From: Rhodoferax sp.
GTDB taxonomy: Bacteria; Pseudomonadota; Gammaproteobacteria; Burkholderiales; Burkholderiaceae_C
DNA length: 64,000 bases
NCBI RefSeq assembly: GCF_012927445.1
Contig: NZ_JABBPD010000007.1
Span: 1 to 64,000, forward strand
Reading direction: 5' to 3'
A program made the position numbers and the translations under genes. This document shows positions 1 through 64,000 of this stretch, piece after piece. The notes under the pieces are model-generated. The model was not told the DNA's origin and made no database searches. It was given only the letters and a program-made list of their open reading frames with translations. Numbering within the stretch: position 1 is the stretch's first letter; every line of letters starts with the position of its first letter.

Positions 1-42
1 ACGTCCTGCCTGGTACTGACCGAGGCTGTGAAACAGCGGGAT

Positions 43-351
43 TTAACCCGTCATCTCGCTGCGCTCGGGGTGGGGGAATTTGAGGTGGCCACAAGTGGGG
101 GAATTTGGGTGGCCATCAGGGAGCGTGACCTTTACTGTTTCGCTACCTTGACGTTCTTTGACGATCTTTGTCAGTTCAAAATCTTCCAACTTATCCAGCA
201 ATGCTTCATACGCTCTCGCCGACAACAGATAAGCCGCAGGCTTGTTGTGATTCAGAACGGCAACCGGCGAATCCCCCGCATCTTCAAGGATGCCACTGGG
301 GTTGCGCCTCAAGTCAGTCAGGTTCCTGTCAAGGCGCAAGCCCTCCCTCAA
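43..351 (-). pseudogene. Phd/YefM-type antitoxin fragment without a toxin
   Basis: The translated frame contains a typical Phd/YefM core (NPSGILEDAGDSPVAVLNHN, then PAAYLLSARAYEALLDKLED). Such proteins repress their own operon and neutralise a RelE/ParE-type toxin. There is no ATG in frame at the 5' end, where only TTG codons are available. The last 20 or so residues are encoded by the repeated IS-like motif at 70-115 and do not look like family sequence. No toxin gene follows on this strand. I therefore read it as a decayed orphan antitoxin. It is divergent from the intact pair that begins at 406. A functional protein starting at TTG cannot be excluded. Confidence 0.55.
70..115. repeat. Two imperfect copies of a 21-22 bp motif, probable IS debris
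   Basis: The motif GTGGGGGAATTTG followed by an AGGTGGCCA-like end occurs at 70-91 and again at 95-115, 25 bp apart. Short tandem motifs of this kind occur near insertion sequence ends, and the neighbouring antitoxin gene is broken here, so I infer that an insertion element once ended at this point. No transposase is visible in the window. Confidence 0.4.
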
Positions 352-405
352 AAAACTTAATTAAGACTAAAATCGGTTTTTACTCTTTTTGCAGGCGCAG
401 CGTTA

Positions 406-678
406 ATGAAACTCTCCACCCATATCAAGCCAATCAGCTATCTCAAAAGCCACACCGCACAAATTGTCAAAGAGCTCACTGAAAGTCGTGAGCCGATGGT
501 CATTACTCAAAACGGCGAAGCCACGCTGGTAGTCATTGACGTCAAGAGCTTTGAGGAGCGGGAAAATACACTGGCGTTGCTAAAGATTTTGGCTCTTGGC
601 AGCCGTGAGCTGGAGCTAGGCAAGTATCAAGATGCAGAGGATGTATTTGCCAACATCGATAAGTCTGATCTCCAATGA
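406..678 (+). CDS. Phd/YefM family antitoxin of a type II toxin-antitoxin pair
   Basis: The 90-residue protein has the Phd/YefM fold signature: an N-terminal stretch (PISYLKSHTAQIVKEL) leading to REPMVITQNGEATLVVIDV. This is the DNA-binding dimer region that represses the operon. The acidic C-terminal tail is expected to wrap around the toxin. Its stop codon overlaps the start of the next gene in an ATGA arrangement (675-678), so the two are translationally coupled, as usual for antitoxin-first type II modules. The family is known; the exact subfamily (phd or yefM) is not decided by sequence reading alone. Confidence 0.85.
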   Translation: MKLSTHIKPISYLKSHTAQIVKELTESREPMVITQNGEATLVVIDVKSFEERENTLALLKILALGSRELELGKYQDAEDVFANIDKSDLQ

Positions 679-992
679 AGATTGTCATCCTGGCGTCTGC
701 GGAATATGACTTGAAAGAACTCCGAAGCTACATCATTAAAAACTTCTCGCATGACACATGGCAAAAAACCTATGGCAAGCTAAAAGAATCCATCCGCAAT
801 TTAGCAAGTTTTCCTTATCTTGGGTCTATTCCCGAAGAGCTCGAAACACTCAACCTGAGCCAATACCGACAGATACTGTCGGGTATGAATCGCATCATTT
901 ATGAAACGAGACAGGACACGGTCTACATCCACATCATTGTTGACTCGCGACGAGATATGAAGTCTTTTCTAATGCGACGGCTTGTGCGGTAA
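675..992 (+). CDS. ParE/RelE superfamily toxin
   Basis: The 105-residue protein begins with the beta-strand/helix pattern of the RelE/ParE fold (VILASAEYDLKELRSYI) and ends with a typical core (QILSGMNRIIYETRQDTVYI followed by HIIVDSRRDM). Members either cleave ribosome-bound mRNA (RelE) or poison DNA gyrase (ParE). The helical hairpin at the N terminus fits ParE slightly better. The gene overlaps the antitoxin by four bases. It stops 10 bp before the end of the convergent gspE-like gene, so the pair is an independent insertion next to a core operon. Confidence 0.85.
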   Translation: MKIVILASAEYDLKELRSYIIKNFSHDTWQKTYGKLKESIRNLASFPYLGSIPEELETLNLSQYRQILSGMNRIIYETRQDTVYIHIIVDSRRDMKSFLMRRLVR

Positions 993-1002
993 TTTGCCCA
1001 AA

Positions 1003-3369
1003 TTACTTGATGCACACCTGCCGCACCATCTTGATGTCCGTCAGCCCCAACATGATTTTTTCCATGCCGTCCATCTTCAAGGTGCGCATGCCGCCTTCTA
1101 CTGCGGCAGCAAAAATCTCGGCGACGCGGGCGCGCTCCTGAATGAGCTTCTTGATGTCGTCGGAGGCGATCAGCAATTCGTGCAGGCCGATGCGGCCTTT
1201 GTAGCCGGTCTTGTTGCATTTGTCGCAGCCAACATGACGGTAAAACCGGAGTTGGCCCTCTTGGTCATAGGCCTTATGCCAGCTCTCGATCAGTCTTCGG
1301 GTTTCACCTTCAGCGTCAGTTTTCCAGGCAGCCGAGTGCCGGAGTTCATCGGCGTATTCAGCGACAAACAGACGCAATTCTTCTGCGTCCGGCACATACG
1401 ACTCCTTGCAGTCGCACAGCTTTTTGGCCAGCCGCTGGGCCAAAATTCCTAACAGCGCATCGGCAAAGTTAAAGGGGTCCATGCCCATGTCCAGCAAACG
1501 CGTGATGGACTCGGGCGCCGAGTTGGTGTGCAGGGTGGAGAACACCAGGTGGCCGGTGAGCGAGGCTTCCACGCCCATCGCCACCGTTTCTTGATCGCGT
1601 GATTCGCCGACCATGATGATGTCGGGGTCGGCCCGCAAAAAGGCCCGCATGACCAGGGCAAAGTCAATGCCGGCTTTGCGGTTGATCTGCACCTGACGCA
1701 GTCCTTTTTGGGTGATTTCGACCGGGTCTTCCGCCGTCCAGATTTTGGTTTCCGGCGTGTTGAGGTGCTTGAGAATGGAGTGCAGCGTGGTGGTTTTGCC
1801 GGAACCGGTGGGGCCGCAGACATAGAACAAGCCGTAAGGTTTCTCGATGGTCCGAAGAACCCGCTCCTTGTTGTGCGGCGTCAGACCGAGCTTGTCCAGC
1901 GGAATGGGCTCGCCACCGGCCAGGATCCGCATCACCACGTCTTCGACACCGCCGGCCGACGGAATGGTGGCCACCCGCAGTTCAATGTCCAGCGGGCCGT
2001 ATTTTTTGAACTTGATCTTGCCGTCCTGCGGCCGGCGGCGTTCTGAAATATCAAGATCGCACATGATCTTCAGGCGCGTCACCATCGCCTGGCGAAAATG
2101 CGCGGGTACCTCGATATACGGTTGCAAGGTACCGTCAATGCGAAAGCGGATGCCGGTTTTAAGCTTGCCTGGCATCGGCTCGATGTGAATGTCCGATACC
2201 TTCTGGTGGTAGGCGTCAATGATGACCTTGTTGACGAACTTGACCAGCTCGTTGTCCGCCGCCGCCGATTCCAGCGAGTCGTCGTTGCTGTCATCCATGG
2301 GGGCGCCATCCATGTCGGCCAGCAGTTCGTCAATCGAGCCGCCTTCCACCTCGACCCCAAAGATTTGCTTCAGGGTGTCGGCAAACTCGGTTTGCGTGGT
2401 AACCCGGTAAGCAAAGCGGGTGATGCGGGGGAAGACCTGCGGCACCACCCGGGCACCGCGCACCGCTTCCGGGTCCACGCACATGATGACCAGCCCCTCG
2501 GGCGACTCCTCCAGCGGGATCCAGCCCTGCTCTTCAATGAACTCCCGTTTGAGTGAGCCATGCAGCATTTCCGAGCGAATACGGCCAGAACTGAACGGCT
2601 CATAAGGCACACCAAAAAACTTGGCCAGTGAAGCACCAATCTGGGCGGACCGCACTTTGTAATGCGCCATCAAAATATGCTCAACCGAGGTGCCTTCACT
2701 GCGCGCCCCCTGCCAGCACTCCTGAAGCTCGTCTGCCGTGATCACTCCATCGGCGACCAGGCCATCGTACTTGGTCGCCTTGCGCCGCAAGCCCACTTCG
2801 GCCTTGTGCACGCGCTGCCGAATGGCGGTTGCCAGCGTCTTGCACAACTGGGCAACGCCTTCGACTTCAAGCTCACCAAAAGGTTGGTCACTTTTGTTGT
2901 TGATAACCTGCAGCACGCCATGCAGCTTAGTGCCCTCCAGAATAGGCGCCACCAGCATCTGGCGGGTGCGGTAGCCCGAGCGCTTGTCCACTTCTTTCAG
3001 AAAGGTCAAGGCCGGGTGGATCTGCTTGAGGGCCTCGTCGTCATACACGTCGGGCAGGTTCAGCAACTGTTTGCTGTAGGCGACGTAACCGGCAATGCTT
3101 TGCGGCGTAATCGGCAAGATCAGGTCGCGGCTGCTGTTGAGACCGGTCTTGACCTTGGACACAATGGAGGTCTGATCTTCGTTGACGGCGTAAAGCGTCA
3201 GGCGATCGGCATTGAAAAGTTTGCAGATATCGTGGCTGGCCTCCAGCATGATCTGCTCGACATTTTCGGTCTCATGGATGCGGGCCGTGACGTGTTGCAG
3301 CTGCTTGTAAAACAGCGCCTCAAACGTCATGCCGCGTTTGACGGCAGGTAACTTGGGCGGTTCAATCAT
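1003..3369 (-). CDS. GAF domain-containing GspE/PilB-type secretion ATPase
   Basis: The 788-residue protein has a GAF domain at about 30-190, a GspE N-terminal-like region at about 200-335 and a secretion-type AAA ATPase from about 370. Walker A is GPTGSGKT at 519-526. The Walker B/Asp-box region DPDIIMVGESRD is at 581-592, and the histidine box is around TGHLVFSTLHTN (605-616). Cysteine pairs at C652/C654 and C715/C718 form the zinc-binding C1 module of GspE. The usual GEIRD motif reads GESRD here. It is the last gene of an operon with a kinase, a phosphatase and an FHA protein, 9 bp after the FHA gene. No pilus or secretion genes are adjacent, so its partner machine is elsewhere. The GAF domain suggests ligand or phosphorylation-linked control of assembly. 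Confidence 0.88.
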   Translation of the reverse strand: MIEPPKLPAVKRGMTFEALFYKQLQHVTARIHETENVEQIMLEASHDICKLFNADRLTLYAVNEDQTSIVSKVKTGLNSSRDLILPITPQSIAGYVAYSKQLLNLPDVYDDEALKQIHPALTFLKEVDKRSGYRTRQMLVAPILEGTKLHGVLQVINNKSDQPFGELEVEGVAQLCKTLATAIRQRVHKAEVGLRRKATKYDGLVADGVITADELQECWQGARSEGTSVEHILMAHYKVRSAQIGASLAKFFGVPYEPFSSGRIRSEMLHGSLKREFIEEQGWIPLEESPEGLVIMCVDPEAVRGARVVPQVFPRITRFAYRVTTQTEFADTLKQIFGVEVEGGSIDELLADMDGAPMDDSNDDSLESAAADNELVKFVNKVIIDAYHQKVSDIHIEPMPGKLKTGIRFRIDGTLQPYIEVPAHFRQAMVTRLKIMCDLDISERRRPQDGKIKFKKYGPLDIELRVATIPSAGGVEDVVMRILAGGEPIPLDKLGLTPHNKERVLRTIEKPYGLFYVCGPTGSGKTTTLHSILKHLNTPETKIWTAEDPVEITQKGLRQVQINRKAGIDFALVMRAFLRADPDIIMVGESRDQETVAMGVEASLTGHLVFSTLHTNSAPESITRLLDMGMDPFNFADALLGILAQRLAKKLCDCKESYVPDAEELRLFVAEYADELRHSAAWKTDAEGETRRLIESWHKAYDQEGQLRFYRHVGCDKCNKTGYKGRIGLHELLIASDDIKKLIQERARVAEIFAAAVEGGMRTLKMDGMEKIMLGLTDIKMVRQVCIK

Positions 3370-3378
3370 CGAGCCAGA

Positions 3379-4032
3379 TCAGGACTGCACAAACTGCATT
3401 TGGGTGCCGGCCAGCTCAATCAGGTCGCCGTTCTTCAGGGCAACCGGTTCCGCCCCGATCGGCAGCCCGTTCAGCGCCGGATTGCCCGCGCCTTCGACGT
3501 GGTGAACAAAAAAACTGCGCTGGCGCCGGGTGATCGCGGCAACGGCGACACCGGGTTTACCGATCGTGGTCACCACTTTGGTTAACTGCACCTCACGGCC
3601 AGCGGCGGCACCTGACATCACCTTGATGGAGGCATGAAGCGGTTCCGGCGCGGCAGGAGCAGGGGCCAAGGACGGCGCAGAGGAGGCAGTCAAGCCGCCC
3701 GCGCTGGCATTGAGCACCGGCGCTTTGTCATAGCTACTGCTGGTAGCGTCGTTGACAAACTTGATCTTGTACTTGCCCACCTCGACGGTGTCACCATCCT
3801 GCAGCAACTGCTTCTTGGCAGCTTTGCCATTCACGTAGGTGCCGTTGGTGCTGTTCAGGTCTTCCAGATAGACGTCGCCGCCCTCCATCTGCAGTACCGC
3901 GTGCTCGCCACTGACCGCCAGGTTGTCGATCACGATATCGTTGTAGGGACGACGACCCAAGGTGGTGCGGTCCTTGGTTATCTGGACTTCCTTGATCACA
4001 ACACCGTCAATCGATACGATCATTTTCGGCAT
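3379..4032 (-). CDS. FHA domain protein
   Basis: The 217-residue protein has an N-terminal FHA domain: strands IVSIDGVVIKE, then LGRRPYNDIVIDN, SGEHAVL and LNSTNGTYVNG. The conserved G-R, S-x-x-H and N-G positions of phosphothreonine-binding FHA domains are present. An Ala/Pro-rich linker (about 115-135) joins it to a second, weaker FHA-like half (KVMSGAAAGREVQLTKVVTT onward). AGGAG lies seven bases before the chosen ATG. It sits between the PP2C phosphatase and the GspE-like ATPase, so it probably reads threonine phosphorylation set by the operon's kinase and passes it to the ATPase. The link to the ATPase is inference from context. Confidence 0.88.
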   Translation of the reverse strand: MPKMIVSIDGVVIKEVQITKDRTTLGRRPYNDIVIDNLAVSGEHAVLQMEGGDVYLEDLNSTNGTYVNGKAAKKQLLQDGDTVEVGKYKIKFVNDATSSSYDKAPVLNASAGGLTASSAPSLAPAPAAPEPLHASIKVMSGAAAGREVQLTKVVTTIGKPGVAVAAITRRQRSFFVHHVEGAGNPALNGLPIGAEPVALKNGDLIELAGTQMQFVQS

Positions 4033-4077
4033 GACCGACTCCTGTTCCTGAAACTTGTTATTGGAAATCGCATGAAA

Positions 4078-4866
4078 TTACTTATTTCCGAGCCATCTGG
4101 CTATTAATCCGCGCTTCGCAAGCGTGTCTGCGGCTTGTATCAGCAATACCGTGATGTTATCCCGTCCGCCATTTTCGTTGGCCTGGCACACCAGTTCCTC
4201 CGACATTTGATCCAGCGACGTTCCGTTTTGCAAAATTTCTGCGATCGATGCATCTTCCATCATGTCAGAAAGACCATCGGAACACATCAAATAGAGATCA
4301 CCCGCCTCGACATGATGCGCATGGAGCTCCAGCATCACTTCATTGTCGACACCCAGCGCCCGCGTCACCAGATTTTTATTGGGCGATAGGGCCGCCTGCT
4401 CCGGCGTCAAGAACCCGGCATCGAGCTGCTCCTGCAAGAGCGAGTGGTCCTTGGTGATCTGCACCAGCTGATTGTCCCGCCACCGGTAGCAGCGCGAATC
4501 CCCGATATGACCCACCATCAGCTGGGCATCCTGAAAGACACCCACCACCAGGGTGGTTCCCATGCCCGCATACGCGGGATTGGCGTGGGCGGCATTAAAA
4601 ATGGAGCGGTTGGCGTTGTCCACGCAAATTTCGATGGCGCGACTGACGACCCCGGCATTGGCCTGGGGGCCGGCTTCGGATAACCAGCGGACCAATTCCG
4701 ACTTGATGAACGCGGTGGCCATGCCGCTGGCGATCTCGCCCGCGTTGTAGCCCCCCATGCCATCCGCCAAAACACACAAGCGGGTGACCTCATCAAAAGC
4801 CACGGCGTCTTCATTGTTCGTCCGCACCCGACCCGGATCAGTTTGCGCGGAAAAGGTGTAATTCAT
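4078..4866 (-). CDS. PP2C-family serine/threonine phosphatase
   Basis: The 262-residue protein carries the PP2C metal-binding motifs: RTNNEDAVAF near the N terminus, VLADGMGGYNAGE, TTLVVGVF, then VGHIGDSRCYRWRD, LMCSDGLSDMM, and GGRDNITVLLI near the C terminus. These aspartates and glycines bind two Mn/Mg ions and hydrolyse phosphoserine or phosphothreonine. Its length matches Stp1/PppA-type bacterial enzymes. The gene starts 6 bp after the CHASE2 kinase, so the pair is cotranscribed and should act in opposition on common substrates, including probably the FHA partner. Confidence 0.93.
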   Translation of the reverse strand: MNYTFSAQTDPGRVRTNNEDAVAFDEVTRLCVLADGMGGYNAGEIASGMATAFIKSELVRWLSEAGPQANAGVVSRAIEICVDNANRSIFNAAHANPAYAGMGTTLVVGVFQDAQLMVGHIGDSRCYRWRDNQLVQITKDHSLLQEQLDAGFLTPEQAALSPNKNLVTRALGVDNEVMLELHAHHVEAGDLYLMCSDGLSDMMEDASIAEILQNGTSLDQMSEELVCQANENGGRDNITVLLIQAADTLAKRGLIARWLGNK

Positions 4867-4872
4867 GAAGGG

Positions 4873-7263
4873 TCAGGCTGTATTTTCTGGTCGGGTATTG
4901 CCACCCGATAATACCGCCCGCAAGTCGCGGGCCAATTGATCCCCGTCTTGATAACGCGCCTCTGGGCGCTTGCTGAGTAACCGGGCGATCAAACTCTCCA
5001 GCCGTTGCGGCAACTCCGGGTGAATGCTGCGCAGGCTGGGTGCTTCTTCATTGGCAATTTTGTGCATCAGCTCGGCCATGGATTCAGCCCGGAAAGGCAG
5101 CACGCCCGTGAGCATCTGGAACAGCATGACGCCCAGCGAGTAAAGATCCGTGCGGCCATCGACCTTTTTGCCAGCCAACTGCTCCGGCGACATAAAACTG
5201 GGCGTTCCCAGCACAAGGCCGGTTCTGGTCTTGCTTGCATCGGTGATGCGCGCGATGCCGAAGTCGGTGACCTTGACCGCATCGTGTGCCAGATCAAACA
5301 TGATGTTGGCGGGCTTGATGTCGCGGTGCACCACCTGCTGCTTATGGGCGTAGCCAAGTGCCTCGGCAATACGCGCCACAATGCTCAGCACCGTAGAAAC
5401 CGGGAGCAACTGGCCGCTCTTGCAGTAGTGCGTCAAGTCTTGGCCATTGAGGAACTCCATGGCAATGTAGGCGAGCTCGTGGTCTTCACCGGCGTCATAG
5501 ATCGTGACGATGTTCGGGTGCTGCAGGCGGCCAGCCGTCTGGGCCTCACGAAAAAACCGTTCCCGGGCGTCCGCCAGCGCCTTGCCGGCAAACTCCTCGC
5601 TCAAGGCCATGGTTTTAATGGCCACGACGCGTCCAATCTTGGGATCTCGTCCCTGATACACCACCCCCATCGACCCCTTGCCCAGTTCCCGTTCCAGTTG
5701 ATAGCGACCCAGCATGGCGATTTTTGAGGGGCTTTCAGCCGGATCCACTTTGGGGTTGACGTTCTCGTCATCCTGGCGATCTGCGCGCAAGGCCGTCATG
5801 TGCTCACGCACTGCAGAAGCCATATTGAACTGGCGCTTGCGTTCAAAGTCGAGCGCCAAACCATACAAATTACCCATGAGAGCGTCCCCCGCCGGAGCCC
5901 GGCGGAAGTGCTCAAACGCCATGTCGAGCTGGCCCTGCCCCTGCAGGGCGAGCCCCATCATCCGGTGGGTCTCCGTCGATTCTTCCTGCACCGTGGGCAT
6001 GCCCACCTCGGGCCGCAAGAAGCGCTTGATTGTTAAGGCCAGATGCCCGCTGACAAGCAGCATGGCCGGAAAAACCAGCGGCAGCCACAGGGCCATGCCG
6101 GTCAGCAAGCCGAATTCCATGCCGAGCAAGGCCATGAACGACAACAAGGTGACGCTGACGGCCCTGCCTGTTGGCAGGCGCGGCAAAACAGCAATCAGGT
6201 AGGCGCAAACCAGCAGCAACAGCCCCCACGTCGCCCACCGCCCCCAGCCCGGCTGGACCACAAAATGCTCTTGCAAAATACTGGACGTGACGTGCGCCAA
6301 AATTTCCACCGACGACAAGGCCGGATGGCCAGGCACCGCCCACGCTGGACCAACGCCAGCCGCCGTGACGCCAATGAGCACGATCTTGTCGACGTAGCGG
6401 GAGGCTGGAATTTTCCCGCTCATCACATCGGCAAACGAGTCCAGTGCAAAGGCCGGCTGGCCGTCACGTCCTTTATAAAACTGCGGCAGCAGGCGCGCCG
6501 CGCCATCCGTCCGGAGGCGCAGCTGGCCGATTTGCACGGACCCGTTCTTATTGAACTGGATATCGTCGGCGGTCAGATGGAAGCTCTGGGCGACCGCCAG
6601 CAGCGCCAGGGACGGCACGGCTTGGCCCCCGTTATTCAGCAACAGCGCCTCCTGCCGCACGACACCGTCCAGATCCTGTAACTGCTTCAAATGACCGATC
6701 CCGGCGACGGCGGTGGCGAGGCTCTCAATCGGTTGCTGTCCGGGTGTCAGCAACGAGGGAATGAGGACGTTGGACGCAGTGTGGAAGCTGCTGGCCAACT
6801 GATGATCGGTGTCCAGTGCCACCTCGGCTTCGGCAATCACTCCCAGCAACTGTTGATTGAGCGGAGATGGCGTGCCAGTCGCCTCGCTGGCGGCCAGCAG
6901 GCCCTTTATTTGGTGAAGGAAAGGCAGGCCACGCTCAGACGCGGGTTCAAAAAAGAAACCCGTATCCACCATGACGTTTGCCTTCGCCTCCGCCAACTGG
7001 TCAATCAGTCGGGCATGGAGGTCGCGCGGCCACGGCCAGCGACCGATGCGGGCAAGGCTCTTGTCATCAATGGCGATGAGGGCAATCTGGTCGGACGGCT
7101 GTCGGGCGCTGCGGGTGCTGGCAAAGTCGTAGAAGCGGCGCTCCAGTCCGTCAAAGACGTCGCTCGTCATGTGGAGCGTGACCAGCGCGAGCACAAGCGC
7201 CAGAGCAGCCAGGCCATCGGCTCGCCAGAAAGAGCCCGAGCCAGGTAAAGAGAATTTAGTCAC
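4873..7263 (-). CDS. CHASE2 sensor serine/threonine protein kinase
   Basis: The 796-residue membrane kinase has one N-terminal membrane segment (about 17-33) and an extracytoplasmic CHASE2 domain (about 40-330, starting YDFASTRSARQPSDQIALIA). A cluster of membrane segments follows at about 342-412, then a linker, then a Hanks-type kinase domain at 521-787. The kinase motifs are complete: glycine loop GKGSMGVVY, K550 in VVAIKTM, HRDIKPAN at 646-653, DFG at 667-669 and GTPSFMSPEQ. It uses a GTG start. It is the first gene of the kinase-phosphatase-FHA-ATPase operon and is the likely input module, sensing an unknown periplasmic signal. Confidence 0.92.
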   Translation of the reverse strand: MTKFSLPGSGSFWRADGLAALALVLALVTLHMTSDVFDGLERRFYDFASTRSARQPSDQIALIAIDDKSLARIGRWPWPRDLHARLIDQLAEAKANVMVDTGFFFEPASERGLPFLHQIKGLLAASEATGTPSPLNQQLLGVIAEAEVALDTDHQLASSFHTASNVLIPSLLTPGQQPIESLATAVAGIGHLKQLQDLDGVVRQEALLLNNGGQAVPSLALLAVAQSFHLTADDIQFNKNGSVQIGQLRLRTDGAARLLPQFYKGRDGQPAFALDSFADVMSGKIPASRYVDKIVLIGVTAAGVGPAWAVPGHPALSSVEILAHVTSSILQEHFVVQPGWGRWATWGLLLLVCAYLIAVLPRLPTGRAVSVTLLSFMALLGMEFGLLTGMALWLPLVFPAMLLVSGHLALTIKRFLRPEVGMPTVQEESTETHRMMGLALQGQGQLDMAFEHFRRAPAGDALMGNLYGLALDFERKRQFNMASAVREHMTALRADRQDDENVNPKVDPAESPSKIAMLGRYQLERELGKGSMGVVYQGRDPKIGRVVAIKTMALSEEFAGKALADARERFFREAQTAGRLQHPNIVTIYDAGEDHELAYIAMEFLNGQDLTHYCKSGQLLPVSTVLSIVARIAEALGYAHKQQVVHRDIKPANIMFDLAHDAVKVTDFGIARITDASKTRTGLVLGTPSFMSPEQLAGKKVDGRTDLYSLGVMLFQMLTGVLPFRAESMAELMHKIANEEAPSLRSIHPELPQRLESLIARLLSKRPEARYQDGDQLARDLRAVLSGGNTRPENTA

Positions 7264-7336
7264 GGGCCCGACCCTCCGTCTGAGTAAAAAGCATCTTTGC
7301 GGGCGCCGGGGTCTGGCTGCTTGCCACCGTACCGGT

Positions 7337-8032
7337 TCAGGCGGTCTTTTCCGTGCGCTTTTTCAGCACGCTTCCCACCAGCAAGACCCCCAGTGCACCG
7401 GCCAGGCCCAAGCCATAACTCCATACCGCCGTTTGCGGCAACCAATCTCGCACGGCGGGATCACTCAGCGCCATGCTGCCCGCAATCCAGCCCAACAACA
7501 TGCCGCCCACCGTGATGATGACCGGAAAGCGGTCCATCAGCTTGAGCACCAGCTGGCTGCCCCAAATGATGATGGGAATACTGACCAGCAGGCCAAAAAT
7601 CACCAGCACCAGTTGATTGTCAGCCCCGGCGCCGGTTGCAACGCCGGCAATGGCGATGACGTTATCAATGCTCATGACCAAATCCGCAATGATCACGGTC
7701 TTGACCGCTGACCACAGTTGGTCACTGCCCTGAATATTGGAATGCCCTTCCTCTTCGGGGATCAGCAACTTGACGCCAATCCACAGCAACAAGGCAGCCC
7801 CCACCAGCTTCAGAAACGGCACCTGCAGCAGGGTCAAGGCGAAGGCGATGAGGATGACACGCAGCACAATCGCGCCAGCGGTGCCCCACAAAATACCCTT
7901 CAGGCGCAGTTGTTTCGGCAACTGGCGGCAGGCCAAAGCGATCACCACGGCGTTGTCACCCCCGAGCAAAATATCGATCATGATGATCTGACCGACAGCG
8001 AGCCAAAAATGGGCGGTGAAGAATTCTTCCAC
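7337..8032 (-). CDS. TerC family integral membrane protein (YjbE-type)
   Basis: The 231-residue protein has about seven hydrophobic segments and the TerC hallmarks: acidic membrane motifs DILLGGDNAVVIA near the N terminus and DLVMSIDNVIAIA in the middle. Family members are linked to metal efflux (manganese) and tellurite resistance. The conserved acidic residues in the membrane fit cation handling. It starts at GTG, and the end is a short basic tail. It is a single gene between the kinase operon and sucCD. The 38 bp upstream before the sucCD terminator leave no room for a Mn riboswitch, so its regulation is unclear. Confidence 0.88.
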   Translation of the reverse strand: MEEFFTAHFWLAVGQIIMIDILLGGDNAVVIALACRQLPKQLRLKGILWGTAGAIVLRVILIAFALTLLQVPFLKLVGAALLLWIGVKLLIPEEEGHSNIQGSDQLWSAVKTVIIADLVMSIDNVIAIAGVATGAGADNQLVLVIFGLLVSIPIIIWGSQLVLKLMDRFPVIITVGGMLLGWIAGSMALSDPAVRDWLPQTAVWSYGLGLAGALGVLLVGSVLKKRTEKTA

Positions 8033-8073
8033 GGTGTTCTTTCTCTAGTGATGCCGAAGGCACACAAACAACA

Positions 8074-8104
8074 AAGCCGGATTGTCCCTCAGGAAATCCG
8101 GCTT
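8074..8104 (-). terminator. Intrinsic hairpin terminator after sucCD
   Basis: Perfect 10-bp arms (AAGCCGGATT at 8074-8083, AATCCGGCTT at 8095-8104) enclose an 11-base loop. The hairpin lies 53 bp beyond the sucD stop. Flanking T-rich bases are better on the + strand (GCTTTT) than on the - strand, so bidirectional use is possible. Confidence 0.65.
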
Positions 8105-8156
8105 GCTTTTGAAGATGGCCGCCATGAGCAGCCACATCCGGGTGAACTGTCGCGCC

Positions 8157-9053
8157 TTACTTCAGCAAGGCCTTCAACAATTTAGCCATTTCGGACGGAT
8201 TGCGCGTGATCGTGAAACCACACTCTTCCATCACTGCCAGCTTGGCATCCGCCGTGTCGGCGCCGCCAGAGATCAAGGCACCGGCATGGCCCATGCGCTT
8301 GCCGGCAGGGGCAGTCACACCGGCGATGAAGCCAACAATCGGCTTCTTCATGTTGAGCTTGCACCAGCGAGCGGCTTCGGCTTCGTCCGGGCCGCCAATT
8401 TCGCCAATCATGATGACGGCGTCGGTGTCCGGATCGTCATTGAAGGCACGCATGATGTCGATGTGCTTCAGGCCATTGATGGGGTCGCCACCAATACCGA
8501 CCGCCGTCGACTGACCCAGACCGATTTCGGTCAATTGAGCCACGGCTTCATAGGTCAGCGTGCCGGAGCGGCTCACCACACCAATGCGACCGGCACGGTG
8601 AATATGACCGGGCATGATGCCGATCTTGATTTCGTCGGGCGTGATCAAACCGGGGCAGTTGGGTCCCAACAGCAGGGTCTTCTTGCCGCCAGCGGCTTCT
8701 TTGGCGCGCATTTTGTTGCGCAGTTCCAGCATGTCGCGGACCGGGATGCCTTCCGTGATGCAGATCGCCAGGTCCAGATCCGCCTCAACGGCTTCCCAGA
8801 TGGCGGCGGCAGCACCGGCTGGCGGCACGTAAATAACCGACACGGTGGCGCCGGTATCTTTGGCGGCTTCCTTGACGGAGGCGAAGATTGGAATGCCAAA
8901 AATGGATTCGCCAGCTTTCTTGGGGTTCACACCCGCGACGAAACATTCTTTGCCGTTGGCGTATTCCTGGCACTTTTCAGTGTGGAATTGACCGGTCTTG
9001 CCGGTGATGCCTTGGGTGATGACCTTGGTGTCTTTATTGATGAGAATTGACAT
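8157..9053 (-). CDS. sucD: Succinate-CoA ligase (ADP-forming) subunit alpha
   Basis: The 298-residue protein matches SucD: N-terminal CoA-binding Rossmann domain ([20 protein letters not shown]), [27 protein letters not shown] and the active-site region [14 protein letters not shown], whose histidine is transiently phosphorylated. With SucC it converts succinyl-CoA, ADP (or GDP) and phosphate to succinate, nucleoside triphosphate and CoA in the TCA cycle. It starts 9 bp after sucC, so the two subunits are made from one transcript, and a terminator follows. Confidence 0.97.
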
Positions 9054-9062
9054 GATGTTTCC

Positions 9063-10232
<1,170 letters not shown>

Positions 10233-10421
10233 GGGGACTCTCTCAGGAGTGGGTGATTTTTTATCCAGCCACAAGCTTTTTTGCTCTGTGGCGGGCACTG
10301 GACAACGCAACTTCGGACTGTATCATGCTGCAACGCACCAATAACAGTTCAGCTCGCCGCTTGAATAATTCATAATTATCGAGTGACGATCTGAATTGAA
10401 ACTGACGAGGAAGACTCAGCC

Positions 10422-11357
10422 ATGCATAAGATATTCATTGACGGCGAAGCCGGCACCACCGGCCTGCAAATTCGGGAGCGTCTGCAAGCGATGCCCGGCA
10501 TCGAACTGGTCAGCATTGCGCCCGAGTTGCGCAAGGACGCGGCGGCCAAGCGCGCCCTGATGGCCCAAGTTGATCTGGTGATACTTTGCCTGCACGACGA
10601 GGCCGCGATTGAATCCGTCGCCATGATTGACGACATGGCGAGGACCAGCGGCCAAATTGGGCCCAAGATTATTGACGCCTCCACCGCCCACCGCACCGCA
10701 CCGGGCTGGGTGTTCGGCTTTCCCGAGTTGGTGGCGGGGCACGGCGCGTTGGTGGCACAAGCACGCCGCGTCGCCAATCCGGGCTGCTATGCCACCGGCG
10801 CCATCGCGCTGATTCGGCCACTCATTGATGCCGGCCTGTTGCCTCAAGATTTCCCGCTCACCTTGCCGTCCATCAGCGGCTATTCGGGTGGCGGACGCCC
10901 CATGATCGAGGCTTATGAAAAAGGCGAAGCCCCGGCGTTTGAGCTGTATGGCTTGGGGTTAAAGCACAAGCACCTGCCGGAGATCATGGCCTACACCGGC
11001 CTGACGCGCCGCCCGGTGTTTATCCCCTCGGTTGGCAACTTCAAGCAGGGCATGCTGGTGCAATTGCCGCTGCATCTGGACCTGCTGCCCGGCCAGCCCA
11101 GCGCCCACGACTTGCAGGACGCGCTGGCCCAGCACTATGCCGGCAGCGAATGGGTCAGCGTCGAGCCGGCCACGCCGGACGACAAGCTGGACGCGGTGGC
11201 GCTGGCGGACACCAACAAGATGGAACTGCGCGTGTTCGCCAACCAGGGCGCGCAAGATGGCTTTCGCCACGCCGTGCTGGTGGCCCGACTCGACAACCTG
11301 GGCAAAGGCGCCAGCGGTGCGGCGGTGCAAAACATGCAGCTGATGCTGGGGCTGTAA
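10422..11357 (+). CDS. argC: N-acetyl-gamma-glutamyl-phosphate reductase, short type 2
   Basis: The 311-residue protein begins with the NADP-binding [17 protein letters not shown] and has the active-site cysteine in [15 protein letters not shown], then [15 protein letters not shown]. This is the shorter ArgC family (about 310 residues), as in many beta- and alphaproteobacteria. It reduces N-acetylglutamyl-5-phosphate to the semialdehyde in arginine synthesis. A GAGGAAG stretch lies about ten bases before the ATG. It is a single gene divergent from sucCD. Other arg genes are not in the window. Confidence 0.95.
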
Positions 11358-11370
11358 CCGCCTTCTGATT

Positions 11371-11428
11371 GCTATATTATTTATAGCATATTCTACAGGT
11401 AAGACGGGGGCTAGCGGCTGATTCGTTA
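11371..11428 (+). repeat. Dispersed Comamonadaceae-type repeat, copy A
   Basis: An intergenic copy between argC and recX. It has a short palindrome GCTATATTATTTATAGC, a spacer and then GGGGGCTAGCGGCTGATT. Related copies are at 11933, 20689, 21711 (reverse), 43860 and 59446 (reverse). The shared features are a TATAGC-like start, often AGCTGCTnGCGC, and a GGGGGCTA-like end. Confidence 0.5.
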
Positions 11429-11432
11429 TAAA

Positions 11433-11882
11433 TCAGTCATCATGCGCGCCGCCCACCACGCGCCGGATCACATCACCACCGAAGCCGCGTGCGGCCAGAA
11501 AACGCATCTGCTTGGCAGCGGCTGACGCGTCCACCGGCGGCGCCCCAAACTTTTTGCGCCAGACCGCCAGCGCCCGCTCATGCTCGGTGGCCTTCAAGCC
11601 CACCAAGGCGGCGCTGACGGCGGCGGGGTCCAGCCCCTTGCCTTGCAGTTCTTGCTTGATGCGGGCCGTGCCCAGCTTGGCCGCACGGCGATGCACGACC
11701 GATTCAATCACCCGCTGCTCGCTGATAAAGCCTTTGGCTTGCAGTTCGTCCAGCGCCTGCGCCAGCGACCCGGGCTCTTCTTCATAGCTTTTTAGCTTGC
11801 GCTCCAGCTCGGCCCGCGAATGCTCGCGGCCGCTGAGCAGCCGCAAGGCGCGGCCTTTCAGAGAAGGCTGGCTAAACGACAT
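11433..11882 (-). CDS. recX: RecX regulatory protein
   Basis: The 149-residue, highly basic protein has RecX features: ALRLLSGREHSRAELERKL at the N terminus, tandem three-helix repeats (LAQALDELQAKGFISEQRVI, then RIKQELQGKGLD), and an end rich in arginine and aspartate. RecX binds RecA filaments and limits recombinase activity. It lies directly downstream of recA on the same strand with a 90-bp gap that holds a dispersed repeat copy. This recA-recX order is usual in proteobacteria, and the gene is probably cotranscribed by read-through under SOS control. Confidence 0.93.
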   Translation of the reverse strand: MSFSQPSLKGRALRLLSGREHSRAELERKLKSYEEEPGSLAQALDELQAKGFISEQRVIESVVHRRAAKLGTARIKQELQGKGLDPAAVSAALVGLKATEHERALAVWRKKFGAPPVDASAAAKQMRFLAARGFGGDVIRRVVGGAHDD

Positions 11883-11932
11883 GGGGGTCTCCGTCGAACA
11901 AGGTGTCAGCCCGTCGTGGCCTGCGCAGGATT

Positions 11933-11980
11933 GCTACTATTTCAATAGCTTTCTGCGCAGGACCGCTGAGGGCTAGACCG
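11933..11980 (+). repeat. Dispersed repeat, copy B, overlapping the recA stop
   Basis: The copy reads GCTACTATTTCAATAGC, then TTCTGCGCAGG and a GAGGGCTAGACC end. The stop codon of recA (read on the - strand at 11973-11975) lies inside the GGCTAG part, so the repeat seems to have landed at the extreme 3' end of recA. Confidence 0.45.
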
Positions 11981-13067
11981 TCTTTTTGCTTGAAACTTTG
12001 GCCTTCGCTTCGGGCTCTGCGGCATCGGGCGTCGCACCCGGCAACAAAGGAATGCCCAGCGACAAACGCACCTTGTTTTCAATTTCCAGCGACAAGGCTG
12101 GGTTTTCGCGCAGGAACTCGCGCGCGTTGTCGCGGCCCTGGCCGATTTTTTCGCCGTTGTAGGCGTACCAGGCGCCCGACTTGTCCAGAATGTTGGCGGT
12201 GACGCCCATGTCGATGATCTCGCCGTGGCGGCTGATGCCTTCGCCGAACAGGATGTCGAATTCGGCGGTCTTGAACGGGGACGCCACCTTGTTCTTGACG
12301 ACCTTGACCCGGGTTTCGTTGCCGATGGCTTCGTCACCTTTTTTGATGGTGCCGGTGCGGCGGATGTCCAGCCGCACCGAGGCGTAGAACTTCAGCGCAT
12401 TGCCGCCGGTGGTGGTCTCGGGCGAGCCAAACATGACGCCGATCTTCATGCGGATCTGGTTGATGAAGATCACCATGCAGTTGGTCTTCTTGATATGGGC
12501 AGTGAGTTTGCGCAGCGCCTGGCTCATCAACCTAGCCTGCAGGCCGGGCAGCGAGTCGCCCATTTCGCCTTCCAGCTCGGCTTTGGGCGTCAAGGCCGCC
12601 ACCGAGTCAACCACGATCAGATCGACCGCGCCGGAGCGCACCAGGCTGTCTACAATTTCCAGCGCCTGCTCGCCGGTGTCGGGCTGGCTGATCAGCAAGT
12701 CCTGCAGGTTCACGCCGAGCTTCTGGGCGTACTGGATGTCGAGCGCGTGCTCGGCGTCGACAAACGCGCATTGGCCGCCGATTTTTTGCATCTCGGCAAT
12801 CACCTGCAAGGTCAGCGTGGTCTTGCCGCTGGATTCCGGGCCGTAAATTTCAACCACCCGGCCGCGCGGCAAACCGCCGACGCCCAAGGCGATGTCCAGT
12901 CCGAGCGAGCCGGTCGACACCACTTGGATGTCCTCGATCACCTCGCCCTCGCCCAGCCGCATGATGGTGCCCTTGCCAAACTGTTTTTCAATCTGGGCCA
13001 GCGCGACTTGCAGGGCCTTGGCTTTTTCGGCATTCACCGGGGTCTGGGCTTTAACGGGTGCGTCCAT
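11973..13067 (-). CDS. recA: Recombinase A
   Basis: The 364-residue protein is Rec[21 protein letters not shown], Walker [16 protein letters not shown], Walker B region ([20 protein letters not shown]), loop 2 ([20 protein letters not shown], then [16 protein letters not shown]) and an acidic tail. It forms filaments on single-stranded DNA for homologous recombination and for LexA self-cleavage. The start at MDAPVKAQ is chosen because AAGGAG lies eight bases upstream; a 7-codon in-frame extension is ignored. A perfect LexA box lies 55 bp upstream, so it is SOS-regulated. recX follows. Confidence 0.98.
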
Positions 13068-13122
13068 GAAAATCTCCTTGAATATCAATTACTTAAATCG
13101 GGGCTTCAACCTGGCGCACCCT

Positions 13123-13138
13123 CTGTTGTTAACAACAG
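13123..13138 (-). promoter_or_regulatory. LexA (SOS) box upstream of recA
   Basis: The sequence CTGTTGTTAACAACAG is a perfect 16-bp palindrome matching CTGT-N8-ACAG, the LexA operator consensus in beta/gammaproteobacteria. It is centred about 63 bp before the recA start codon. Confidence 0.9.
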
Positions 13139-13220
13139 GCTGGATGCTTGAACAGTAGTTTATCTTGTGGTTTAAATCTGTAAATAGATTTTTTAGTCAA
13201 TTTGGCTTACCATTTACGCC

Positions 13221-13694
13221 ATGTTGGATACTTCCCTGCCAGATGGCTGGCGCCAAGCGCACCTGGGACACTGGATGAGCCAGGCCCTGCTGCGCTTTGA
13301 CGCCCGCGTGCTGTCCCTGATGGCCCGCAATGAAGACGTCCCGTTGGCACTGTCCAACCTGGCGGCGCGCGGGCGTTTGAGCGCCTCCCACATCCACATC
13401 ACCCGGCATCTGGCCCTTGATGGCTCCCGTCTGAGCGAGCTGGCCCAGCGCGCCAACATGACCAAACAAGCCATGGGCAAACTCGTTGATCAATGTGAAG
13501 CCTGGGGTCTGGTCACGCGCCAGGATGACCTCCGGGATGCCCGCGCCCGGCGCATTGTGTTTACCCCCGTTGGGCTGGCTTGGTTACAGGCTTACCGGCA
13601 AGCGGTGGCGCAGGCCGAAGAGGAGTTGCGCGCGGCGGTGGGGGCCGAGGTGGCCACCGTCATCGCCATCGGACTGGAGGCTTATGCGGCGTGA
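13221..13694 (+). CDS. MarR family transcriptional regulator
   Basis: The 157-residue protein has the MarR winged-helix layout: a dimerisation helix (HWMSQALLRFDARVL), a recognition region (GSRLSELAQRANMTKQAMGK, then LVDQCEAWGLVTRQDDLRDA) and the wing RARRIVFTPVGLAWLQAY. Such dimers repress genes for drug export, stress or catabolism and respond to small phenolic ligands. No obvious Shine-Dalgarno precedes the ATG. It is divergent from recA, and its 3' side is followed by the two-component pair, which may or may not be its target. The ligand is unknown. Confidence 0.88.
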   Translation: MLDTSLPDGWRQAHLGHWMSQALLRFDARVLSLMARNEDVPLALSNLAARGRLSASHIHITRHLALDGSRLSELAQRANMTKQAMGKLVDQCEAWGLVTRQDDLRDARARRIVFTPVGLAWLQAYRQAVAQAEEELRAAVGAEVATVIAIGLEAYAA

Positions 13695-13778
13695 AGGTCG
13701 CCCCGGAGACGTGTCGGCCTAAAATTACCAAAAACGAGAATGCCGGCATCCGGTGTTCATCCACAAAAGGGGACAACC

Positions 13779-14453
13779 ATGCGAATTCTGATTGCAGAAG
13801 ATGACCAGGTCTTGGCCGACGGCTTGCTGCGCACGCTGCGCAGTTCGGGCGCGGCGGTGGACCATGTCGCCAGCGGTTCGGAAGCCGATGCCGCGCTCAT
13901 GACCAACACCGAATTCGACTTGTTGATTCTGGATTTGGGCCTGCCCAAGATGCACGGACTGGAGGTGCTGAAAAAGCTCCGGGCCCGCGGCTCCTCGCTG
14001 CCGGTGCTGATCCTGACCGCCGCGGACAGCGTGGAAGAGCGCGTCAAAGGCCTGGACTATGGCGCCGATGATTACATGGCCAAGCCCTTCAGCCTGCAGG
14101 AGCTGGAGGCGCGGGTGCGCGCTTTGAGTCGGCGCGGCATGGGTGCTGCCAGCAGCACCATCAAGCACGGCCCCATGATCTACGACCAGGGCGGCCGGGT
14201 CGCCACCATCGACGGCGTCATGGTCGAACTGTCAGCGCGTGAACTGGGCTTGCTGGAAGTGCTGCTGCAGCGCGCCGGTCGCCTGGTGAGCAAAGACCAG
14301 CTGGTGGAGCGGCTGTGCGAGTGGGGCGAAGAGGTCAGCAACAACGCAATCGAGGTCTACATCCACCGCCTGCGCAAAAAAATAGAAAAAGGACCCATCC
14401 GGATTGCCACGGTGCGGGGCTTGGGTTACTGCCTGGAAAAGATCCCGAACTGA
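13779..14453 (+). CDS. OmpR-family response regulator, TctD/QseB-like
   Basis: The 224-residue protein starts at MRILIAEDDQVLADG, with AAGGGG shortly upstream. The receiver domain has the acidic pair EDD near the N terminus, the phospho-acceptor aspartate in FDLLILDLGLPKMHG and the lysine in YMAKPFSLQEL. The C-terminal winged helix ends in SNNAIEVYIHRLRKKIEKG and IATVRGLGYCL, typical of OmpR/PhoB. The cognate kinase follows 45 bp downstream. The TctD assignment is by resemblance to regulators of tricarboxylate uptake, but no tctABC transporter is nearby, so the signal is unknown. Confidence 0.9.
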   Translation: MRILIAEDDQVLADGLLRTLRSSGAAVDHVASGSEADAALMTNTEFDLLILDLGLPKMHGLEVLKKLRARGSSLPVLILTAADSVEERVKGLDYGADDYMAKPFSLQELEARVRALSRRGMGAASSTIKHGPMIYDQGGRVATIDGVMVELSARELGLLEVLLQRAGRLVSKDQLVERLCEWGEEVSNNAIEVYIHRLRKKIEKGPIRIATVRGLGYCLEKIPN

Positions 14454-14498
14454 ACATGACCCCACGCTTGCCGCTGTGGCTGTCGTGACCGCCACGCC

Positions 14499-15956
14499 GT
14501 GAATATCTTCCACCGCGAACAGCGCTCCCTGTTCGGTGAAATCCTGGACTGGATGCTGACGCCGCTGCTGCTGCTGTGGCCCGTCAGTCTGGTGCTGACC
14601 TGGCTGGTGGCGCAGAGCATTGCCGGCAAACCGTTTGACCGGGCGCTGGAATACAACGTCGGGGCGCTGGCGCAGTTGGTCACGGTCAGCAACAACCGGG
14701 CGCAATTCAACCTGCCGTTGCCCGCCCGCGAACTGCTGCGCGCCGATGACTCGGACACGGTCTACTACCAGGTGCTGGGCTCGCGTGGCGAGCTCCTGAG
14801 TGGCGAGCGGGACCTGCCGCTGCCGCCGGAAGAAGAAAAAGCCGTGTTCGGCGAAGTCCGCCTCCGCGATGCCGAAGTCCACGGTATTGACGTCAAGGTC
14901 GCCTACACCTGGATCAAACTCAACCTGCCGGGCGCCAAACCAGCGCTGGTGCAGGTGGCAGAGACCATGGAAAAACGCTCGGTGCTGGCGACGGAGATTG
15001 TCAAGGGCGTCATGCTGCCGCAGTTTGTCATCCTGCCGATGGCGGTGCTGCTGGTCTGGCTGGCGTTGGTGCAGGCGATCAAACCGCTGAACCAGCTGGA
15101 AGAACGCATCCGCGCCCGCAACCCGGATGATTTGAGTCCGATTGACGCCCAGGCGGTGCCGCTGGAGGTTGCCCCGCTGGTCTATTCGGTGAACGATCTC
15201 TTGATGCGGCTGAAAGACTCCATCGCGACCCAAAAGCGCTTTCTGGCCGACGCCGCGCACCAGCTCAAGACGCCGCTGGCGGGCTTGCGCATGCAGGCGG
15301 ATCTGGCGCAACGCGAAGGGGCCAATACCGAAGATCTGAAACAATCGTTGCGCCAAATTGGCCGCGCCAGTATCCGGGCGACCCACACCGTCAACCAGTT
15401 ACTGGCGCTGGCGCGGGCGGAGAGCAGCGGCGCCGCGATGCCGCGCACCAGTTGTGACCTGGCCGACCTGACCATGGCGGTGGTGCGCGACTGCGTGCCA
15501 CGGGCGATTGAAAAACACATTGACCTGGGTTATGAAGGCGCACAACCCGACACCGAAGGCGGCCAGTTCGCGGGCAATCCCACCCTGCTCAAGGAACTGA
15601 TTCGCAACCTGGTGGACAACGCCATCAATTACACCCCGTCCAGCCTGGAAACGCCGGGCGTGATCACCGCGCGGGTGCTGATCGACCGTTTTGGCAAGAC
15701 GCTGGTGCTGCAGGTCGAGGACTCCGGGCCCGGCGTGCCGGAAGCCGAGCGGGAACTGATCTTCCAGCCGTTCTACCGCGCCCTCGGCACCGAAGCCGAT
15801 GGCTCCGGGCTAGGCTTGCCGATCGTCATGAAAATCGCCCATCAGCACAACGCCACCATCACCATGGAGGACACCCGGCCCGGGCAGCTGCCGCCAGGGG
15901 CTCGCTTCAGCGTGCGTTTTGTGGCCGAATCAAGCGCTGACGTCCCTGCCGCCTAG
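14499..15956 (+). CDS. Sensor histidine kinase, TctE/QseC-like
   Basis: The 485-residue protein starts at GTG and has two membrane segments (about 19-42 and 171-190) enclosing a roughly 130-residue periplasmic TctE N-terminal sensor domain. A HAMP-like linker and HisKA box follow (FLADAAHQLKTPLAGLRMQ, with the phospho-accepting His). The HATPase has its N box (NLVDNAINYTP), G1 (VEDSGPGVP) and G2 (GSGLGLPIV). It should phosphorylate the preceding response regulator. The pair forms a two-gene operon between the MarR gene and the convergent SPOR-domain gene. Confidence 0.9.
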   Translation: MNIFHREQRSLFGEILDWMLTPLLLLWPVSLVLTWLVAQSIAGKPFDRALEYNVGALAQLVTVSNNRAQFNLPLPARELLRADDSDTVYYQVLGSRGELLSGERDLPLPPEEEKAVFGEVRLRDAEVHGIDVKVAYTWIKLNLPGAKPALVQVAETMEKRSVLATEIVKGVMLPQFVILPMAVLLVWLALVQAIKPLNQLEERIRARNPDDLSPIDAQAVPLEVAPLVYSVNDLLMRLKDSIATQKRFLADAAHQLKTPLAGLRMQADLAQREGANTEDLKQSLRQIGRASIRATHTVNQLLALARAESSGAAMPRTSCDLADLTMAVVRDCVPRAIEKHIDLGYEGAQPDTEGGQFAGNPTLLKELIRNLVDNAINYTPSSLETPGVITARVLIDRFGKTLVLQVEDSGPGVPEAERELIFQPFYRALGTEADGSGLGLPIVMKIAHQHNATITMEDTRPGQLPPGARFSVRFVAESSADVPAA

Positions 15957-15958
15957 GG

Positions 15959-16615
15959 TCAACGGCACGGGCTCCACGCTTTGCCCGCCATCACCGGCTT
16001 CAACTCGTCCAAGCGGGCCCGCAGGGCCTCATCGGCCGCCGGCAGCCGCAACAGGGTGCCACTCACCTCCTCGCGCTCCTGCACCACGCGTGCGGTGCGT
16101 ACACCGCGCCGGCTGAAAGCATCAAGGGCGGCCGTGGCCGCCGCCTGCGTGTTGAACCCGCCCAATGACAGTCCCAAGCCCAGCGCTGGGTTGGTCAGGG
16201 GCTCAAACTTCAGGTTCAGGGAGGCCAACTGGGCACGTTTTTTGGCCAACTCCTCGGCGTTGGCGTATTTGCCCATGTAGACAATCCAGCGCGCCGGCTC
16301 CAGCGTCTCCTCCAGCGTCCAGCTACCGGCCGGCAAGGTGACCGCCAGCGTGCGGCGCAACTGCGCACTCTGGGTCGCATCAAACAACCCGGCCTGCAGA
16401 CAGGCGGTCGGCTTGCCGGCGGCACGCGGCGCCTCCGACTGGCTCAGCTCTTGCGCCGTCAGCAGCCGCACCGCATCCGGCCGGATCTGCTGACCCAGCC
16501 GTTGCGGCTCGCTCTGCTGTGCCGGCGCAAAACCATAGGCCCGCAAAAAACCTTGTGACCAGGCGAAATAGAGGCCGTTGAGCAGCACCAGGGCCAGAAC
16601 AATAAATCGCAACAT
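15959..16615 (-). CDS. SPOR domain-containing protein
   Basis: The 218-residue protein has one N-terminal membrane anchor (FIVLALVLLNGLYFAWSQ) and a C-terminal SPOR-like half: ARWIVYMGKYANAEELAKKR, ASLNLKFEPL, LGLSLGGFNTQAAATAALDA and VRTARVV. SPOR domains bind denuded septal peptidoglycan, so a role at the division site or cell wall is likely. It is the last gene after SET and birA on this strand, 33 bp after birA. Its exact function is unknown. Confidence 0.75.
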   Translation of the reverse strand: MLRFIVLALVLLNGLYFAWSQGFLRAYGFAPAQQSEPQRLGQQIRPDAVRLLTAQELSQSEAPRAAGKPTACLQAGLFDATQSAQLRRTLAVTLPAGSWTLEETLEPARWIVYMGKYANAEELAKKRAQLASLNLKFEPLTNPALGLGLSLGGFNTQAAATAALDAFSRRGVRTARVVQEREEVSGTLLRLPAADEALRARLDELKPVMAGKAWSPCR

Positions 16616-16648
16616 GAGTGTTGAAAAGGTCCAGGGAATGAAGGAAGG

Positions 16649-17461
16649 CTAGAGCTGTTCGTAGGGCGGCGGCGCCAGGGGGCGCACGCTGACCTCGGAG
16701 CTGGTGATTTTTTGCAGCCCCTGCGCCGTCTGCACCTGCAAGGCGCCAACGCCGTCCACCCCCTGCGCAATCCCGCTGGTGCCGTCGCTCAGGGTCACCG
16801 TCAGGCCGCCCAGCGCGTCCCGCTCATTGAAGCGGGTCTGAAACGGCGCAAACCCGTGCGCCTCAAACGCCTTGATGGCCTGCACCAGCGGCGCGGCAAG
16901 CCGCAACAGCGCCTGCGGCGCATCGATGCCCGGCAAGACTTCCTGCAGCCAGGCCGGTGGCGTCGCCAGACCGGTGGCGTCACGCGCCTTGATGTTGATG
17001 CCCACGCCCACCACGGCATAGCGCGCGCCGGGCATGTCGCCCACATTGGCGGTCTCGATCAGAATACCGGCCAGCTTGCAGTCATTCAGCCAAATATCAT
17101 TGGGCCACTTCAAGCGCAAATCGGGATGCAGGCTCTGCGCCACGCTGACCCCCACGGCGAGCGACAGCCCCGACCAGTCACGCGGCGCCAGAGGCAAGCC
17201 CAGTGAAAACGTCAACGAAGATGTTGTTGCCCCCACGCTGGCCTCCAGCCCACTGAACCATTGGCGCCCCAGCCGGCCACGGCCGGCGGTTTGCTGTTCG
17301 GCCACCAGCAGCACGGGCTCCAGATGGCCGGCGCGGGCGCGGCGCATCAACTCGGTGTTGGTCGAATCGATCTGCGGCAACACTTCGACCGTGAAGCCCG
17401 GCAGGTCCGCCACCACGGCCTCCCAGATTGCCTCTGCCGGCCAGCGTATTGGACTGCTCAT
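16649..17461 (-). CDS. birA: Biotin-[acetyl-CoA-carboxylase] ligase
   Basis: The 270-residue protein has the biotin protein ligase core: VEVLPQIDSTNTELMRRA, the nucleotide-binding loop QTAGRGRLGRQW, LRLKWPNDIWLND with the catalytic lysine, KLAGILIE, and GVGINI. The C-terminal domain ends with VDGVGALQVQT. It joins biotin to the carboxyl carrier protein of acetyl-CoA carboxylase. The N-terminal helix-turn-helix of E. coli BirA is absent, so this is a class I ligase without operator binding. It starts 8 bp after the SET-domain gene. Confidence 0.95.
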   Translation of the reverse strand: MSSPIRWPAEAIWEAVVADLPGFTVEVLPQIDSTNTELMRRARAGHLEPVLLVAEQQTAGRGRLGRQWFSGLEASVGATTSSLTFSLGLPLAPRDWSGLSLAVGVSVAQSLHPDLRLKWPNDIWLNDCKLAGILIETANVGDMPGARYAVVGVGINIKARDATGLATPPAWLQEVLPGIDAPQALLRLAAPLVQAIKAFEAHGFAPFQTRFNERDALGGLTVTLSDGTSGIAQGVDGVGALQVQTAQGLQKITSSEVSVRPLAPPPYEQL

Positions 17462-17469
17462 GGTCTTGC

Positions 17470-17952
17470 TCAGCGGCGGCCGCGTTTGGGGGCCAGCAGC
17501 GTGCCGCGGCAGTTAGTGGCGCCGCACCAGCACGGGTATTCGGCCTTGAGCTTGGGCGTGTAACGCGCCTCGATGATCAGGCCGTAGTCATAGTTGAGCT
17601 CTTCGCCGGCCTGGATGTTGTGCAGGGCCTTGATGAAGATGCGCCCGCCTTGCTCGTCGGCTTCGCAGTTCGGGGCGCAGGCATGGTTGATCCAGCGCGA
17701 CGAGTTGCCGCCAAACAAGGCGTCAATCACGCGGTGCTCGTCAATGTGAAAATAAAACGTGTGATTCGGATCCTGCGGATCATGCGGGTGACGCGCTTGC
17801 GCCTCGGTCCAGCTGATGATTTCGCCCACGTACTCGATGATGGTTTCGCCTTCGGCGATATCCTGCACGGCAAACACGCCTTTGCCGTGTACGCCAGAGC
17901 GACGGGTTTGAATGCGGCGATGACTGGCGGCGGCTGCGGCTTTTTGGCTCAT
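17470..17952 (-). CDS. SET domain-containing protein
   Basis: The 160-residue protein is essentially one SET domain: RRSGVHGKGVFAVQDIAEGE, IIEYVGEIIS, SSRWINHACAPNCEADEQGG (the NHxxxPN pseudoknot motif that binds S-adenosylmethionine), GEELNYDYG and a post-SET-like cysteine cluster PCWCGATNCRG. SET enzymes methylate protein lysines. Bacterial targets are mostly unknown, with ribosomal or nucleoid proteins as possibilities. An ATG at 17952 is preferred over the in-frame TTG five codons earlier. It leads the SET-birA-SPOR operon, divergent from topB. Confidence 0.88.
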   Translation of the reverse strand: MSQKAAAAASHRRIQTRRSGVHGKGVFAVQDIAEGETIIEYVGEIISWTEAQARHPHDPQDPNHTFYFHIDEHRVIDALFGGNSSRWINHACAPNCEADEQGGRIFIKALHNIQAGEELNYDYGLIIEARYTPKLKAEYPCWCGATNCRGTLLAPKRGRR

Positions 17953-17993
17953 TTGGGAACTGGGCAAAAAATTTGGTATGGTGAACTCGTATG

Positions 17994-18043
17994 GGCGCGT
18001 GTGTGCGCGCTCACCTGTGTGTGCGTGCGCCTGTGCGCCCGCG
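17994..18043. other. Alternating purine-pyrimidine GC/GT tract in the topB leader
   Basis: About 50 bp made mostly of alternating GC and GT/TG steps (GCGCGTGTGTGCGCGC, then CTGTGTGTGCGTGCGC and CTGTGCGCCC) lie just before topB. Such alternation favours left-handed Z-DNA under negative supercoiling. A TATGGT hexamer at 17976-17981 may be a topB -10 element upstream of it. Confidence 0.5.
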
Positions 18044-18063
18044 AGAAACTGGATTGTAGTCAG

Positions 18064-21042
18064 ATGAAAACATTAGTAATCGCCGAGAAGCCTTCTGTCG
18101 CGCAAGACATCGTCAAGGCGCTCACGCCCGTGGCGGGCAAGTTCGAAAAACATGACGAGCATTTTGAGAACGACCAGTACGTCGTCACCAGTGCCGTCGG
18201 TCACCTGGTGGAAATCCAGGCGCCGGAAGAGTTTGACGTCAAGCGCGGCAAATGGAGCTTTGCCCACCTGCCGGTGATTCCACCGTACTTCGATTTGAAG
18301 CCGATGGACAAGACCAAGACGCGGCTCAATGCCATCGTCCGGCTCGCCAAGCGCAAAGACGTGGACAAACTCATCAACGCCTGCGATGCGGGCCGCGAGG
18401 GGGAGCTGATCTTTCGCCTGATCGAGCAATACGCCGGTGGCGCCAAGCCACTGGGCAAGTCAGTCAGCCGCCTGTGGCTGCAGTCGATGACACCGCAAGC
18501 GATTCGCGACGGCTTTGGCGCCCTGCGCAGCAACGCCCAGATGCTGCCGCTGGCCGACGCCGCGCGTTGCCGCTCGGAAGCCGACTGGCTGGTCGGCATC
18601 AACGGCACCCGCGCCATGACGGCGTTCAACTCGCGCGATGGCGGCTTCTTTTTGACCACGGTGGGCCGGGTGCAAACGCCCACGTTGAGCGTGGTGGTGG
18701 AGCGCGAAGAAAAAATCCGCAAGTTCATCAGCCGCGACTATTGGGAAGTGCACGCCACTTTTGCGGCGCAGGCCGGCGACTACAACGCCAAATGGTTTGA
18801 CCCCAAGTGGAAGAAGGCGGCCGCCAATGCCGCCGCCGGCAACACCGACGAGATGGACGCCGAACTGAAGGCCGACCGCCTCTGGACCCCCTTTGAAGCA
18901 AAGGCGATTGCCGACGCGGTGCGCGGCCAGAAGGCCACCGTCACCGAAGAAAGCAAACCCACCACCCAGGCGTCGCCCTTGCTGTTCGACCTGACCAGCC
19001 TGCAGCGCGAGGCCAACGGCAAATTCGGTTTTTCCGCCAAGACCACGCTGTCGATCGCGCAAAGCCTGTACGAACGTCACAAGGCCTTGACCTACCCGCG
19101 GACCGACTCGCGCGCCCTGCCGGAAGATTACGTGCCGGTGGTCAAGCAGACCTTCGAGATGCTGGCCGACAGCGGCATGAAACACCTGGCACCGCACGCC
19201 GCCACTGCGCTTGCGGGCAACTACATCCGCCCCAGCAAACGCATTTTTGACAACGCCAAGGTCAGTGATCACTTTGCCATCATCCCGACGCTGCAAGCCC
19301 CGAGCGGCCTGAGCGAGACCGAGCAAAAGATTTATGACCTGGTGGTGCGTCGCTTCATGGCGGTGTTCTTCCCGAGTGCCGAGTACCAGATCACCACGCG
19401 CATTTCAACCGCGGTCGGCCACAGCTTCAAGACCGAAGGCAAAGTGCTGGTGAAACCGGGCTGGCTGGCCATTTACGGCAAGGAAGCCGCAGCCGAGCAA
19501 CCCGACAACGGCGACAAGAGCGCCGGCAACCTGGTGCCGGTCAAGCCCGGTGAACTGGTCAACGCCCAAGCGGTCGACCCGAAAGCCCTGAAAACCCGCC
19601 CCCCCGCCCGCTACTCGGAAGCGACCCTGCTGGGCGCCATGGAAGGCGCCGGCAAAACGGTGGAAGACGACGAACTGCGCCAGGCGATGCAGGAAAAAGG
19701 GCTGGGCACACCGGCCACCCGCTCCAGCATCATTGAAGGCTTGATTGCCGAAAAATACATGCTGCGCGAAGGCCGCGAGCTGATCCCGACCGCCAAGGCG
19801 TTCCAGCTGATGACGCTGTTGCGCGGCCTGGGGGTGGAAGAACTGTCCAAGGCCGAGCTCACCGGTGAGTGGGAATACAAACTGGCGCAGATGGAACAAG
19901 GCAAACTGAGCCGCGAATCTTTCATGGCCGAGATTGCCGCCATGACCGAGCGCATGGTGAAGAAAGCCAAGGAATACGACCGCGACACCATCCCCGGTGA
20001 CTACGCCACGCTCAGCAGCCCCTGCCCCAATTGCGGCGGCATCGTCAAAGAAAACTACCGCCGCTACACCTGCACCGGCAAAACCGGCACGGAAGAAGGC
20101 TGCGGCTTCTCCTTCGGCAAAACCCCGGCCGGTCGCACCTTTGAGGTGGCGGAAGTGGAACAATTCCTGCGCGACAAAAAAATCGGGCCACTGGACGGCT
20201 TCCGATCCAAGGCCGGCTGGCCGTTCACCGCCGAGATGGTCATCAAGTTCGACGAAGAGACCAAGAACTACAAGCTCGAATTTGACTTTGGCGACGACAA
20301 GAAGGGCGAAGAGTCCGGCGAGCTGATCGACTTCAGCGGCCAGCAAGCGCTGGGCGCCTGCCCCAAATGCGGCAGCGCGGTGTTCGAGCACGGCAAAAAC
20401 TACGTGTGCGAAAAAGCAGTGCCGACCCTGGCGCAGCCCACGCCGAGTTGCGACTTCAAGAGCGGCCAGATCATCCTGCAGCAACCGATCGAGCGTGAGC
20501 AAATGAGCAAGCTGCTGGCGACCGGCAAGACCGATCTGCTGGACAAATTTGTCTCAATGCGCACCCGGCGCGGCTTCAAGGCCATGCTGGCGTGGGACGC
20601 CGAGGCTGGCAAGGTCAACTTTGAGTTCGCCCCGAGCAAGTTCCCGCCACGCAAGACCGCCGCCAAACCGGCGGCCAAGGCTGCCGGCACTACCAAAACA
20701 GGAGCTGCTCGCGCAGCAACGACGGGGGCTACAGCCAAAAAAGCACCGGCAAAGAAAGCTGCAAGCAAAACGGCAGCGGTCAAGACGCCACGGAAAACGG
20801 CGACCAAAACACCTGCCGCCGGCCTGACCCCGAGTGAAGCCCTGGCCGCGGTCATTGGGCCGGAGGCCGTGGCACGGCCGCAAGTCATCAAGAAGCTGTG
20901 GGACTACATCAAGGCCAACAGCCTGCAAGACGCGGCCAACAAACGCGCCATCAACGCCGACGCCAAACTGCTGGCGGTGTTTGGCAAGCCGCAGGTGACG
21001 ATGTTTGAACTGGCGGGCATTGTGGGCAAGCACCTGAGCTGA
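18064..21042 (+). CDS. topB: DNA topoisomerase III with C-terminal SWIB domain
   Basis: The 992-residue protein starts at MKTLVIAEKPSVAQDIV, the Toprim strand. The Toprim acidic motif is NACDAGREGELIFR, and the catalytic tyrosine is Y344 in LTYPRTDSRALP. Two four-cysteine zinc ribbons follow (from about C654, CPNCGG, and about 766, CPKCGS). A long Lys/Ala/Thr-rich linker (about 865-905) leads to a SWIB/MDM2-like domain at the end (VARPQVIKKLWDYIKANSLQ). It decatenates and relaxes DNA by cutting one strand. The SWIB fusion is seen in Burkholderiales. Part of the linker is encoded by a dispersed repeat (20689-20738). Any longer upstream frame is not family-like. Confidence 0.95.
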   Translation: MKTLVIAEKPSVAQDIVKALTPVAGKFEKHDEHFENDQYVVTSAVGHLVEIQAPEEFDVKRGKWSFAHLPVIPPYFDLKPMDKTKTRLNAIVRLAKRKDVDKLINACDAGREGELIFRLIEQYAGGAKPLGKSVSRLWLQSMTPQAIRDGFGALRSNAQMLPLADAARCRSEADWLVGINGTRAMTAFNSRDGGFFLTTVGRVQTPTLSVVVEREEKIRKFISRDYWEVHATFAAQAGDYNAKWFDPKWKKAAANAAAGNTDEMDAELKADRLWTPFEAKAIADAVRGQKATVTEESKPTTQASPLLFDLTSLQREANGKFGFSAKTTLSIAQSLYERHKALTYPRTDSRALPEDYVPVVKQTFEMLADSGMKHLAPHAATALAGNYIRPSKRIFDNAKVSDHFAIIPTLQAPSGLSETEQKIYDLVVRRFMAVFFPSAEYQITTRISTAVGHSFKTEGKVLVKPGWLAIYGKEAAAEQPDNGDKSAGNLVPVKPGELVNAQAVDPKALKTRPPARYSEATLLGAMEGAGKTVEDDELRQAMQEKGLGTPATRSSIIEGLIAEKYMLREGRELIPTAKAFQLMTLLRGLGVEELSKAELTGEWEYKLAQMEQGKLSRESFMAEIAAMTERMVKKAKEYDRDTIPGDYATLSSPCPNCGGIVKENYRRYTCTGKTGTEEGCGFSFGKTPAGRTFEVAEVEQFLRDKKIGPLDGFRSKAGWPFTAEMVIKFDEETKNYKLEFDFGDDKKGEESGELIDFSGQQALGACPKCGSAVFEHGKNYVCEKAVPTLAQPTPSCDFKSGQIILQQPIEREQMSKLLATGKTDLLDKFVSMRTRRGFKAMLAWDAEAGKVNFEFAPSKFPPRKTAAKPAAKAAGTTKTGAARAATTGATAKKAPAKKAASKTAAVKTPRKTATKTPAAGLTPSEALAAVIGPEAVARPQVIKKLWDYIKANSLQDAANKRAINADAKLLAVFGKPQVTMFELAGIVGKHLS
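20689..20738 (+). repeat. Dispersed repeat, copy F, inside the topB linker
   Basis: The stretch has TACCAAAACAGGAGCTGCTC, GCGCAGCAACG and GACGGGGGCTACAGCC, aligning with the island copy at 43860 (AGGAGCTTCTTGCGCA ... ACGGGGGCTAGAG). It is in frame and encodes part of the low-complexity linker (TKTGAARAATTGATAKK) of topoisomerase III. Confidence 0.5.
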
Positions 21043-21129
21043 GGGCGGTTGCGCCGCACTTGATGTGGCGCAACAGGGCAGGCACGCAGGTTCGTACCAT
21101 CCTGAAGTTTCCACCTTCAGGAGCCCCGC

Positions 21130-21687
21130 ATGAAACCGATCCTTCTGGCCGCCGCCCTGCTCGGCGCCGTCACCCTGAGCCACGGCGCCGGCTTTACGCT
21201 GAGCAGCCCCGACATCAAGGCCAACGGCATGATCCCGGCCCGCTTCGAGTTCAATGGCTTCGGCTGCGCCGGCGACAACCAGTCGCCCGCGCTGCAGTGG
21301 CGCGGCGCCCCCCCAAACACCAAGGCGTTTGCCGTGACCGTGTACGACCCGGACGCGCCGACCGGCTCCGGCTGGTGGCACTGGATGGTGATCAACATCC
21401 CGGCCGAGGTGAGCGCGCTCGCCGCCAACGCCGGTGCGGTCGGCGGCGCCAATCTGCCGAGTGGGGCAAGCCACGCCCGCATCGACTACGGCGTGGCCGG
21501 CTGGGGCGGCGTCTGCCCGCCGCAGGGCGACAAGCCGCACCGCTACCTCTTCACCGTGTACGCACTGAAAGACAAACTGGAGGTGCCCGCCGATGCCACC
21601 GCGGCCCTGACCGGCTTCATGATCCACGGCAACAGCCTGGGCAAGGCCAGCTTCACCGCCAAGTACGCTCGGCCCAAGGCCAAGTAA
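21130..21687 (+). CDS. YbhB/YbcL-type (PEBP-like) periplasmic protein
   Basis: The 185-residue protein has a signal peptide (MKPILLAAALLGAVTLSHGA) and the PEBP fold: FNGFGCAGDNQSPALQWRGA, VTVYDPDAPTGSGWWHW, GVAGWGGVCPPQGDKPHRY and FTVYALKD. Bacterial members (YbhB/YbcL) resemble Raf kinase inhibitor protein and bind small ligands or phospholipid head groups; their physiological role is not settled. It is a single gene after topB with a good start site. Cleavage is expected after SHGA. Confidence 0.9.
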   Translation: MKPILLAAALLGAVTLSHGAGFTLSSPDIKANGMIPARFEFNGFGCAGDNQSPALQWRGAPPNTKAFAVTVYDPDAPTGSGWWHWMVINIPAEVSALAANAGAVGGANLPSGASHARIDYGVAGWGGVCPPQGDKPHRYLFTVYALKDKLEVPADATAALTGFMIHGNSLGKASFTAKYARPKAK

Positions 21688-21710
21688 ACGGTCGCCCCAA
21701 CCATTCTTAC

Positions 21711-21771
21711 AGATGAAATAGGGCTGTAGCCCTTATGAATAAAGCGCAAGCAGCTATTTAATTTATAGCGG
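21711..21771 (-). repeat. Dispersed repeat, copy C
   Basis: Read on the - strand it has CCGCTATAAATTAAATAGC, then TGCTTGCGC, a short spacer and AAGGGCTACAGCCCTAT. It fills most of the gap between the YbhB-type gene and the convergent binding-protein gene. The GGGCTACAGCCC part can form a hairpin and may act as a terminator. Confidence 0.5.
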
Positions 21772-21786
21772 CTTGTTTGACGCCGG

Positions 21787-22917
21787 CTAGTGAATGAACT
21801 TGCCGCCGCGCCCGATGATCGTCAAATCGGTGAAGGTGGAGCCCTGGTGGTCTTTGGCGCTGTAATTGATGGTGAAACCGCCCAGGTTCACATCGTGCAT
21901 CGATTCCAGTCCGCTGATGAGGGACTCACGCGACAGATTGCGCCCGGCGCGGCGCAGCCCTTCCACCAGCACGCGGGCGGTCAGGTAGCCCTCCATGCTG
22001 GAGAAGTCAAACTCTTTTTGGCCCGCCTCCAGCATGCGCTGCTGGTAGTCGCGCACCACGGCGCTGTTCGCCGTATAGGGGAACGGCACTACCTGCGAGA
22101 TCACCACCCCGGCGCCGACGTCACCCAACTCGTCCGCCAGCGCTTTGGAGCCGACGAAACTGACGTTAAAAAATTGACCACCGTAGCCTTTGACCCGCGC
22201 CTGTTTGATGAAGGAGGCCGACGATGTGTAGGCGCTGATCTGCACCACGGCTTCGGGTTCCGCCTTGAGAATCGTCTCCAGCGACTTGGCCACATCGACA
22301 CTGTTGCGCTCCACCGTGCCGGTCGCCACCGCCTTCAGCTTGCGCTTGGTCAAGGCCCGCACCATGCCCTCCAGACCGGCCTTGCCATAGGCGTCGTTCT
22401 GGTAGAACACCGCGATTTTCTTGATGCCCAGGGTCGTCAGGTGCTGCACGATGCGTTCGGTCTCGTCAAAGTAACTGGCCCGCACATGAAACACCTGCCG
22501 GTTGAAGGGCTCGCGCAAAGCCTGCGCGCCGGTGAACAGGCCCACCAGCGGCACCTGCTCTTCCGTCAGGATCGGCAGCGCGGCCAGCCCGGTGGGCGTG
22601 CCCACCGACCCGGCCAGGGCAAACACCTTGTCCTCGCGGATCAAGGCCTTGACTGCCGCTGCCGCTTTGTCCGGCTCATAGCCATCGTCCCGGGTCAGCA
22701 GTTTGATCGTGCGGCCATTGACGCCACCTTGCGCGTTGACGGCATTGAAATACGCCTGCATGCCAAGCTGCATGCGCTGCCCCAGCAGGGCGGCCGGCCC
22801 GCTGATGGCGGCGAACTGGCCAATCACGATCTCTTTGTCCGTCACACCGTTCTCGGCCAGGGATAGCGTAGAAGCCAAAACCAGCGTCAAAGAAACCAGC
22901 TTTTTGATGATCTTCAT
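21787..22917 (-). CDS. Branched-chain amino acid-type ABC transporter substrate-binding protein
   Basis: The 376-residue protein starts at MKIIKKLVSLTLVLASTLSLA, a clean signal peptide; 19 upstream in-frame codons are not included. The mature part is Peripla_BP_6: VTDKEIVIGQFAAISGPAAL, GVNGRTIKLLTRDDGYEPDK, KVFALAGSVGTPTGLAALPI, AVFYQNDAYGKAGLEGM. Such LivJ-like receptors capture amino acids, amides or aromatic acids in the periplasm for an ABC importer, or occur as stand-alone receptors. No permease or ATPase gene lies next to it, so it is an orphan here. The substrate is unknown. Confidence 0.9.
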   Translation of the reverse strand: MKIIKKLVSLTLVLASTLSLAENGVTDKEIVIGQFAAISGPAALLGQRMQLGMQAYFNAVNAQGGVNGRTIKLLTRDDGYEPDKAAAAVKALIREDKVFALAGSVGTPTGLAALPILTEEQVPLVGLFTGAQALREPFNRQVFHVRASYFDETERIVQHLTTLGIKKIAVFYQNDAYGKAGLEGMVRALTKRKLKAVATGTVERNSVDVAKSLETILKAEPEAVVQISAYTSSASFIKQARVKGYGGQFFNVSFVGSKALADELGDVGAGVVISQVVPFPYTANSAVVRDYQQRMLEAGQKEFDFSSMEGYLTARVLVEGLRRAGRNLSRESLISGLESMHDVNLGGFTINYSAKDHQGSTFTDLTIIGRGGKFIH

Positions 22918-22988
22918 GAGTTGCGTCAGTTGTCTAGAATTTCCAGAGCATAACGGCCCCCGCGTTCTGGTCAACTCTCAAGGACTAT

Positions 22989-23396
22989 TTAAGTGCGCTC
23001 CGCCATCTGGTCGTCAAGGTAATACCAGCGCTCATTCAGCCGCACAAAGCGGCTGGTCTCATGCATGCGCTGTGCCCGGCCGCTCTCCCGGGAGCGCGCC
23101 ACAAACTCCACCACCCCGGCGTCGCCCTCCGCGGTCGCGCGCCGCACCTCCAGCCCCAGCCACTTGACGGGCGAAAGCGCCAGTTCAGCCGGCCGCGTGG
23201 ACGGGTGCCAGGTGGCCAGCAGGTAGTCCACCAGACCCAGCACAAAGGCGCTGTAACGCGAGCGCATCAGCGCCTCGGGCGTCGGCGCATGCACGCCCAT
23301 GGTCAAACCGGCATGCCAGGGCGCACAACAGGTGGCGTAGGGCCGGCCGCTATCGCAGGGGCAAAGAACCGGGGTTGCGCGCAGGTTTTTCTTCAT
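22989..23396 (-). CDS. YchJ-like protein with SEC-C-type zinc motif
   Basis: The 135-residue protein opens with VLCPCDSGRPYATCCAPWHA, a C-x-C...CC cluster like the SEC-C zinc motif, followed by the YchJ core (TPEALMRSRYSAFVLGLVDY, LLATWHPSTRP, VEFVARSRESGRAQRMHETS, RFVRLNERWYYLD). This matches the UPF0225/YchJ family, whose function is unknown; the fold resembles NTF2. It is the downstream neighbour of the TfoX-N gene on the same strand, 24 bp apart. Confidence 0.88.
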   Translation of the reverse strand: MKKNLRATPVLCPCDSGRPYATCCAPWHAGLTMGVHAPTPEALMRSRYSAFVLGLVDYLLATWHPSTRPAELALSPVKWLGLEVRRATAEGDAGVVEFVARSRESGRAQRMHETSRFVRLNERWYYLDDQMAERT

Positions 23397-23420
23397 GCCG
23401 CCGATGGTAGCGAATGGCCG

Positions 23421-23840
23421 CTAGCCCACCGTGCCGCGCGTCTTGGCTTTACTTGCGGCTTTTGCTGCGCCCGCACTCCGGGCGACGGGTTTGGACTGAC
23501 GCGCCTTCAGTGCCGCTTCAAGCGCCAGTCGGGCCCAGGGGGCCATCAACGCGGGTGACTCCATCGCGTCATCGGGCGCACTGTAGTAGTTCATGCTCAT
23601 CGGCTTGGCTTTGGCCTGGTAGACAAACCGTTCACAGCCAGCGGCCTCAAAAACCGACCGCGACGCCTCGTCGGCCTTGAGCCAGAGTTTCTCACCCGCC
23701 CCCAAATCGGCCAGCACCGCCAGCGTCAAGCCGGCCGTGCTGATGCCATAACCACCAAACATTCGGCGTGCCACGCAAGGGCCGACCGTGGACAGCAAGT
23801 CGCAGCAGTACTGGGCAAATTCGTTGGGGGGTGACGCCAT
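23421..23840 (-). CDS. TfoX N-terminal domain protein
   Basis: The 139-residue protein has the TfoX-N pattern: FAQYCCDLLSTVGPCVARRM, FGGYGISTAGLTLAVLADLG, LWLKADEASRSVFEAAGCER and MNYYSAPDDAMESP. Full TfoX proteins regulate competence in some gammaproteobacteria; this protein has only the N-terminal domain followed by a basic Ala/Lys tail, so a competence role should not be assumed. It is the last chromosomal gene before the island's left boundary. Confidence 0.85.
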   Translation of the reverse strand: MASPPNEFAQYCCDLLSTVGPCVARRMFGGYGISTAGLTLAVLADLGAGEKLWLKADEASRSVFEAAGCERFVYQAKAKPMSMNYYSAPDDAMESPALMAPWARLALEAALKARQSKPVARSAGAAKAASKAKTRGTVG

Positions 23841-24135
23841 GCCAGAACTCTAGCATTCCACTCGGTTGACCGCCTGCAAGCCGGGGAGGTTCATGCGTCG
23901 TTGCTGTAGGCGGCGCAGCCATGTCACGCACAGAGCACCGTCTCGGTGCTATGCGATCCGCATTGATGACGTTGGAAGTCAGCAATGCAGTGTTCGAGTG
24001 GAGTGAGGTTGACGACCTCAACGGCTTTAGTCGGAGTGCCCGAAGAGACGGCCCGAAATATACCGGAGCCGATGGTTGTGAACGTCAGAAACAGAAATGC
24101 CAACCGCATGGGTTGGCATTTTGTAAAGTAAAAAC
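23841..24135. other. Intergenic flank left of the island
   Basis: I see no gene in these 295 bases. They end with a hairpin terminator (24095-24121) that, before integration, should have lain just downstream of the tRNA-Phe gene. Confidence 0.6.
24095..24121 (-). terminator. Hairpin terminator, probably the original tRNA-Phe terminator
   Basis: Perfect 11-bp arms AAATGCCAACC and GGTTGGCATTT surround a 5-base loop. The - strand continues TTTCTGTTTCTG. It sits 14 bp beyond the left 48-bp repeat, where the 3' flank of tRNA-Phe would lie if the island were absent. Confidence 0.65.
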
Positions 24136-24183
24136 TTTGGTGGCCCGGGGCGGAATCGAACCACCGACACAAGGATTTTCAAT
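24136..24183 (-). repeat. Left attachment site: 48-bp copy of the tRNA-Phe 3' part
   Basis: These 48 bases are identical to 57843-57890. They hold the tRNA-Phe sequence from the anticodon stem through the 3' CCA plus two flanking bases. Beyond 24183 the similarity stops at once (GGAG instead of CCTC). This is the displaced tRNA end left by tRNA-targeted integration. Confidence 0.93.
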
Positions 24184-24485
24184 GGAGAAAATCGGCTTTT
24201 GTGCCGCGCAGCTATCCGCAACTACTAACAAAATCAAGCACTTAACCGCACTCATGCGCAGTCAAACGCAGCTCAGCGCACCCGACCTTCAAAGAGAATG
24301 ACAGAAAACTGTCAGAAGAATACGCTTCAAGGATTATAAGCCTAGCCCCATCGATGTAAAGCGGACCCCTGCCGTCGGTGCTTCGTCTTGTGGCTCGCCG
24401 CTTGCGCTGATGCAGGCCAGGAAAATGTGCGGCCATCACGAGATCTCTTGCCTATACCTTGGATCATTGTTTCCATGGATGGCCT

Positions 24486-24707
24486 ATGACCACCGATTTA
24501 TCTACGCTGCTCAACAAGTCCGACCTCTGCGCCCACCTGTCGCTGTCCCCGCGGGCCATCGAAAACATGGTCAAAGCCAAGGCCTTTCCGCCGCCGGTGC
24601 GCATCGGCAAACATGTCTATTGGAGCGTTACTGCCGTCCAACAGTGGCAGCAGCGCCTGTTCGCAGCCCAGGAAGCCTGGACACCTGGCTGGTCACAAGG
24701 CTGCTGA
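24486..24707 (+). CDS. AlpA-type DNA-binding protein, possible excisionase
   Basis: The 73-residue protein reads LNKSDLCAHLSLSPRAIENM, then VKAKAFPPPVRIGKHVYWSV and AVQQWQQRL. This is the MerR/AlpA winged-helix pattern of small phage regulators and excisionases. AlpA in E. coli activates the integrase of a cryptic prophage, so here it may control excision or integrase expression. It is the first gene inside the left end of the island. The start at MTTDLS is chosen because the nine codons before it are not family-like. Confidence 0.8.
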   Translation: MTTDLSTLLNKSDLCAHLSLSPRAIENMVKAKAFPPPVRIGKHVYWSVTAVQQWQQRLFAAQEAWTPGWSQGC

Positions 24708-24896
24708 CTGCGTTTTGTGCCAGTCCAATAGGCGCTCTGAATTCATGGTGGCACCCTTTGTTGAAGGGTCCCTGTTTTGGGGTTGATATGCGTGAAATGA
24801 AAGAAGGCCAAGGACTGCTACGGAAATTGAACGACCGCTTTGCCCAAAGCCGACGGTGACCAGAGACAAAAGCGGTCATTCGCCGTTTAGAAGGAA

Positions 24897-25040
24897 GGAC
24901 CCAGTGATGATGCATTGCTGAAATTGTTCTATTTGGCATTAACCAACATCAGCAAGAAATGGACGATGCCGCTCAGAGACTGGAGAGCTGCATTGACCCG
25001 GTTTACCATCAAGTTTGAGGAAAGGATGCCAACGCCTTAA
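24897..25040 (+). pseudogene. IS256-family transposase C-terminal remnant
   Basis: The 47 codons encode PSDDALLKLFYLALTNISKK, then WTMPLRDWRAALTRFTIKFE and a terminal ERMPTP. This is the characteristic end of IS256-type (Mutator-like) transposases, where KKWTMP is strongly conserved. The rest of the gene is missing. About 25 bases just before it (24870-24894) resemble 26898-26922. Confidence 0.75.
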
Positions 25041-25153
25041 AACTCAACGCCCCGTTTACACAAAATTCGGGACACTCTCACGCGCTCTGCTTCATTGTCA
25101 GGTACTGCAGCAATAGCCATTGTCATTTTTGTAGCAGCGAATGACAATAGCGC

Positions 25154-26323
25154 ATGAAAACCTTTGATGACATCATCATCCGCCGTCTGGAACTGGCCCA
25201 GTCTTATCTCGCTCTTCTGCGTGCCCAGCCCGGGCGGCCCATTGCCTTGTTCGCACCGCGCCGTGTCGGGAAAACCTATTTCCTGGATGGGGACCTGACG
25301 CCCGCAGCCGAGAAGGCAGGCCTTTTTCCAGTCTATGCTGACCTCTGGCTTAACCGGTTCGCTCCATTGGCCGCCATCAACCACGCGCTGGAGGAAGCTT
25401 TGGATGACGTCAGCGTGCCCAAGACGTCGGCCGGAAAGATTGCAAACACCCCTGTCAAGAAAGTGGGACTCTTCAGTGCCAGCCTGGAATTAGGTGCCGA
25501 GCCTGCTCGACGAGAGCTTCCAGCAACACCTGAATTGCGTCTGGACGCCTTGATTACGCGTCTGGCCACGGTATCCGGCAAGCCAGTTCTGCTCATGCTC
25601 GACGAAATTCAGTCGCTTTCTCAAGCCCCAAACGGTGAAGCCGCCATCGCGACCGTCCGGTCAGTGCTGCAGAAGCACAAAAAGAAGTTGTACGCCGTTT
25701 TCACCGGGTCATCTCAAGAGGCTTTGGGTGCGATGATGGTTGCCGCTGGCGGACCGATGTATCAGTTCGCCCAACTATTGACGTTCCCCAGTCTTGGATC
25801 GGACTACTTGAGTTTGCTGGCCGCGCATTACCGGGACGTCCATCCCACCAAAGACCTCAAGATGGTGGACTTGGAGCCGGTGTTCGAACATTTAGGCCAC
25901 AAACCGGCGCTGATGAAAGACTTGGTCAAGTCGATGTCTGCCGATGGCGTGACCGACGTAACGAGTGCACTCCAGCGTTTCATGGCAGATGACCGCAATG
26001 TGGCAGCGTGGCAAGGCTTGTTTGAAAAGCTGTTGCCGCTGGAACAAACTGTCGTGGTCCTGCTGGCGCATGGCATTGCACCCATGGCCAAAGACACACT
26101 TGATGTTCTGGCGACCATGCCCGGTCTGAAATCAACCCTGGCAAAAGTTCGCTCTGCATTGAATCGAATGCGCAAATCGGGGCTTCTTTGGAAGCCGCCC
26201 CAAGGGACCTTTCAGCTTGAGGACCAGTTGTTTGCGGACTACATTGCCGCCAAGTACGTTTCCAATTTCATTGTTGATCGCAAACTGAAGCTTGCAGTGC
26301 CATCTCAAGTTGCGAAGGGTTGA
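25154..26323 (+). CDS. AAA/STAND-like ATP-binding protein
   Basis: The 389-residue protein has a P-loop APRRVGKTYFL at about 34-44 and a Walker B LLMLDEIQSLSQ at about 148-159, followed by a sensor-like FTGSSQEAL. The C-terminal part (about 290-370) looks like a winged helix (STLAKVRSALNRMRKSGLLW). The layout matches ATPase_2-type or STAND-related proteins with DNA-binding tails. Its function is unknown. It is a single gene at the left end of the island, and an IS3 remnant begins 35 bp after its stop. A role in mobility or defence is possible but not shown. Confidence 0.75.
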   Translation: MKTFDDIIIRRLELAQSYLALLRAQPGRPIALFAPRRVGKTYFLDGDLTPAAEKAGLFPVYADLWLNRFAPLAAINHALEEALDDVSVPKTSAGKIANTPVKKVGLFSASLELGAEPARRELPATPELRLDALITRLATVSGKPVLLMLDEIQSLSQAPNGEAAIATVRSVLQKHKKKLYAVFTGSSQEALGAMMVAAGGPMYQFAQLLTFPSLGSDYLSLLAAHYRDVHPTKDLKMVDLEPVFEHLGHKPALMKDLVKSMSADGVTDVTSALQRFMADDRNVAAWQGLFEKLLPLEQTVVVLLAHGIAPMAKDTLDVLATMPGLKSTLAKVRSALNRMRKSGLLWKPPQGTFQLEDQLFADYIAAKYVSNFIVDRKLKLAVPSQVAKG

Positions 26324-26358
26324 ACTGAACTGCCGTTCAAATCTGAATCGTCACTACG

Positions 26359-26898
<540 letters not shown>

Positions 26899-27228
26899 AG
26901 CAGTCATTCACCGTTTGGAAGGGAATCGGTTCGGTCGCTGACTACCGATGCCGGGCGGTGGAATTTGAGGTTGCTATCGGCAATGATCTTGAATTATCTG
27001 TTTTGGATAATTTAAGATAATTCGGGGCTGGAAGGATCGAGCGACGTAAGGGCTCGATGCCGACGACGGTCTTGTCAGAGCCCAAAACAGACGGTCACGA
27101 CCTTGAAGACCTGACGTTCGCGGGGTCGACCGGACATGCAACAGCTGTCATTCGGTTTGCGGGATTAACGGGCGATGATTTCGACTGACTTTACGACTGA
27201 AAGGGATAGGATCTGCCCGCCTTCGTTA
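26899..27228. other. Non-coding stretch between IS3 remnant and CoiA-like gene
   Basis: No gene is recognisable in these 330 bases. The first 25 bases or so repeat, with a few changes, the sequence at 24870-24894. A segment near 26956 (GGTGGAATTTGAGGTTGC) recalls the motif at 70-91. It is probably mobile-element debris. Confidence 0.45.
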
Positions 27229-29433
27229 TTACCTCGGACCATTACGACCCTTGAGAAGTGCGTATTGGTTTTCCTTAGGCGTGTCAACTGCTGGACGTTT
27301 CCAGGATGAGTGATCATAGCCTGGCCCTGTGAAAGATCTTGACGGTAGCTTGCGCCCTGAAACTCTAACCTGCTTAACGTACGCATTCCACGCATGCAAT
27401 TCAGCAATGGCATTCTCAAAACCATTTTTTTGCAAAAACGCTGCAATGGGGCCAAGTTCGTAATTTAGTCCGTACCTGTCACTCCAAATCTCGAACCACT
27501 TACCAAATTCATCTCCGACTTTTAGCCAACGCGAATCTTTGAGAACGGCATCAAATTCGACTTCGTGCGAATACGTTGATTTAGGTGCGGTATGACGGAC
27601 TTTGCTAACAGCCGGTTTATTTTTCCGAACTACAGAGCCATATCCGTTTGCAAGTCCCGGTGAGATTTCTGGAAATAGAAGCGCCAACAACTTGTCATAT
27701 TTCCCGTCGCGAAGATAAAAACCTTCGCCAGCACCGATGCTCTGCTTGATATCGTTCACCCATTTTGTGAACCAATCAGGGCGATCGGCCAAATTGGTTG
27801 TGCGGTAAGCATTTTCAGCAATCAAGTAAATAGTCAAATTCTTGTAGTTTTCGGTAAAGTTGTCACAGCGAATTTCGTTCATTACATCCAAGATCGATGC
27901 TTGCGGATTTGTAATGCTGTGGCCACAGTGAATCGACAGCAGTCGGGGAATGATGCCGCGCTGCGCTCGAATAAGCAACGGGTCTGATGCGCCTGGATAG
28001 CCGTGAATCGCTAAATTTCCAGATACCGATAAAACTGATTTTCTTCTATGGTCAATAGCATCGTTTATGGACTCGAACTCGCCCTTGTCAGAATAAGATT
28101 TTACGAAGGCATGAACAGCATTCAGATATTCAGTAGCCACTGCCTGCAAAGGCATTGCCATTACACGTATGCGCTCTGCTTTTCCCTGCATGAGTTCAGT
28201 AATTTTGGCATCCACTTTGGCTTCGAGAATTTGCTCCTGTATGGCAATTTCAGGATGGTGCAGCCAGCGTTTGGTGTTAATTCCGTGGATGACCAACGCT
28301 TTCAGATCTGCCCGTGATATCCGCCCTCCAGACTGGCTTAAGTTGATCTCAATGGTGGGGATGTTTTGTTCACGGATGCGCACCAGCCGCTCATCGGTAA
28401 TTTGATTGGTCACCGTGACCTCAATCATGATGGCGCCGTACGGATCAGAAACATGGGCAACGACATCAGGAATAACGCGGCCAAACCGCTGCTCCAGTTG
28501 CACGTCGAAGATCTGGATTAACTCACTGCTGCGCGACCAAATTTCAGTCATTGGCGTGCCGCCGTCGACATGATTGGTAACAACAGCAATCAGCGCGGAA
28601 ACCTGGATTTCTTTGGATTCGGCAAGGATCCGCTTGACCTCAAAGTGCAGAAGCGTTTCATGCCGAAATTTAGCATCCACACCAGCCAACAGACTTTCAT
28701 CCTCGGGGGCTATATCCAAAAGCTCTGCTGCCAGGCGCCGTGCATCCTCTTGCGCTTGCGCTTTAAGTTCTGGATCCTTCCAGTGGTTTACCCAACAAAG
28801 GTTTTCGGGAACCAACGTTAGCCGACTTCTCAACTCATCAGGCGACATGGATGCAATGGTCAGGTCATGCAAATCAAGAATCACGGTTGGAATTGGCAGG
28901 CCATCAGAATCCAATGATGTTGAAATTGCACCGGTTCCGGTGAGCTGTATGCGCAATTGACGGCCATCATCAAGCGTCAGGATGGCCGCCACCTTGTCAT
29001 GGAAATCGAAGTCTCGAACGTGAACACGCTCTGGCAGCATCTCAACCCATGCTTCATGTTCAAACCCACTCAAACCAGCTACGCGCCCGTATATTCGCCT
29101 GCCAGGCAACATCAGAACACCTTGCTCACGCAGAAGGTGTAACGCCGCCAATCTGGCCGATAGAAACATGCACTCGCTTTTCTCAGCGCCGTTAGGGTGG
29201 CGAAAGTGAGGGCGTTTCCTGTATTTTTCCTTGGCGGCATTCACGGCCACCAGCGCAAGATCACAACTTGGACATTCGCATGCGCAGTCGCCACCGGTTC
29301 GCGTTGCATCGAGCTCAAGAATGTAAATCGGCTCGCCGGTTGCGATATCCCGCGCCCATGCCATGACTTGGCCAGCGGGAAAGGTTTTGGTGTTGAGCGA
29401 ATTATTTGTGTTTACAACCCAATTTCGATTCAT
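27229..29433 (-). CDS. Large CoiA-like putative nuclease
   Basis: The 734-residue protein has an N-terminal module like competence protein CoiA: a cysteine cluster CACECPSCDLAL (about 50-61) followed by RKRPHFRHPNG (about 72-82). A middle region around 270-350 looks like a PD-(D/E)xK nuclease core: HFEVKRILAE, RVIPDVVAHVSDPYGAIMIE and VTVTNQITDERLVRI, with D and E-x-V positions plausible for metal binding. The C-terminal 350 residues are not recognised. CoiA proteins act in natural transformation, but similar proteins on islands may process or restrict DNA. It stands alone and is AT-richer than the core genes. The nuclease call is inference. Confidence 0.6.
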   Translation of the reverse strand: MNRNWVVNTNNSLNTKTFPAGQVMAWARDIATGEPIYILELDATRTGGDCACECPSCDLALVAVNAAKEKYRKRPHFRHPNGAEKSECMFLSARLAALHLLREQGVLMLPGRRIYGRVAGLSGFEHEAWVEMLPERVHVRDFDFHDKVAAILTLDDGRQLRIQLTGTGAISTSLDSDGLPIPTVILDLHDLTIASMSPDELRSRLTLVPENLCWVNHWKDPELKAQAQEDARRLAAELLDIAPEDESLLAGVDAKFRHETLLHFEVKRILAESKEIQVSALIAVVTNHVDGGTPMTEIWSRSSELIQIFDVQLEQRFGRVIPDVVAHVSDPYGAIMIEVTVTNQITDERLVRIREQNIPTIEINLSQSGGRISRADLKALVIHGINTKRWLHHPEIAIQEQILEAKVDAKITELMQGKAERIRVMAMPLQAVATEYLNAVHAFVKSYSDKGEFESINDAIDHRRKSVLSVSGNLAIHGYPGASDPLLIRAQRGIIPRLLSIHCGHSITNPQASILDVMNEIRCDNFTENYKNLTIYLIAENAYRTTNLADRPDWFTKWVNDIKQSIGAGEGFYLRDGKYDKLLALLFPEISPGLANGYGSVVRKNKPAVSKVRHTAPKSTYSHEVEFDAVLKDSRWLKVGDEFGKWFEIWSDRYGLNYELGPIAAFLQKNGFENAIAELHAWNAYVKQVRVSGRKLPSRSFTGPGYDHSSWKRPAVDTPKENQYALLKGRNGPR

Positions 29434-29929
29434 TCCACATTATCGGCAGCTAAAGGTTTCATTTCTACGGTCATCTCTGCTTCATGCAAAACCACAGTTT
29501 CCTACCAAAAACCGAATACACCAAAAGTGACAGCTTTGGGGAATTCGCATCGATAAAGGATCTCTTTGGAGCGACGCTCCCCAATACCAGCTACAGGTCT
29601 TGGATTCAACCGGTCGATGCTTTAATTGCCGTTGTCGTTGATTGTCGTAAAAACAGCAATTGCTGTTTTTACGACAACGAACAGCAACGCCCGGTTAGAT
29701 GTTGACATACAAGAAATTTCCGCCATTCACGAATGCCGGTACAACCATGAGTCCTCTCGTCGGCCTGAACGCTGCTTTGTAACGATAGGGGCAAACGTCG
29801 GCCCTTGGTCGTCAAGAGCCATGGCGGTCACAGCCCAAATGGCCCCTGCAGGCACAGCAGGACAGCAAACAAGACGTACTTGCTGGTCATGCCGAAGGGG
29901 CTGAGGTGCGACGTGGTGGGCTCCGGATT
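29434..29929. other. Intergenic stretch with a long perfect palindrome
   Basis: No convincing gene is visible in these 496 bases. A short + frame at 29484-29705 (73 codons) has no recognisable domain and runs through the palindrome at 29642-29677, so it is not annotated. Confidence 0.5.
29642..29677. repeat. 36-bp perfect palindrome
   Basis: The sequence is perfectly self-complementary around the centre between 29659 and 29660. One arm is TTGTCGTAAAAACAGCAA, and there is no loop. Each strand has a run of five T in the second arm, so it could serve as a bidirectional terminator or as a protein-binding site. Confidence 0.8.
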
Positions 29930-30235
29930 TCAGCTTAGGCGGTCCAATTTGGCTGAAATCAATTGACTAGCTGCCACGGGGCGGTCTTCAGCGTTGAGGA
30001 CGCTATCGATTTCAACCAGGGTCAAAGTGCTTCCGTGCAAGACCATCTGCAACTCTGAGGTGACCTCGCGTTTGCGCACGTAGTCCTGTATTTGACGGAC
30101 AAGGTGCTTCCCTTCGGTTGCATGCGAAAACACGGCAGGTGCTTTCCAGTGAGCCAGGAATTCAGCATCATCTTGACGCCCGTGCATACCGCTGGCGGCA
30201 TCACGCGTCATTGGGGTGGATTTTGATTTGGCCAT
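29930..30235 (-). CDS. Hypothetical protein, 101 residues
   Basis: The protein MAKSKSTPMTRDAASGMHGR and onward has a Lys/Ser/Thr-rich N terminus and a compact region (HLVRQIQDYVRKREVTSELQ, LTLVEIDSVLNAEDRP). I do not recognise a family. AAGAGAAA precedes the ATG. The upstream in-frame extension runs into an HNH gene fragment and is ignored. The composition (basic, Ser/Thr-rich start with AAS repeats) resembles small proteins of plasmids and islands, but no function can be given. Confidence 0.45.
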   Translation of the reverse strand: MAKSKSTPMTRDAASGMHGRQDDAEFLAHWKAPAVFSHATEGKHLVRQIQDYVRKREVTSELQMVLHGSTLTLVEIDSVLNAEDRPVAASQLISAKLDRLS

Positions 30236-30284
30236 GCAATTTCTCTTGATAAGCACCGCACATGCGGCAGAAGATCCCCATTGG

Positions 30285-30346
30285 TACCCGCTGGCGCACC
30301 ACGCGAAGCACTTCGGTATTTTGAGCGGTGGGTGCGGGCATAGCCG
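30285..30346 (-). pseudogene. Fragment of an HNH nuclease gene duplicated from 33397-33458
   Basis: These 62 bases match 33397-33458, inside the HNH gene, at 55 positions. Translated on the - strand they give AQNTEVLRVVRQRV, against AQNTEVLRMVRQRV in the intact gene. The similarity ends on both sides, so this is a leftover of a second HNH gene or a copied segment. Confidence 0.7.
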
Positions 30347-30421
30347 CCTCAGGCACCACCGCTGAGACGGGTATCGCAGCATGCACCCAGCCGGATTTTG
30401 GACACTTGACTTCTAGCTGGG

Positions 30422-30925
30422 TTACCGGCACATCTCCTTCAACTTTCGTTTGAATTCAATCAGCACGGCTGGCTCGCTGAGACCTTCGTACATATGCGTC
30501 TGCACAAATCGTGCCGCGTGCTCCGAAGGCCATCCCTCAGCGTCGTCATCAAGAGCCAGCCAGTCCCGCGGGCGCCGCCGCAAGACGTCTTCGTGCACTT
30601 GCTGGCCACGGTGCATATCCTTGAACTCATCGTCTCTCATGTGCCGCGAATGAAAAGTCGCACCGATTACGCGCGCTTGTAGCGAGAGTGGCAGGCGTTT
30701 AGTCGTAGCGTCGCAGCCGTAGCGAACCACCCAACTCGTACTCAGCACGATTTGCACTTGTGGGTATGGCTCAAGAATTTGCTCAAGCAGAGATGAATGC
30801 TGGAAGAGCGAGTAGCCAGATGGCGCGCAGAGGTACGCGCCTCTCTCCGGGTGCCACAAACAGTTCTCGTGGTGCAACACGCCGTCAAAATCGAGATAAA
30901 GCACAAGTGCGTTTGTTCCGTTCAC
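30422..30925 (-). CDS. HAD-like phosphatase domain protein (SAK-type)
   Basis: The 167-residue protein has HAD motif I LYLDFDGVLHHE (DxD), motif II-like VLSTSWV and a late acidic motif LALDDDAEGW. This pattern fits the HAD domain found in Swiss Army Knife-type RNA repair proteins and many stand-alone island genes; the substrate is unknown. No ATG is well placed. A GTG with GGAG five bases before it gives the chosen start, but an earlier GTG at 30943 is possible. It lies directly before a truncated HNH reading frame on the same strand. Confidence 0.65.
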   Translation of the reverse strand: MNGTNALVLYLDFDGVLHHENCLWHPERGAYLCAPSGYSLFQHSSLLEQILEPYPQVQIVLSTSWVVRYGCDATTKRLPLSLQARVIGATFHSRHMRDDEFKDMHRGQQVHEDVLRRRPRDWLALDDDAEGWPSEHAARFVQTHMYEGLSEPAVLIEFKRKLKEMCR

Positions 30926-30944
30926 ATCTGCTCCATGGGTCACA

Positions 30945-31223
30945 TCAGCGTCCGGCTGCTTTTCGAATTCGTGCCTGTATTTGGTACACGGTTTGTATCC
31001 CGACCCCCGTGAGGATCGATACCTCACGAGCTTTCACCCCAGGCCCAAGACGATTAGCGACTTTTGCACGCTGCGGATCTGTGTATTTAGCAAGTAGATG
31101 CCGCATTCCACAGAGCTGATGGCCATTCCGGATACGGTCAGCAATATTGTCTGCTGGGGTACCTGGGACAAGATTTTCCAGGCGATTTTCGTGGGGGTCA
31201 TCATTACGGTGGCCATGGGTCAC
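30945..31223 (-). pseudogene. Truncated phage-type HNH endonuclease
   Basis: The frame encodes HRNDDPHENRLENLVPGTPA and DNIADRIRNGHQ, the second half of an HNH homing endonuclease zinc-less core. A helix-turn-helix tail follows (VKAREVSILTGVGIQTVYQI). The expected N-terminal part with the first His is missing because a TGA lies 14 codons above the possible GTG start. Such genes are common in phages and spread by homing. It may still make a short protein, but it lacks a full active site. Confidence 0.6.
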
Positions 31224-31643
31224 GTGGAACGCTCTCAGGTAAGTCCATGATTCGAAGCCTCATTTGGACGTAAGGGTAGCCCTGAGATTGAATGCGAGCC
31301 ATTGGGGGTTTCCTTGATGTCACGAGAAATTCAGATTTGTCAACTTCGGACTCAGCGTGTCATCTGGCCACGCCAAGATGTTCCTGCGTTCTTAATTATT
31401 TGGAGACATGCTTCAAGCAGGGAAGCTCATTGGCATTGGCGCGGCTATACCTTTTGAGCGCGCAAAAATTGCCATGAAAGAAACCGTGGCAGCGCGCGAG
31501 AGCCATGCCACATTGCACGTCACTGCACGAGTAGCGGCACGGATTATCAAGACCCGCCGCTTCCAGCGGTGAGGAAATATTCGTGAGTAGTACAGAGGCC
31601 AGCTAATAGTCTGCTGGAGCGGCATACCCCGAGAGGTGTGCCC
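31224..31643. other. Leader region of the replication gene
   Basis: Apart from the possible 54-codon frame at 31408-31572, I see no gene. No clear iterons are visible. Control of rep by an antisense RNA, as in ColE2, would be expected here but cannot be read from the sequence. Confidence 0.4.
31408..31572 (+). CDS. Possible small basic protein upstream of rep
   Basis: An ATG-started frame of 54 codons encodes MLQAGKLIGIGAAIPFERAK, then an Ala/Arg-rich tail (HVTARVAARIIKTRRFQR). The arginine-rich end could bind nucleic acid. GGAG lies only two bases before the ATG, which is poor spacing. It ends 71 bp before rep. It may be spurious. Confidence 0.3.
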   Translation: MLQAGKLIGIGAAIPFERAKIAMKETVAARESHATLHVTARVAARIIKTRRFQR

Positions 31644-32795
31644 ATGTCAAACTACGACGACATCATCAAAACTCTGGCTGAGCGCCGGGGAAAAATATCA
31701 GCTCGCTTTGATGCAGGCTTGGGAAACTCAGAGCAGGCAATCAGACAAACTATCCAAGCTCTGGATCACCCGGCGAGCCGCTATGTCGATTGCAGCGAAG
31801 AAGAGCGAAATAGGGTTCGCCAGGAATGGCAGGAACTGGCTGCCGAACAGGGAGTGAGCCTGGCCACGCCACCCCAGCGCAAAAGAATGCGAAAGGTCCG
31901 GCCTCTTCCCGATGCCGTAGTTGAATTCTTTGGGGATTCCAACCGTATTCCATACCGACCCAGGGCCACCGACGACTACAAACACGGGACACGACTGTGT
32001 TCATGGCATGTTGCGTATAGGTTGCGTTCAGTTCAACTGAATCCGCCAGGAATGACTCACTGGCTGGTATTCGACTGCGACCATCAAAACGTTGAGCGCT
32101 GGCGGTTGGCCGACCTGCCTGAGCCGTCGTTTATTACGCTCAATCCCTTGAACGGCCACCACCACGTGGTCTATCTTCTGAGCAGCCCTGTCTGCACTTC
32201 CATCCATGGACGATATAAGCCCATTGCATATCTGCGCGCCGTACGTGAAGCGCTTCGTGCCGCATTGGATGCCGACGAAAACTACACTGGCTTGCTGACA
32301 AAGAACCCGCTGCATCTCGCCTGGCTCGTAGTCAAGCCAGCCATCATGCCTGCATACACTTTGGAAGAGCTAGCCGCTGGCCTCGATTTAGAACGAACTC
32401 AGAAGCCGCGGAGCAAGTGCAATGATGTTTCCGATTTAGGGCATATCGAAAAGGGCCGGCGCAATCGTGCTTTGTTCGATGCAGTGCGGCAGTGGGCTTA
32501 CGTAAATGCAAACGACGGCGACGACATAGCGTCCTTTGCGCACCAGTGCAACGAACTGTTCCCCGACCCACTTTCGCACAATGAAGTGGAAACCACCGCA
32601 AAAAGCATTGCACGATTTTGCAGCTTACACTTCTCGGGACCACGCCCCCACACCGCCGAATTTCGTGCCCGACAAGCAGATCGGGGGCGCCTGGGCGGTC
32701 GGCCACTTACTACTGGGACCACTCGGCCGTGGGAGACCGAAGGGATTTCGCGTGCAACTTGGTACCGCCGGCAGGGGAAAGACCGTAGTGTCTGA
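31644..32795 (+). CDS. ColE2-type replication initiator / primase (Rep)
   Basis: The 383-residue protein matches the replicase family of ColE2-like plasmids: MTHWLVFDCDHQNVERW (the D-x-D palm motif of the primase), FITLNPLNGHHHVVYLLSSP, YLRAVREALRAALDADENYT, a PriCT-like module (GRRNRALFDAVRQWAY) and a basic C terminus (RLGGRPLTTGTTRP) for DNA binding. ColE2 Rep binds its origin and makes the primer. The ATG at 31644 follows GAGAGG; an in-frame GTG two codons earlier is possible. In ColE2 the origin lies just downstream of rep, so 32796-33042, which has no gene, is the place to look. Confidence 0.85.
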   Translation: MSNYDDIIKTLAERRGKISARFDAGLGNSEQAIRQTIQALDHPASRYVDCSEEERNRVRQEWQELAAEQGVSLATPPQRKRMRKVRPLPDAVVEFFGDSNRIPYRPRATDDYKHGTRLCSWHVAYRLRSVQLNPPGMTHWLVFDCDHQNVERWRLADLPEPSFITLNPLNGHHHVVYLLSSPVCTSIHGRYKPIAYLRAVREALRAALDADENYTGLLTKNPLHLAWLVVKPAIMPAYTLEELAAGLDLERTQKPRSKCNDVSDLGHIEKGRRNRALFDAVRQWAYVNANDGDDIASFAHQCNELFPDPLSHNEVETTAKSIARFCSLHFSGPRPHTAEFRARQADRGRLGGRPLTTGTTRPWETEGISRATWYRRQGKDRSV

Positions 32796-33042
32796 GACGT
32801 GAGACGAAAGCCATATCAGATGCCCCCGAGAGTAAGAGGTGCAAGCCAGTGAATTTCGGGGCGCAGACCTGAGCACTAGAACTTAGGAACACCAAAGGCA
32901 GACGACCATTTCAAATGGCCGGTGTGATTTGTGTGCCACGCAAAAGCGATTCAGTGGTTCACTCTAGGCATGCCCTGCACTCCAAAGATTCGCTGAACAG
33001 AATCCGCTCCCCGCCAGCATCTCCATTTACTGCGTACAGTGG

Positions 33043-33807
33043 TCAGCTGCAAAAATGCTGTCGATGAAAGCGCAAATATGGTCTGTGCTCAGCGGACACC
33101 CAACGTAAACGCATGCCAGCGGCAAGTCCCATCTTTTGTTGGTCACTTAGCGTAATGACTTCGGACACCAACAACTCACCCTCATCCGTAAAGCTGACCA
33201 GGAAACTGTCGAACAAGACGTCCAGATTGGCGCTGAGTAAAAAGCCGTTGTACACATCCAGCCGCTCTGAGTCAGACGCGCATTCGGCCCACGGTTTGGC
33301 GTGGCTGGCACGCAGGGCTTGCGGCAGGGCCAAGCCCGTCACCGAACAGGCTCCGCCCCAATAATCCAACATGGCCTGGCGATAAGCCTGCTGCCCTACC
33401 CGCTGGCGCACCATGCGCAGCACTTCGGTGTTTTGTGCGGCGGGTTCGGGCATGGCCGATAGTTCCGCTTGCACTTGCTGCTCAAACGCCGTGACCGCTT
33501 GGTTTGGCAGGGCTTGCGACAGCGCGGCGGCACGGCGTAGCCACTGGGCCAGAACGGCCTCCGTCTGCAACACGAATCCATGCGTTACCCGGCCTTCGTT
33601 GGGGAAAGTGCGCGCCAATTCCTGCGCCAGCGTGGCCGATCCGGATTGGATAGCCACGTCAAATACATCCCCTACGACTGTCACCGTGACCTGTGCAGGG
33701 TGCCGGGCGGAAGCCAACGCCACATGCTCCTCATCCCCTGGCAGCACATGCTCAAAGCCATTGTCATGGCCTGCTTTCTCAATCAAGGTGCGTTGTAGTG
33801 GGTTCAT
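33043..33807 (-). CDS. HNH endonuclease (HNH_2 type), last gene of the defence operon
   Basis: The 254-residue protein ends in an HNH_2-type domain: CSVTGLALPQALRASHAKPW, then SERLDVYNGFLLSANLDVLF and DSFLVSF. The histidine of ASHAKPW and the following N and L-D-x-L-F-D positions form the beta-beta-alpha-metal site. The N-terminal 140 residues are a separate domain (ARTFPNEGRVTHGFVLQTEA) of the kind found in putative restriction endonucleases. It lies 42 bp after the AlbA_2 gene on the same strand and could supply the nuclease activity that a PLD protein gives in DISARM. That role is inference. Confidence 0.85.
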   Translation of the reverse strand: MNPLQRTLIEKAGHDNGFEHVLPGDEEHVALASARHPAQVTVTVVGDVFDVAIQSGSATLAQELARTFPNEGRVTHGFVLQTEAVLAQWLRRAAALSQALPNQAVTAFEQQVQAELSAMPEPAAQNTEVLRMVRQRVGQQAYRQAMLDYWGGACSVTGLALPQALRASHAKPWAECASDSERLDVYNGFLLSANLDVLFDSFLVSFTDEGELLVSEVITLSDQQKMGLAAGMRLRWVSAEHRPYLRFHRQHFCS

Positions 33808-33845
33808 ATCAGCAAAGCACCGACCCCGAATCGGATATACAGTTG

Positions 33846-33878
33846 GATTTCATCCGATTTCATCCGATTTCATCCGAT
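33846..33878. repeat. 10-bp tandem repeat at the end of the AlbA_2 gene
   Basis: The unit CATCCGATTT is present about 3.3 times in a perfect head-to-tail array (33846-33878). It covers the last codons and stop (33850-33852) of the AlbA_2 gene. Slippage would change the C terminus or remove the stop. Confidence 0.85.
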
Positions 33879-35535
33879 CCAATGCACCGATTCGGTAGAA
33901 GGAAGCAGGTCCAGCCCCCTCCAAGACCAGTAAATCGGATTGGCACATCCGTTTTAGAAGGCCTTTTACCTGGCCCTCACTCAAACGGCATAGCTCCATC
34001 GCCTCGGCGCGCTTGATGCGACCGTGCTGACGGACATAGCTCAGCACCATCTGTTCATTTTGAATAGGTGCGAACCCAGCTTGCCGCGTGTAGGCAGCCT
34101 TGTCAGCCACTGCCCCGTACACCGCAGCAGACAGCATGTAAGTGCGTCCCCGGGTGGCACCGTGCGCCTCTACAAAACCAGCTTCGGTCAGCGCCTGCAG
34201 CGTGCGCTTGGCCGAAGTCACATCTCGCTGAATACGCTGGGCCAGCTCCTCAGCAGACAAACGCTTCAGCTGACGTAAAGCGCCCAGAGCAATCAGGGAA
34301 TCGATGGGCATTTCGGTATTACGGCTGCGCTCTTCGTCCACCACCAGACGGCGAAAGTCCAGGTCGGCAGGCTCCGTGGGCATGCGCAACACCACGTTTT
34401 GCGAATCGGTGCGGGTGTAGTCGGGCGCGGAGCGGCCAAACTTCAGCATGCCCCGGTAAATCGTGTCCACACCGCGACCGGAGCGCTCCACCACGCCGAT
34501 ACGCTTCATTGCATCGGCCAGCGACCGGTTGCGGGGGCGGGGTTCGGTCACCAGAAGGTTCTGCAGCGTCACGCCATCCACCAAGCCGCCAGGGTTGCTC
34601 ACCACCAAAGCTTCGTCTTCCAGCCGGATGTGCACGGCCCCCAGACGGTGATAGTCCCGGTGGATCAGTGCGTTGGCCACCGCTTCACGGAAGGCCCCCA
34701 TGTCCACCATGGGCACCGGCACGCGGAACAGCCCCACCTGCAACTCTTCTTCGGGGTTGTAGGGACGGAAATTGGTTTCCAGCCAGTCCACCGCCTTGAG
34801 CAAGGGGTAACGGCGGAATTCGTTGAACTTAACCGACTGCTGCGCCATCACCTGAAAGGCGAACTCATGCGTGGGCACCCATTGCTGCAGCGCAGACTCA
34901 CGGCCCACCAAAAGCAAACCCGTCAGCGTGGGCAAGCGACTGCCATCGGGCTGACGGGCTGTCAGACCCAACGCACCATCCAAGGCTTCATCGTCCAGCT
35001 CCAGCAAAACACGGTCACCACCATATTGCTTGACCGCTTGTCGCAAGCGTTCCCGTTCTAATGGGTCAAAGTCAGCCAACGTGGTGCCCGCCACGGGCTG
35101 GGCGGAGACATCCAGCATGCCAAAGCTGCTGGCACGGCTGACACGGTCATGCGGCAGCATGGGCACGCATTCGGGTGTGCCGTCATGCTTGATACGGCGG
35201 CGCAAGTACACCCCGCCATTCGTCGCCACTTCTCCTTGTGCCTTGGGCACGTTGATGCGGGCCACAGTCATCCCGCCAGCCTCCACCGACGATACGGTGA
35301 TGCTGACGGATGGCGACGTTCGCGCAGCCACCATGCCCGCCAACCCCGTCAGCATTAGATGATCGGGGTGCAGGCCGGTAGGCGTGCCATCGTCTTCCAC
35401 ACCCAGCCACAAGTCACCGCCATCTGCATTGGCCAGGCAGACGACTGCCTCCACCAACTCAATGTCTGGCAGACGTTTGCGGTCGCTTTTGAATTCGACG
35501 GTGAGGGTTTCGGTTTCTGGAATAGAAGAAGTCAT
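33850..35535 (-). CDS. AlbA_2 (Schlafen-type) and HATPase_4 domain protein
   Basis: The 561-residue protein starts with an AlbA_2 domain: ETLTVEFKSDRKRLPDIELV, LANADGGDLWLGVEDDG and GVYLRRRIKHDGTPEC. A HATPase_c_4 region follows (FREAVANALIHRDYHRLGAV, LVVSNPGGLVDGV, RPRNRSLADAMKRIGVVERS). The C-terminal third has two winged-helix-like units (LSAEELAQRIQRDVTSAKRT; GRIKRAEAMELCRLSEGQV). Such proteins are called ATP-dependent helicase/regulator-like and may be regulators or nucleases. It starts one base after the RES gene stop, so the two are tightly coupled. Its role in the operon could be control of expression. Confidence 0.85.
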   Translation of the reverse strand: MTSSIPETETLTVEFKSDRKRLPDIELVEAVVCLANADGGDLWLGVEDDGTPTGLHPDHLMLTGLAGMVAARTSPSVSITVSSVEAGGMTVARINVPKAQGEVATNGGVYLRRRIKHDGTPECVPMLPHDRVSRASSFGMLDVSAQPVAGTTLADFDPLERERLRQAVKQYGGDRVLLELDDEALDGALGLTARQPDGSRLPTLTGLLLVGRESALQQWVPTHEFAFQVMAQQSVKFNEFRRYPLLKAVDWLETNFRPYNPEEELQVGLFRVPVPMVDMGAFREAVANALIHRDYHRLGAVHIRLEDEALVVSNPGGLVDGVTLQNLLVTEPRPRNRSLADAMKRIGVVERSGRGVDTIYRGMLKFGRSAPDYTRTDSQNVVLRMPTEPADLDFRRLVVDEERSRNTEMPIDSLIALGALRQLKRLSAEELAQRIQRDVTSAKRTLQALTEAGFVEAHGATRGRTYMLSAAVYGAVADKAAYTRQAGFAPIQNEQMVLSYVRQHGRIKRAEAMELCRLSEGQVKGLLKRMCQSDLLVLEGAGPASFYRIGALDRMKSDEIG

Positions 35536-35536
35536 C

Positions 35537-36739
35537 TCAAATTACGGTGTTACCACAACTATTTACACGACCAGACCTTGACACGTTAAGTTCCATGGCC
35601 GCAAATGCCTCATGGGTATGGGTCGCCTGACCATCATCGTACTGCGGGAAAAGAACCAAATTTCTACCATCCTGTGCCACCGCACTGGGGTAAATCAACC
35701 CATCCACCCGCTTGCTTTTGGCGTGCTTAAAGGCCTGCGCAAAATACTCGGAAACTACTTGTGTCGGTACATACTCAATATGCTCACTTCCATCGTGGGC
35801 TACGGGCTTGGAAATTTCATCCGTGAACTTGTAAAGAAACTGCACCAAGTCATGCTCACGCCTCTTGTCGGAAAAAACTGATGGACACCTGGGGAAGCAA
35901 CTTAGATCAATGACATGCAAATCGCGGATGGGTGACCATTGGCTAATGGTGACCTGATCCCCCTTCTTTGACCTTGTTTCTGCCAACGCAGTTTTTTCGT
36001 CATAGGCCAGGTACAGGTACGGAATGCCAGCCGGATTCATTCTTCCTGCCGATGCTTTCTCTTTAGGAGGTGGGCCTAGTTCCAAAACCGAATGGGGATG
36101 CTTGCCGGGCCTAACACGTTGCAAGATCGTTGCTACCGGTAGCTTGCGTACCATGCTGTGTTGACGCACCAATTGCCCCAGAAATGGAAGCATTTCATGC
36201 ACACTCACCAAGTCATCGCTGTAACTGCGGGGGCGCTTGCGGGTTTGAAAATGGAATCGGCTTTGAAATTTCACCGCATGCGCGAATGACTCCCACGACC
36301 AATGGAGGCGCTCATGGTTATACGAACCCATCCAATCCCCATCCGGGGCATCGACCCATCCAGTATTTGCGAATGCCTCGGCCACATCGTTCTTTAGTGC
36401 ATCCGACCAATCCAGCCCCTCAACATCAAGGACCTGTTCGAGTACGTCTCTTGAAGACATGTATTCAATATTGAACTCTCGGTCATAGGGGCATCCAGCG
36501 TTCGCTTCATCGTTGTAGCTGTATTTGACCCCAAACAACACAGCAGCCATCAAAACTGCGATAGGCGCGGCCTTGCGTGTCTTGCTTTTGCAGTATGAAC
36601 AAGATACGCCACCTAAGTTCTTACGCACCAATTGACGCAGATGCGAGTCTTCGCCTATGCAGTGCTGACACACCCAGGTTTCCGGGTCTTGCCAGCCGCG
36701 CTCCTCTTGCTCTAACCATTGGCTTTTGACAATACCCAT
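35537..36739 (-). CDS. HEPN/RES N-terminal domain protein with RES domain
   Basis: The 400-residue protein begins with a zinc-ribbon-like cluster (VCQHCIGE and SCSYCKSK, cysteines at about 24, 27, 47, 50) and the HEPN/RES-NTD1 region. The C-terminal RES domain is clear: GRMNPAGIPYLYLAYDEKTA, then LAETR, with the arginine (about 233), tyrosine and glutamate (about 254) of the RES NAD-binding pocket, and VDGLIYPSAVAQDGRNLVLF near the end. RES toxins degrade NAD+. The ATG at 36739 is preferred over an upstream non-family extension. It lies between the ATPase and AlbA_2 genes and may be the cell-suicide effector of the defence operon (inference). Confidence 0.82.
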   Translation of the reverse strand: MGIVKSQWLEQEERGWQDPETWVCQHCIGEDSHLRQLVRKNLGGVSCSYCKSKTRKAAPIAVLMAAVLFGVKYSYNDEANAGCPYDREFNIEYMSSRDVLEQVLDVEGLDWSDALKNDVAEAFANTGWVDAPDGDWMGSYNHERLHWSWESFAHAVKFQSRFHFQTRKRPRSYSDDLVSVHEMLPFLGQLVRQHSMVRKLPVATILQRVRPGKHPHSVLELGPPPKEKASAGRMNPAGIPYLYLAYDEKTALAETRSKKGDQVTISQWSPIRDLHVIDLSCFPRCPSVFSDKRREHDLVQFLYKFTDEISKPVAHDGSEHIEYVPTQVVSEYFAQAFKHAKSKRVDGLIYPSAVAQDGRNLVLFPQYDDGQATHTHEAFAAMELNVSRSGRVNSCGNTVI

Positions 36740-36823
36740 GGCTATCTCATTGAATTCCACACCACAAATACAAAGCCGCAGACTCAACGCGGATGGTGGT
36801 ACACCAATCAAACAGAAAACCGA

Positions 36824-38821
36824 TCATTGCCTAAGCTCCGTTTGCATCTGGATTTGTGAATTGAAACGGCTCTTGAACAACAACCCATCATCGCGGCTAG
36901 GGTCCAAGGTCAAACGCAGGTAGGGAAGTACCTGAAGGGACTCTGGTGGCGGCGTTGTGGTTGTAATGATGTACTGGAACGGCACCTCTTCCCCATAGCC
37001 CTGGGTTTCGATGCGCTCAATCAAATGCAGAAAATCGGCATAGGGGCGAGGTCCCATATCGGCCTCCCGTGGGCAATCGTGAATCAACATACCCGGGAAG
37101 GTGCTGGCCGAATTGCTTGCATCCAACAGACACACCAAGTCACCCAACAAAATCTCCAAGACGCGAAATGCCTCACCACCACGAAGCGAGAGGCGGAATG
37201 GTCGGAGTTCATCACGCACATCCATGGTCCCGAAGGCCTCCCTCGACAGCAGCTCTTGGGCCAAGGCATCGGTTAGCTCGCCCAGCACACGTTCACGCCC
37301 CGATATCTCATGTTGGACAATCGAAAGCTGTGTGCGTGTTGAATCAATTTGTCGTTGAATTGTTGCGCAAAGTTCAGCGGCCTTTACGACCCGTGTAGCA
37401 GCCTCTGGCGAACCAGATGCCTGCTCCCAACGAGCAAGCTCTTTCAAAAGCCGCTGACCTCGGTCTTTTTCAACCAGCAATGTGTCACGCCGCAGCTTAG
37501 GGGATTTGAGTGCATTGTCTTTGGCGTTAACCTTCGCCAGCGCTAAATTCAACGGCGCATCCAAGTCATTGCGGCGCTTCAGCGCTTGCACGGCGCGCTC
37601 TGTCCAATCTTCGGCATTCTTGAGCAAAGCGTTTTGATCACGCTTATCAACAAAACTCAACGTCTTAATTTCTGCCTGTATGTGCTGGCACTGCTGAAAC
37701 AAAACTTGGCCATATTCACAAGGGCCTGTCGCGCTTTTCAAGTCTTCACGCCTTTTGGCCAACTGCTTGTAGGCAGCCTCATCTCCAAGCCGAGCCGCGT
37801 CTGCCATCTTGTATTCGACATCAGCAGCGTTAAACGCATCTTTGACTTGTTTGTACTCAATGCGAACTTGCAACAGGGCTTCCTCCAGCACCGCCATTTC
37901 GCGATTCAACTGATCTAACGAGGCTTCGGCTTTCGACTGGGTCTTTGTAATTTCTTGTTCTACGCTGTCTTTAAACAAATCATTGGTAACCATCGGAAGG
38001 TCGCGGGGCACTTCCAGCCAAACACGCACTTCCGATTCAATCCGCCCTCGAATCAGGCTAGGTTCTCGCAACAAATTGGTCTGCGCCGTTTGGGCCGCCT
38101 CCTGTTCACTTTGCAAGCGACGCAGACGGGCCAGCAAATCCGATTCACGGTTGTCCACCAAACCCAGCACCGCGCGCAAAACGATGGGCGGGTCTTGACG
38201 AGGACGCTGTAGCCCTACTCCTTCACCATCTCGCCAGTTAAAAAAACCCTTGAAGCGGGCGGCTTGATCTCTGCCCACCCAGGCCAGCACATGCCGCCAC
38301 TCAATCACTTGCCCGGTTTCTGGAATCGTCCGGGGCGCAACGCCAGACAACATGGATCCTGAAAGCAGGGTTTCAAATTCCTTGTAGACCATTGACCCAC
38401 CGTTCGCCAACAGCGATGCCAAATCATCCCCTGGCTCGGCCATTCCTTCGCGGTGGGCATTGAAGTGGCGAAACACGGCGTAAGGCGTGCCTTCAATATG
38501 AACAACGGCACCAACTCCTCCCTGAGGCAACTCGGATATCAACTCGGCTCTTAGCTCATCAATCGACTTGCTGCTATCTCCCAAACAATAGCGCAACAAA
38601 AGGCAGAGCGATGTCTTTCCCACGCCGTGCCCCGCCGCGTGAATGCCAGCATGCCGACTGGATTCATCCGGCTCGCATGCCCATATCACATTCATTCCAC
38701 GACGCAGGGAGATGGATCGAATCAGGTGTTCTGGATCTGGCTCCCGAAATAGCTCAAGACGCTCAACCCAAAGACGGGGCTGCGTTCTCTGTGCTGGAAG
38801 GTGCTTGCGTAATTCATTCAT
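36824..38821 (-). CDS. SMC/RecN-like P-loop ATPase with central coiled coil
   Basis: The 665-residue protein has an N-terminal Walker A (AAGHGVGKTSLCLLL, GHGVGKTS at 64-71), a long helical middle (about 230-500) rich in Glu/Gln/Leu/Arg and typical of coiled coils (SKAEASLDQLNREMAVLEEA), and a C-terminal Walker B-like GMLIHDCPREAD. This is the layout of RecF/RecN/SMC-like or DUF2326-type ATPases that bind DNA ends or sense DNA structure. It starts 13 bp after the methylase gene. I do not recognise a named family. A role as sensor or DNA-loading motor of the operon is inference. Confidence 0.7.
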   Translation of the reverse strand: MNELRKHLPAQRTQPRLWVERLELFREPDPEHLIRSISLRRGMNVIWACEPDESSRHAGIHAAGHGVGKTSLCLLLRYCLGDSSKSIDELRAELISELPQGGVGAVVHIEGTPYAVFRHFNAHREGMAEPGDDLASLLANGGSMVYKEFETLLSGSMLSGVAPRTIPETGQVIEWRHVLAWVGRDQAARFKGFFNWRDGEGVGLQRPRQDPPIVLRAVLGLVDNRESDLLARLRRLQSEQEAAQTAQTNLLREPSLIRGRIESEVRVWLEVPRDLPMVTNDLFKDSVEQEITKTQSKAEASLDQLNREMAVLEEALLQVRIEYKQVKDAFNAADVEYKMADAARLGDEAAYKQLAKRREDLKSATGPCEYGQVLFQQCQHIQAEIKTLSFVDKRDQNALLKNAEDWTERAVQALKRRNDLDAPLNLALAKVNAKDNALKSPKLRRDTLLVEKDRGQRLLKELARWEQASGSPEAATRVVKAAELCATIQRQIDSTRTQLSIVQHEISGRERVLGELTDALAQELLSREAFGTMDVRDELRPFRLSLRGGEAFRVLEILLGDLVCLLDASNSASTFPGMLIHDCPREADMGPRPYADFLHLIERIETQGYGEEVPFQYIITTTTPPPESLQVLPYLRLTLDPSRDDGLLFKSRFNSQIQMQTELRQ

Positions 38822-38834
38822 GGGTCACATGCTC

Positions 38835-43838
<5,004 letters not shown>

Positions 43839-43859
43839 GGGCAGGGCAATCTGAATGTC

Positions 43860-43912
43860 GCTATAAATATAGGAGCTTCTTGCGCAATTTCTACGGGGGC
43901 TAGAGGTCGATT
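43860..43912 (+). repeat. Dispersed repeat, copy D, inside the island operon
   Basis: The stretch GCTATAAATATAGGAGCTTC, TTGCGCAATTTCTACG and GGGGCTAGAGGTCGATTT lies between the SNF2 helicase stop and the methylase start. It matches the chromosomal copies, so the island's operon has lived in a related genome. Confidence 0.6.
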
Positions 43913-43916
43913 TAGC

Positions 43917-46775
43917 TTATAAAACATCAGGCAGGAGCACGTAAACGCCAATCACATCAACCGGCAAGCAAGGGGCCACGCTGTACTGGCCCACGTCGCG
44001 GGCGGCTTCGCGCACGCGGCTATGGTCTGCAAGCAAAACCTTAGCGCGCTCCCGAGCCAAGGCTTCCAGACGCTGGGGGTGGGCCTGCAAAAAGTCCAGC
44101 GCAAGCGCCACTTCACGGCTCATGGCCTCACGCGGCAGGTTGCCGGTGGGCTGACATTCCAGCAGCTGGGCGGTGGCGTCGTCACTCAGCCACTCAGGGT
44201 TGCTGCGGCCTTTCACGGCCAAGGCGACGGTCTCTTCCGCCATCATTTGGTAAGGCTGGCGGCGGCGCACGTAGCCCAACTGGTGGCGCAAGCGCAGCAG
44301 GTAGATGGTGGTGACCACGTCCACCGCATCGGTGATGGTGGCGGCGCACCGCGCGGTAATGCTGGATTCGCCCTGCAAGGCGTTTTCAATCAGGTGGTCG
44401 GCAAGCACGGTGACCAGCGGGTGGCTGCGGTGCAGGTCCGCAAAGTCCAGGTTAAGAACGGGCTTGCGGCTATCGGACACCAGGCCTTCGTCGGCCAAGC
44501 GCTGGCGCAGGGCTTCGGGCAGGTGCTGGGTGGGCAGGCGGTGGAGTTGGCCGCGGGCGGGCTCCAGCGGGGCGTTCAGGCGGGCGCAGGCACTTTGCAC
44601 AAAGCGCTGCACATCAGCACTACTTCCAAGGGCGGTTTGCTGTTTTTGCCATTCGGGCAGCACTTCATCGGGCCGGATACGGCGCTGGGCGAAGACGGTG
44701 CGGTTGGCCTTGGCTTTTTCCAGGGCATCGGTCCACAGGGTTTGCAAGGGGGCCAGCACCTGCTCGGCCTCGGCAAAGTCAAAACCCAGCTGCTGGCTAC
44801 GCGATGAGTCGCGCTTCATCAGTGCGGCTTTCACCATGGCCTGGTTGATGCGGAGCTTGTCCTCAGGCATGGGCACCAGTACGCCCAGTTCTTTCTGGAT
44901 GGCCTCGCCCTTGCGCAAGATAACGTTGAGCACAAAGCCGTCTACCGGGTTGTCCTGGCCATAGAGCATGGTGCAGCGCACCTCGGGGGCTTGCTGGCCG
45001 AAGCGGTCTACTCGGCCTTCGCGCTGCTCGTGGCGGGTGGGGTTCCAGGCCAGGTCGTAATGCACCACGGCAGTAAAGAGATGTTGCAGGTTGATGCCTT
45101 CGGACAGGCAGTCAGTGGCGACCAGGATGCGGCCACCATTCGTGTCTGCACCCTCCTCCATGCTCTCGATCTTGTCGCGGCGCTCTTCAGGGCTGAGTTC
45201 ACCCGTCACCACGTCCACCATTACTTTGGGGAAATTCTTTTTCAGCTCGGCAGCCACATAGTGCGCGGTTGCCACATAGCGGCAGAACACCACGGGGGCG
45301 AAGCCGTCTTTCACCAGCCCTTCCATATGGGTGACGAGGGCGGCCAGCTTGGGGTCACCTGCTTTGCCGGACAAGCGCTGGGCTTCAAGGATGAGGGCCT
45401 GCAAGCGCTGGGCATTTTGCAGGCGGTCGCTAATTTGACCAGCGGGCTCCAGGTCGTTGCTGCCCAGGTCGTCGGCTTGGCCGTCGTGCAGGCGATCGTC
45501 TTCAAGCAGTTCATCATCACCTTCAGCCGCCAGGGCTTCGGTTTTGCCTTCCAGGCGGGTAGTCAGCGCCTTGACTGCAGCGGCCGGACTGGAAGCCACG
45601 CACCGCAGCAAGGCCAGCGTGGCGTACCAGATCAGGCGGGCGCTGCCTTGCTGAGTTTGCTCCACCGATTCGGCCATCTCGCGGCAGTAAGCTTGTACAG
45701 CATCAAAAAAAGCGCCCCAGTCTCCGGTGAGTTTGTAGGTGAGCTCGGTTTTCATGCGGCGGGCAAAGCCACGGCCATCATGGGTTTCAACCTGCCATTC
45801 CACAATGTCTTTGCGACGGCGTTGCACAAAGTGACGTGCCAATTGCTGGCGCAACGGGTCATCGGCCGAGGCTCTGGTTTGCAGGCCCAAAAAGGCGGGG
45901 TCGAGCAGGGAGAGCAGGTTGTAAAACGCGATCTCATCACCCGAGTGCGGGGTGGCGGTGAGCAGCAGCAGGTGGCGCTCTGCATCTTTGGCAAGGCGTT
46001 GTAGCAGCTCAAACCGCAATTGTTTACCAGCACCACTGCTGGCGCAAGTGTGTGCTTCGTCCACGATGATGCATTCAGGAGCGATGGACAAGAAGTGTTC
46101 GCGGTGGCGCTCACTTTTGATGTAGTCCAGACTCACCACCACGATGGGGTGCTGGTCAAACAGGCCCACGCCATGGGGCAAATCGCGCTCCACCCGGCTG
46201 GCACTGGCAGACGTGAGGGCGATTGCCTGCATATTGAAGTGACCTTGCAACTCCGCTTGCCACTGCTCTACCAAGTGGGGAGGGCAAAGCACGGCTAAAC
46301 GACTCACTTCGCCACGGTCCATCAGCTCGCGCGCTATGAGACCGGCCTCAATGGTTTTGCCGATACCCACGTCATCAGCAATCAACAGGCGCACAGTGCT
46401 CAGACGCAGGGCCATGAGCAGGGGCACCAGTTGGTAGGCGCGCGGCTCCACAGCGATGTTGCCGAAAGAGCGGAAGGGCCCACCACCAGCACGCAGCTTC
46501 AGCCGCAAGGCATCGCGCAAGAGCAAGGCGGCAGCGTGGTTGCCGGGCTGCTCAGGGTTGGGCCAGGCAAATGTGGCGGGCTCTACGGGTACAAATTCCA
46601 GCTCAGGTATCAGGGTGATGATGTCTTCATCCGCACCGCCCAAGGGGCGCAAGCGCAGCAGGCTGCTGCCGTCAGCTTGCCGGGAATCCAATTGAGTATT
46701 GGCCTGCACCACCCACTCACGCCCGCGCGCGCGCACCAGGTTGCCGGGATGGAAATCATGGGTAGCAGTGGTCAT
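43917..46775 (-). CDS. SNF2-like helicase, DISARM DrmD-like
   Basis: The 952-residue protein has an N-terminal module (GNLVRARGREWVVQANTQ, LLRLRPLGGADED) followed by a superfamily 2 helicase: Walker A region LLIADDVGIGKTIEAGLIA (DVGIGKT at 135-141), DEAH box IIVDEAHTC, LLLTATPHSGDE, and a C-terminal helicase half (INLQHLFTAVVHYDLAWNPT, then RHEQREGRVDRFGQ). Both the N-terminal module and the helicase resemble DrmD of class 1 DISARM, the SNF2 protein of that anti-phage system. It starts 18 bp after the giant helicase stop. It would translocate on foreign DNA in concert with the other helicase. Confidence 0.85.
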   Translation of the reverse strand: MTTATHDFHPGNLVRARGREWVVQANTQLDSRQADGSSLLRLRPLGGADEDIITLIPELEFVPVEPATFAWPNPEQPGNHAAALLLRDALRLKLRAGGGPFRSFGNIAVEPRAYQLVPLLMALRLSTVRLLIADDVGIGKTIEAGLIARELMDRGEVSRLAVLCPPHLVEQWQAELQGHFNMQAIALTSASASRVERDLPHGVGLFDQHPIVVVSLDYIKSERHREHFLSIAPECIIVDEAHTCASSGAGKQLRFELLQRLAKDAERHLLLLTATPHSGDEIAFYNLLSLLDPAFLGLQTRASADDPLRQQLARHFVQRRRKDIVEWQVETHDGRGFARRMKTELTYKLTGDWGAFFDAVQAYCREMAESVEQTQQGSARLIWYATLALLRCVASSPAAAVKALTTRLEGKTEALAAEGDDELLEDDRLHDGQADDLGSNDLEPAGQISDRLQNAQRLQALILEAQRLSGKAGDPKLAALVTHMEGLVKDGFAPVVFCRYVATAHYVAAELKKNFPKVMVDVVTGELSPEERRDKIESMEEGADTNGGRILVATDCLSEGINLQHLFTAVVHYDLAWNPTRHEQREGRVDRFGQQAPEVRCTMLYGQDNPVDGFVLNVILRKGEAIQKELGVLVPMPEDKLRINQAMVKAALMKRDSSRSQQLGFDFAEAEQVLAPLQTLWTDALEKAKANRTVFAQRRIRPDEVLPEWQKQQTALGSSADVQRFVQSACARLNAPLEPARGQLHRLPTQHLPEALRQRLADEGLVSDSRKPVLNLDFADLHRSHPLVTVLADHLIENALQGESSITARCAATITDAVDVVTTIYLLRLRHQLGYVRRRQPYQMMAEETVALAVKGRSNPEWLSDDATAQLLECQPTGNLPREAMSREVALALDFLQAHPQRLEALARERAKVLLADHSRVREAARDVGQYSVAPCLPVDVIGVYVLLPDVL

Positions 46776-46793
46776 GCGTGCAAAGGATTGGAA

Positions 46794-49700
46794 TTAACGA
46801 AAGACATGAGGATAAGCGGCGAACTGCTCTGTCCACTGGGCTGAATTAGACATGTTTATGACGGACCAGCCTTTATCGGTGAGCTCGGCCTGCCATGCGG
46901 CTTGCAAAGGCTGCAATATCACCAGGGTGCGGGCAGCTTTGTACTGACCCGCCACGATAAGTTGACCGCCGAGCACTGGCAACTGAGTTTGATCCGGCAC
47001 TTTGTGCCCGCCTGCCTGAAGCGCTTGTTTCCATTGGTCAAAAAGTACGTCATGTGTGCCAGCATCCCCCACCGCGGCGGGCGAGTTAGAAGCGGACGTT
47101 TGACTTGGATCAGCAGGTGCGGCAGCTACCTGGGCGTTGGCCAAGACAACCAACATTTCAATGGCCTGCGTGTTGCGGCGGTTGATGTGGTCATGGTCGG
47201 GTTGATTGAAATACGACAACAGGCACTGGTAGCAACCGGCTTCGCAAATGCTGTGCCCGTCCTGCGTCTTTTGTTCCAGATCGGGCAAGCCCTCCACCGA
47301 CCAAGGTCCTGCAGGTTCACTGTAGTGCATCACGCGCAAGGCCGCAGCGGCTACCTGGGCCATGGCCTGGGGCTCTGTGGCTAACCGGGTCAAAACACCG
47401 GCACCGCCTTCAGCCGCTTCGTAAAACAGCAGGGCCTTACGGTCGTCCTGTTTGGGCAAGGGCTCGGCTACCAATTCAGATTCTTCAATCTGGAAGGTCA
47501 TTTCAATGCCGCGCTTGAGTGCGGCTTGTAGGGTGGCCATGGCTTCCAAATCAAGCGGCACGTTGGGGGCCAGGATGAGGATATTGCGATGGTCCTCCAC
47601 GAAGGGAACGATTTGCTGGTTAGGTACCTTGTCAAGCAAGCCATCGTCACTACTGCCGTCTTCGGTGGCACCTGGCTCGTCTTTCTTGCTCCACTGGCCG
47701 GTGATGGGGTTGATGTAGAAACCGAGCTGGTTTTTGTTTTTGCGGCGGCGCCAGCCGCGGTTGATGCGCCAGATTTGCGCCGCGGGAGAATACGTCAGCG
47801 CGGCCAAGGCTTGCGCCTCTTCACCGCTGCCACTGCTAATAAGTGACTTGTGCTGCGCGATCTTGCCGTCCAATCCTGGCAGGAAGCGGTAGGTGGTTTG
47901 CAGCTCGAAGCCCTGACGCTGGCGGTCTTCATCGTTGATGGAGATGCGCTCAACAGGGATGGTTTCGACAGTTTCAATGCGGTAGAGGTCTCTGACCCAA
48001 TCGAGGTCGGTCAACAGAGCGCCACAATTTTCGCAGCAGTTTTGGAGTGGCTCAGTGCCATCCTCTCCGCCCATATGGGCATAACCGCACTGGCTGCAGA
48101 CACGGCTGGCCACGGTAGCCAGGGTGCTATTGCCAGAGATGTGGTCAGACGAGCCGACATTGAGCTTGGCGCGCACCACACGGTACATGCGACCCTGGTG
48201 GTAAATGAGACTGCGGGGGCCGAATTCGGACAGCGCCAGAAAACGCGGGCGGCTGACCATGCTGCCTTCGTCATCCTTGCCTTTGGCCCCAGTCCCACCC
48301 TTGGCGGGTATCCAGGCCATCAAAGGCAAACGTGGGAAGTTATATCCGGGCAAGAAGCCTTGGCTTGCCAAGTAGCGGTAGGTATAGAAATCAGAGTTCT
48401 GACCGTTGCCCGACTTGAGCAAAACACTGTACTGGCGGGCAGCATCACCATAACGGCGCTGGGCATTTTGCTTTTCAGCGTGCGAGGTGGTGTAGCTTTT
48501 AACCACCTGATCCGCCATGTCCATTTGCTTGCGTGTGGCATCCACCAATGCACGCCAGCGCTCAAAGGCGGCACTGAAGTCTTGGCCCGCACGCTCAATG
48601 GTGGCGGCCACATGGTCGGCGGAGAACCAAGGACTGCTGTTGAGCACGGAAGCAAGTTGGGCAACAAAGCCGTGGGAACTCTGCAGAGCGCGGGCCGTTA
48701 CCTCGGGGGCATTGAGCTTGTCACGCAGGGCGGGCTGCAATGGTTTATCTACCTGCTCCAAATCGAGCATGGGTGCAATGCTGGTGTCCAGCTGCACCTG
48801 TGCGGCAGCCAGCCACACAGCATGCAAGTGGCTTTCAATCAAATCGCGGTTGGCCAGATCCAGGGTGGGCGGCTTGACGATGCCGTGCACCATTTCGGTG
48901 GCATGGTGGAAAAACCATTGGTCATGTGGGCTGAGTGCGGCGCAGTAAGTGATGACCAAGGCCTGCTGCCCTGAGCGCCCCGCTCGACCGCTGCGCTGGG
49001 CGTAGTTGGCGGGAGTGGGTGGTACGTTGCGCAGGTAGACCGTGTTCAGGGCTGAGATGTCGACGCCCAGCTCCATGGTGGGCGAGCAGAACATGACTGG
49101 CAGGCGCTCCAGCGGAGCCTCATGCGCGGGGTTGTCCAGCCAGTCTTTACGGTCTTTTTCGGTGTAGCGGAAGCGCTGCTCCAGCAGCTGACGGCGGGCG
49201 GAATCCACTTGCGCAGTGTGTTCTTGGGCCTCAAAGTCGAACAAGGGATGCCCCTGTTGACGCAGGGTCAAGGCCACCGCCTGGTACAGATTGCGGAAGA
49301 ACTGGTTGTGTTTGCCGTCTTCCAGTGCCCGCGACTCGTCCACCAGCAACCAATCCATGGTGGAAGCGTTGAGGCGCCAGCCAATGACTTGGCTGTCAAC
49401 GTCAAACTTCTGGACATAGCCATAGTTAGACGCCGCTTGAAGCAACTGCTCCATCAACTCCACCCACTGTGGATCCTTCCAACCGACAACCTGTCCAGCC
49501 GCCGCGCTGTCTTTCCAAAATGACGCTGCCTTGAGGTCTTTGAGAAGTCGGGAGCGAGAACCTCCCGGCACCAGGTCGACACGAGGTTTGCCTTTGTATT
49601 CAGGGCGTTTGGTCAGGATCAGGTATTTGGCTGTTTCCAGATTCTCATCCGACGCAAATGCCCAACGCTCATTCAGGTACTGGTGCGCTGTCGTCTTGGC

Positions 49701-52103
49701 CTTGTCTTGTTCCACGGCATCCAGGTAACGCGTTTCCAGGCACAGGCTGCGGCGCATGCTGTCGAAAACCATGCGTGCAAGAATGCCACGCTGCTGCGGA
49801 CTGATGCGGGTCAAGACGGGGCTTTTGGCAAACAGCGAAGCCTCTGTCGCAAATTCATCAAGTCCCCGATAGGCAATGGACAGCAGGTTGAGCTGGTCCA
49901 GATTGGGATTATTGAAACGCCAGCCACGCCGCAGGTCGCGCAAAAGGCGGTAACCGATGATGAAACGCATGGTGCGCTGCGCGTCTTGACGTGCCAGACC
50001 CATTAGCTTGGGTGTGCGCAGGTATTCGGCCAGCGTGCCAAAGTCAGTCTTGTCAAACCCCAGCGCCTTAAAGACGGCATCCGCCAGGGTTTCTTCTGTC
50101 AATATGCCCTGGTGGTTTTGCAAAGCGCCAATCAGGGCTGAGCGCAGGGTGAGCAAAAACACAAAGTCATTGAAATGCCCCGCCTGCAAGGCGGCATCCT
50201 GCCGGTTGTCCGTAAAGCCAAGTAACTTGCGCGGATCAGGTTGGTCGGACGGCATGTCCTTCACATCAAAGAGCTGCCGGATGGCGCTCAGGGTAAGGAT
50301 CGTGGTCGCCGACGAACGCCCCTCTCCGGAAAGGCTTGCCAGTCGGTTGATGTCTTTGCCATGAACCTCATGGGTTTGGCCACAGTTCAGGCAAAAGCGG
50401 AATTTGCCAGGGATGTACCAATAGGACTCACCACGACCCTGCCAGCCCTGCGGACTGACCTGCACGTCTTCCGGAACATATTTTCTGAAGGTACTTTTGA
50501 CTTTGGGCTCGGCCTTGGCCAGGTCCAACCAGGATTCTGGCAAGTCCTCAATGCTGCCTTTGTAGGACTGACGCAGATTAGATGGGCACAAAAAACCGTA
50601 GCGGGCGTTCTCATCATCATCGCCCGAGATGTCGTCAATCTCACGCGGGGTGTATTCCTGCTGGGCCTGACCAGCGCGCCATACGGGGTGGTACTCCTGC
50701 CCGCAGTCGCGACAGAAGTGAACCGGGTACAGCTGGGCCCCCTCTTCCTGCCGACCCGGGGCGTAGCGTTGGGCATCCAGGGTGATGTGGCGTACGCCCT
50801 CTGGCTCAAGCGTCGCCAGCACCTTGCCAGGGCCGCTGATGAACTGGTGCAATTTGAAGGCGAAGGGTGGCCGACCTTGCAGAGTTTTGACGTCGTGGGC
50901 CGCTAGTAAAAAGCGCTGCAAGCCAGCCATGGCCTCATCAAAGGTGCATTGCGCATCGGCCGCCAAACGGCCAGCGGCATCTTTCATCGTGATGGGCTTT
51001 GCGCGACGGGGTGGCTCATCTGCGGGTAGCTCAATGCCCAGCGTCAGCTCGACCCAAATGGCCAACGGGTCATCGCTAAAAGCGTCAAAATCTGCCCAAG
51101 CATGGGCACATCTCAATAAAACAGCCTTGAGCAGCGACTTGATGGCCTGTACGTCCTTGCCAGGGTTGGTGACACGCTGCAAGGTTTCACCAATCACATC
51201 GTGCTCGGTGATGGATGCAGCAAACAACAAACTGGCGACACTTGCCACCGTTTGATTGCGGTCGGCTTGCGTGCCGGTGGAGGACATGGTGGCAGAGGTA
51301 CCAATACAGACCAGTTGCTCAGCCTTCAGGCGCTCGCGCAAACGACGCACCAACAGAGCCACATCGGCCCCCTGCCGCCCTCGGTAAGTATGGAGCTCAT
51401 CCAGCACCAGAAATTCAAGCCCCTGGCAGTGCTCGACCACCTGACGGTCTACAGCCTCAAAGCGCGTCAGAATCAACTCCAGCATCATGAAGTTGGTGAG
51501 CAGGATGTCGGGCGGGTTGTCGGCAATTTCTTGCCGTTCTGTCTTACTTTCTTGCCCGGTGTAACGGGCCACCGTAAAGGGAGCCTCACCTTTGGGGTAG
51601 CCATGCAGGAACTTGTCCAGCTCTTCCAGTTGGCTGTTGGCCAAGGCGTTCATCGGGTAAATAACGATGGCCCGCGTGCGCTTCTGCGGGTCAGTCGCCT
51701 TGGCTTTGACGATGCGGTCAATCATGGGAATGAAGAACGCCAGTGACTTACCGGAGCCCGTGCCGGTGGTTACCACGTAGCTTTGCTGGTTCTGAGCCTT
51801 GGCCAGGGCCTGCAACTGATGGACATAGAGATGCAAGTCCGATGGCTTACCCTCCGTTTTTCCAGTCTGAAAAATGTGCGCGCAATCAGCGTGCAGTATC
51901 CCGTCCGTGGCTAACTGCTGAACCGTGCCACTGCGCTTGTAATTGGGGTTAATTTGAATCAGTGGCTCTGGCCAGTATCGACCACGGGCATATTCTTCTT
52001 CTACCTTGGTCAGAATGTCTTGTGCCGCAACCTTGGAAAAGCTGCGTGAAAACGAGCTGTATTCGTCAATGAGCCGGTTGCGAAAACTGAAAACATCATC
52101 CAT
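46794..52103 (-). CDS. Giant DEAD/DEAH helicase with DUF1998-type C-terminus (DruE/DrmA-DrmB-like)
   Basis: The 1769-residue protein has Walker A VVTTGTGSGKSLAFFIP (TGTGSGKS at about 113-120), a DELH box (FLVLDELHTYRGRQGADVAL) and motif VI QRSGRAGRSGQQ, together a superfamily 2 helicase. Several zinc clusters follow the insertions (FCRDCGQEYHP, FCLNCGQTHE, CSQCGYAHMG, NCCENCG). The end is DUF1998/MrfA-like: EGGAGVLTRLA, then CEAGCYQCLLSYFNQPDHDH. Druantia DruE and the DISARM DrmA/DrmB pair have the same parts; here they are in one chain. It leads the seven-gene operon. The ATG at 52103 is chosen; upstream codons begin at TTG. Confidence 0.88.
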   Translation of the reverse strand: MDDVFSFRNRLIDEYSSFSRSFSKVAAQDILTKVEEEYARGRYWPEPLIQINPNYKRSGTVQQLATDGILHADCAHIFQTGKTEGKPSDLHLYVHQLQALAKAQNQQSYVVTTGTGSGKSLAFFIPMIDRIVKAKATDPQKRTRAIVIYPMNALANSQLEELDKFLHGYPKGEAPFTVARYTGQESKTERQEIADNPPDILLTNFMMLELILTRFEAVDRQVVEHCQGLEFLVLDELHTYRGRQGADVALLVRRLRERLKAEQLVCIGTSATMSSTGTQADRNQTVASVASLLFAASITEHDVIGETLQRVTNPGKDVQAIKSLLKAVLLRCAHAWADFDAFSDDPLAIWVELTLGIELPADEPPRRAKPITMKDAAGRLAADAQCTFDEAMAGLQRFLLAAHDVKTLQGRPPFAFKLHQFISGPGKVLATLEPEGVRHITLDAQRYAPGRQEEGAQLYPVHFCRDCGQEYHPVWRAGQAQQEYTPREIDDISGDDDENARYGFLCPSNLRQSYKGSIEDLPESWLDLAKAEPKVKSTFRKYVPEDVQVSPQGWQGRGESYWYIPGKFRFCLNCGQTHEVHGKDINRLASLSGEGRSSATTILTLSAIRQLFDVKDMPSDQPDPRKLLGFTDNRQDAALQAGHFNDFVFLLTLRSALIGALQNHQGILTEETLADAVFKALGFDKTDFGTLAEYLRTPKLMGLARQDAQRTMRFIIGYRLLRDLRRGWRFNNPNLDQLNLLSIAYRGLDEFATEASLFAKSPVLTRISPQQRGILARMVFDSMRRSLCLETRYLDAVEQDKAKTTAHQYLNERWAFASDENLETAKYLILTKRPEYKGKPRVDLVPGGSRSRLLKDLKAASFWKDSAAAGQVVGWKDPQWVELMEQLLQAASNYGYVQKFDVDSQVIGWRLNASTMDWLLVDESRALEDGKHNQFFRNLYQAVALTLRQQGHPLFDFEAQEHTAQVDSARRQLLEQRFRYTEKDRKDWLDNPAHEAPLERLPVMFCSPTMELGVDISALNTVYLRNVPPTPANYAQRSGRAGRSGQQALVITYCAALSPHDQWFFHHATEMVHGIVKPPTLDLANRDLIESHLHAVWLAAAQVQLDTSIAPMLDLEQVDKPLQPALRDKLNAPEVTARALQSSHGFVAQLASVLNSSPWFSADHVAATIERAGQDFSAAFERWRALVDATRKQMDMADQVVKSYTTSHAEKQNAQRRYGDAARQYSVLLKSGNGQNSDFYTYRYLASQGFLPGYNFPRLPLMAWIPAKGGTGAKGKDDEGSMVSRPRFLALSEFGPRSLIYHQGRMYRVVRAKLNVGSSDHISGNSTLATVASRVCSQCGYAHMGGEDGTEPLQNCCENCGALLTDLDWVRDLYRIETVETIPVERISINDEDRQRQGFELQTTYRFLPGLDGKIAQHKSLISSGSGEEAQALAALTYSPAAQIWRINRGWRRRKNKNQLGFYINPITGQWSKKDEPGATEDGSSDDGLLDKVPNQQIVPFVEDHRNILILAPNVPLDLEAMATLQAALKRGIEMTFQIEESELVAEPLPKQDDRKALLFYEAAEGGAGVLTRLATEPQAMAQVAAAALRVMHYSEPAGPWSVEGLPDLEQKTQDGHSICEAGCYQCLLSYFNQPDHDHINRRNTQAIEMLVVLANAQVAAAPADPSQTSASNSPAAVGDAGTHDVLFDQWKQALQAGGHKVPDQTQLPVLGGQLIVAGQYKAARTLVILQPLQAAWQAELTDKGWSVINMSNSAQWTEQFAAYPHVFR

Positions 52104-52237
52104 GCCTGAGTCCCTGATTTGTTGGCTGGCATCTGCTTTCCGTAAACGCCACTCCAATTTGTTCGAATTTTCTCCAACTGTAACGGACTCAGAGTTCCCA
52201 AACCCGCCCGGTTAAGCCGAGTTCAGGATATCCAGAA

Positions 52238-52270
52238 GAAAGCAGAAGCGCCAACGGCGCCTCTGCTTTC
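52238..52270 (-). terminator. Hairpin terminator after the cytosine methyltransferase
   Basis: Fifteen-base arms with one mismatch (GAAAGCAGAAGCGCC and GGCGCCTCTGCTTTC) and a 3-base loop lie 22 bp beyond the stop of the cytosine methyltransferase gene. On the - strand the arm ends in TTTCTTCT. It separates this gene from the operon that starts at 52103. Confidence 0.65.
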
Positions 52271-52291
52271 AAAACGCCCAAATGCCGTGGC

Positions 52292-53758
52292 CTAACCGGC
52301 GGCGATGACCGACTCATCAAGGCCTCCGACGCTTGGGAAAGAGTCGCGCACCTCGCTCTGCGCATGCGTCATTTGCCCCAAAATGGCCTGGCCAAGGCGG
52401 GCCACTAATCCCGGCAGCAAGGCATTTCCCATCAAAAACCCCCGTCGTGTGTCCGAAATTCCCGGCAAAGCCGTGAACCCCCTCGAGAAACCCATCAACT
52501 CCTCAACTTCTTCGGGAGTCAAGCGTCGCAACCTTCCGTCTGAATGCGCAATTACATGCCGGGTGCGCGAGGCAGAGGCCCCCACCTCAGATGTCAAAAC
52601 GGTACGTGAAGGCTTGTCGAGCGGGTCCGGAAACGACAGCGCACCTTCACTGAATTGATAGGCGTGGCCGCTTCGACTTACCCTTGCAACGCTTTTGCTT
52701 CCTTTTGCATGTTGCCACCGCGACAAAGCATCGCCGTCCAGAAAAAACTTCTCAGCCACGCTGACTGTTTTGGCTACGACTTGCCCAAGGGTTTTGGGGG
52801 TGACATTCTCAGCGTATGCTCCATTTGCACAGACAAAATGTGGGCGGACATCCACCGTCCAAACGTTACCGCCCATGCACACACCGGACTTCAGGAAGGG
52901 CGTTGTCCCCTTCTTTGTCGGGCAGAAGCTTTCTCCCACCTTTTTGACATCATTTGACACATGCACGTGCTTGAGTTCACCGACCGCTTTTGTCGGAAAT
53001 GCCTGGCCTAACGGCGACTCGCCGATCAGCCAGTCCAACGGAGCCGCATCGATACAGTGCTGCCACCGCATGTAATCAGACGATGACTCGTGCACTGCAA
53101 CCATGAAAATCCGACGGCGACGCTGGGGGCTGCCGTAGTCTGCACCGTTAACTACCTGCCAACTGGTGGCATAGCCCAACGCCTGCAGGCTCGACAGCAT
53201 GGTGGCGAAGTCCCGCCCCTTGCACTTGCCTGGACTGCTCAGTAGCCGGTCCACATTTTCCAGCACCACCATACGAATCGGCTTCCCCGCTTGACGCCGG
53301 ATATCCAGCAGTCGATGAATTCCCCACCAAAGAACGCCTTTTGCACCTTCGAGCCCTTGGCTTTGAGACAACGGCTTGGCAACCGAGAAATCCTGGCAAG
53401 GGAAGCCTCCCACGAGCATGTCTGGGGAGAGCGAGTGCAGGCGACCTAGCTCCGCTTCATCTTGAAGCACCGCAAACAAGTCGCGGTTAACCGGGGCGAG
53501 CCCCCAACGGGCCTCATACACGCGGGCTGCATGCTGTGCTTTGCTGCCTGGCTCCCATTGATTGGCCCACACCAACTGAAAGGCTCGTGGTAGCCCTTGG
53601 GATATGCGTTGCTGATTGACCCGTTCCAAACCCAGGTGGAACCCACCTACGCCGGCAAACAGCTCGAGAACCCGAAGGGGCGGCTTGTGGTCTTGCTCGT
53701 GGCCCTGGCTCGCGCCAAGGGACTGTAAAGAATGCGCGCTGGCATTGTTGTGCGTCAT
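52292..53758 (-). CDS. DNA (cytosine-5-)-methyltransferase
   Basis: The 488-residue protein contains the C5-methylase motifs in order: I (LRVLELFAGVGGFHLGLE), IV with the catalytic Cys (LVGGFPCQDFSVA), VI (MVVLENVDRLL), VIII (GSPQRRRRIFMVAV) and X (RRGFLMGNALLPGLVARLG). The target-recognition region is between about 250 and 400. It methylates C5 of cytosine in a sequence not deducible here. It is upstream of the giant helicase but separated by a terminator, so it is its own unit. DISARM class 2 (DrmMII) and Druantia type II (DruM) both include such an enzyme. A hairpin covers its ribosome binding site. Confidence 0.93.
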   Translation of the reverse strand: MTHNNASAHSLQSLGASQGHEQDHKPPLRVLELFAGVGGFHLGLERVNQQRISQGLPRAFQLVWANQWEPGSKAQHAARVYEARWGLAPVNRDLFAVLQDEAELGRLHSLSPDMLVGGFPCQDFSVAKPLSQSQGLEGAKGVLWWGIHRLLDIRRQAGKPIRMVVLENVDRLLSSPGKCKGRDFATMLSSLQALGYATSWQVVNGADYGSPQRRRRIFMVAVHESSSDYMRWQHCIDAAPLDWLIGESPLGQAFPTKAVGELKHVHVSNDVKKVGESFCPTKKGTTPFLKSGVCMGGNVWTVDVRPHFVCANGAYAENVTPKTLGQVVAKTVSVAEKFFLDGDALSRWQHAKGSKSVARVSRSGHAYQFSEGALSFPDPLDKPSRTVLTSEVGASASRTRHVIAHSDGRLRRLTPEEVEELMGFSRGFTALPGISDTRRGFLMGNALLPGLVARLGQAILGQMTHAQSEVRDSFPSVGGLDESVIAAG

Positions 53759-53761
53759 CTA

Positions 53762-53788
53762 TCGACTCCGGTGAAACACCGGTGTCGA
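53762..53788 (-). promoter_or_regulatory. Hairpin over the cytosine methyltransferase ribosome binding site
   Basis: On the - strand, TCGACACCGGTG and CACCGGAGTCGA form a 12-base stem with one mismatch and a 3-base TTT loop. The Shine-Dalgarno GGAG (53766-53769), seven bases before the ATG, lies in the second arm, so folding should block translation. It could also be an operator for autoregulation. Confidence 0.65.
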
Positions 53789-53984
53789 CGTCAGTGAGCG
53801 CTGTGCGACCGCGCAGACTTATGGACTCTGACTGGCGCGTATGAGCACCGGTCAGAGGTATAGGGATTTGGGGGTCACATGATTGCCATGCTCCGATAAT
53901 TTTTTCGACGCGACCATGGCCGCTCGGTGGCGGTCTGCCCCAAACAGATCGCTTCAACCCTCTTTCGTACGGACTGAATGCATA

Positions 53985-54032
53985 AACCCTAATTTGTTGC
54001 GAAGGGTGACCCATCGGCAACAAATTAGGGTT
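53985..54032. repeat. Perfect 16-bp inverted repeat with 16-bp spacer
   Basis: The arms AACCCTAATTTGTTGC (53985-54000) and GCAACAAATTAGGGTT (54017-54032) are perfectly complementary. The spacer holds a GGGTGACCC palindrome. There is no T-run after it. A recombinase or regulator site is the likely use. Confidence 0.8.
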
Positions 54033-54079
54033 GCAAAACTCCCTGTATTTACGGTCGCTTTTGACGCCGCCAGCAAAAA

Positions 54080-54114
54080 GCCCCTGGTCATTGCCCAACA
54101 CAACGACCAGGGGC
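54080..54114 (-). terminator. Intrinsic terminator of the serine recombinase transcript
   Basis: Perfect 10-bp arms GCCCCTGGTC and GACCAGGGGC with a 15-base loop are followed on the - strand by TTTTT. It lies 15 bp beyond the recombinase stop. Confidence 0.8.
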
Positions 54115-54129
54115 GACACAAACGCATCG

Positions 54130-55824
54130 TCAAGCGGATGAAGTCTCTGTCAAAGGGGGTTCGATTTCATCCACAGTCCAGCTTGGGAACTTGCTGCCTG
54201 ATGTTGTCAAACGCACCCACAGCACTTCGTTGCCATCCACCAATACTGGCGTGTCCGTGGCCTCTGCCAAGATGGCACCTGGCTTCACATGCACCTCAAA
54301 AATTGCTGTGTAGCGATTGGTCTTGCCCCGCAAGATAAGGGCTGGAAAAATTCGGTTCAAAAGAGCCCGAGTCCGCTCGGGGGCGATCGCGTCTGCGAGG
54401 AACTGGTCAACCACAGCGCTCAGGTCTATGTCGAGCTGGCGACGAATCGCTTCCACATTCAAATCGCGGAGACCGGTCTCCAGTTCATGGAGCTTGTGCT
54501 TGAGCTCCAGCACTTCAGTACGAGTCTTCCGGTACTGCTCCTCCAGCACCGGGTCATCGGCCTCAATTTGCTGCAGCAGCCGGGCTAGGCGAGCTTGGCT
54601 GCGCTCAGCTTTTCCCAAATCCTGCTTGGCAGCCTCCAGTTCAGCCTCGCGCCCGCCGACCAAGCGCTCTTTCAAGACCGCGCGATAACGACTCACCACG
54701 TCGGCTGAAAGCACCTGCTGGAGTAACCAGCGCAGCATCACGTGTACGCCCTTCATGGACAAATACAAGGGTTGCCGTCCGGGTACGCCAACATTGGTTG
54801 CATGCTCACATTGGATGCAATGCAAGGTTCCTGCATTCGAGCGCGGGTGATGGCAAGACAAATACACACCACACGTTCCACACCGGAAAACTCCTGTGAA
54901 CGGATGCTTGCCGCCGCCATAGGCACCCCGCTGCCCCTTTGTACCCTGGGCGATAAGCTTTTCGGCAACCGGGGGGCTGCGTTTGCCCATCTCCTGGACG
55001 ACATTCCACTCGTACTCACTCACCAAAGCCAGGTCCGTCATCAGGCGTTGGGCCGTTCGCCGCTCTTCGAGCTTGTCCCTGCCGAAGTTGACTTGGTACA
55101 GGCCCTTGTACATTGGGTTTTCCAACAAGCGCCAGATGGCCGACGCCCGCCAGTACAGCTTCTTCTCATGCCCCTCCTGGCGCGATGTCGGAACGCCTCT
55201 CCCGTTCAGAATGGCCGCAATCTGGCTCAGACTCATGCCATTTTTCCGATGTCGGAATAACTCCCGAACGACCGTGGCCTCGTCTTCGTTGATGGACCAG
55301 ATGCACTGTCCGGTAACGTTGCTGCGCACAACGTCGATTTCGTAGCCGTACGGGATGGCAGTGACCATGCTCCCTCGGTCAAACTCCCCGTTCATGCTGC
55401 GAAAGACGCGATGCCGCGTCTCGTCGATGAAGAACTCGCTGAACACCGACTTAATGCTGAAGACCAGCCGCGCCGTTTTTTCGTGCGAGTCAAACCCGTC
55501 GGCCGTCAACAAGCGCACGTTGTGCTTACTCATGTCGTCCAAGAAGTCCAGTGCTTCCTTGGCACTGCGGGCAAGACGACATTGCTGGTCACAAATCAGC
55601 ACATCGACTTCACCAGCGCGAATCGCGTCGCGTAACGCAAGATATCGGGTTCGCTTGTGGGTCTTCTTGCCCTGCCCTGATATAGCGTCATCGTTGAAGA
55701 TGAGCGCATCACAGACAACATAGTCCATGCGTTCGGCCGTTTCCCGGCACATGTGAATCTGGTCATCAATCGACGTCGCTTTTTGCTTGTCGTCCGAATA
55801 TCGGGCGTAAACGGCAACTCTCAT
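54130..55824 (-). CDS. Large serine recombinase
   Basis: The 564-residue protein has the resolvase N-terminal domain with the catalytic serine at about residue 10 (MRVAVYARYSDDKQ), the helix ending DVLICDQQCRLARSAKEALD, and the FSIKSVFSEFFIDETRHRV region. A recombinase domain (GYEIDVVRSN, GMSLSQIAAILNGRGVPTS), a zinc-beta ribbon (CGTCGVYLSCHHP, HCIQCEHA) and a coiled coil (EAELEAAKQDLGKAERSQAR) follow. Such enzymes integrate phages and mobile islands. The start at 55824 is chosen because its ATG overlaps the TGA of the upstream small gene (ATGA). An ATG 39 codons earlier is possible but gives a non-family extension. Confidence 0.9.
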   Translation of the reverse strand: MRVAVYARYSDDKQKATSIDDQIHMCRETAERMDYVVCDALIFNDDAISGQGKKTHKRTRYLALRDAIRAGEVDVLICDQQCRLARSAKEALDFLDDMSKHNVRLLTADGFDSHEKTARLVFSIKSVFSEFFIDETRHRVFRSMNGEFDRGSMVTAIPYGYEIDVVRSNVTGQCIWSINEDEATVVRELFRHRKNGMSLSQIAAILNGRGVPTSRQEGHEKKLYWRASAIWRLLENPMYKGLYQVNFGRDKLEERRTAQRLMTDLALVSEYEWNVVQEMGKRSPPVAEKLIAQGTKGQRGAYGGGKHPFTGVFRCGTCGVYLSCHHPRSNAGTLHCIQCEHATNVGVPGRQPLYLSMKGVHVMLRWLLQQVLSADVVSRYRAVLKERLVGGREAELEAAKQDLGKAERSQARLARLLQQIEADDPVLEEQYRKTRTEVLELKHKLHELETGLRDLNVEAIRRQLDIDLSAVVDQFLADAIAPERTRALLNRIFPALILRGKTNRYTAIFEVHVKPGAILAEATDTPVLVDGNEVLWVRLTTSGSKFPSWTVDEIEPPLTETSSA

Positions 55825-56033
55825 GCCTTGCCCCCTGTTTTCCGGGGTGCTGGTGGATGGGTTGCTTTTGACGGTGGCACTCTCTGTGCTACCGAGTACC
55901 GGGGTGACTGGGTCCCAACGGTGGGATTGCTTGTTTTGCATGTATCAGCCTCGCTGTGATGCGGTTTCATGGAAGCAGCGATCTCTGCCAATACCTCGAC
56001 CAAATCAATAACCTCTGGAATCAGTTTTTTCAT
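55821..56033 (-). CDS. Small protein coupled to the serine recombinase
   Basis: The 70-residue protein begins MKKLIPEVIDLVEVLAEIAA, an amphipathic helix, and ends in a Pro/Ser/Lys-rich tail. CAGGAAA precedes the ATG. Its TGA overlaps the recombinase start (ATGA), which argues for a real, cotranslated gene. No family is recognised. A role as regulator or directionality partner of the recombinase is possible but unproven. Confidence 0.6.
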   Translation of the reverse strand: MKKLIPEVIDLVEVLAEIAASMKPHHSEADTCKTSNPTVGTQSPRYSVAQRVPPSKATHPPAPRKTGGKA

Positions 56034-56041
56034 GTGTTTCC

Positions 56042-56058
56042 TGTCCGGACATATGTCC
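56042..56058 (-). promoter_or_regulatory. Overlapping palindromes upstream of the recombinase operon
   Basis: TGTCCGGACA (56042-56051) and GGACATATGTCC (56047-56058) overlap, giving three TGTCC/GGACA half-sites in 17 bp. They start nine bases before the ATG of the 70-residue gene and touch its ribosome binding site, so a repressor bound here would block expression. The regulator is unknown. Confidence 0.5.
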
Positions 56059-56117
56059 TTTACCTGTGCTGCCAGCCCCGTTGTCACATTTCAAAGTGCA
56101 GGGCCATCGACGTATAG

Positions 56118-56156
56118 GCCAATGCGTGGGGCATGAACACTTCCCCACGCATTGGC
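56118..56156. terminator. Long perfect hairpin after the integrase gene
   Basis: Perfect 14-bp arms GCCAATGCGTGGGG and CCCCACGCATTGGC flank an 11-base loop, 21 bp beyond the integrase stop. The - strand lacks a T-run after it, so it may be a weak terminator or an RNA stability element. Confidence 0.55.
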
Positions 56157-56177
56157 TTCAAAAATTTATCCGCAGAT

Positions 56178-57521
56178 TCAGGGACCTGCGCCCCGGCGAA
56201 CGAATGCGACAACATTGGCCGGCAGGTTTTGCGGCTGCAACGAGGGCGCTCCCGGAAGTGGGCGGACGACTTCTGCGCGGATAACATGCAGCCCTGCTGG
56301 TGCGTCGTCGTGATTTAAGGGCCGCCCGTGCAGCAGGCGGGAGACGTCCTCGGGCTTGATGTTGATGTAACGCATCAACTGCGAGTCCGTTTTGTGCCCC
56401 GTGATGATTTTGAGCACCGGCATGTTGCCGTGGAGTTCCAAAGCAAATCGTGTTGCGCTCGTATGGCGCAGGTCATGGAGATTGACTCCCTCAACGCCCG
56501 CCCGCTCACAGACCCGGTTCCACGCGGCTCGCAGCGCTTCGTAGGTCAGTCTAAAAACGGGCATGGCCGGTTGCACAGGCCCCAAACTCAAAGCATGCTC
56601 ACGCAACTGACTCATGACCTGCATCGCACCGGGGTTGAGCGGCACCTGACGCCAGCCCGCCTTTGCTTTACGTAACATGAGCAAGCACGTCTCTTCGTTG
56701 AAATCCTGCCAACGCACCCGCACCAGCGCTTCTGAGCAACGCATGGCGGATTCAAGCAAAAGTGCGAGAACATTGCTGACGTAAGGGCTGCGGGTCTGTT
56801 CCAACGCCGCGCTGATGAGTTTCCATTCCCTGTTGCTGAGCACGCGATCCCGCGCGTTGTCCAAGTCGGGGAGCTCGCGATTGAGGGCGGGATTACCACC
56901 GACCAGGGGCCATTTCCAGGTATGAAGCGCATAGTTGAAGAAATGACGCAGCAACGCATGCTCGAGTCGAATCGTTGAAGCGCCTTTGCCTTCGCTCCCT
57001 GCGTTATCAATCAGTGTCTGAATATCATGGGAGCTGATATCTGCCACGGGGGTGCCAGCCAACCGTTTACGCAGCGCATCGCTGCGTTGGGTTGTCTGCG
57101 CCTGCTTCTGGCGATGCGCACTCAGGCCCTGCGGAATTTTGCGGGGACCGCGAGCACCCTCCAACTCCACGCGCCAGTAAACGACGCTTTTTTCGGTGAT
57201 TTGCGCCTCATCTTCCACTGAAAACAGTTTGAGGATGGGAAAACCCGCCAGGCGCAGATAGCGGTTGATACGGACTGCCTCCTGTTCGCCGCCCTTCAAG
57301 CGGGGCAGGTGTTCACGCCCATAGTCAATGAGCGCCTCGCCCAGCGACGTTTTCCAGGGCCCTTTATGAGCGGGCTTGCCCGTGTTTTTAAGCGCGTGGC
57401 GCAAGTTATCCGCCTCACGCCGGGCCAGCGCTTCCGTGGCAAAACCTGTGCGATAGATGTCATCGCCCTTGATGCGCAGGCGGAACGACCAGACACCGCT
57501 CTCTTTGTAGGGCTTAGCCAT
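56178..57521 (-). CDS. Tyrosine recombinase / integrase of the island
   Basis: The 447-residue protein has the phage integrase domain: arginine of box I in ESAMRCSEALVRVRW (about 261), box II HDLRHTSATRF (His about 349, Arg about 352), His about 376 in TGHKT and the nucleophile tyrosine about 385 in QLMRYINI. The N-terminal half has an arm-binding or core-binding region (SGVWSFRLRIKGDDIYRTGF). The start at MAKPYKES is preferred to a 12-codon extension. It is the gene nearest to tRNA-Phe and reads away from it, the usual place for the enzyme that recombines attP with the tRNA 3' end. Confidence 0.93.
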   Translation of the reverse strand: MAKPYKESGVWSFRLRIKGDDIYRTGFATEALARREADNLRHALKNTGKPAHKGPWKTSLGEALIDYGREHLPRLKGGEQEAVRINRYLRLAGFPILKLFSVEDEAQITEKSVVYWRVELEGARGPRKIPQGLSAHRQKQAQTTQRSDALRKRLAGTPVADISSHDIQTLIDNAGSEGKGASTIRLEHALLRHFFNYALHTWKWPLVGGNPALNRELPDLDNARDRVLSNREWKLISAALEQTRSPYVSNVLALLLESAMRCSEALVRVRWQDFNEETCLLMLRKAKAGWRQVPLNPGAMQVMSQLREHALSLGPVQPAMPVFRLTYEALRAAWNRVCERAGVEGVNLHDLRHTSATRFALELHGNMPVLKIITGHKTDSQLMRYINIKPEDVSRLLHGRPLNHDDAPAGLHVIRAEVVRPLPGAPSLQPQNLPANVVAFVRRGAGP

Positions 57522-57770
57522 GGGACAGCCCCGCGAAGCGGCAGCGGCTGGCGGCACGGGGAAAGCTGGGGAGGGTCAAGGCCGCGGGGGCGGCTGGATA
57601 AAACCCGGTGAAAAGCAACTGCATGGACAACTCCGTAAATAGGGAGTTGCGTATAGCTTCGCAGCGGCATCATGATTTCGACACCACTGCCTGCGCAGTC
57701 GACCGCACCCGAGCGCTATCCATCGCAGTGGCTCGCAGGCGTTTTTGCCAGAAAAACGTCAGAAAACCAT

Positions 57771-57803
57771 AAAAAAAGCGACCTTTGAAGGGGTCGCTTT
57801 TTT
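57771..57803 (-). terminator. Intrinsic terminator downstream of tRNA-Phe (island-supplied)
   Basis: AAAAAAGCGACC and GGTCGCTTTTTT arms around an 8-base loop make a strong bidirectional terminator. It lies 41 bp past the tRNA 3' end, on the island side of the junction, so the element supplies a new terminator for the tRNA transcript. Confidence 0.85.
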
Positions 57804-57842
57804 CATCTACCGTCCTAACCTGTTGATTAGCAAGGAGATTGG

Positions 57843-57890
57843 TTTGGTGGCCCGGGGCGGAATCGAACCACCGACACAAGGATTTTCAAT
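57843..57890 (-). repeat. Right attachment site within tRNA-Phe
   Basis: The 48-bp sequence is identical to 24136-24183. It covers tRNA-Phe from nucleotide 31, in the anticodon stem, to the 3' CCA plus two bases. Confidence 0.93.
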
Positions 57891-57920
57891 CCTCTGCTCT
57901 ACCGACTGAGCTACCAGGCC
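57845..57920 (-). tRNA. tRNA-Phe (GAA)
   Basis: The 76-nucleotide gene folds as a cloverleaf: acceptor arm GGCCTGG with CCGGGCC, D stem GCTC/GAGC, anticodon stem GAGGA/TCCTT around loop TTGAAAA (anticodon GAA), and T stem GGTGG/CCGCC. The 3' A-CCA is encoded. The island has inserted at its 3' end without breaking it. Confidence 0.97.
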
Positions 57921-57975
57921 TAAGCGCCAAATTATAGCAGCATCTCTACCCCGAAATTAAGCAGCCAACCACAGG

Positions 57976-58653
57976 TCAGGCGGCGCTGCGCTTGGACCGC
58001 AACAAGTCGACCCCCAACTGCTTCAATTTGCGGTACAGGTGCGTTCTCTCAAGCCCTGTTTTTTCTGCCACCCGTGTCATGGACCCATTTTCTTTGGCCA
58101 GGTGGTATTCAAAATAAGCCTTTTCAAATTCGTCGCGTGACTCGCGCAAGGGCTTATCGAGCATGAAACTTTGCTGCGATAGCGGGCCCGTTTCGACGAC
58201 TAAAACGCCGGCCTGTCCGTCGATGGCCGTCACCTCCAGCACCTGCAAGACGGCCGGGGCCAACAGTGGCGCGACGGGCTTGCGGACCATGCCGCGCGCC
58301 AGTCCCTGCTCAACCGCTTTGAGCAGCTTTTGCAGGGTGATGGGTTTTTCCAGGAACGCCAGCGCGCCGATCTTGGTGGCCTCCACCGCGGTTTCAATGG
58401 TGGCATGCCCGCTCATCATGATGACGGGCATGGTGAGGGCGCCAGTGGTTGACCACTCCTTGAGCAGCGTCACGCCATCGGTGTCCGGCATCCAGATGTC
58501 CAGCAACACCAGATCGGGCCGCTCGCGCACGCGCGCAGCACGGGCTTGGGCGGCGTTTTCCGCCACTTCAACGTTGTGTCCTTCGTCATTCAGAATTTCA
58601 CACAACAGATCGCGGATGCCGAGCTCGTCGTCAACCACCAGTATGTTTGCCAT
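57976..58653 (-). CDS. NtrX/RegA-like response regulator (receiver + Fis HTH)
   Basis: The 225-residue protein has a receiver domain (ILVVDDELGIRDLL, phospho-acceptor Asp in DLVLLDIWMPDTDG, Lys in FLEKPITLQKL) and a C-terminal Fis-type HTH (GSMTRVAEKTGLERTHLYRK). The central sigma54 ATPase domain of true NtrX is absent, so it cannot act as a sigma54 activator and is closer to short NtrX/RegA-type regulators common in Betaproteobacteria. Its partner kinase NtrY-like lies 38 bp upstream. Likely control of nitrogen or redox-related genes; the regulon is unknown. Confidence 0.88.
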   Translation of the reverse strand: MANILVVDDELGIRDLLCEILNDEGHNVEVAENAAQARAARVRERPDLVLLDIWMPDTDGVTLLKEWSTTGALTMPVIMMSGHATIETAVEATKIGALAFLEKPITLQKLLKAVEQGLARGMVRKPVAPLLAPAVLQVLEVTAIDGQAGVLVVETGPLSQQSFMLDKPLRESRDEFEKAYFEYHLAKENGSMTRVAEKTGLERTHLYRKLKQLGVDLLRSKRSAA

Positions 58654-58691
58654 GATTTAGCGCGTCCCTTGGATATGCCTGGGTCGCCCGG

Positions 58692-60983
58692 CTAGACCGG
58701 TACGACACTCTCGATGGCGAATGATAACGACACTTGAGCACCCACCACTTTACCGTCCAGCACCCGGTTGGCAATATCCACGCGGGAGGCATGCTCGTCG
58801 GCGATTTTTTTGACCACCGCCAGGCCCAGTCCGGTGCCCTTGGTTTTGGTGGTGACATAGGGTTCAAACGCGCGTTTGAGGATGTGCTCCGGAAAACCGG
58901 TGCCGCAGTCCAGCACGCTCAGGCGAACGCGTCCTGTGCTTTCAATGCATTGGGTTTTGAGGGTCACAGGATGTTCTGCGTCGGTGTAGCCGGCTGTTTC
59001 CGTGGCATCCTGCGCGTTCTGCAGCAGGTTGTGCAGCACCTGGCGCAACTGCTGGGCGTCCCCCATCACCCGCGGGTTGCGCGGGTCAAGCTCGGTCTGC
59101 ACCGGCACCTGGGAGCCTTCGCTGGCATACAGCTGCAACACCTCGGACACCAAGGCATTCAGGTCCAGCGGCTTCAGTTCCGCCGCCGGCAGCCGCGCGT
59201 AGTCCCGGAATTCATTCACCAGACGCTTCATGGCCTCCACCTGGTCAACAATGGTTTTGACCGACTTGGTGAGCAGGGCCTGCTCCGCCGGGGCCACCTT
59301 GCCCGTCAACTTCATCTCCAGCCGTTCGGCGGACAACTGAATGGGGGTCAGCGGGTTCTTGATCTCATGCGCCAGGCGCCGGGCGACTTCACCCCAAGCC
59401 TGCGAACGTTGCGCGGACACGATCTCCGAGATGTCATCAAAGACCAATAGCCTTGTAGCCCCCGGCAATTCTGCGCCACGCGCTACCAAAATAATAGCAT
59501 CGTCTGCTTGCCTGCCGGTCATGGCGGCGGCGGCGTTTCCCAGTTCGAAGGACTGTTGCCAATGATCCAGGCCATGCTCATTTTGAGCTCCTAGAAACGA
59601 ATCAAACTGGGCTTGAACCTTCTCGCCAAAGGTCTGCATGCCCTCAATATCGGCCAGGCGCTGGCCTTCGTAAGCCGCCAGCGGCACCCGCAAAATGCGG
59701 GTCGCCCCCGGATTGGACGACTGAATGACGCCGTGGGCATCGAGCACCATGACACCCGCTGTGAGGTTGTCGAGAATCGTCTGCAAATTGGCCCGCGCCG
59801 CGTTCACCTGCTCCATGCTGGACTCCACTGCCGCGCGGGCATCGGCCAGTTGCTGCGTCATGTCGGCGAACGAGCGGGTCAGGCCATCCAACTCGTCTTT
59901 TCCTTGCAGCGAGGCTTTCGGCGTCAAATCGCCGGCGGCCACCTGGCTCACGCCGTCCGCCAGCAGCAACAGCGGGCGCGCAATCTGGTTGCCCAGTACC
60001 ACGGCCAGCAAGACGGCGCCAAACACGGCCAGAAACAGGCTGAGCGTCAAGGTGCCGATGTACATGCGGCGCAAGCCATCACGCGCCAGCGCCCGTTCCT
60101 GGTACTCCCGATTGGCTTCGGTCACCGCCAGCGCATATTCCACCAGCGTGCTGGGCAAGGTCTTGGTCACCAGCAGGAAGCGCGGCTCACTCAACAATCC
60201 CAAGCTGGTGCTGGACATCAGCACCAGCGCCTTGATCCGTGCATTGACCGCCTCGCCCGGTACCGCATCATCCAGCCCGTCAATCCAGGTGACGGACTTC
60301 TGCGCCCGCGCACTGCGAAACTGCTGCTGGCTGGGCCGCTCCGGATTGAGCTGGTAGCGGGATTGGCCCACGGCGGCAATCAGCTGACCGGAGCCACTCC
60401 AGAGGATCACATCACTCGCCCCCAACTGGTCGCGGGCGCGCTCCAGCGGCAAGGCGGCACTGACATTCTGCGTGTCGGCCAGTTGCGCCGCAGCGGCGCG
60501 CGCCTTGCTGGCCAAGTCGTTGGACAAGGTTTCCAGCGTGACACGGCCCAGGTTAAGACCGGCATCCAGGGCGCCTTCCACCTTGACGTCAAACCAGCTT
60601 TCAATCGAGCGCGACACAAACTGGTAGGACACCACATAAATCAGAACCCCCGGGGCAAACCCGGCCAGCGCAAAAATAGCGGCCAGCTTGACCAGCAGCC
60701 GACTGCCAAATTTACCCTGCCGCAGCCGTTTCATCAGGCGGTAGGCAATCCAGATAATGACGACCAGCAGCAGGCCGGCAATCACCATGTTGAGGGTGAA
60801 GAGGCGCGCGTAATTGCGCTCGTACATGTCGCGGTTGGTGGTGGCTTGCGTCAACAGGAACAACAGCACCAACCCGACCGCCACCATCGCCGCCAGGCCC
60901 GCGCCCACCGTCCAGCGCAGGGTGCGGGAATTCCTCAGGGAGAAGCGGCCGACTAAATCTGTAACTGCCCCTGTGCCGTTCAC
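58692..60983 (-). CDS. NtrY-like sensor histidine kinase
   Basis: The 763-residue membrane kinase has two N-terminal membrane segments and another near 96-118, a periplasmic region, a membrane segment near 310-330, a HAMP (GNQIARPLLLLADGVSQVAA), a PAS domain (ILDNLTAGVMVLDAHGVIQ), the HisKA box with phospho-acceptor (GEVARRLAHEIKNPLTPIQL) and a HATPase (NLLQNAQDATETAG; TGLGLAVVKKIADEH). It starts with GTG overlapping the DUF4390 stop (GTGA). Part of the PAS-HisKA linker (about residues 495-513) is encoded by a dispersed repeat at 59446-59500. It feeds the NtrX-like regulator. Confidence 0.92.
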   Translation of the reverse strand: MNGTGAVTDLVGRFSLRNSRTLRWTVGAGLAAMVAVGLVLLFLLTQATTNRDMYERNYARLFTLNMVIAGLLLVVIIWIAYRLMKRLRQGKFGSRLLVKLAAIFALAGFAPGVLIYVVSYQFVSRSIESWFDVKVEGALDAGLNLGRVTLETLSNDLASKARAAAAQLADTQNVSAALPLERARDQLGASDVILWSGSGQLIAAVGQSRYQLNPERPSQQQFRSARAQKSVTWIDGLDDAVPGEAVNARIKALVLMSSTSLGLLSEPRFLLVTKTLPSTLVEYALAVTEANREYQERALARDGLRRMYIGTLTLSLFLAVFGAVLLAVVLGNQIARPLLLLADGVSQVAAGDLTPKASLQGKDELDGLTRSFADMTQQLADARAAVESSMEQVNAARANLQTILDNLTAGVMVLDAHGVIQSSNPGATRILRVPLAAYEGQRLADIEGMQTFGEKVQAQFDSFLGAQNEHGLDHWQQSFELGNAAAAMTGRQADDAIILVARGAELPGATRLLVFDDISEIVSAQRSQAWGEVARRLAHEIKNPLTPIQLSAERLEMKLTGKVAPAEQALLTKSVKTIVDQVEAMKRLVNEFRDYARLPAAELKPLDLNALVSEVLQLYASEGSQVPVQTELDPRNPRVMGDAQQLRQVLHNLLQNAQDATETAGYTDAEHPVTLKTQCIESTGRVRLSVLDCGTGFPEHILKRAFEPYVTTKTKGTGLGLAVVKKIADEHASRVDIANRVLDGKVVGAQVSLSFAIESVVPV
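59446..59500 (-). repeat. Dispersed repeat, copy E, inside the NtrY-like gene
   Basis: On the - strand it reads ATGCTATTATTTTGGTAGCG, CGTGGCGCAGAATTGC and CGGGGGCTACAAGGCTATT, aligning with copies A, D and F. It is in frame and encodes part of the PAS-to-kinase linker. Confidence 0.5.
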
Positions 60984-61615
60984 TTGACGCTCTCCAGCAG
61001 CAGCGGCCGGATTGATGAGGCAGAAATGTCCCAGTCAGTCTGGCCTAAGGTGCCAATCTGCAAGGGGCGCGGCAGCTGTGACACATCCAGGCGAAAACGA
61101 AAGTCAACCAAATGGTTCTGTTCGAGGTCAATGTCCGAGACGTCGGCTATTTTCCAGCGCGACAGCCGTTGCACGGCCGCCAAGGCGTCGGGCAGGCTCT
61201 CGAAGTTCTGATTGAGGGCCATTCCAAGACCGACATTGCTGATCCGTCCGGAGGCCACATTCAGCCGCCAGCGGCGGGTTAGCGGCTGATAGGCCAGCCG
61301 CATATGGCGCTCAGCGCTCACCACCTTCTTGTTCATCCAGTACCAGCGTTCGCGCAAGACGTCCGCCTCGGCCACGAAAATGATGGCAACCCCCTTGAGC
61401 AGGGCATCCTGGACCGCTGCGGGCAATTCGAATTTGAGCGTGGCGGTCAGTAACACCGCATCGCTGGCACGTTCGAACTTCAGAAGAGAAATTTCTGTGG
61501 CCGGCGCTTCCGCCCGCGCCGCTCCAGGATGGGCCCAGACCAGACAGGCACAGGCCAGCAGCCCAATCAGGTCAAGGCGTGCGTTTTTCAAGCAGTGCGT
61601 AATAAAAGCCGTCAT
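60980..61615 (-). CDS. DUF4390 domain-containing protein
   Basis: The 211-residue protein has a signal-peptide-like N terminus (LDLIGLLACACLVWAHPGAA) and a DUF4390 body (VLLTATLKFELPAAVQDALL, KGVAIIFVAEADVLRERWYW, AVQRLSRWKIAD). It is exported or membrane-attached. Its neighbour ntrY-like starts inside its stop codon, and rsmB ends 49 bp into its 5' part, so it is embedded in a tight operon. The function is unknown; a periplasmic accessory of the NtrY-like sensor is plausible. The ATG at 61615 is chosen over a GTG two codons before. Confidence 0.8.
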   Translation of the reverse strand: MTAFITHCLKNARLDLIGLLACACLVWAHPGAARAEAPATEISLLKFERASDAVLLTATLKFELPAAVQDALLKGVAIIFVAEADVLRERWYWMNKKVVSAERHMRLAYQPLTRRWRLNVASGRISNVGLGMALNQNFESLPDALAAVQRLSRWKIADVSDIDLEQNHLVDFRFRLDVSQLPRPLQIGTLGQTDWDISASSIRPLLLESVK

Positions 61616-62897
61616 GGTCACAAGCTAGATTGTCCGGGACGGCATCGCCATTTGCCCCGTTATGGGGCAATAAATGCCCAGGCGAGGGCAGCAAGGTCGC
61701 CTGGGTGTTGTGTGCAAGAAACGTTTTGATCTGATCTTCACCCTCGGCCCTGAAAACGGAGCAGGTGCAATACAGCAGTCGCCCGCCCGGCTTCACCAAG
61801 GGCCACAAGGCTTTCAACAACCGGGCTTGAATCACGGCCAACTGGCCAATATCGGACTCTCGCCGCAGCCAGCGGACATCGGGGTGGCGCCGCACGATGC
61901 CGGAGGCGGAGCACGGCGCGTCCAGCAAAATAGCATCGAACAGCTGGCCATCCCACCAGGCGGCCGTGTTGGCCGCGTCGCCCACCAGCACCTGGGCTTG
62001 CAGCTCCAGCCGCTGCAGGGTTTGGTGAATTCGCTCGCAGCGGGCGGGGTCAACATCCAGCGCGGTCACGGTGCAGTCCGCAATCTCCAGCAGGTGCGCC
62101 GTTTTGCCACCGGGGGCCGCACAGGCGTCCAGCACACGGAGCGGGCCCATGGCGGTCAGGCCGGACAGCAGCAGTGGCGCGGCGAGCTGCGCGGCGGCAT
62201 CCTGCACCGACACCACGCCCTGCGCAAAGCCCGGCAAGTCCTGCACCGGTTTGGCTTGCGCCAGGGTAACGCCCGACTGGCCGGCCGCACTGGCGTTCAA
62301 ACCGGCGTTTGCCAATGTCTGCAAATAAGGCAGCACGCCAGACCGCCGGACATTCACCCGCAGCGTCATCGGCGCCTGGCGGTTGTTGGCCGCCAGAATG
62401 GCGCGCCAATCATGGGGCCATTCCTTTTGCAGCCGCTCAATCCACCATTTGGGATGGTTCCACACCGCCACCGGTTTGTTGTCCGTGCTGGCCACCAAAC
62501 TGTCACGTTCGCGCAAGAAACGGCGCAAACAGGCATTGATGAAGCTGGCCTGGGGCTGGGTTGCCGCACTGCGTTTGGCCGCCTCGACTGCCTGATTGAC
62601 GAGGGTGAACACCTCATAAGGGGCGTCTTCCTCGCGCCACGCCAAGGCCAGCGCGGTGCACAACAGAGCGTCAGCGGGCGGTGGCGGCGAGCGGCTGGCC
62701 AGCAACTGGCGCAGCGCCTCCGCGCGCCCAAGTGAACGTAACACATGAAATGTCAGCGCCTGCACGCCCGGGCGCAAATCAGCCGAGACATCGGCCAGGG
62801 CGGCCGTGCCAGATACACCGGAGCGGACGGCCTGCAAGACGCCCGCGACGGCCTGCAATTGTCGCCACAAGGGGATTTTTTGTTCGTTCGTGTCCAT
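61572..62897 (-). CDS. rsmB: 16S rRNA (cytosine-967-C5)-methyltransferase
   Basis: The 441-residue protein starts at MDTNEQKIPLWRQL (a TTG two codons before is disregarded). The N-terminal NusB-like RNA-binding domain (about 15-150) is followed by a Rossmann methylase: VLDACAAPGGKTAHLLEIAD (SAM motif), ILLDAPCSASGIVRRHPDVR (first catalytic Cys) and RLLYCTCSVFRAEGED (second Cys). It methylates C967 of 16S rRNA. It lies between the LemA-like and DUF4390 genes, with overlap at its 3' end, in the ntrYX operon. Confidence 0.96.
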   Translation of the reverse strand: MDTNEQKIPLWRQLQAVAGVLQAVRSGVSGTAALADVSADLRPGVQALTFHVLRSLGRAEALRQLLASRSPPPPADALLCTALALAWREEDAPYEVFTLVNQAVEAAKRSAATQPQASFINACLRRFLRERDSLVASTDNKPVAVWNHPKWWIERLQKEWPHDWRAILAANNRQAPMTLRVNVRRSGVLPYLQTLANAGLNASAAGQSGVTLAQAKPVQDLPGFAQGVVSVQDAAAQLAAPLLLSGLTAMGPLRVLDACAAPGGKTAHLLEIADCTVTALDVDPARCERIHQTLQRLELQAQVLVGDAANTAAWWDGQLFDAILLDAPCSASGIVRRHPDVRWLRRESDIGQLAVIQARLLKALWPLVKPGGRLLYCTCSVFRAEGEDQIKTFLAHNTQATLLPSPGHLLPHNGANGDAVPDNLACDHDGFYYALLEKRTP

Positions 62898-62905
62898 CGT
62901 CAAAC

Positions 62906-63466
62906 CTATATCGGCTGTGCCGGCTTGAAACCAAATACCCAGGCCAGCAAAAGCGCCGGAAACTGAGCAATGGCTTCGTTGTAATTAACTACCCGTCCGT
63001 TGAACTCGGCCCGCGCTAGGTCGACCTGCGAGGCAAGCTGCTCCCACTGCGACTGCAGCGAAGCCGGCAGTGCGGGCCCAGCCAGATCAGCCGGCAAGTT
63101 TTGCAGGCGGGACCAGGACAAACGCAGGGTCTCCAGCGCCGTGCCCAAGGCCAGCATCGTCGGTCCCTTCAGAGGCTGTGCATGCACCACTTTCAGCGAG
63201 GCATTGAACTGTTCTGCAGCGGCCGTGAGTGCGGCCCAGGCAGCAGAAAAAGCGTCTTGTTCCGGCCTTGCGGCAGGGCCGGCATTGGCCTCACCAGCGT
63301 CCGGGCAATTGGTTTTCACCAATTCAAGGTATTGATTCAACAGCCCCTCCAGAGCGGCAAACGCAACCAGACCCTGGGAGCGCAGACGCACCAGCCGGTT
63401 GTAGGCCCCCATGGACCAGAACAGCAACACGGCGATGGCCAACCAGACCATGAGGGAATCGCTCAT
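62906..63466 (-). CDS. LemA family protein
   Basis: The 186-residue protein has an N-terminal membrane segment (LMVWLAIAVLLFWSMGA), then YNRLVRLRSQGLVAFAALEG, a helical body and the LemA-like end (GRVVNYNEAIAQFPALLLAW, VFGFKPAQPI). LemA proteins are small membrane-anchored helical bundles. The role is not well defined. It is the first gene of the rsmB-DUF4390-ntrYX set, 8 bp before rsmB. Confidence 0.85.
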   Translation of the reverse strand: MSDSLMVWLAIAVLLFWSMGAYNRLVRLRSQGLVAFAALEGLLNQYLELVKTNCPDAGEANAGPAARPEQDAFSAAWAALTAAAEQFNASLKVVHAQPLKGPTMLALGTALETLRLSWSRLQNLPADLAGPALPASLQSQWEQLASQVDLARAEFNGRVVNYNEAIAQFPALLLAWVFGFKPAQPI

Positions 63467-63522
63467 TTCTTTCGCTCTCCAGACCCAGTCAAGTACAAAT
63501 CTTTAAAAGCAACAATTGAAAA

Positions 63523-63553
63523 CGCCTCAAGCCCGTAGAAAGGGCTTGAGGCG
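63523..63553 (-). terminator. Intrinsic terminator after rpoC
   Basis: Arms CGCCTCAAGCCC (63523-63534) and GGGCTTGAGGCG (63542-63553) with a 7-base loop are followed by TTTTC on the - strand, 26 bp beyond the rpoC stop. It ends the rpoBC transcript before the lemA-like operon. Confidence 0.85.
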
Positions 63554-63579
63554 CTATTCTTTAGATAGCAATTCGAGGA

Positions 63580-64000
<421 letters not shown>

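What the first reader, a model, noticed from the sequence alone, without database searches (positions are those of the whole stretch)
33043..53758. Composite anti-phage operon combining DISARM-like and Druantia-like parts
Seen: a co-directional run from 52103 to 33043 of giant DEAD/DEAH-DUF1998-type helicase, SNF2 helicase, Eco57I-type adenine methylase, SMC/RecN-like ATPase, RES protein, AlbA_2 protein and HNH nuclease, with gaps of 1-84 bp, plus a separate cytosine-5 methylase directly upstream. Known: DISARM class 1 uses DrmD (SNF2) and an adenine methylase with DrmA/B/C; class 2 uses a cytosine methylase; Druantia uses the giant DUF1998 helicase DruE, and its type II has a cytosine methylase. 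Inference: this gene set matches neither system exactly and may be a new hybrid restriction-type defence system.
Basis: partly seen in the sequence, partly recalled or inferred. Interest (0 to 1): 0.92.

Follow-up and report, generated by a model that had tools for sequence, protein, structure and literature searches.

The report
Phage-defence operon with swapped nuclease
A mobile element in this bacterium carries a known type of phage-defence operon (ARMADA Type I) in a form I found no description of: the helicase's own DNA-cutting tail has lost its active site, a separate HNH cutter sits at the end of the operon, and exchangeable extra defence genes are slotted in between.

Summary
The seven genes exist as described. 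The first three (giant YprA/DUF1998 helicase, SNF2 helicase, Eco57I/PglX-like methylase) have the content and order of ARMADA Type I, named in a 2025 preprint (PMC12458937) as the link between DISARM and Druantia. The core is known, so 'new hybrid' is half right.

Two things are not in the preprint text I read. (1) The HNH gene is the constant last gene of a large branch: 68 of 109 ARMADA-I-like loci carry it. In 58 of them, the window included, the helicase's C-terminal Vsr nuclease has lost its catalytic motif but kept its fold. Ten keep both; 21 have only Vsr. Two have dead Vsr and no HNH: one IS-wrecked, one followed by McrBC. On the tree HNH gain precedes Vsr loss, but Vsr changed only four times: suggestive, not proof. 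(2) Between methylase and HNH lies a slot filled in 51 of 67 loci (other gaps: 5 and 3), holding 43 gene families, including DRT1a, Mokosh and short-pAgo genes; here an SMC-like ATPase, a HEPN/RES protein and a Schlafen-kinase protein.

The operon rides a 33.7-kb element between 48-bp tRNA-Phe repeats. The cytosine methylase looks like a passenger.

The parts
46794..52103 (-). YprA-like giant helicase (DEAD, Helicase_C, MZB/DUF1998); likely start at 52103
   Evidence: Pfam, alignment of relatives, PADLOC DruE-type models up to 314 bits
46797..47066 (-). C-terminal Vsr-fold domain of the helicase without the DF.Y...DG..H motif
   Evidence: tail alignment, motif test, profile comparison, model vs 1cw0/3r3p/3hrl
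43917..46775 (-). SNF2/RapA-type (BrxHII-like) helicase
   Evidence: Pfam, NCBIfam DrmD 335 bits, under its cut-off of 610
38835..43838 (-). Eco57I/PglX-like N6-adenine DNA methylase, 1667 aa
   Evidence: Pfam; PADLOC DrmMI 234 bits; NPPW and DPACGSGHF seen in the sequence
36824..38821 (-). cargo: SMC-like ATPase, family found in the slot of 27 of 67 loci
35537..36811 (-). cargo: HEPN/RES-domain protein (predicted NAD-consuming toxin, by family recall)
   Evidence: Pfam RES 71 bits, HEPN_RES_NTD1 85 bits; relatives in the same slot in L022 and L049
33850..35535 (-). cargo: Schlafen (AlbA_2) + histidine-kinase-type ATPase + wHTH protein
   Evidence: Pfam; slot relatives in L012, L021, L035, L037, two of them tested
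33043..33807 (-). HNH nuclease, constant last gene of this branch
   Evidence: Pfam HNH_2; H169, N187, H248 in 59 of 59 relatives; VcaM4I-like HNH domain
57843..57890 (.). attachment repeat (48 bp) in the 3' part of tRNA-Phe (57845-57920, - strand)
24136..24183 (.). second copy of the 48-bp repeat; far end of the element
56178..57557 (-). tyrosine integrase of the element, next to tRNA-Phe
   Evidence: Pfam Phage_integrase
54130..55941 (-). large serine recombinase of the element
   Evidence: Pfam Resolvase + Recombinase
31638..32795 (+). replicase/PriCT-type replication protein of the element
   Evidence: Pfam Replicase, PriCT_1

Best explanation
It is an ARMADA Type I-like restriction operon of an HNH branch, carried by a tRNA-Phe integrative element. 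Shown by sequence: gene content, order, degenerate Vsr tail, constant HNH, cargo slot, element ends. Inferred mechanism: the PglX-like methylase marks self DNA at a site set by its own recognition region; the SNF2 and YprA motors engage unmarked or replicating invader DNA; in the ancestral form the helicase's own Vsr domain cuts, whereas here the Vsr domain is a catalytically dead scaffold and the separate HNH protein (DNA-binding-like N-domain plus HNH) cuts. The genes between methylase and HNH (SMC-like ATPase, RES protein, Schlafen-kinase-wHTH protein) are probably co-transcribed, exchangeable second-line effectors that act if the restriction core is blocked, by consuming NAD or cutting RNA.
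Against: No experiment. Vsr state changes only 4 times and HNH 3 times on the tree; the independent-pairs test has 3 pairs and is not significant. Ten loci keep both nucleases. L146 has dead Vsr, no HNH and McrBC after it. Docking of HNH on the dead tail has only a weak partial correlation behind it (0.19, no significance test). Fold matches of the tail are of middling Z and Foldseek alone missed E 0.001.
Confidence: 0.6

Rival explanations
1. The HNH gene is only another cargo or defence-island neighbour, and the Vsr tail decayed for unrelated reasons in one ancestor; the shared pattern is common descent.
For: Few independent changes on the tree and a non-significant pairs test; HNH genes also occur in the slot as cargo (PtuB-like gene in L047; Pfam HNH in L041's cargo gene).
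Against: HNH stays last while slot contents turn over (the commonest cargo family needs 15 changes, HNH 3); co-divergence with SNF2 exceeds that of the commonest cargo (0.67 against 0.48); in 9 of 67 loci its start overlaps the methylase stop.
Confidence: 0.25
2. A new hybrid system of DISARM and Druantia parts.
For: PADLOC scores DruE-type (314 bits), DrmD (305) and DrmMI (234) models on the three core proteins.
Against: The same three genes in the same order are already named ARMADA Type I and occur widely; NCBIfam DISARM cut-offs are not reached.
Confidence: 0.05
3. A decayed, non-functional relic whose tail and cargo have no role.
For: The Vsr motif is lost; broken relatives exist (L011, L013).
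Against: All window ORFs are open and of family length; perfect 48-bp element ends and an open integrase frame; the motif-less tail is kept in 58 loci, the 43 with a named lineage spanning five phyla.
Confidence: 0.07

Closest known systems
ARMADA Type I (Bell et al. 2025, PMC12458937)
   Same: YprA helicase first, then BrxHII-like SNF2, then PglX-like methylase; helicase tail of Vsr type; mobile-element carriage.
   Different: Vsr motif lost; constant HNH gene at the end; cargo slot before it. HNH occurs in that main text only in a reference title; supplement and figure drawings not seen.
ARMADA Type II (same preprint)
   Same: Homologous helicases and methylase; elements at tRNA-Phe in E. 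coli; shown to protect.
   Different: Order SNF2-methylase-YprA followed by a RelE-GajB-like helicase; here YprA comes first and no such helicase was seen.
DISARM Class 1
   Same: DrmD-like SNF2 and DrmMI-like methylase.
   Different: DrmA and DrmB are separate there and DrmC is a PLD nuclease; here helicase and DUF1998 are fused and no PLD gene lies in the operon.
Druantia
   Same: Giant DruE-type helicase.
   Different: No DruA-D, DruF-H partner was seen; SNF2 and adenine methylase instead.
BREX/BREX-related backup effectors (Rakesh and Krishnan 2026, PMC12839542)
   Same: Nucleases and Schlafen-kinase-wHTH genes embedded in a core defence locus; compensating nucleases near a helicase that lacks its own.
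   Different: Different core (PglZ or DUF499); ARMADA, Druantia and DUF1998 do not occur in that main text.
VcaM4I and TagI restriction endonucleases (HNH)

Membership tests
ARMADA Type I | Gene content and order YprA - BrxHII-like SNF2 - PglX-like methylase | tested here: met
   70 of 80 loci share it
ARMADA Type I | Position in the ARMADA I clade of the YprA tree | not tested
   The preprint's sequences were not at hand; my tree uses SNF2 and my own loci
ARMADA Type I | C-terminal predicted active Vsr nuclease (described as typical of the clade, not as the criterion of membership) | tested here: not met
   Motif absent in the window, fold resembles Vsr; hence filed as a variant branch
ARMADA Type II | SNF2-methylase-YprA order with RelE-GajB-like helicase | tested here: not met
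   Order differs; no UvrD/GajB-type match in the four genes after the methylase
DISARM | Separate DrmA and DrmB, with DrmC (PLD) | tested here: not met
   MZB fused to the helicase; no PLD match in the operon; NCBIfam DrmA 14.8 bits against 950, DrmD 335 against 610
Druantia | DruE with DruABCD, DruMFG or DruH | tested here: not met
   DruE-type score only; no Dru partner in the complete PADLOC lists of the four genes after the methylase (lists of the three core genes are capped at 25)
Dpd | DpdE plus 7-deazaguanine genes | tested here: not met
   PADLOC DpdE 696 bits but NCBIfam DpdE 198 against a cut-off of 500; no 7-deazaguanine gene among the 15 proteins scanned
BREX | PglZ and BrxC | tested here: not met
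   No PglZ or BrxC match among the 15 proteins scanned, as far as the capped lists show
Schlafen-kinase-wHTH backup effector (as in PMC12839542) | Schlafen/AlbA_2 + histidine-kinase-type ATPase + wHTH in one protein | tested here: met
   Pfam SLFN_AlbA_2 50 bits, HATPase_c_4 61, HTH_24 25; catalytic residues not tested
Vsr / PD-(D/E)XK nuclease (active) | Vsr fold with the catalytic motif | tested here: not met

The most novel reading that the evidence does not exclude
A large branch of ARMADA I has handed its DNA cutting from a fused Vsr domain to a separate HNH subunit, keeping the dead Vsr as a docking platform, and has turned the gap between methylase and HNH into a dedicated exchange slot in which whole autonomous defences (DRT1a, Mokosh, short pAgo) are swapped under one operon: a natural plug-in chassis with a constant restriction core outside and interchangeable second-line effectors inside.
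Probability: 0.45. Interest if true: 0.75.

Novelty: new variant of a known kind. Interest (0 to 1): 0.6.

Why it matters
In the ARMADA paper I found, the tested systems were Type II, and the Type I nuclease is taken to be the fused Vsr. If in a large branch the cutter is a separate HNH, experiments and annotation that look at the helicase alone would miss it. The slot gives a list of candidate defence genes (43 families, 26 singletons) found by position rather than homology, and near-identical loci with different cargo (L080/L088, L015/L016) are natural experiments on how layered immunity is assembled.

Tried and rejected
Rejected: (a) Strict mutual exclusion of Vsr and HNH, my first hypothesis: a group with both exists, betaproteobacterial in the 8 of 10 with a named lineage. 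(b) C5 methylase as a component: no homologue in the other fetched loci. (c) One obligate seven-gene system: the cargo is exchangeable. (d) PADLOC's full-length 'DpdE' hit as a sign of Dpd: the NCBIfam score is far under cut-off.

Led nowhere or weak: the SMC-like ATPase could not be placed. A partial correlation of the HNH N-domain with the helicase tail (0.19; 0.20 with the preceding 600 residues, 0.05 with SNF2, n 49, no significance test) is too weak to show docking. Viral contigs gave 7 relatives, several of them partial or of other types, none with an HNH hit over 60 bits. Foldseek alone gave no match at E 0.001 for the tail; the Vsr match comes from the second aligner at middling Z. The independent-pairs test was not significant. 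No HNH was found for L017: its locus ends 1.7 kb after the methylase, and the one weak hit in its genome lies on another contig.

From I fetched 44 regions, not every match: truncated hits and most weaker ones were left out, among them all but 2 of the cyanobacterial matches near 1500-1615 bits, which by the preprint may have reversed gene order, and all but 1 of the Deinococcota matches of 657-710 bits. 'Undecidable' means the sequence ends too soon. 'Vsr-only' required 7 kb or more beyond the methylase (6 of 67 HNH genes lie farther) or no HNH near it in a search of the genome or record (for L006 and L007 the plasmid record alone; L038 is unsure, since its contig ends 3.2 kb after the methylase and its genome has a 122-bit hit on a contig that I did not place). 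L008 was reached only after joining over its plasmid origin. In the controls the tails were untrimmed.

Literature: absence claims rest. PMC12458937: abstract, text parts 1-4 of 8, legends, passages. PMC12839542: abstract, passages, first part of section 35. PMC13192584 and PMC11090510: passages. Other papers: listings only. No supplement was read. Recalled, from no call: RES proteins as NAD-degrading toxins, VcaM4I as modification-dependent, the role of the named HNH active-site residues, motif names of helicases and methylases, DISARM/Druantia/BREX gene lists.

Full report
WHAT IS THERE.

THE CORE IS NAMED. A tblastn of the helicase against plasmids found 190 records, 67 of them with a place covering at least 80% of it. 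I opened seven. In Roseomonas, Deinococcus (methylase in pieces), Paracoccus, Sphingomonas and Acinetobacter soli (helicase not annotated, in several ORFs) the SNF2 helicase and the adenine methylase follow directly; in Acidithiobacillus caldus an IS and a toxin-antitoxin pair lie between; the Hydrogenimonas record ends after SNF2 and its methylase appears only across the plasmid origin. This order is ARMADA Type I of Bell et al. 2025 (PMC12458937). That preprint tested ARMADA Type II in E. coli and reports direct, non-abortive protection. By its text ARMADA helicases end in a predicted active Vsr nuclease. By a word search of its main text, HNH occurs once, in a reference title.

A SURVEY. 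Loci cut short were extended on the same contig. A second sample came from genome searches at E 1e-100: 17 of 399 genomes of the order, 14 of 398 of the phylum, 9 of 369 of the class, 23 of 111 of the phylum of G042 (Meiothermus) and 18 of 244 of the phylum of G037 (Cyanobium); these matches include other YprA types, and the first three searches each count the window's own genome. 44 regions were fetched, partly overlapping the first sample; duplicates noticed by contig were dropped.

NUCLEASE HAND-OVER. I classed each helicase tail by the pattern DF.[YW].{6,14}D[GDE]..H. Of 109 ingroup loci: 58 dead Vsr with HNH (window included), 10 intact Vsr with HNH, 21 intact Vsr without HNH, 2 dead without HNH, 13 intact and 5 dead that cannot be decided. 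One of the 21 (L038) is unsure. The two exceptions are L013, cut by an IS transposase with only a C-terminal, 39-bit HNH-like fragment after it, in which Pfam finds nothing, and L146 of the Deinococcota set, followed by an AAA_5/McrC pair (Pfam McrBC 306 bits). Fisher p is 3.8e-11, but this ignores kinship. On an SNF2 tree with two outgroup rows, Vsr-only loci form the basal grade; the HNH carriers, except L008, form one 76-row branch (SH-aLRT 85) in which the group with both nucleases (14 rows, including L033 with a dead tail) stands beside the dead-Vsr group (62 rows, support 99). Fewest changes: HNH 3 on 91 rows, Vsr 4. An independent-pairs test finds 3 usable pairs, 1 the same way and 2 without difference, so it cannot reach significance. 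Gain of HNH and then decay of Vsr is parsimony, not proof.

THE SLOT. In 67 loci with all four genes, an inserted ORF of 100 aa or more lies between helicase and SNF2 in 5, between SNF2 and methylase in 3, and between methylase and HNH in 51. Counting same-strand ORFs of 150 aa or more, the slot holds 105 ORFs in 43 families, 26 of them singletons. Contents identified, one representative tested each unless noted: the SMC-like ATPase (27 loci); DRT1a (1410 bits, L026); Mokosh MkoA (762 bits) with MkoB (244 bits) in L030, with relatives in L027; a short pAgo (592 bits) with its REase partner (558 bits) in L016; GmrSD, Fic, HD-domain and PDC-S39 proteins; RES (3 loci) and Schlafen-kinase proteins (5 loci). 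About 29 cargo proteins were scanned in all; several gave nothing. Slot contents turn over fast: the ATPase family alone needs 15 changes on the tree. L080 and L088 share 92.7% DNA identity over 10.3 kb of core and 86.7% over HNH but have different cargo and a different stretch inside the methylase, probably its target-recognition region; L015 and L016 (91.9% over 9.3 kb) likewise differ in cargo. In nine loci the HNH start overlaps the methylase stop, with no cargo.

THE CARRIER. A perfect 48-bp repeat at 24136-24183 and 57843-57890, the second in tRNA-Phe, brackets integrase, serine recombinase, operon and a replicase gene. Its 26-bp part occurs in the genome only at these two places, up to 3 mismatches allowed. 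The preprint describes ARMADA II elements at tRNA-Phe in E. coli.

WHAT IT WORKS LIKE. Shown: the anatomy. From the families: methylation of self, helicase-driven DNA engagement, HNH cutting. Inferred: the dead Vsr as scaffold for HNH, and the cargo as a second layer. The latter is modelled on embedded backup effectors in BREX, among them Schlafen-kinase-wHTH proteins of the same architecture as the gene at 33850-35535; that paper also notes nearby nucleases where a helicase lacks its fused one (PMC12839542), so the two themes are not new in themselves, only for this system.

VERDICT. Observation confirmed; interpretation half right; a variant branch of a known system with a nuclease arrangement and cargo slot that I did not find described in the papers I could search.

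Noticed in passing
window 43917-46775: PADLOC's 'DpdE' model PDLC02853 gives 696 bits over the full length of this ARMADA-type SNF2 helicase, while NCBIfam DpdE stays far under its cut-off: a risk of mislabelling such loci as Dpd.
   Followed up: partly
L016 22093-24962: Genes scoring as a short pAgo with its REase partner lie inside the ARMADA operon, between methylase and HNH.
   Followed up: partly
L080 20250-21471 and L088 20247-21528: Near-identical loci differ in a stretch inside the methylase, probably the target-recognition region, so specificity seems to be swapped as well as cargo.
   Followed up: no
L007 32687-36624 and L146 10429-14735: McrBC genes follow ARMADA-I-like loci in Deinococcota (annotated in L007, Pfam in L146); in L146 they accompany a dead Vsr.
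   Followed up: partly
window 52292-53758: C5 cytosine methylase upstream of the operon, best PADLOC match MTase_II (401 bits), without a recognised partner nuclease beside it.
   Followed up: partly
window 27229-29433 and 25154-26323: A 734-aa protein without Pfam match at 0.01 and an AAA-like 389-aa protein (under cut-offs) within the element; function unknown.
   Followed up: no
window 30422-31027: HAD_SAK_2 protein (Pfam: HAD domain in Swiss Army Knife RNA repair proteins) beside the replicase gene of the element.
   Followed up: no
L008 (joined) 30043-33785: The Hydrogenimonas plasmid locus has dead Vsr and an HNH but falls outside the main HNH branch, with a TIR-like and an AAA ATPase gene as cargo: perhaps an independent gain or a transfer.
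   Followed up: partly
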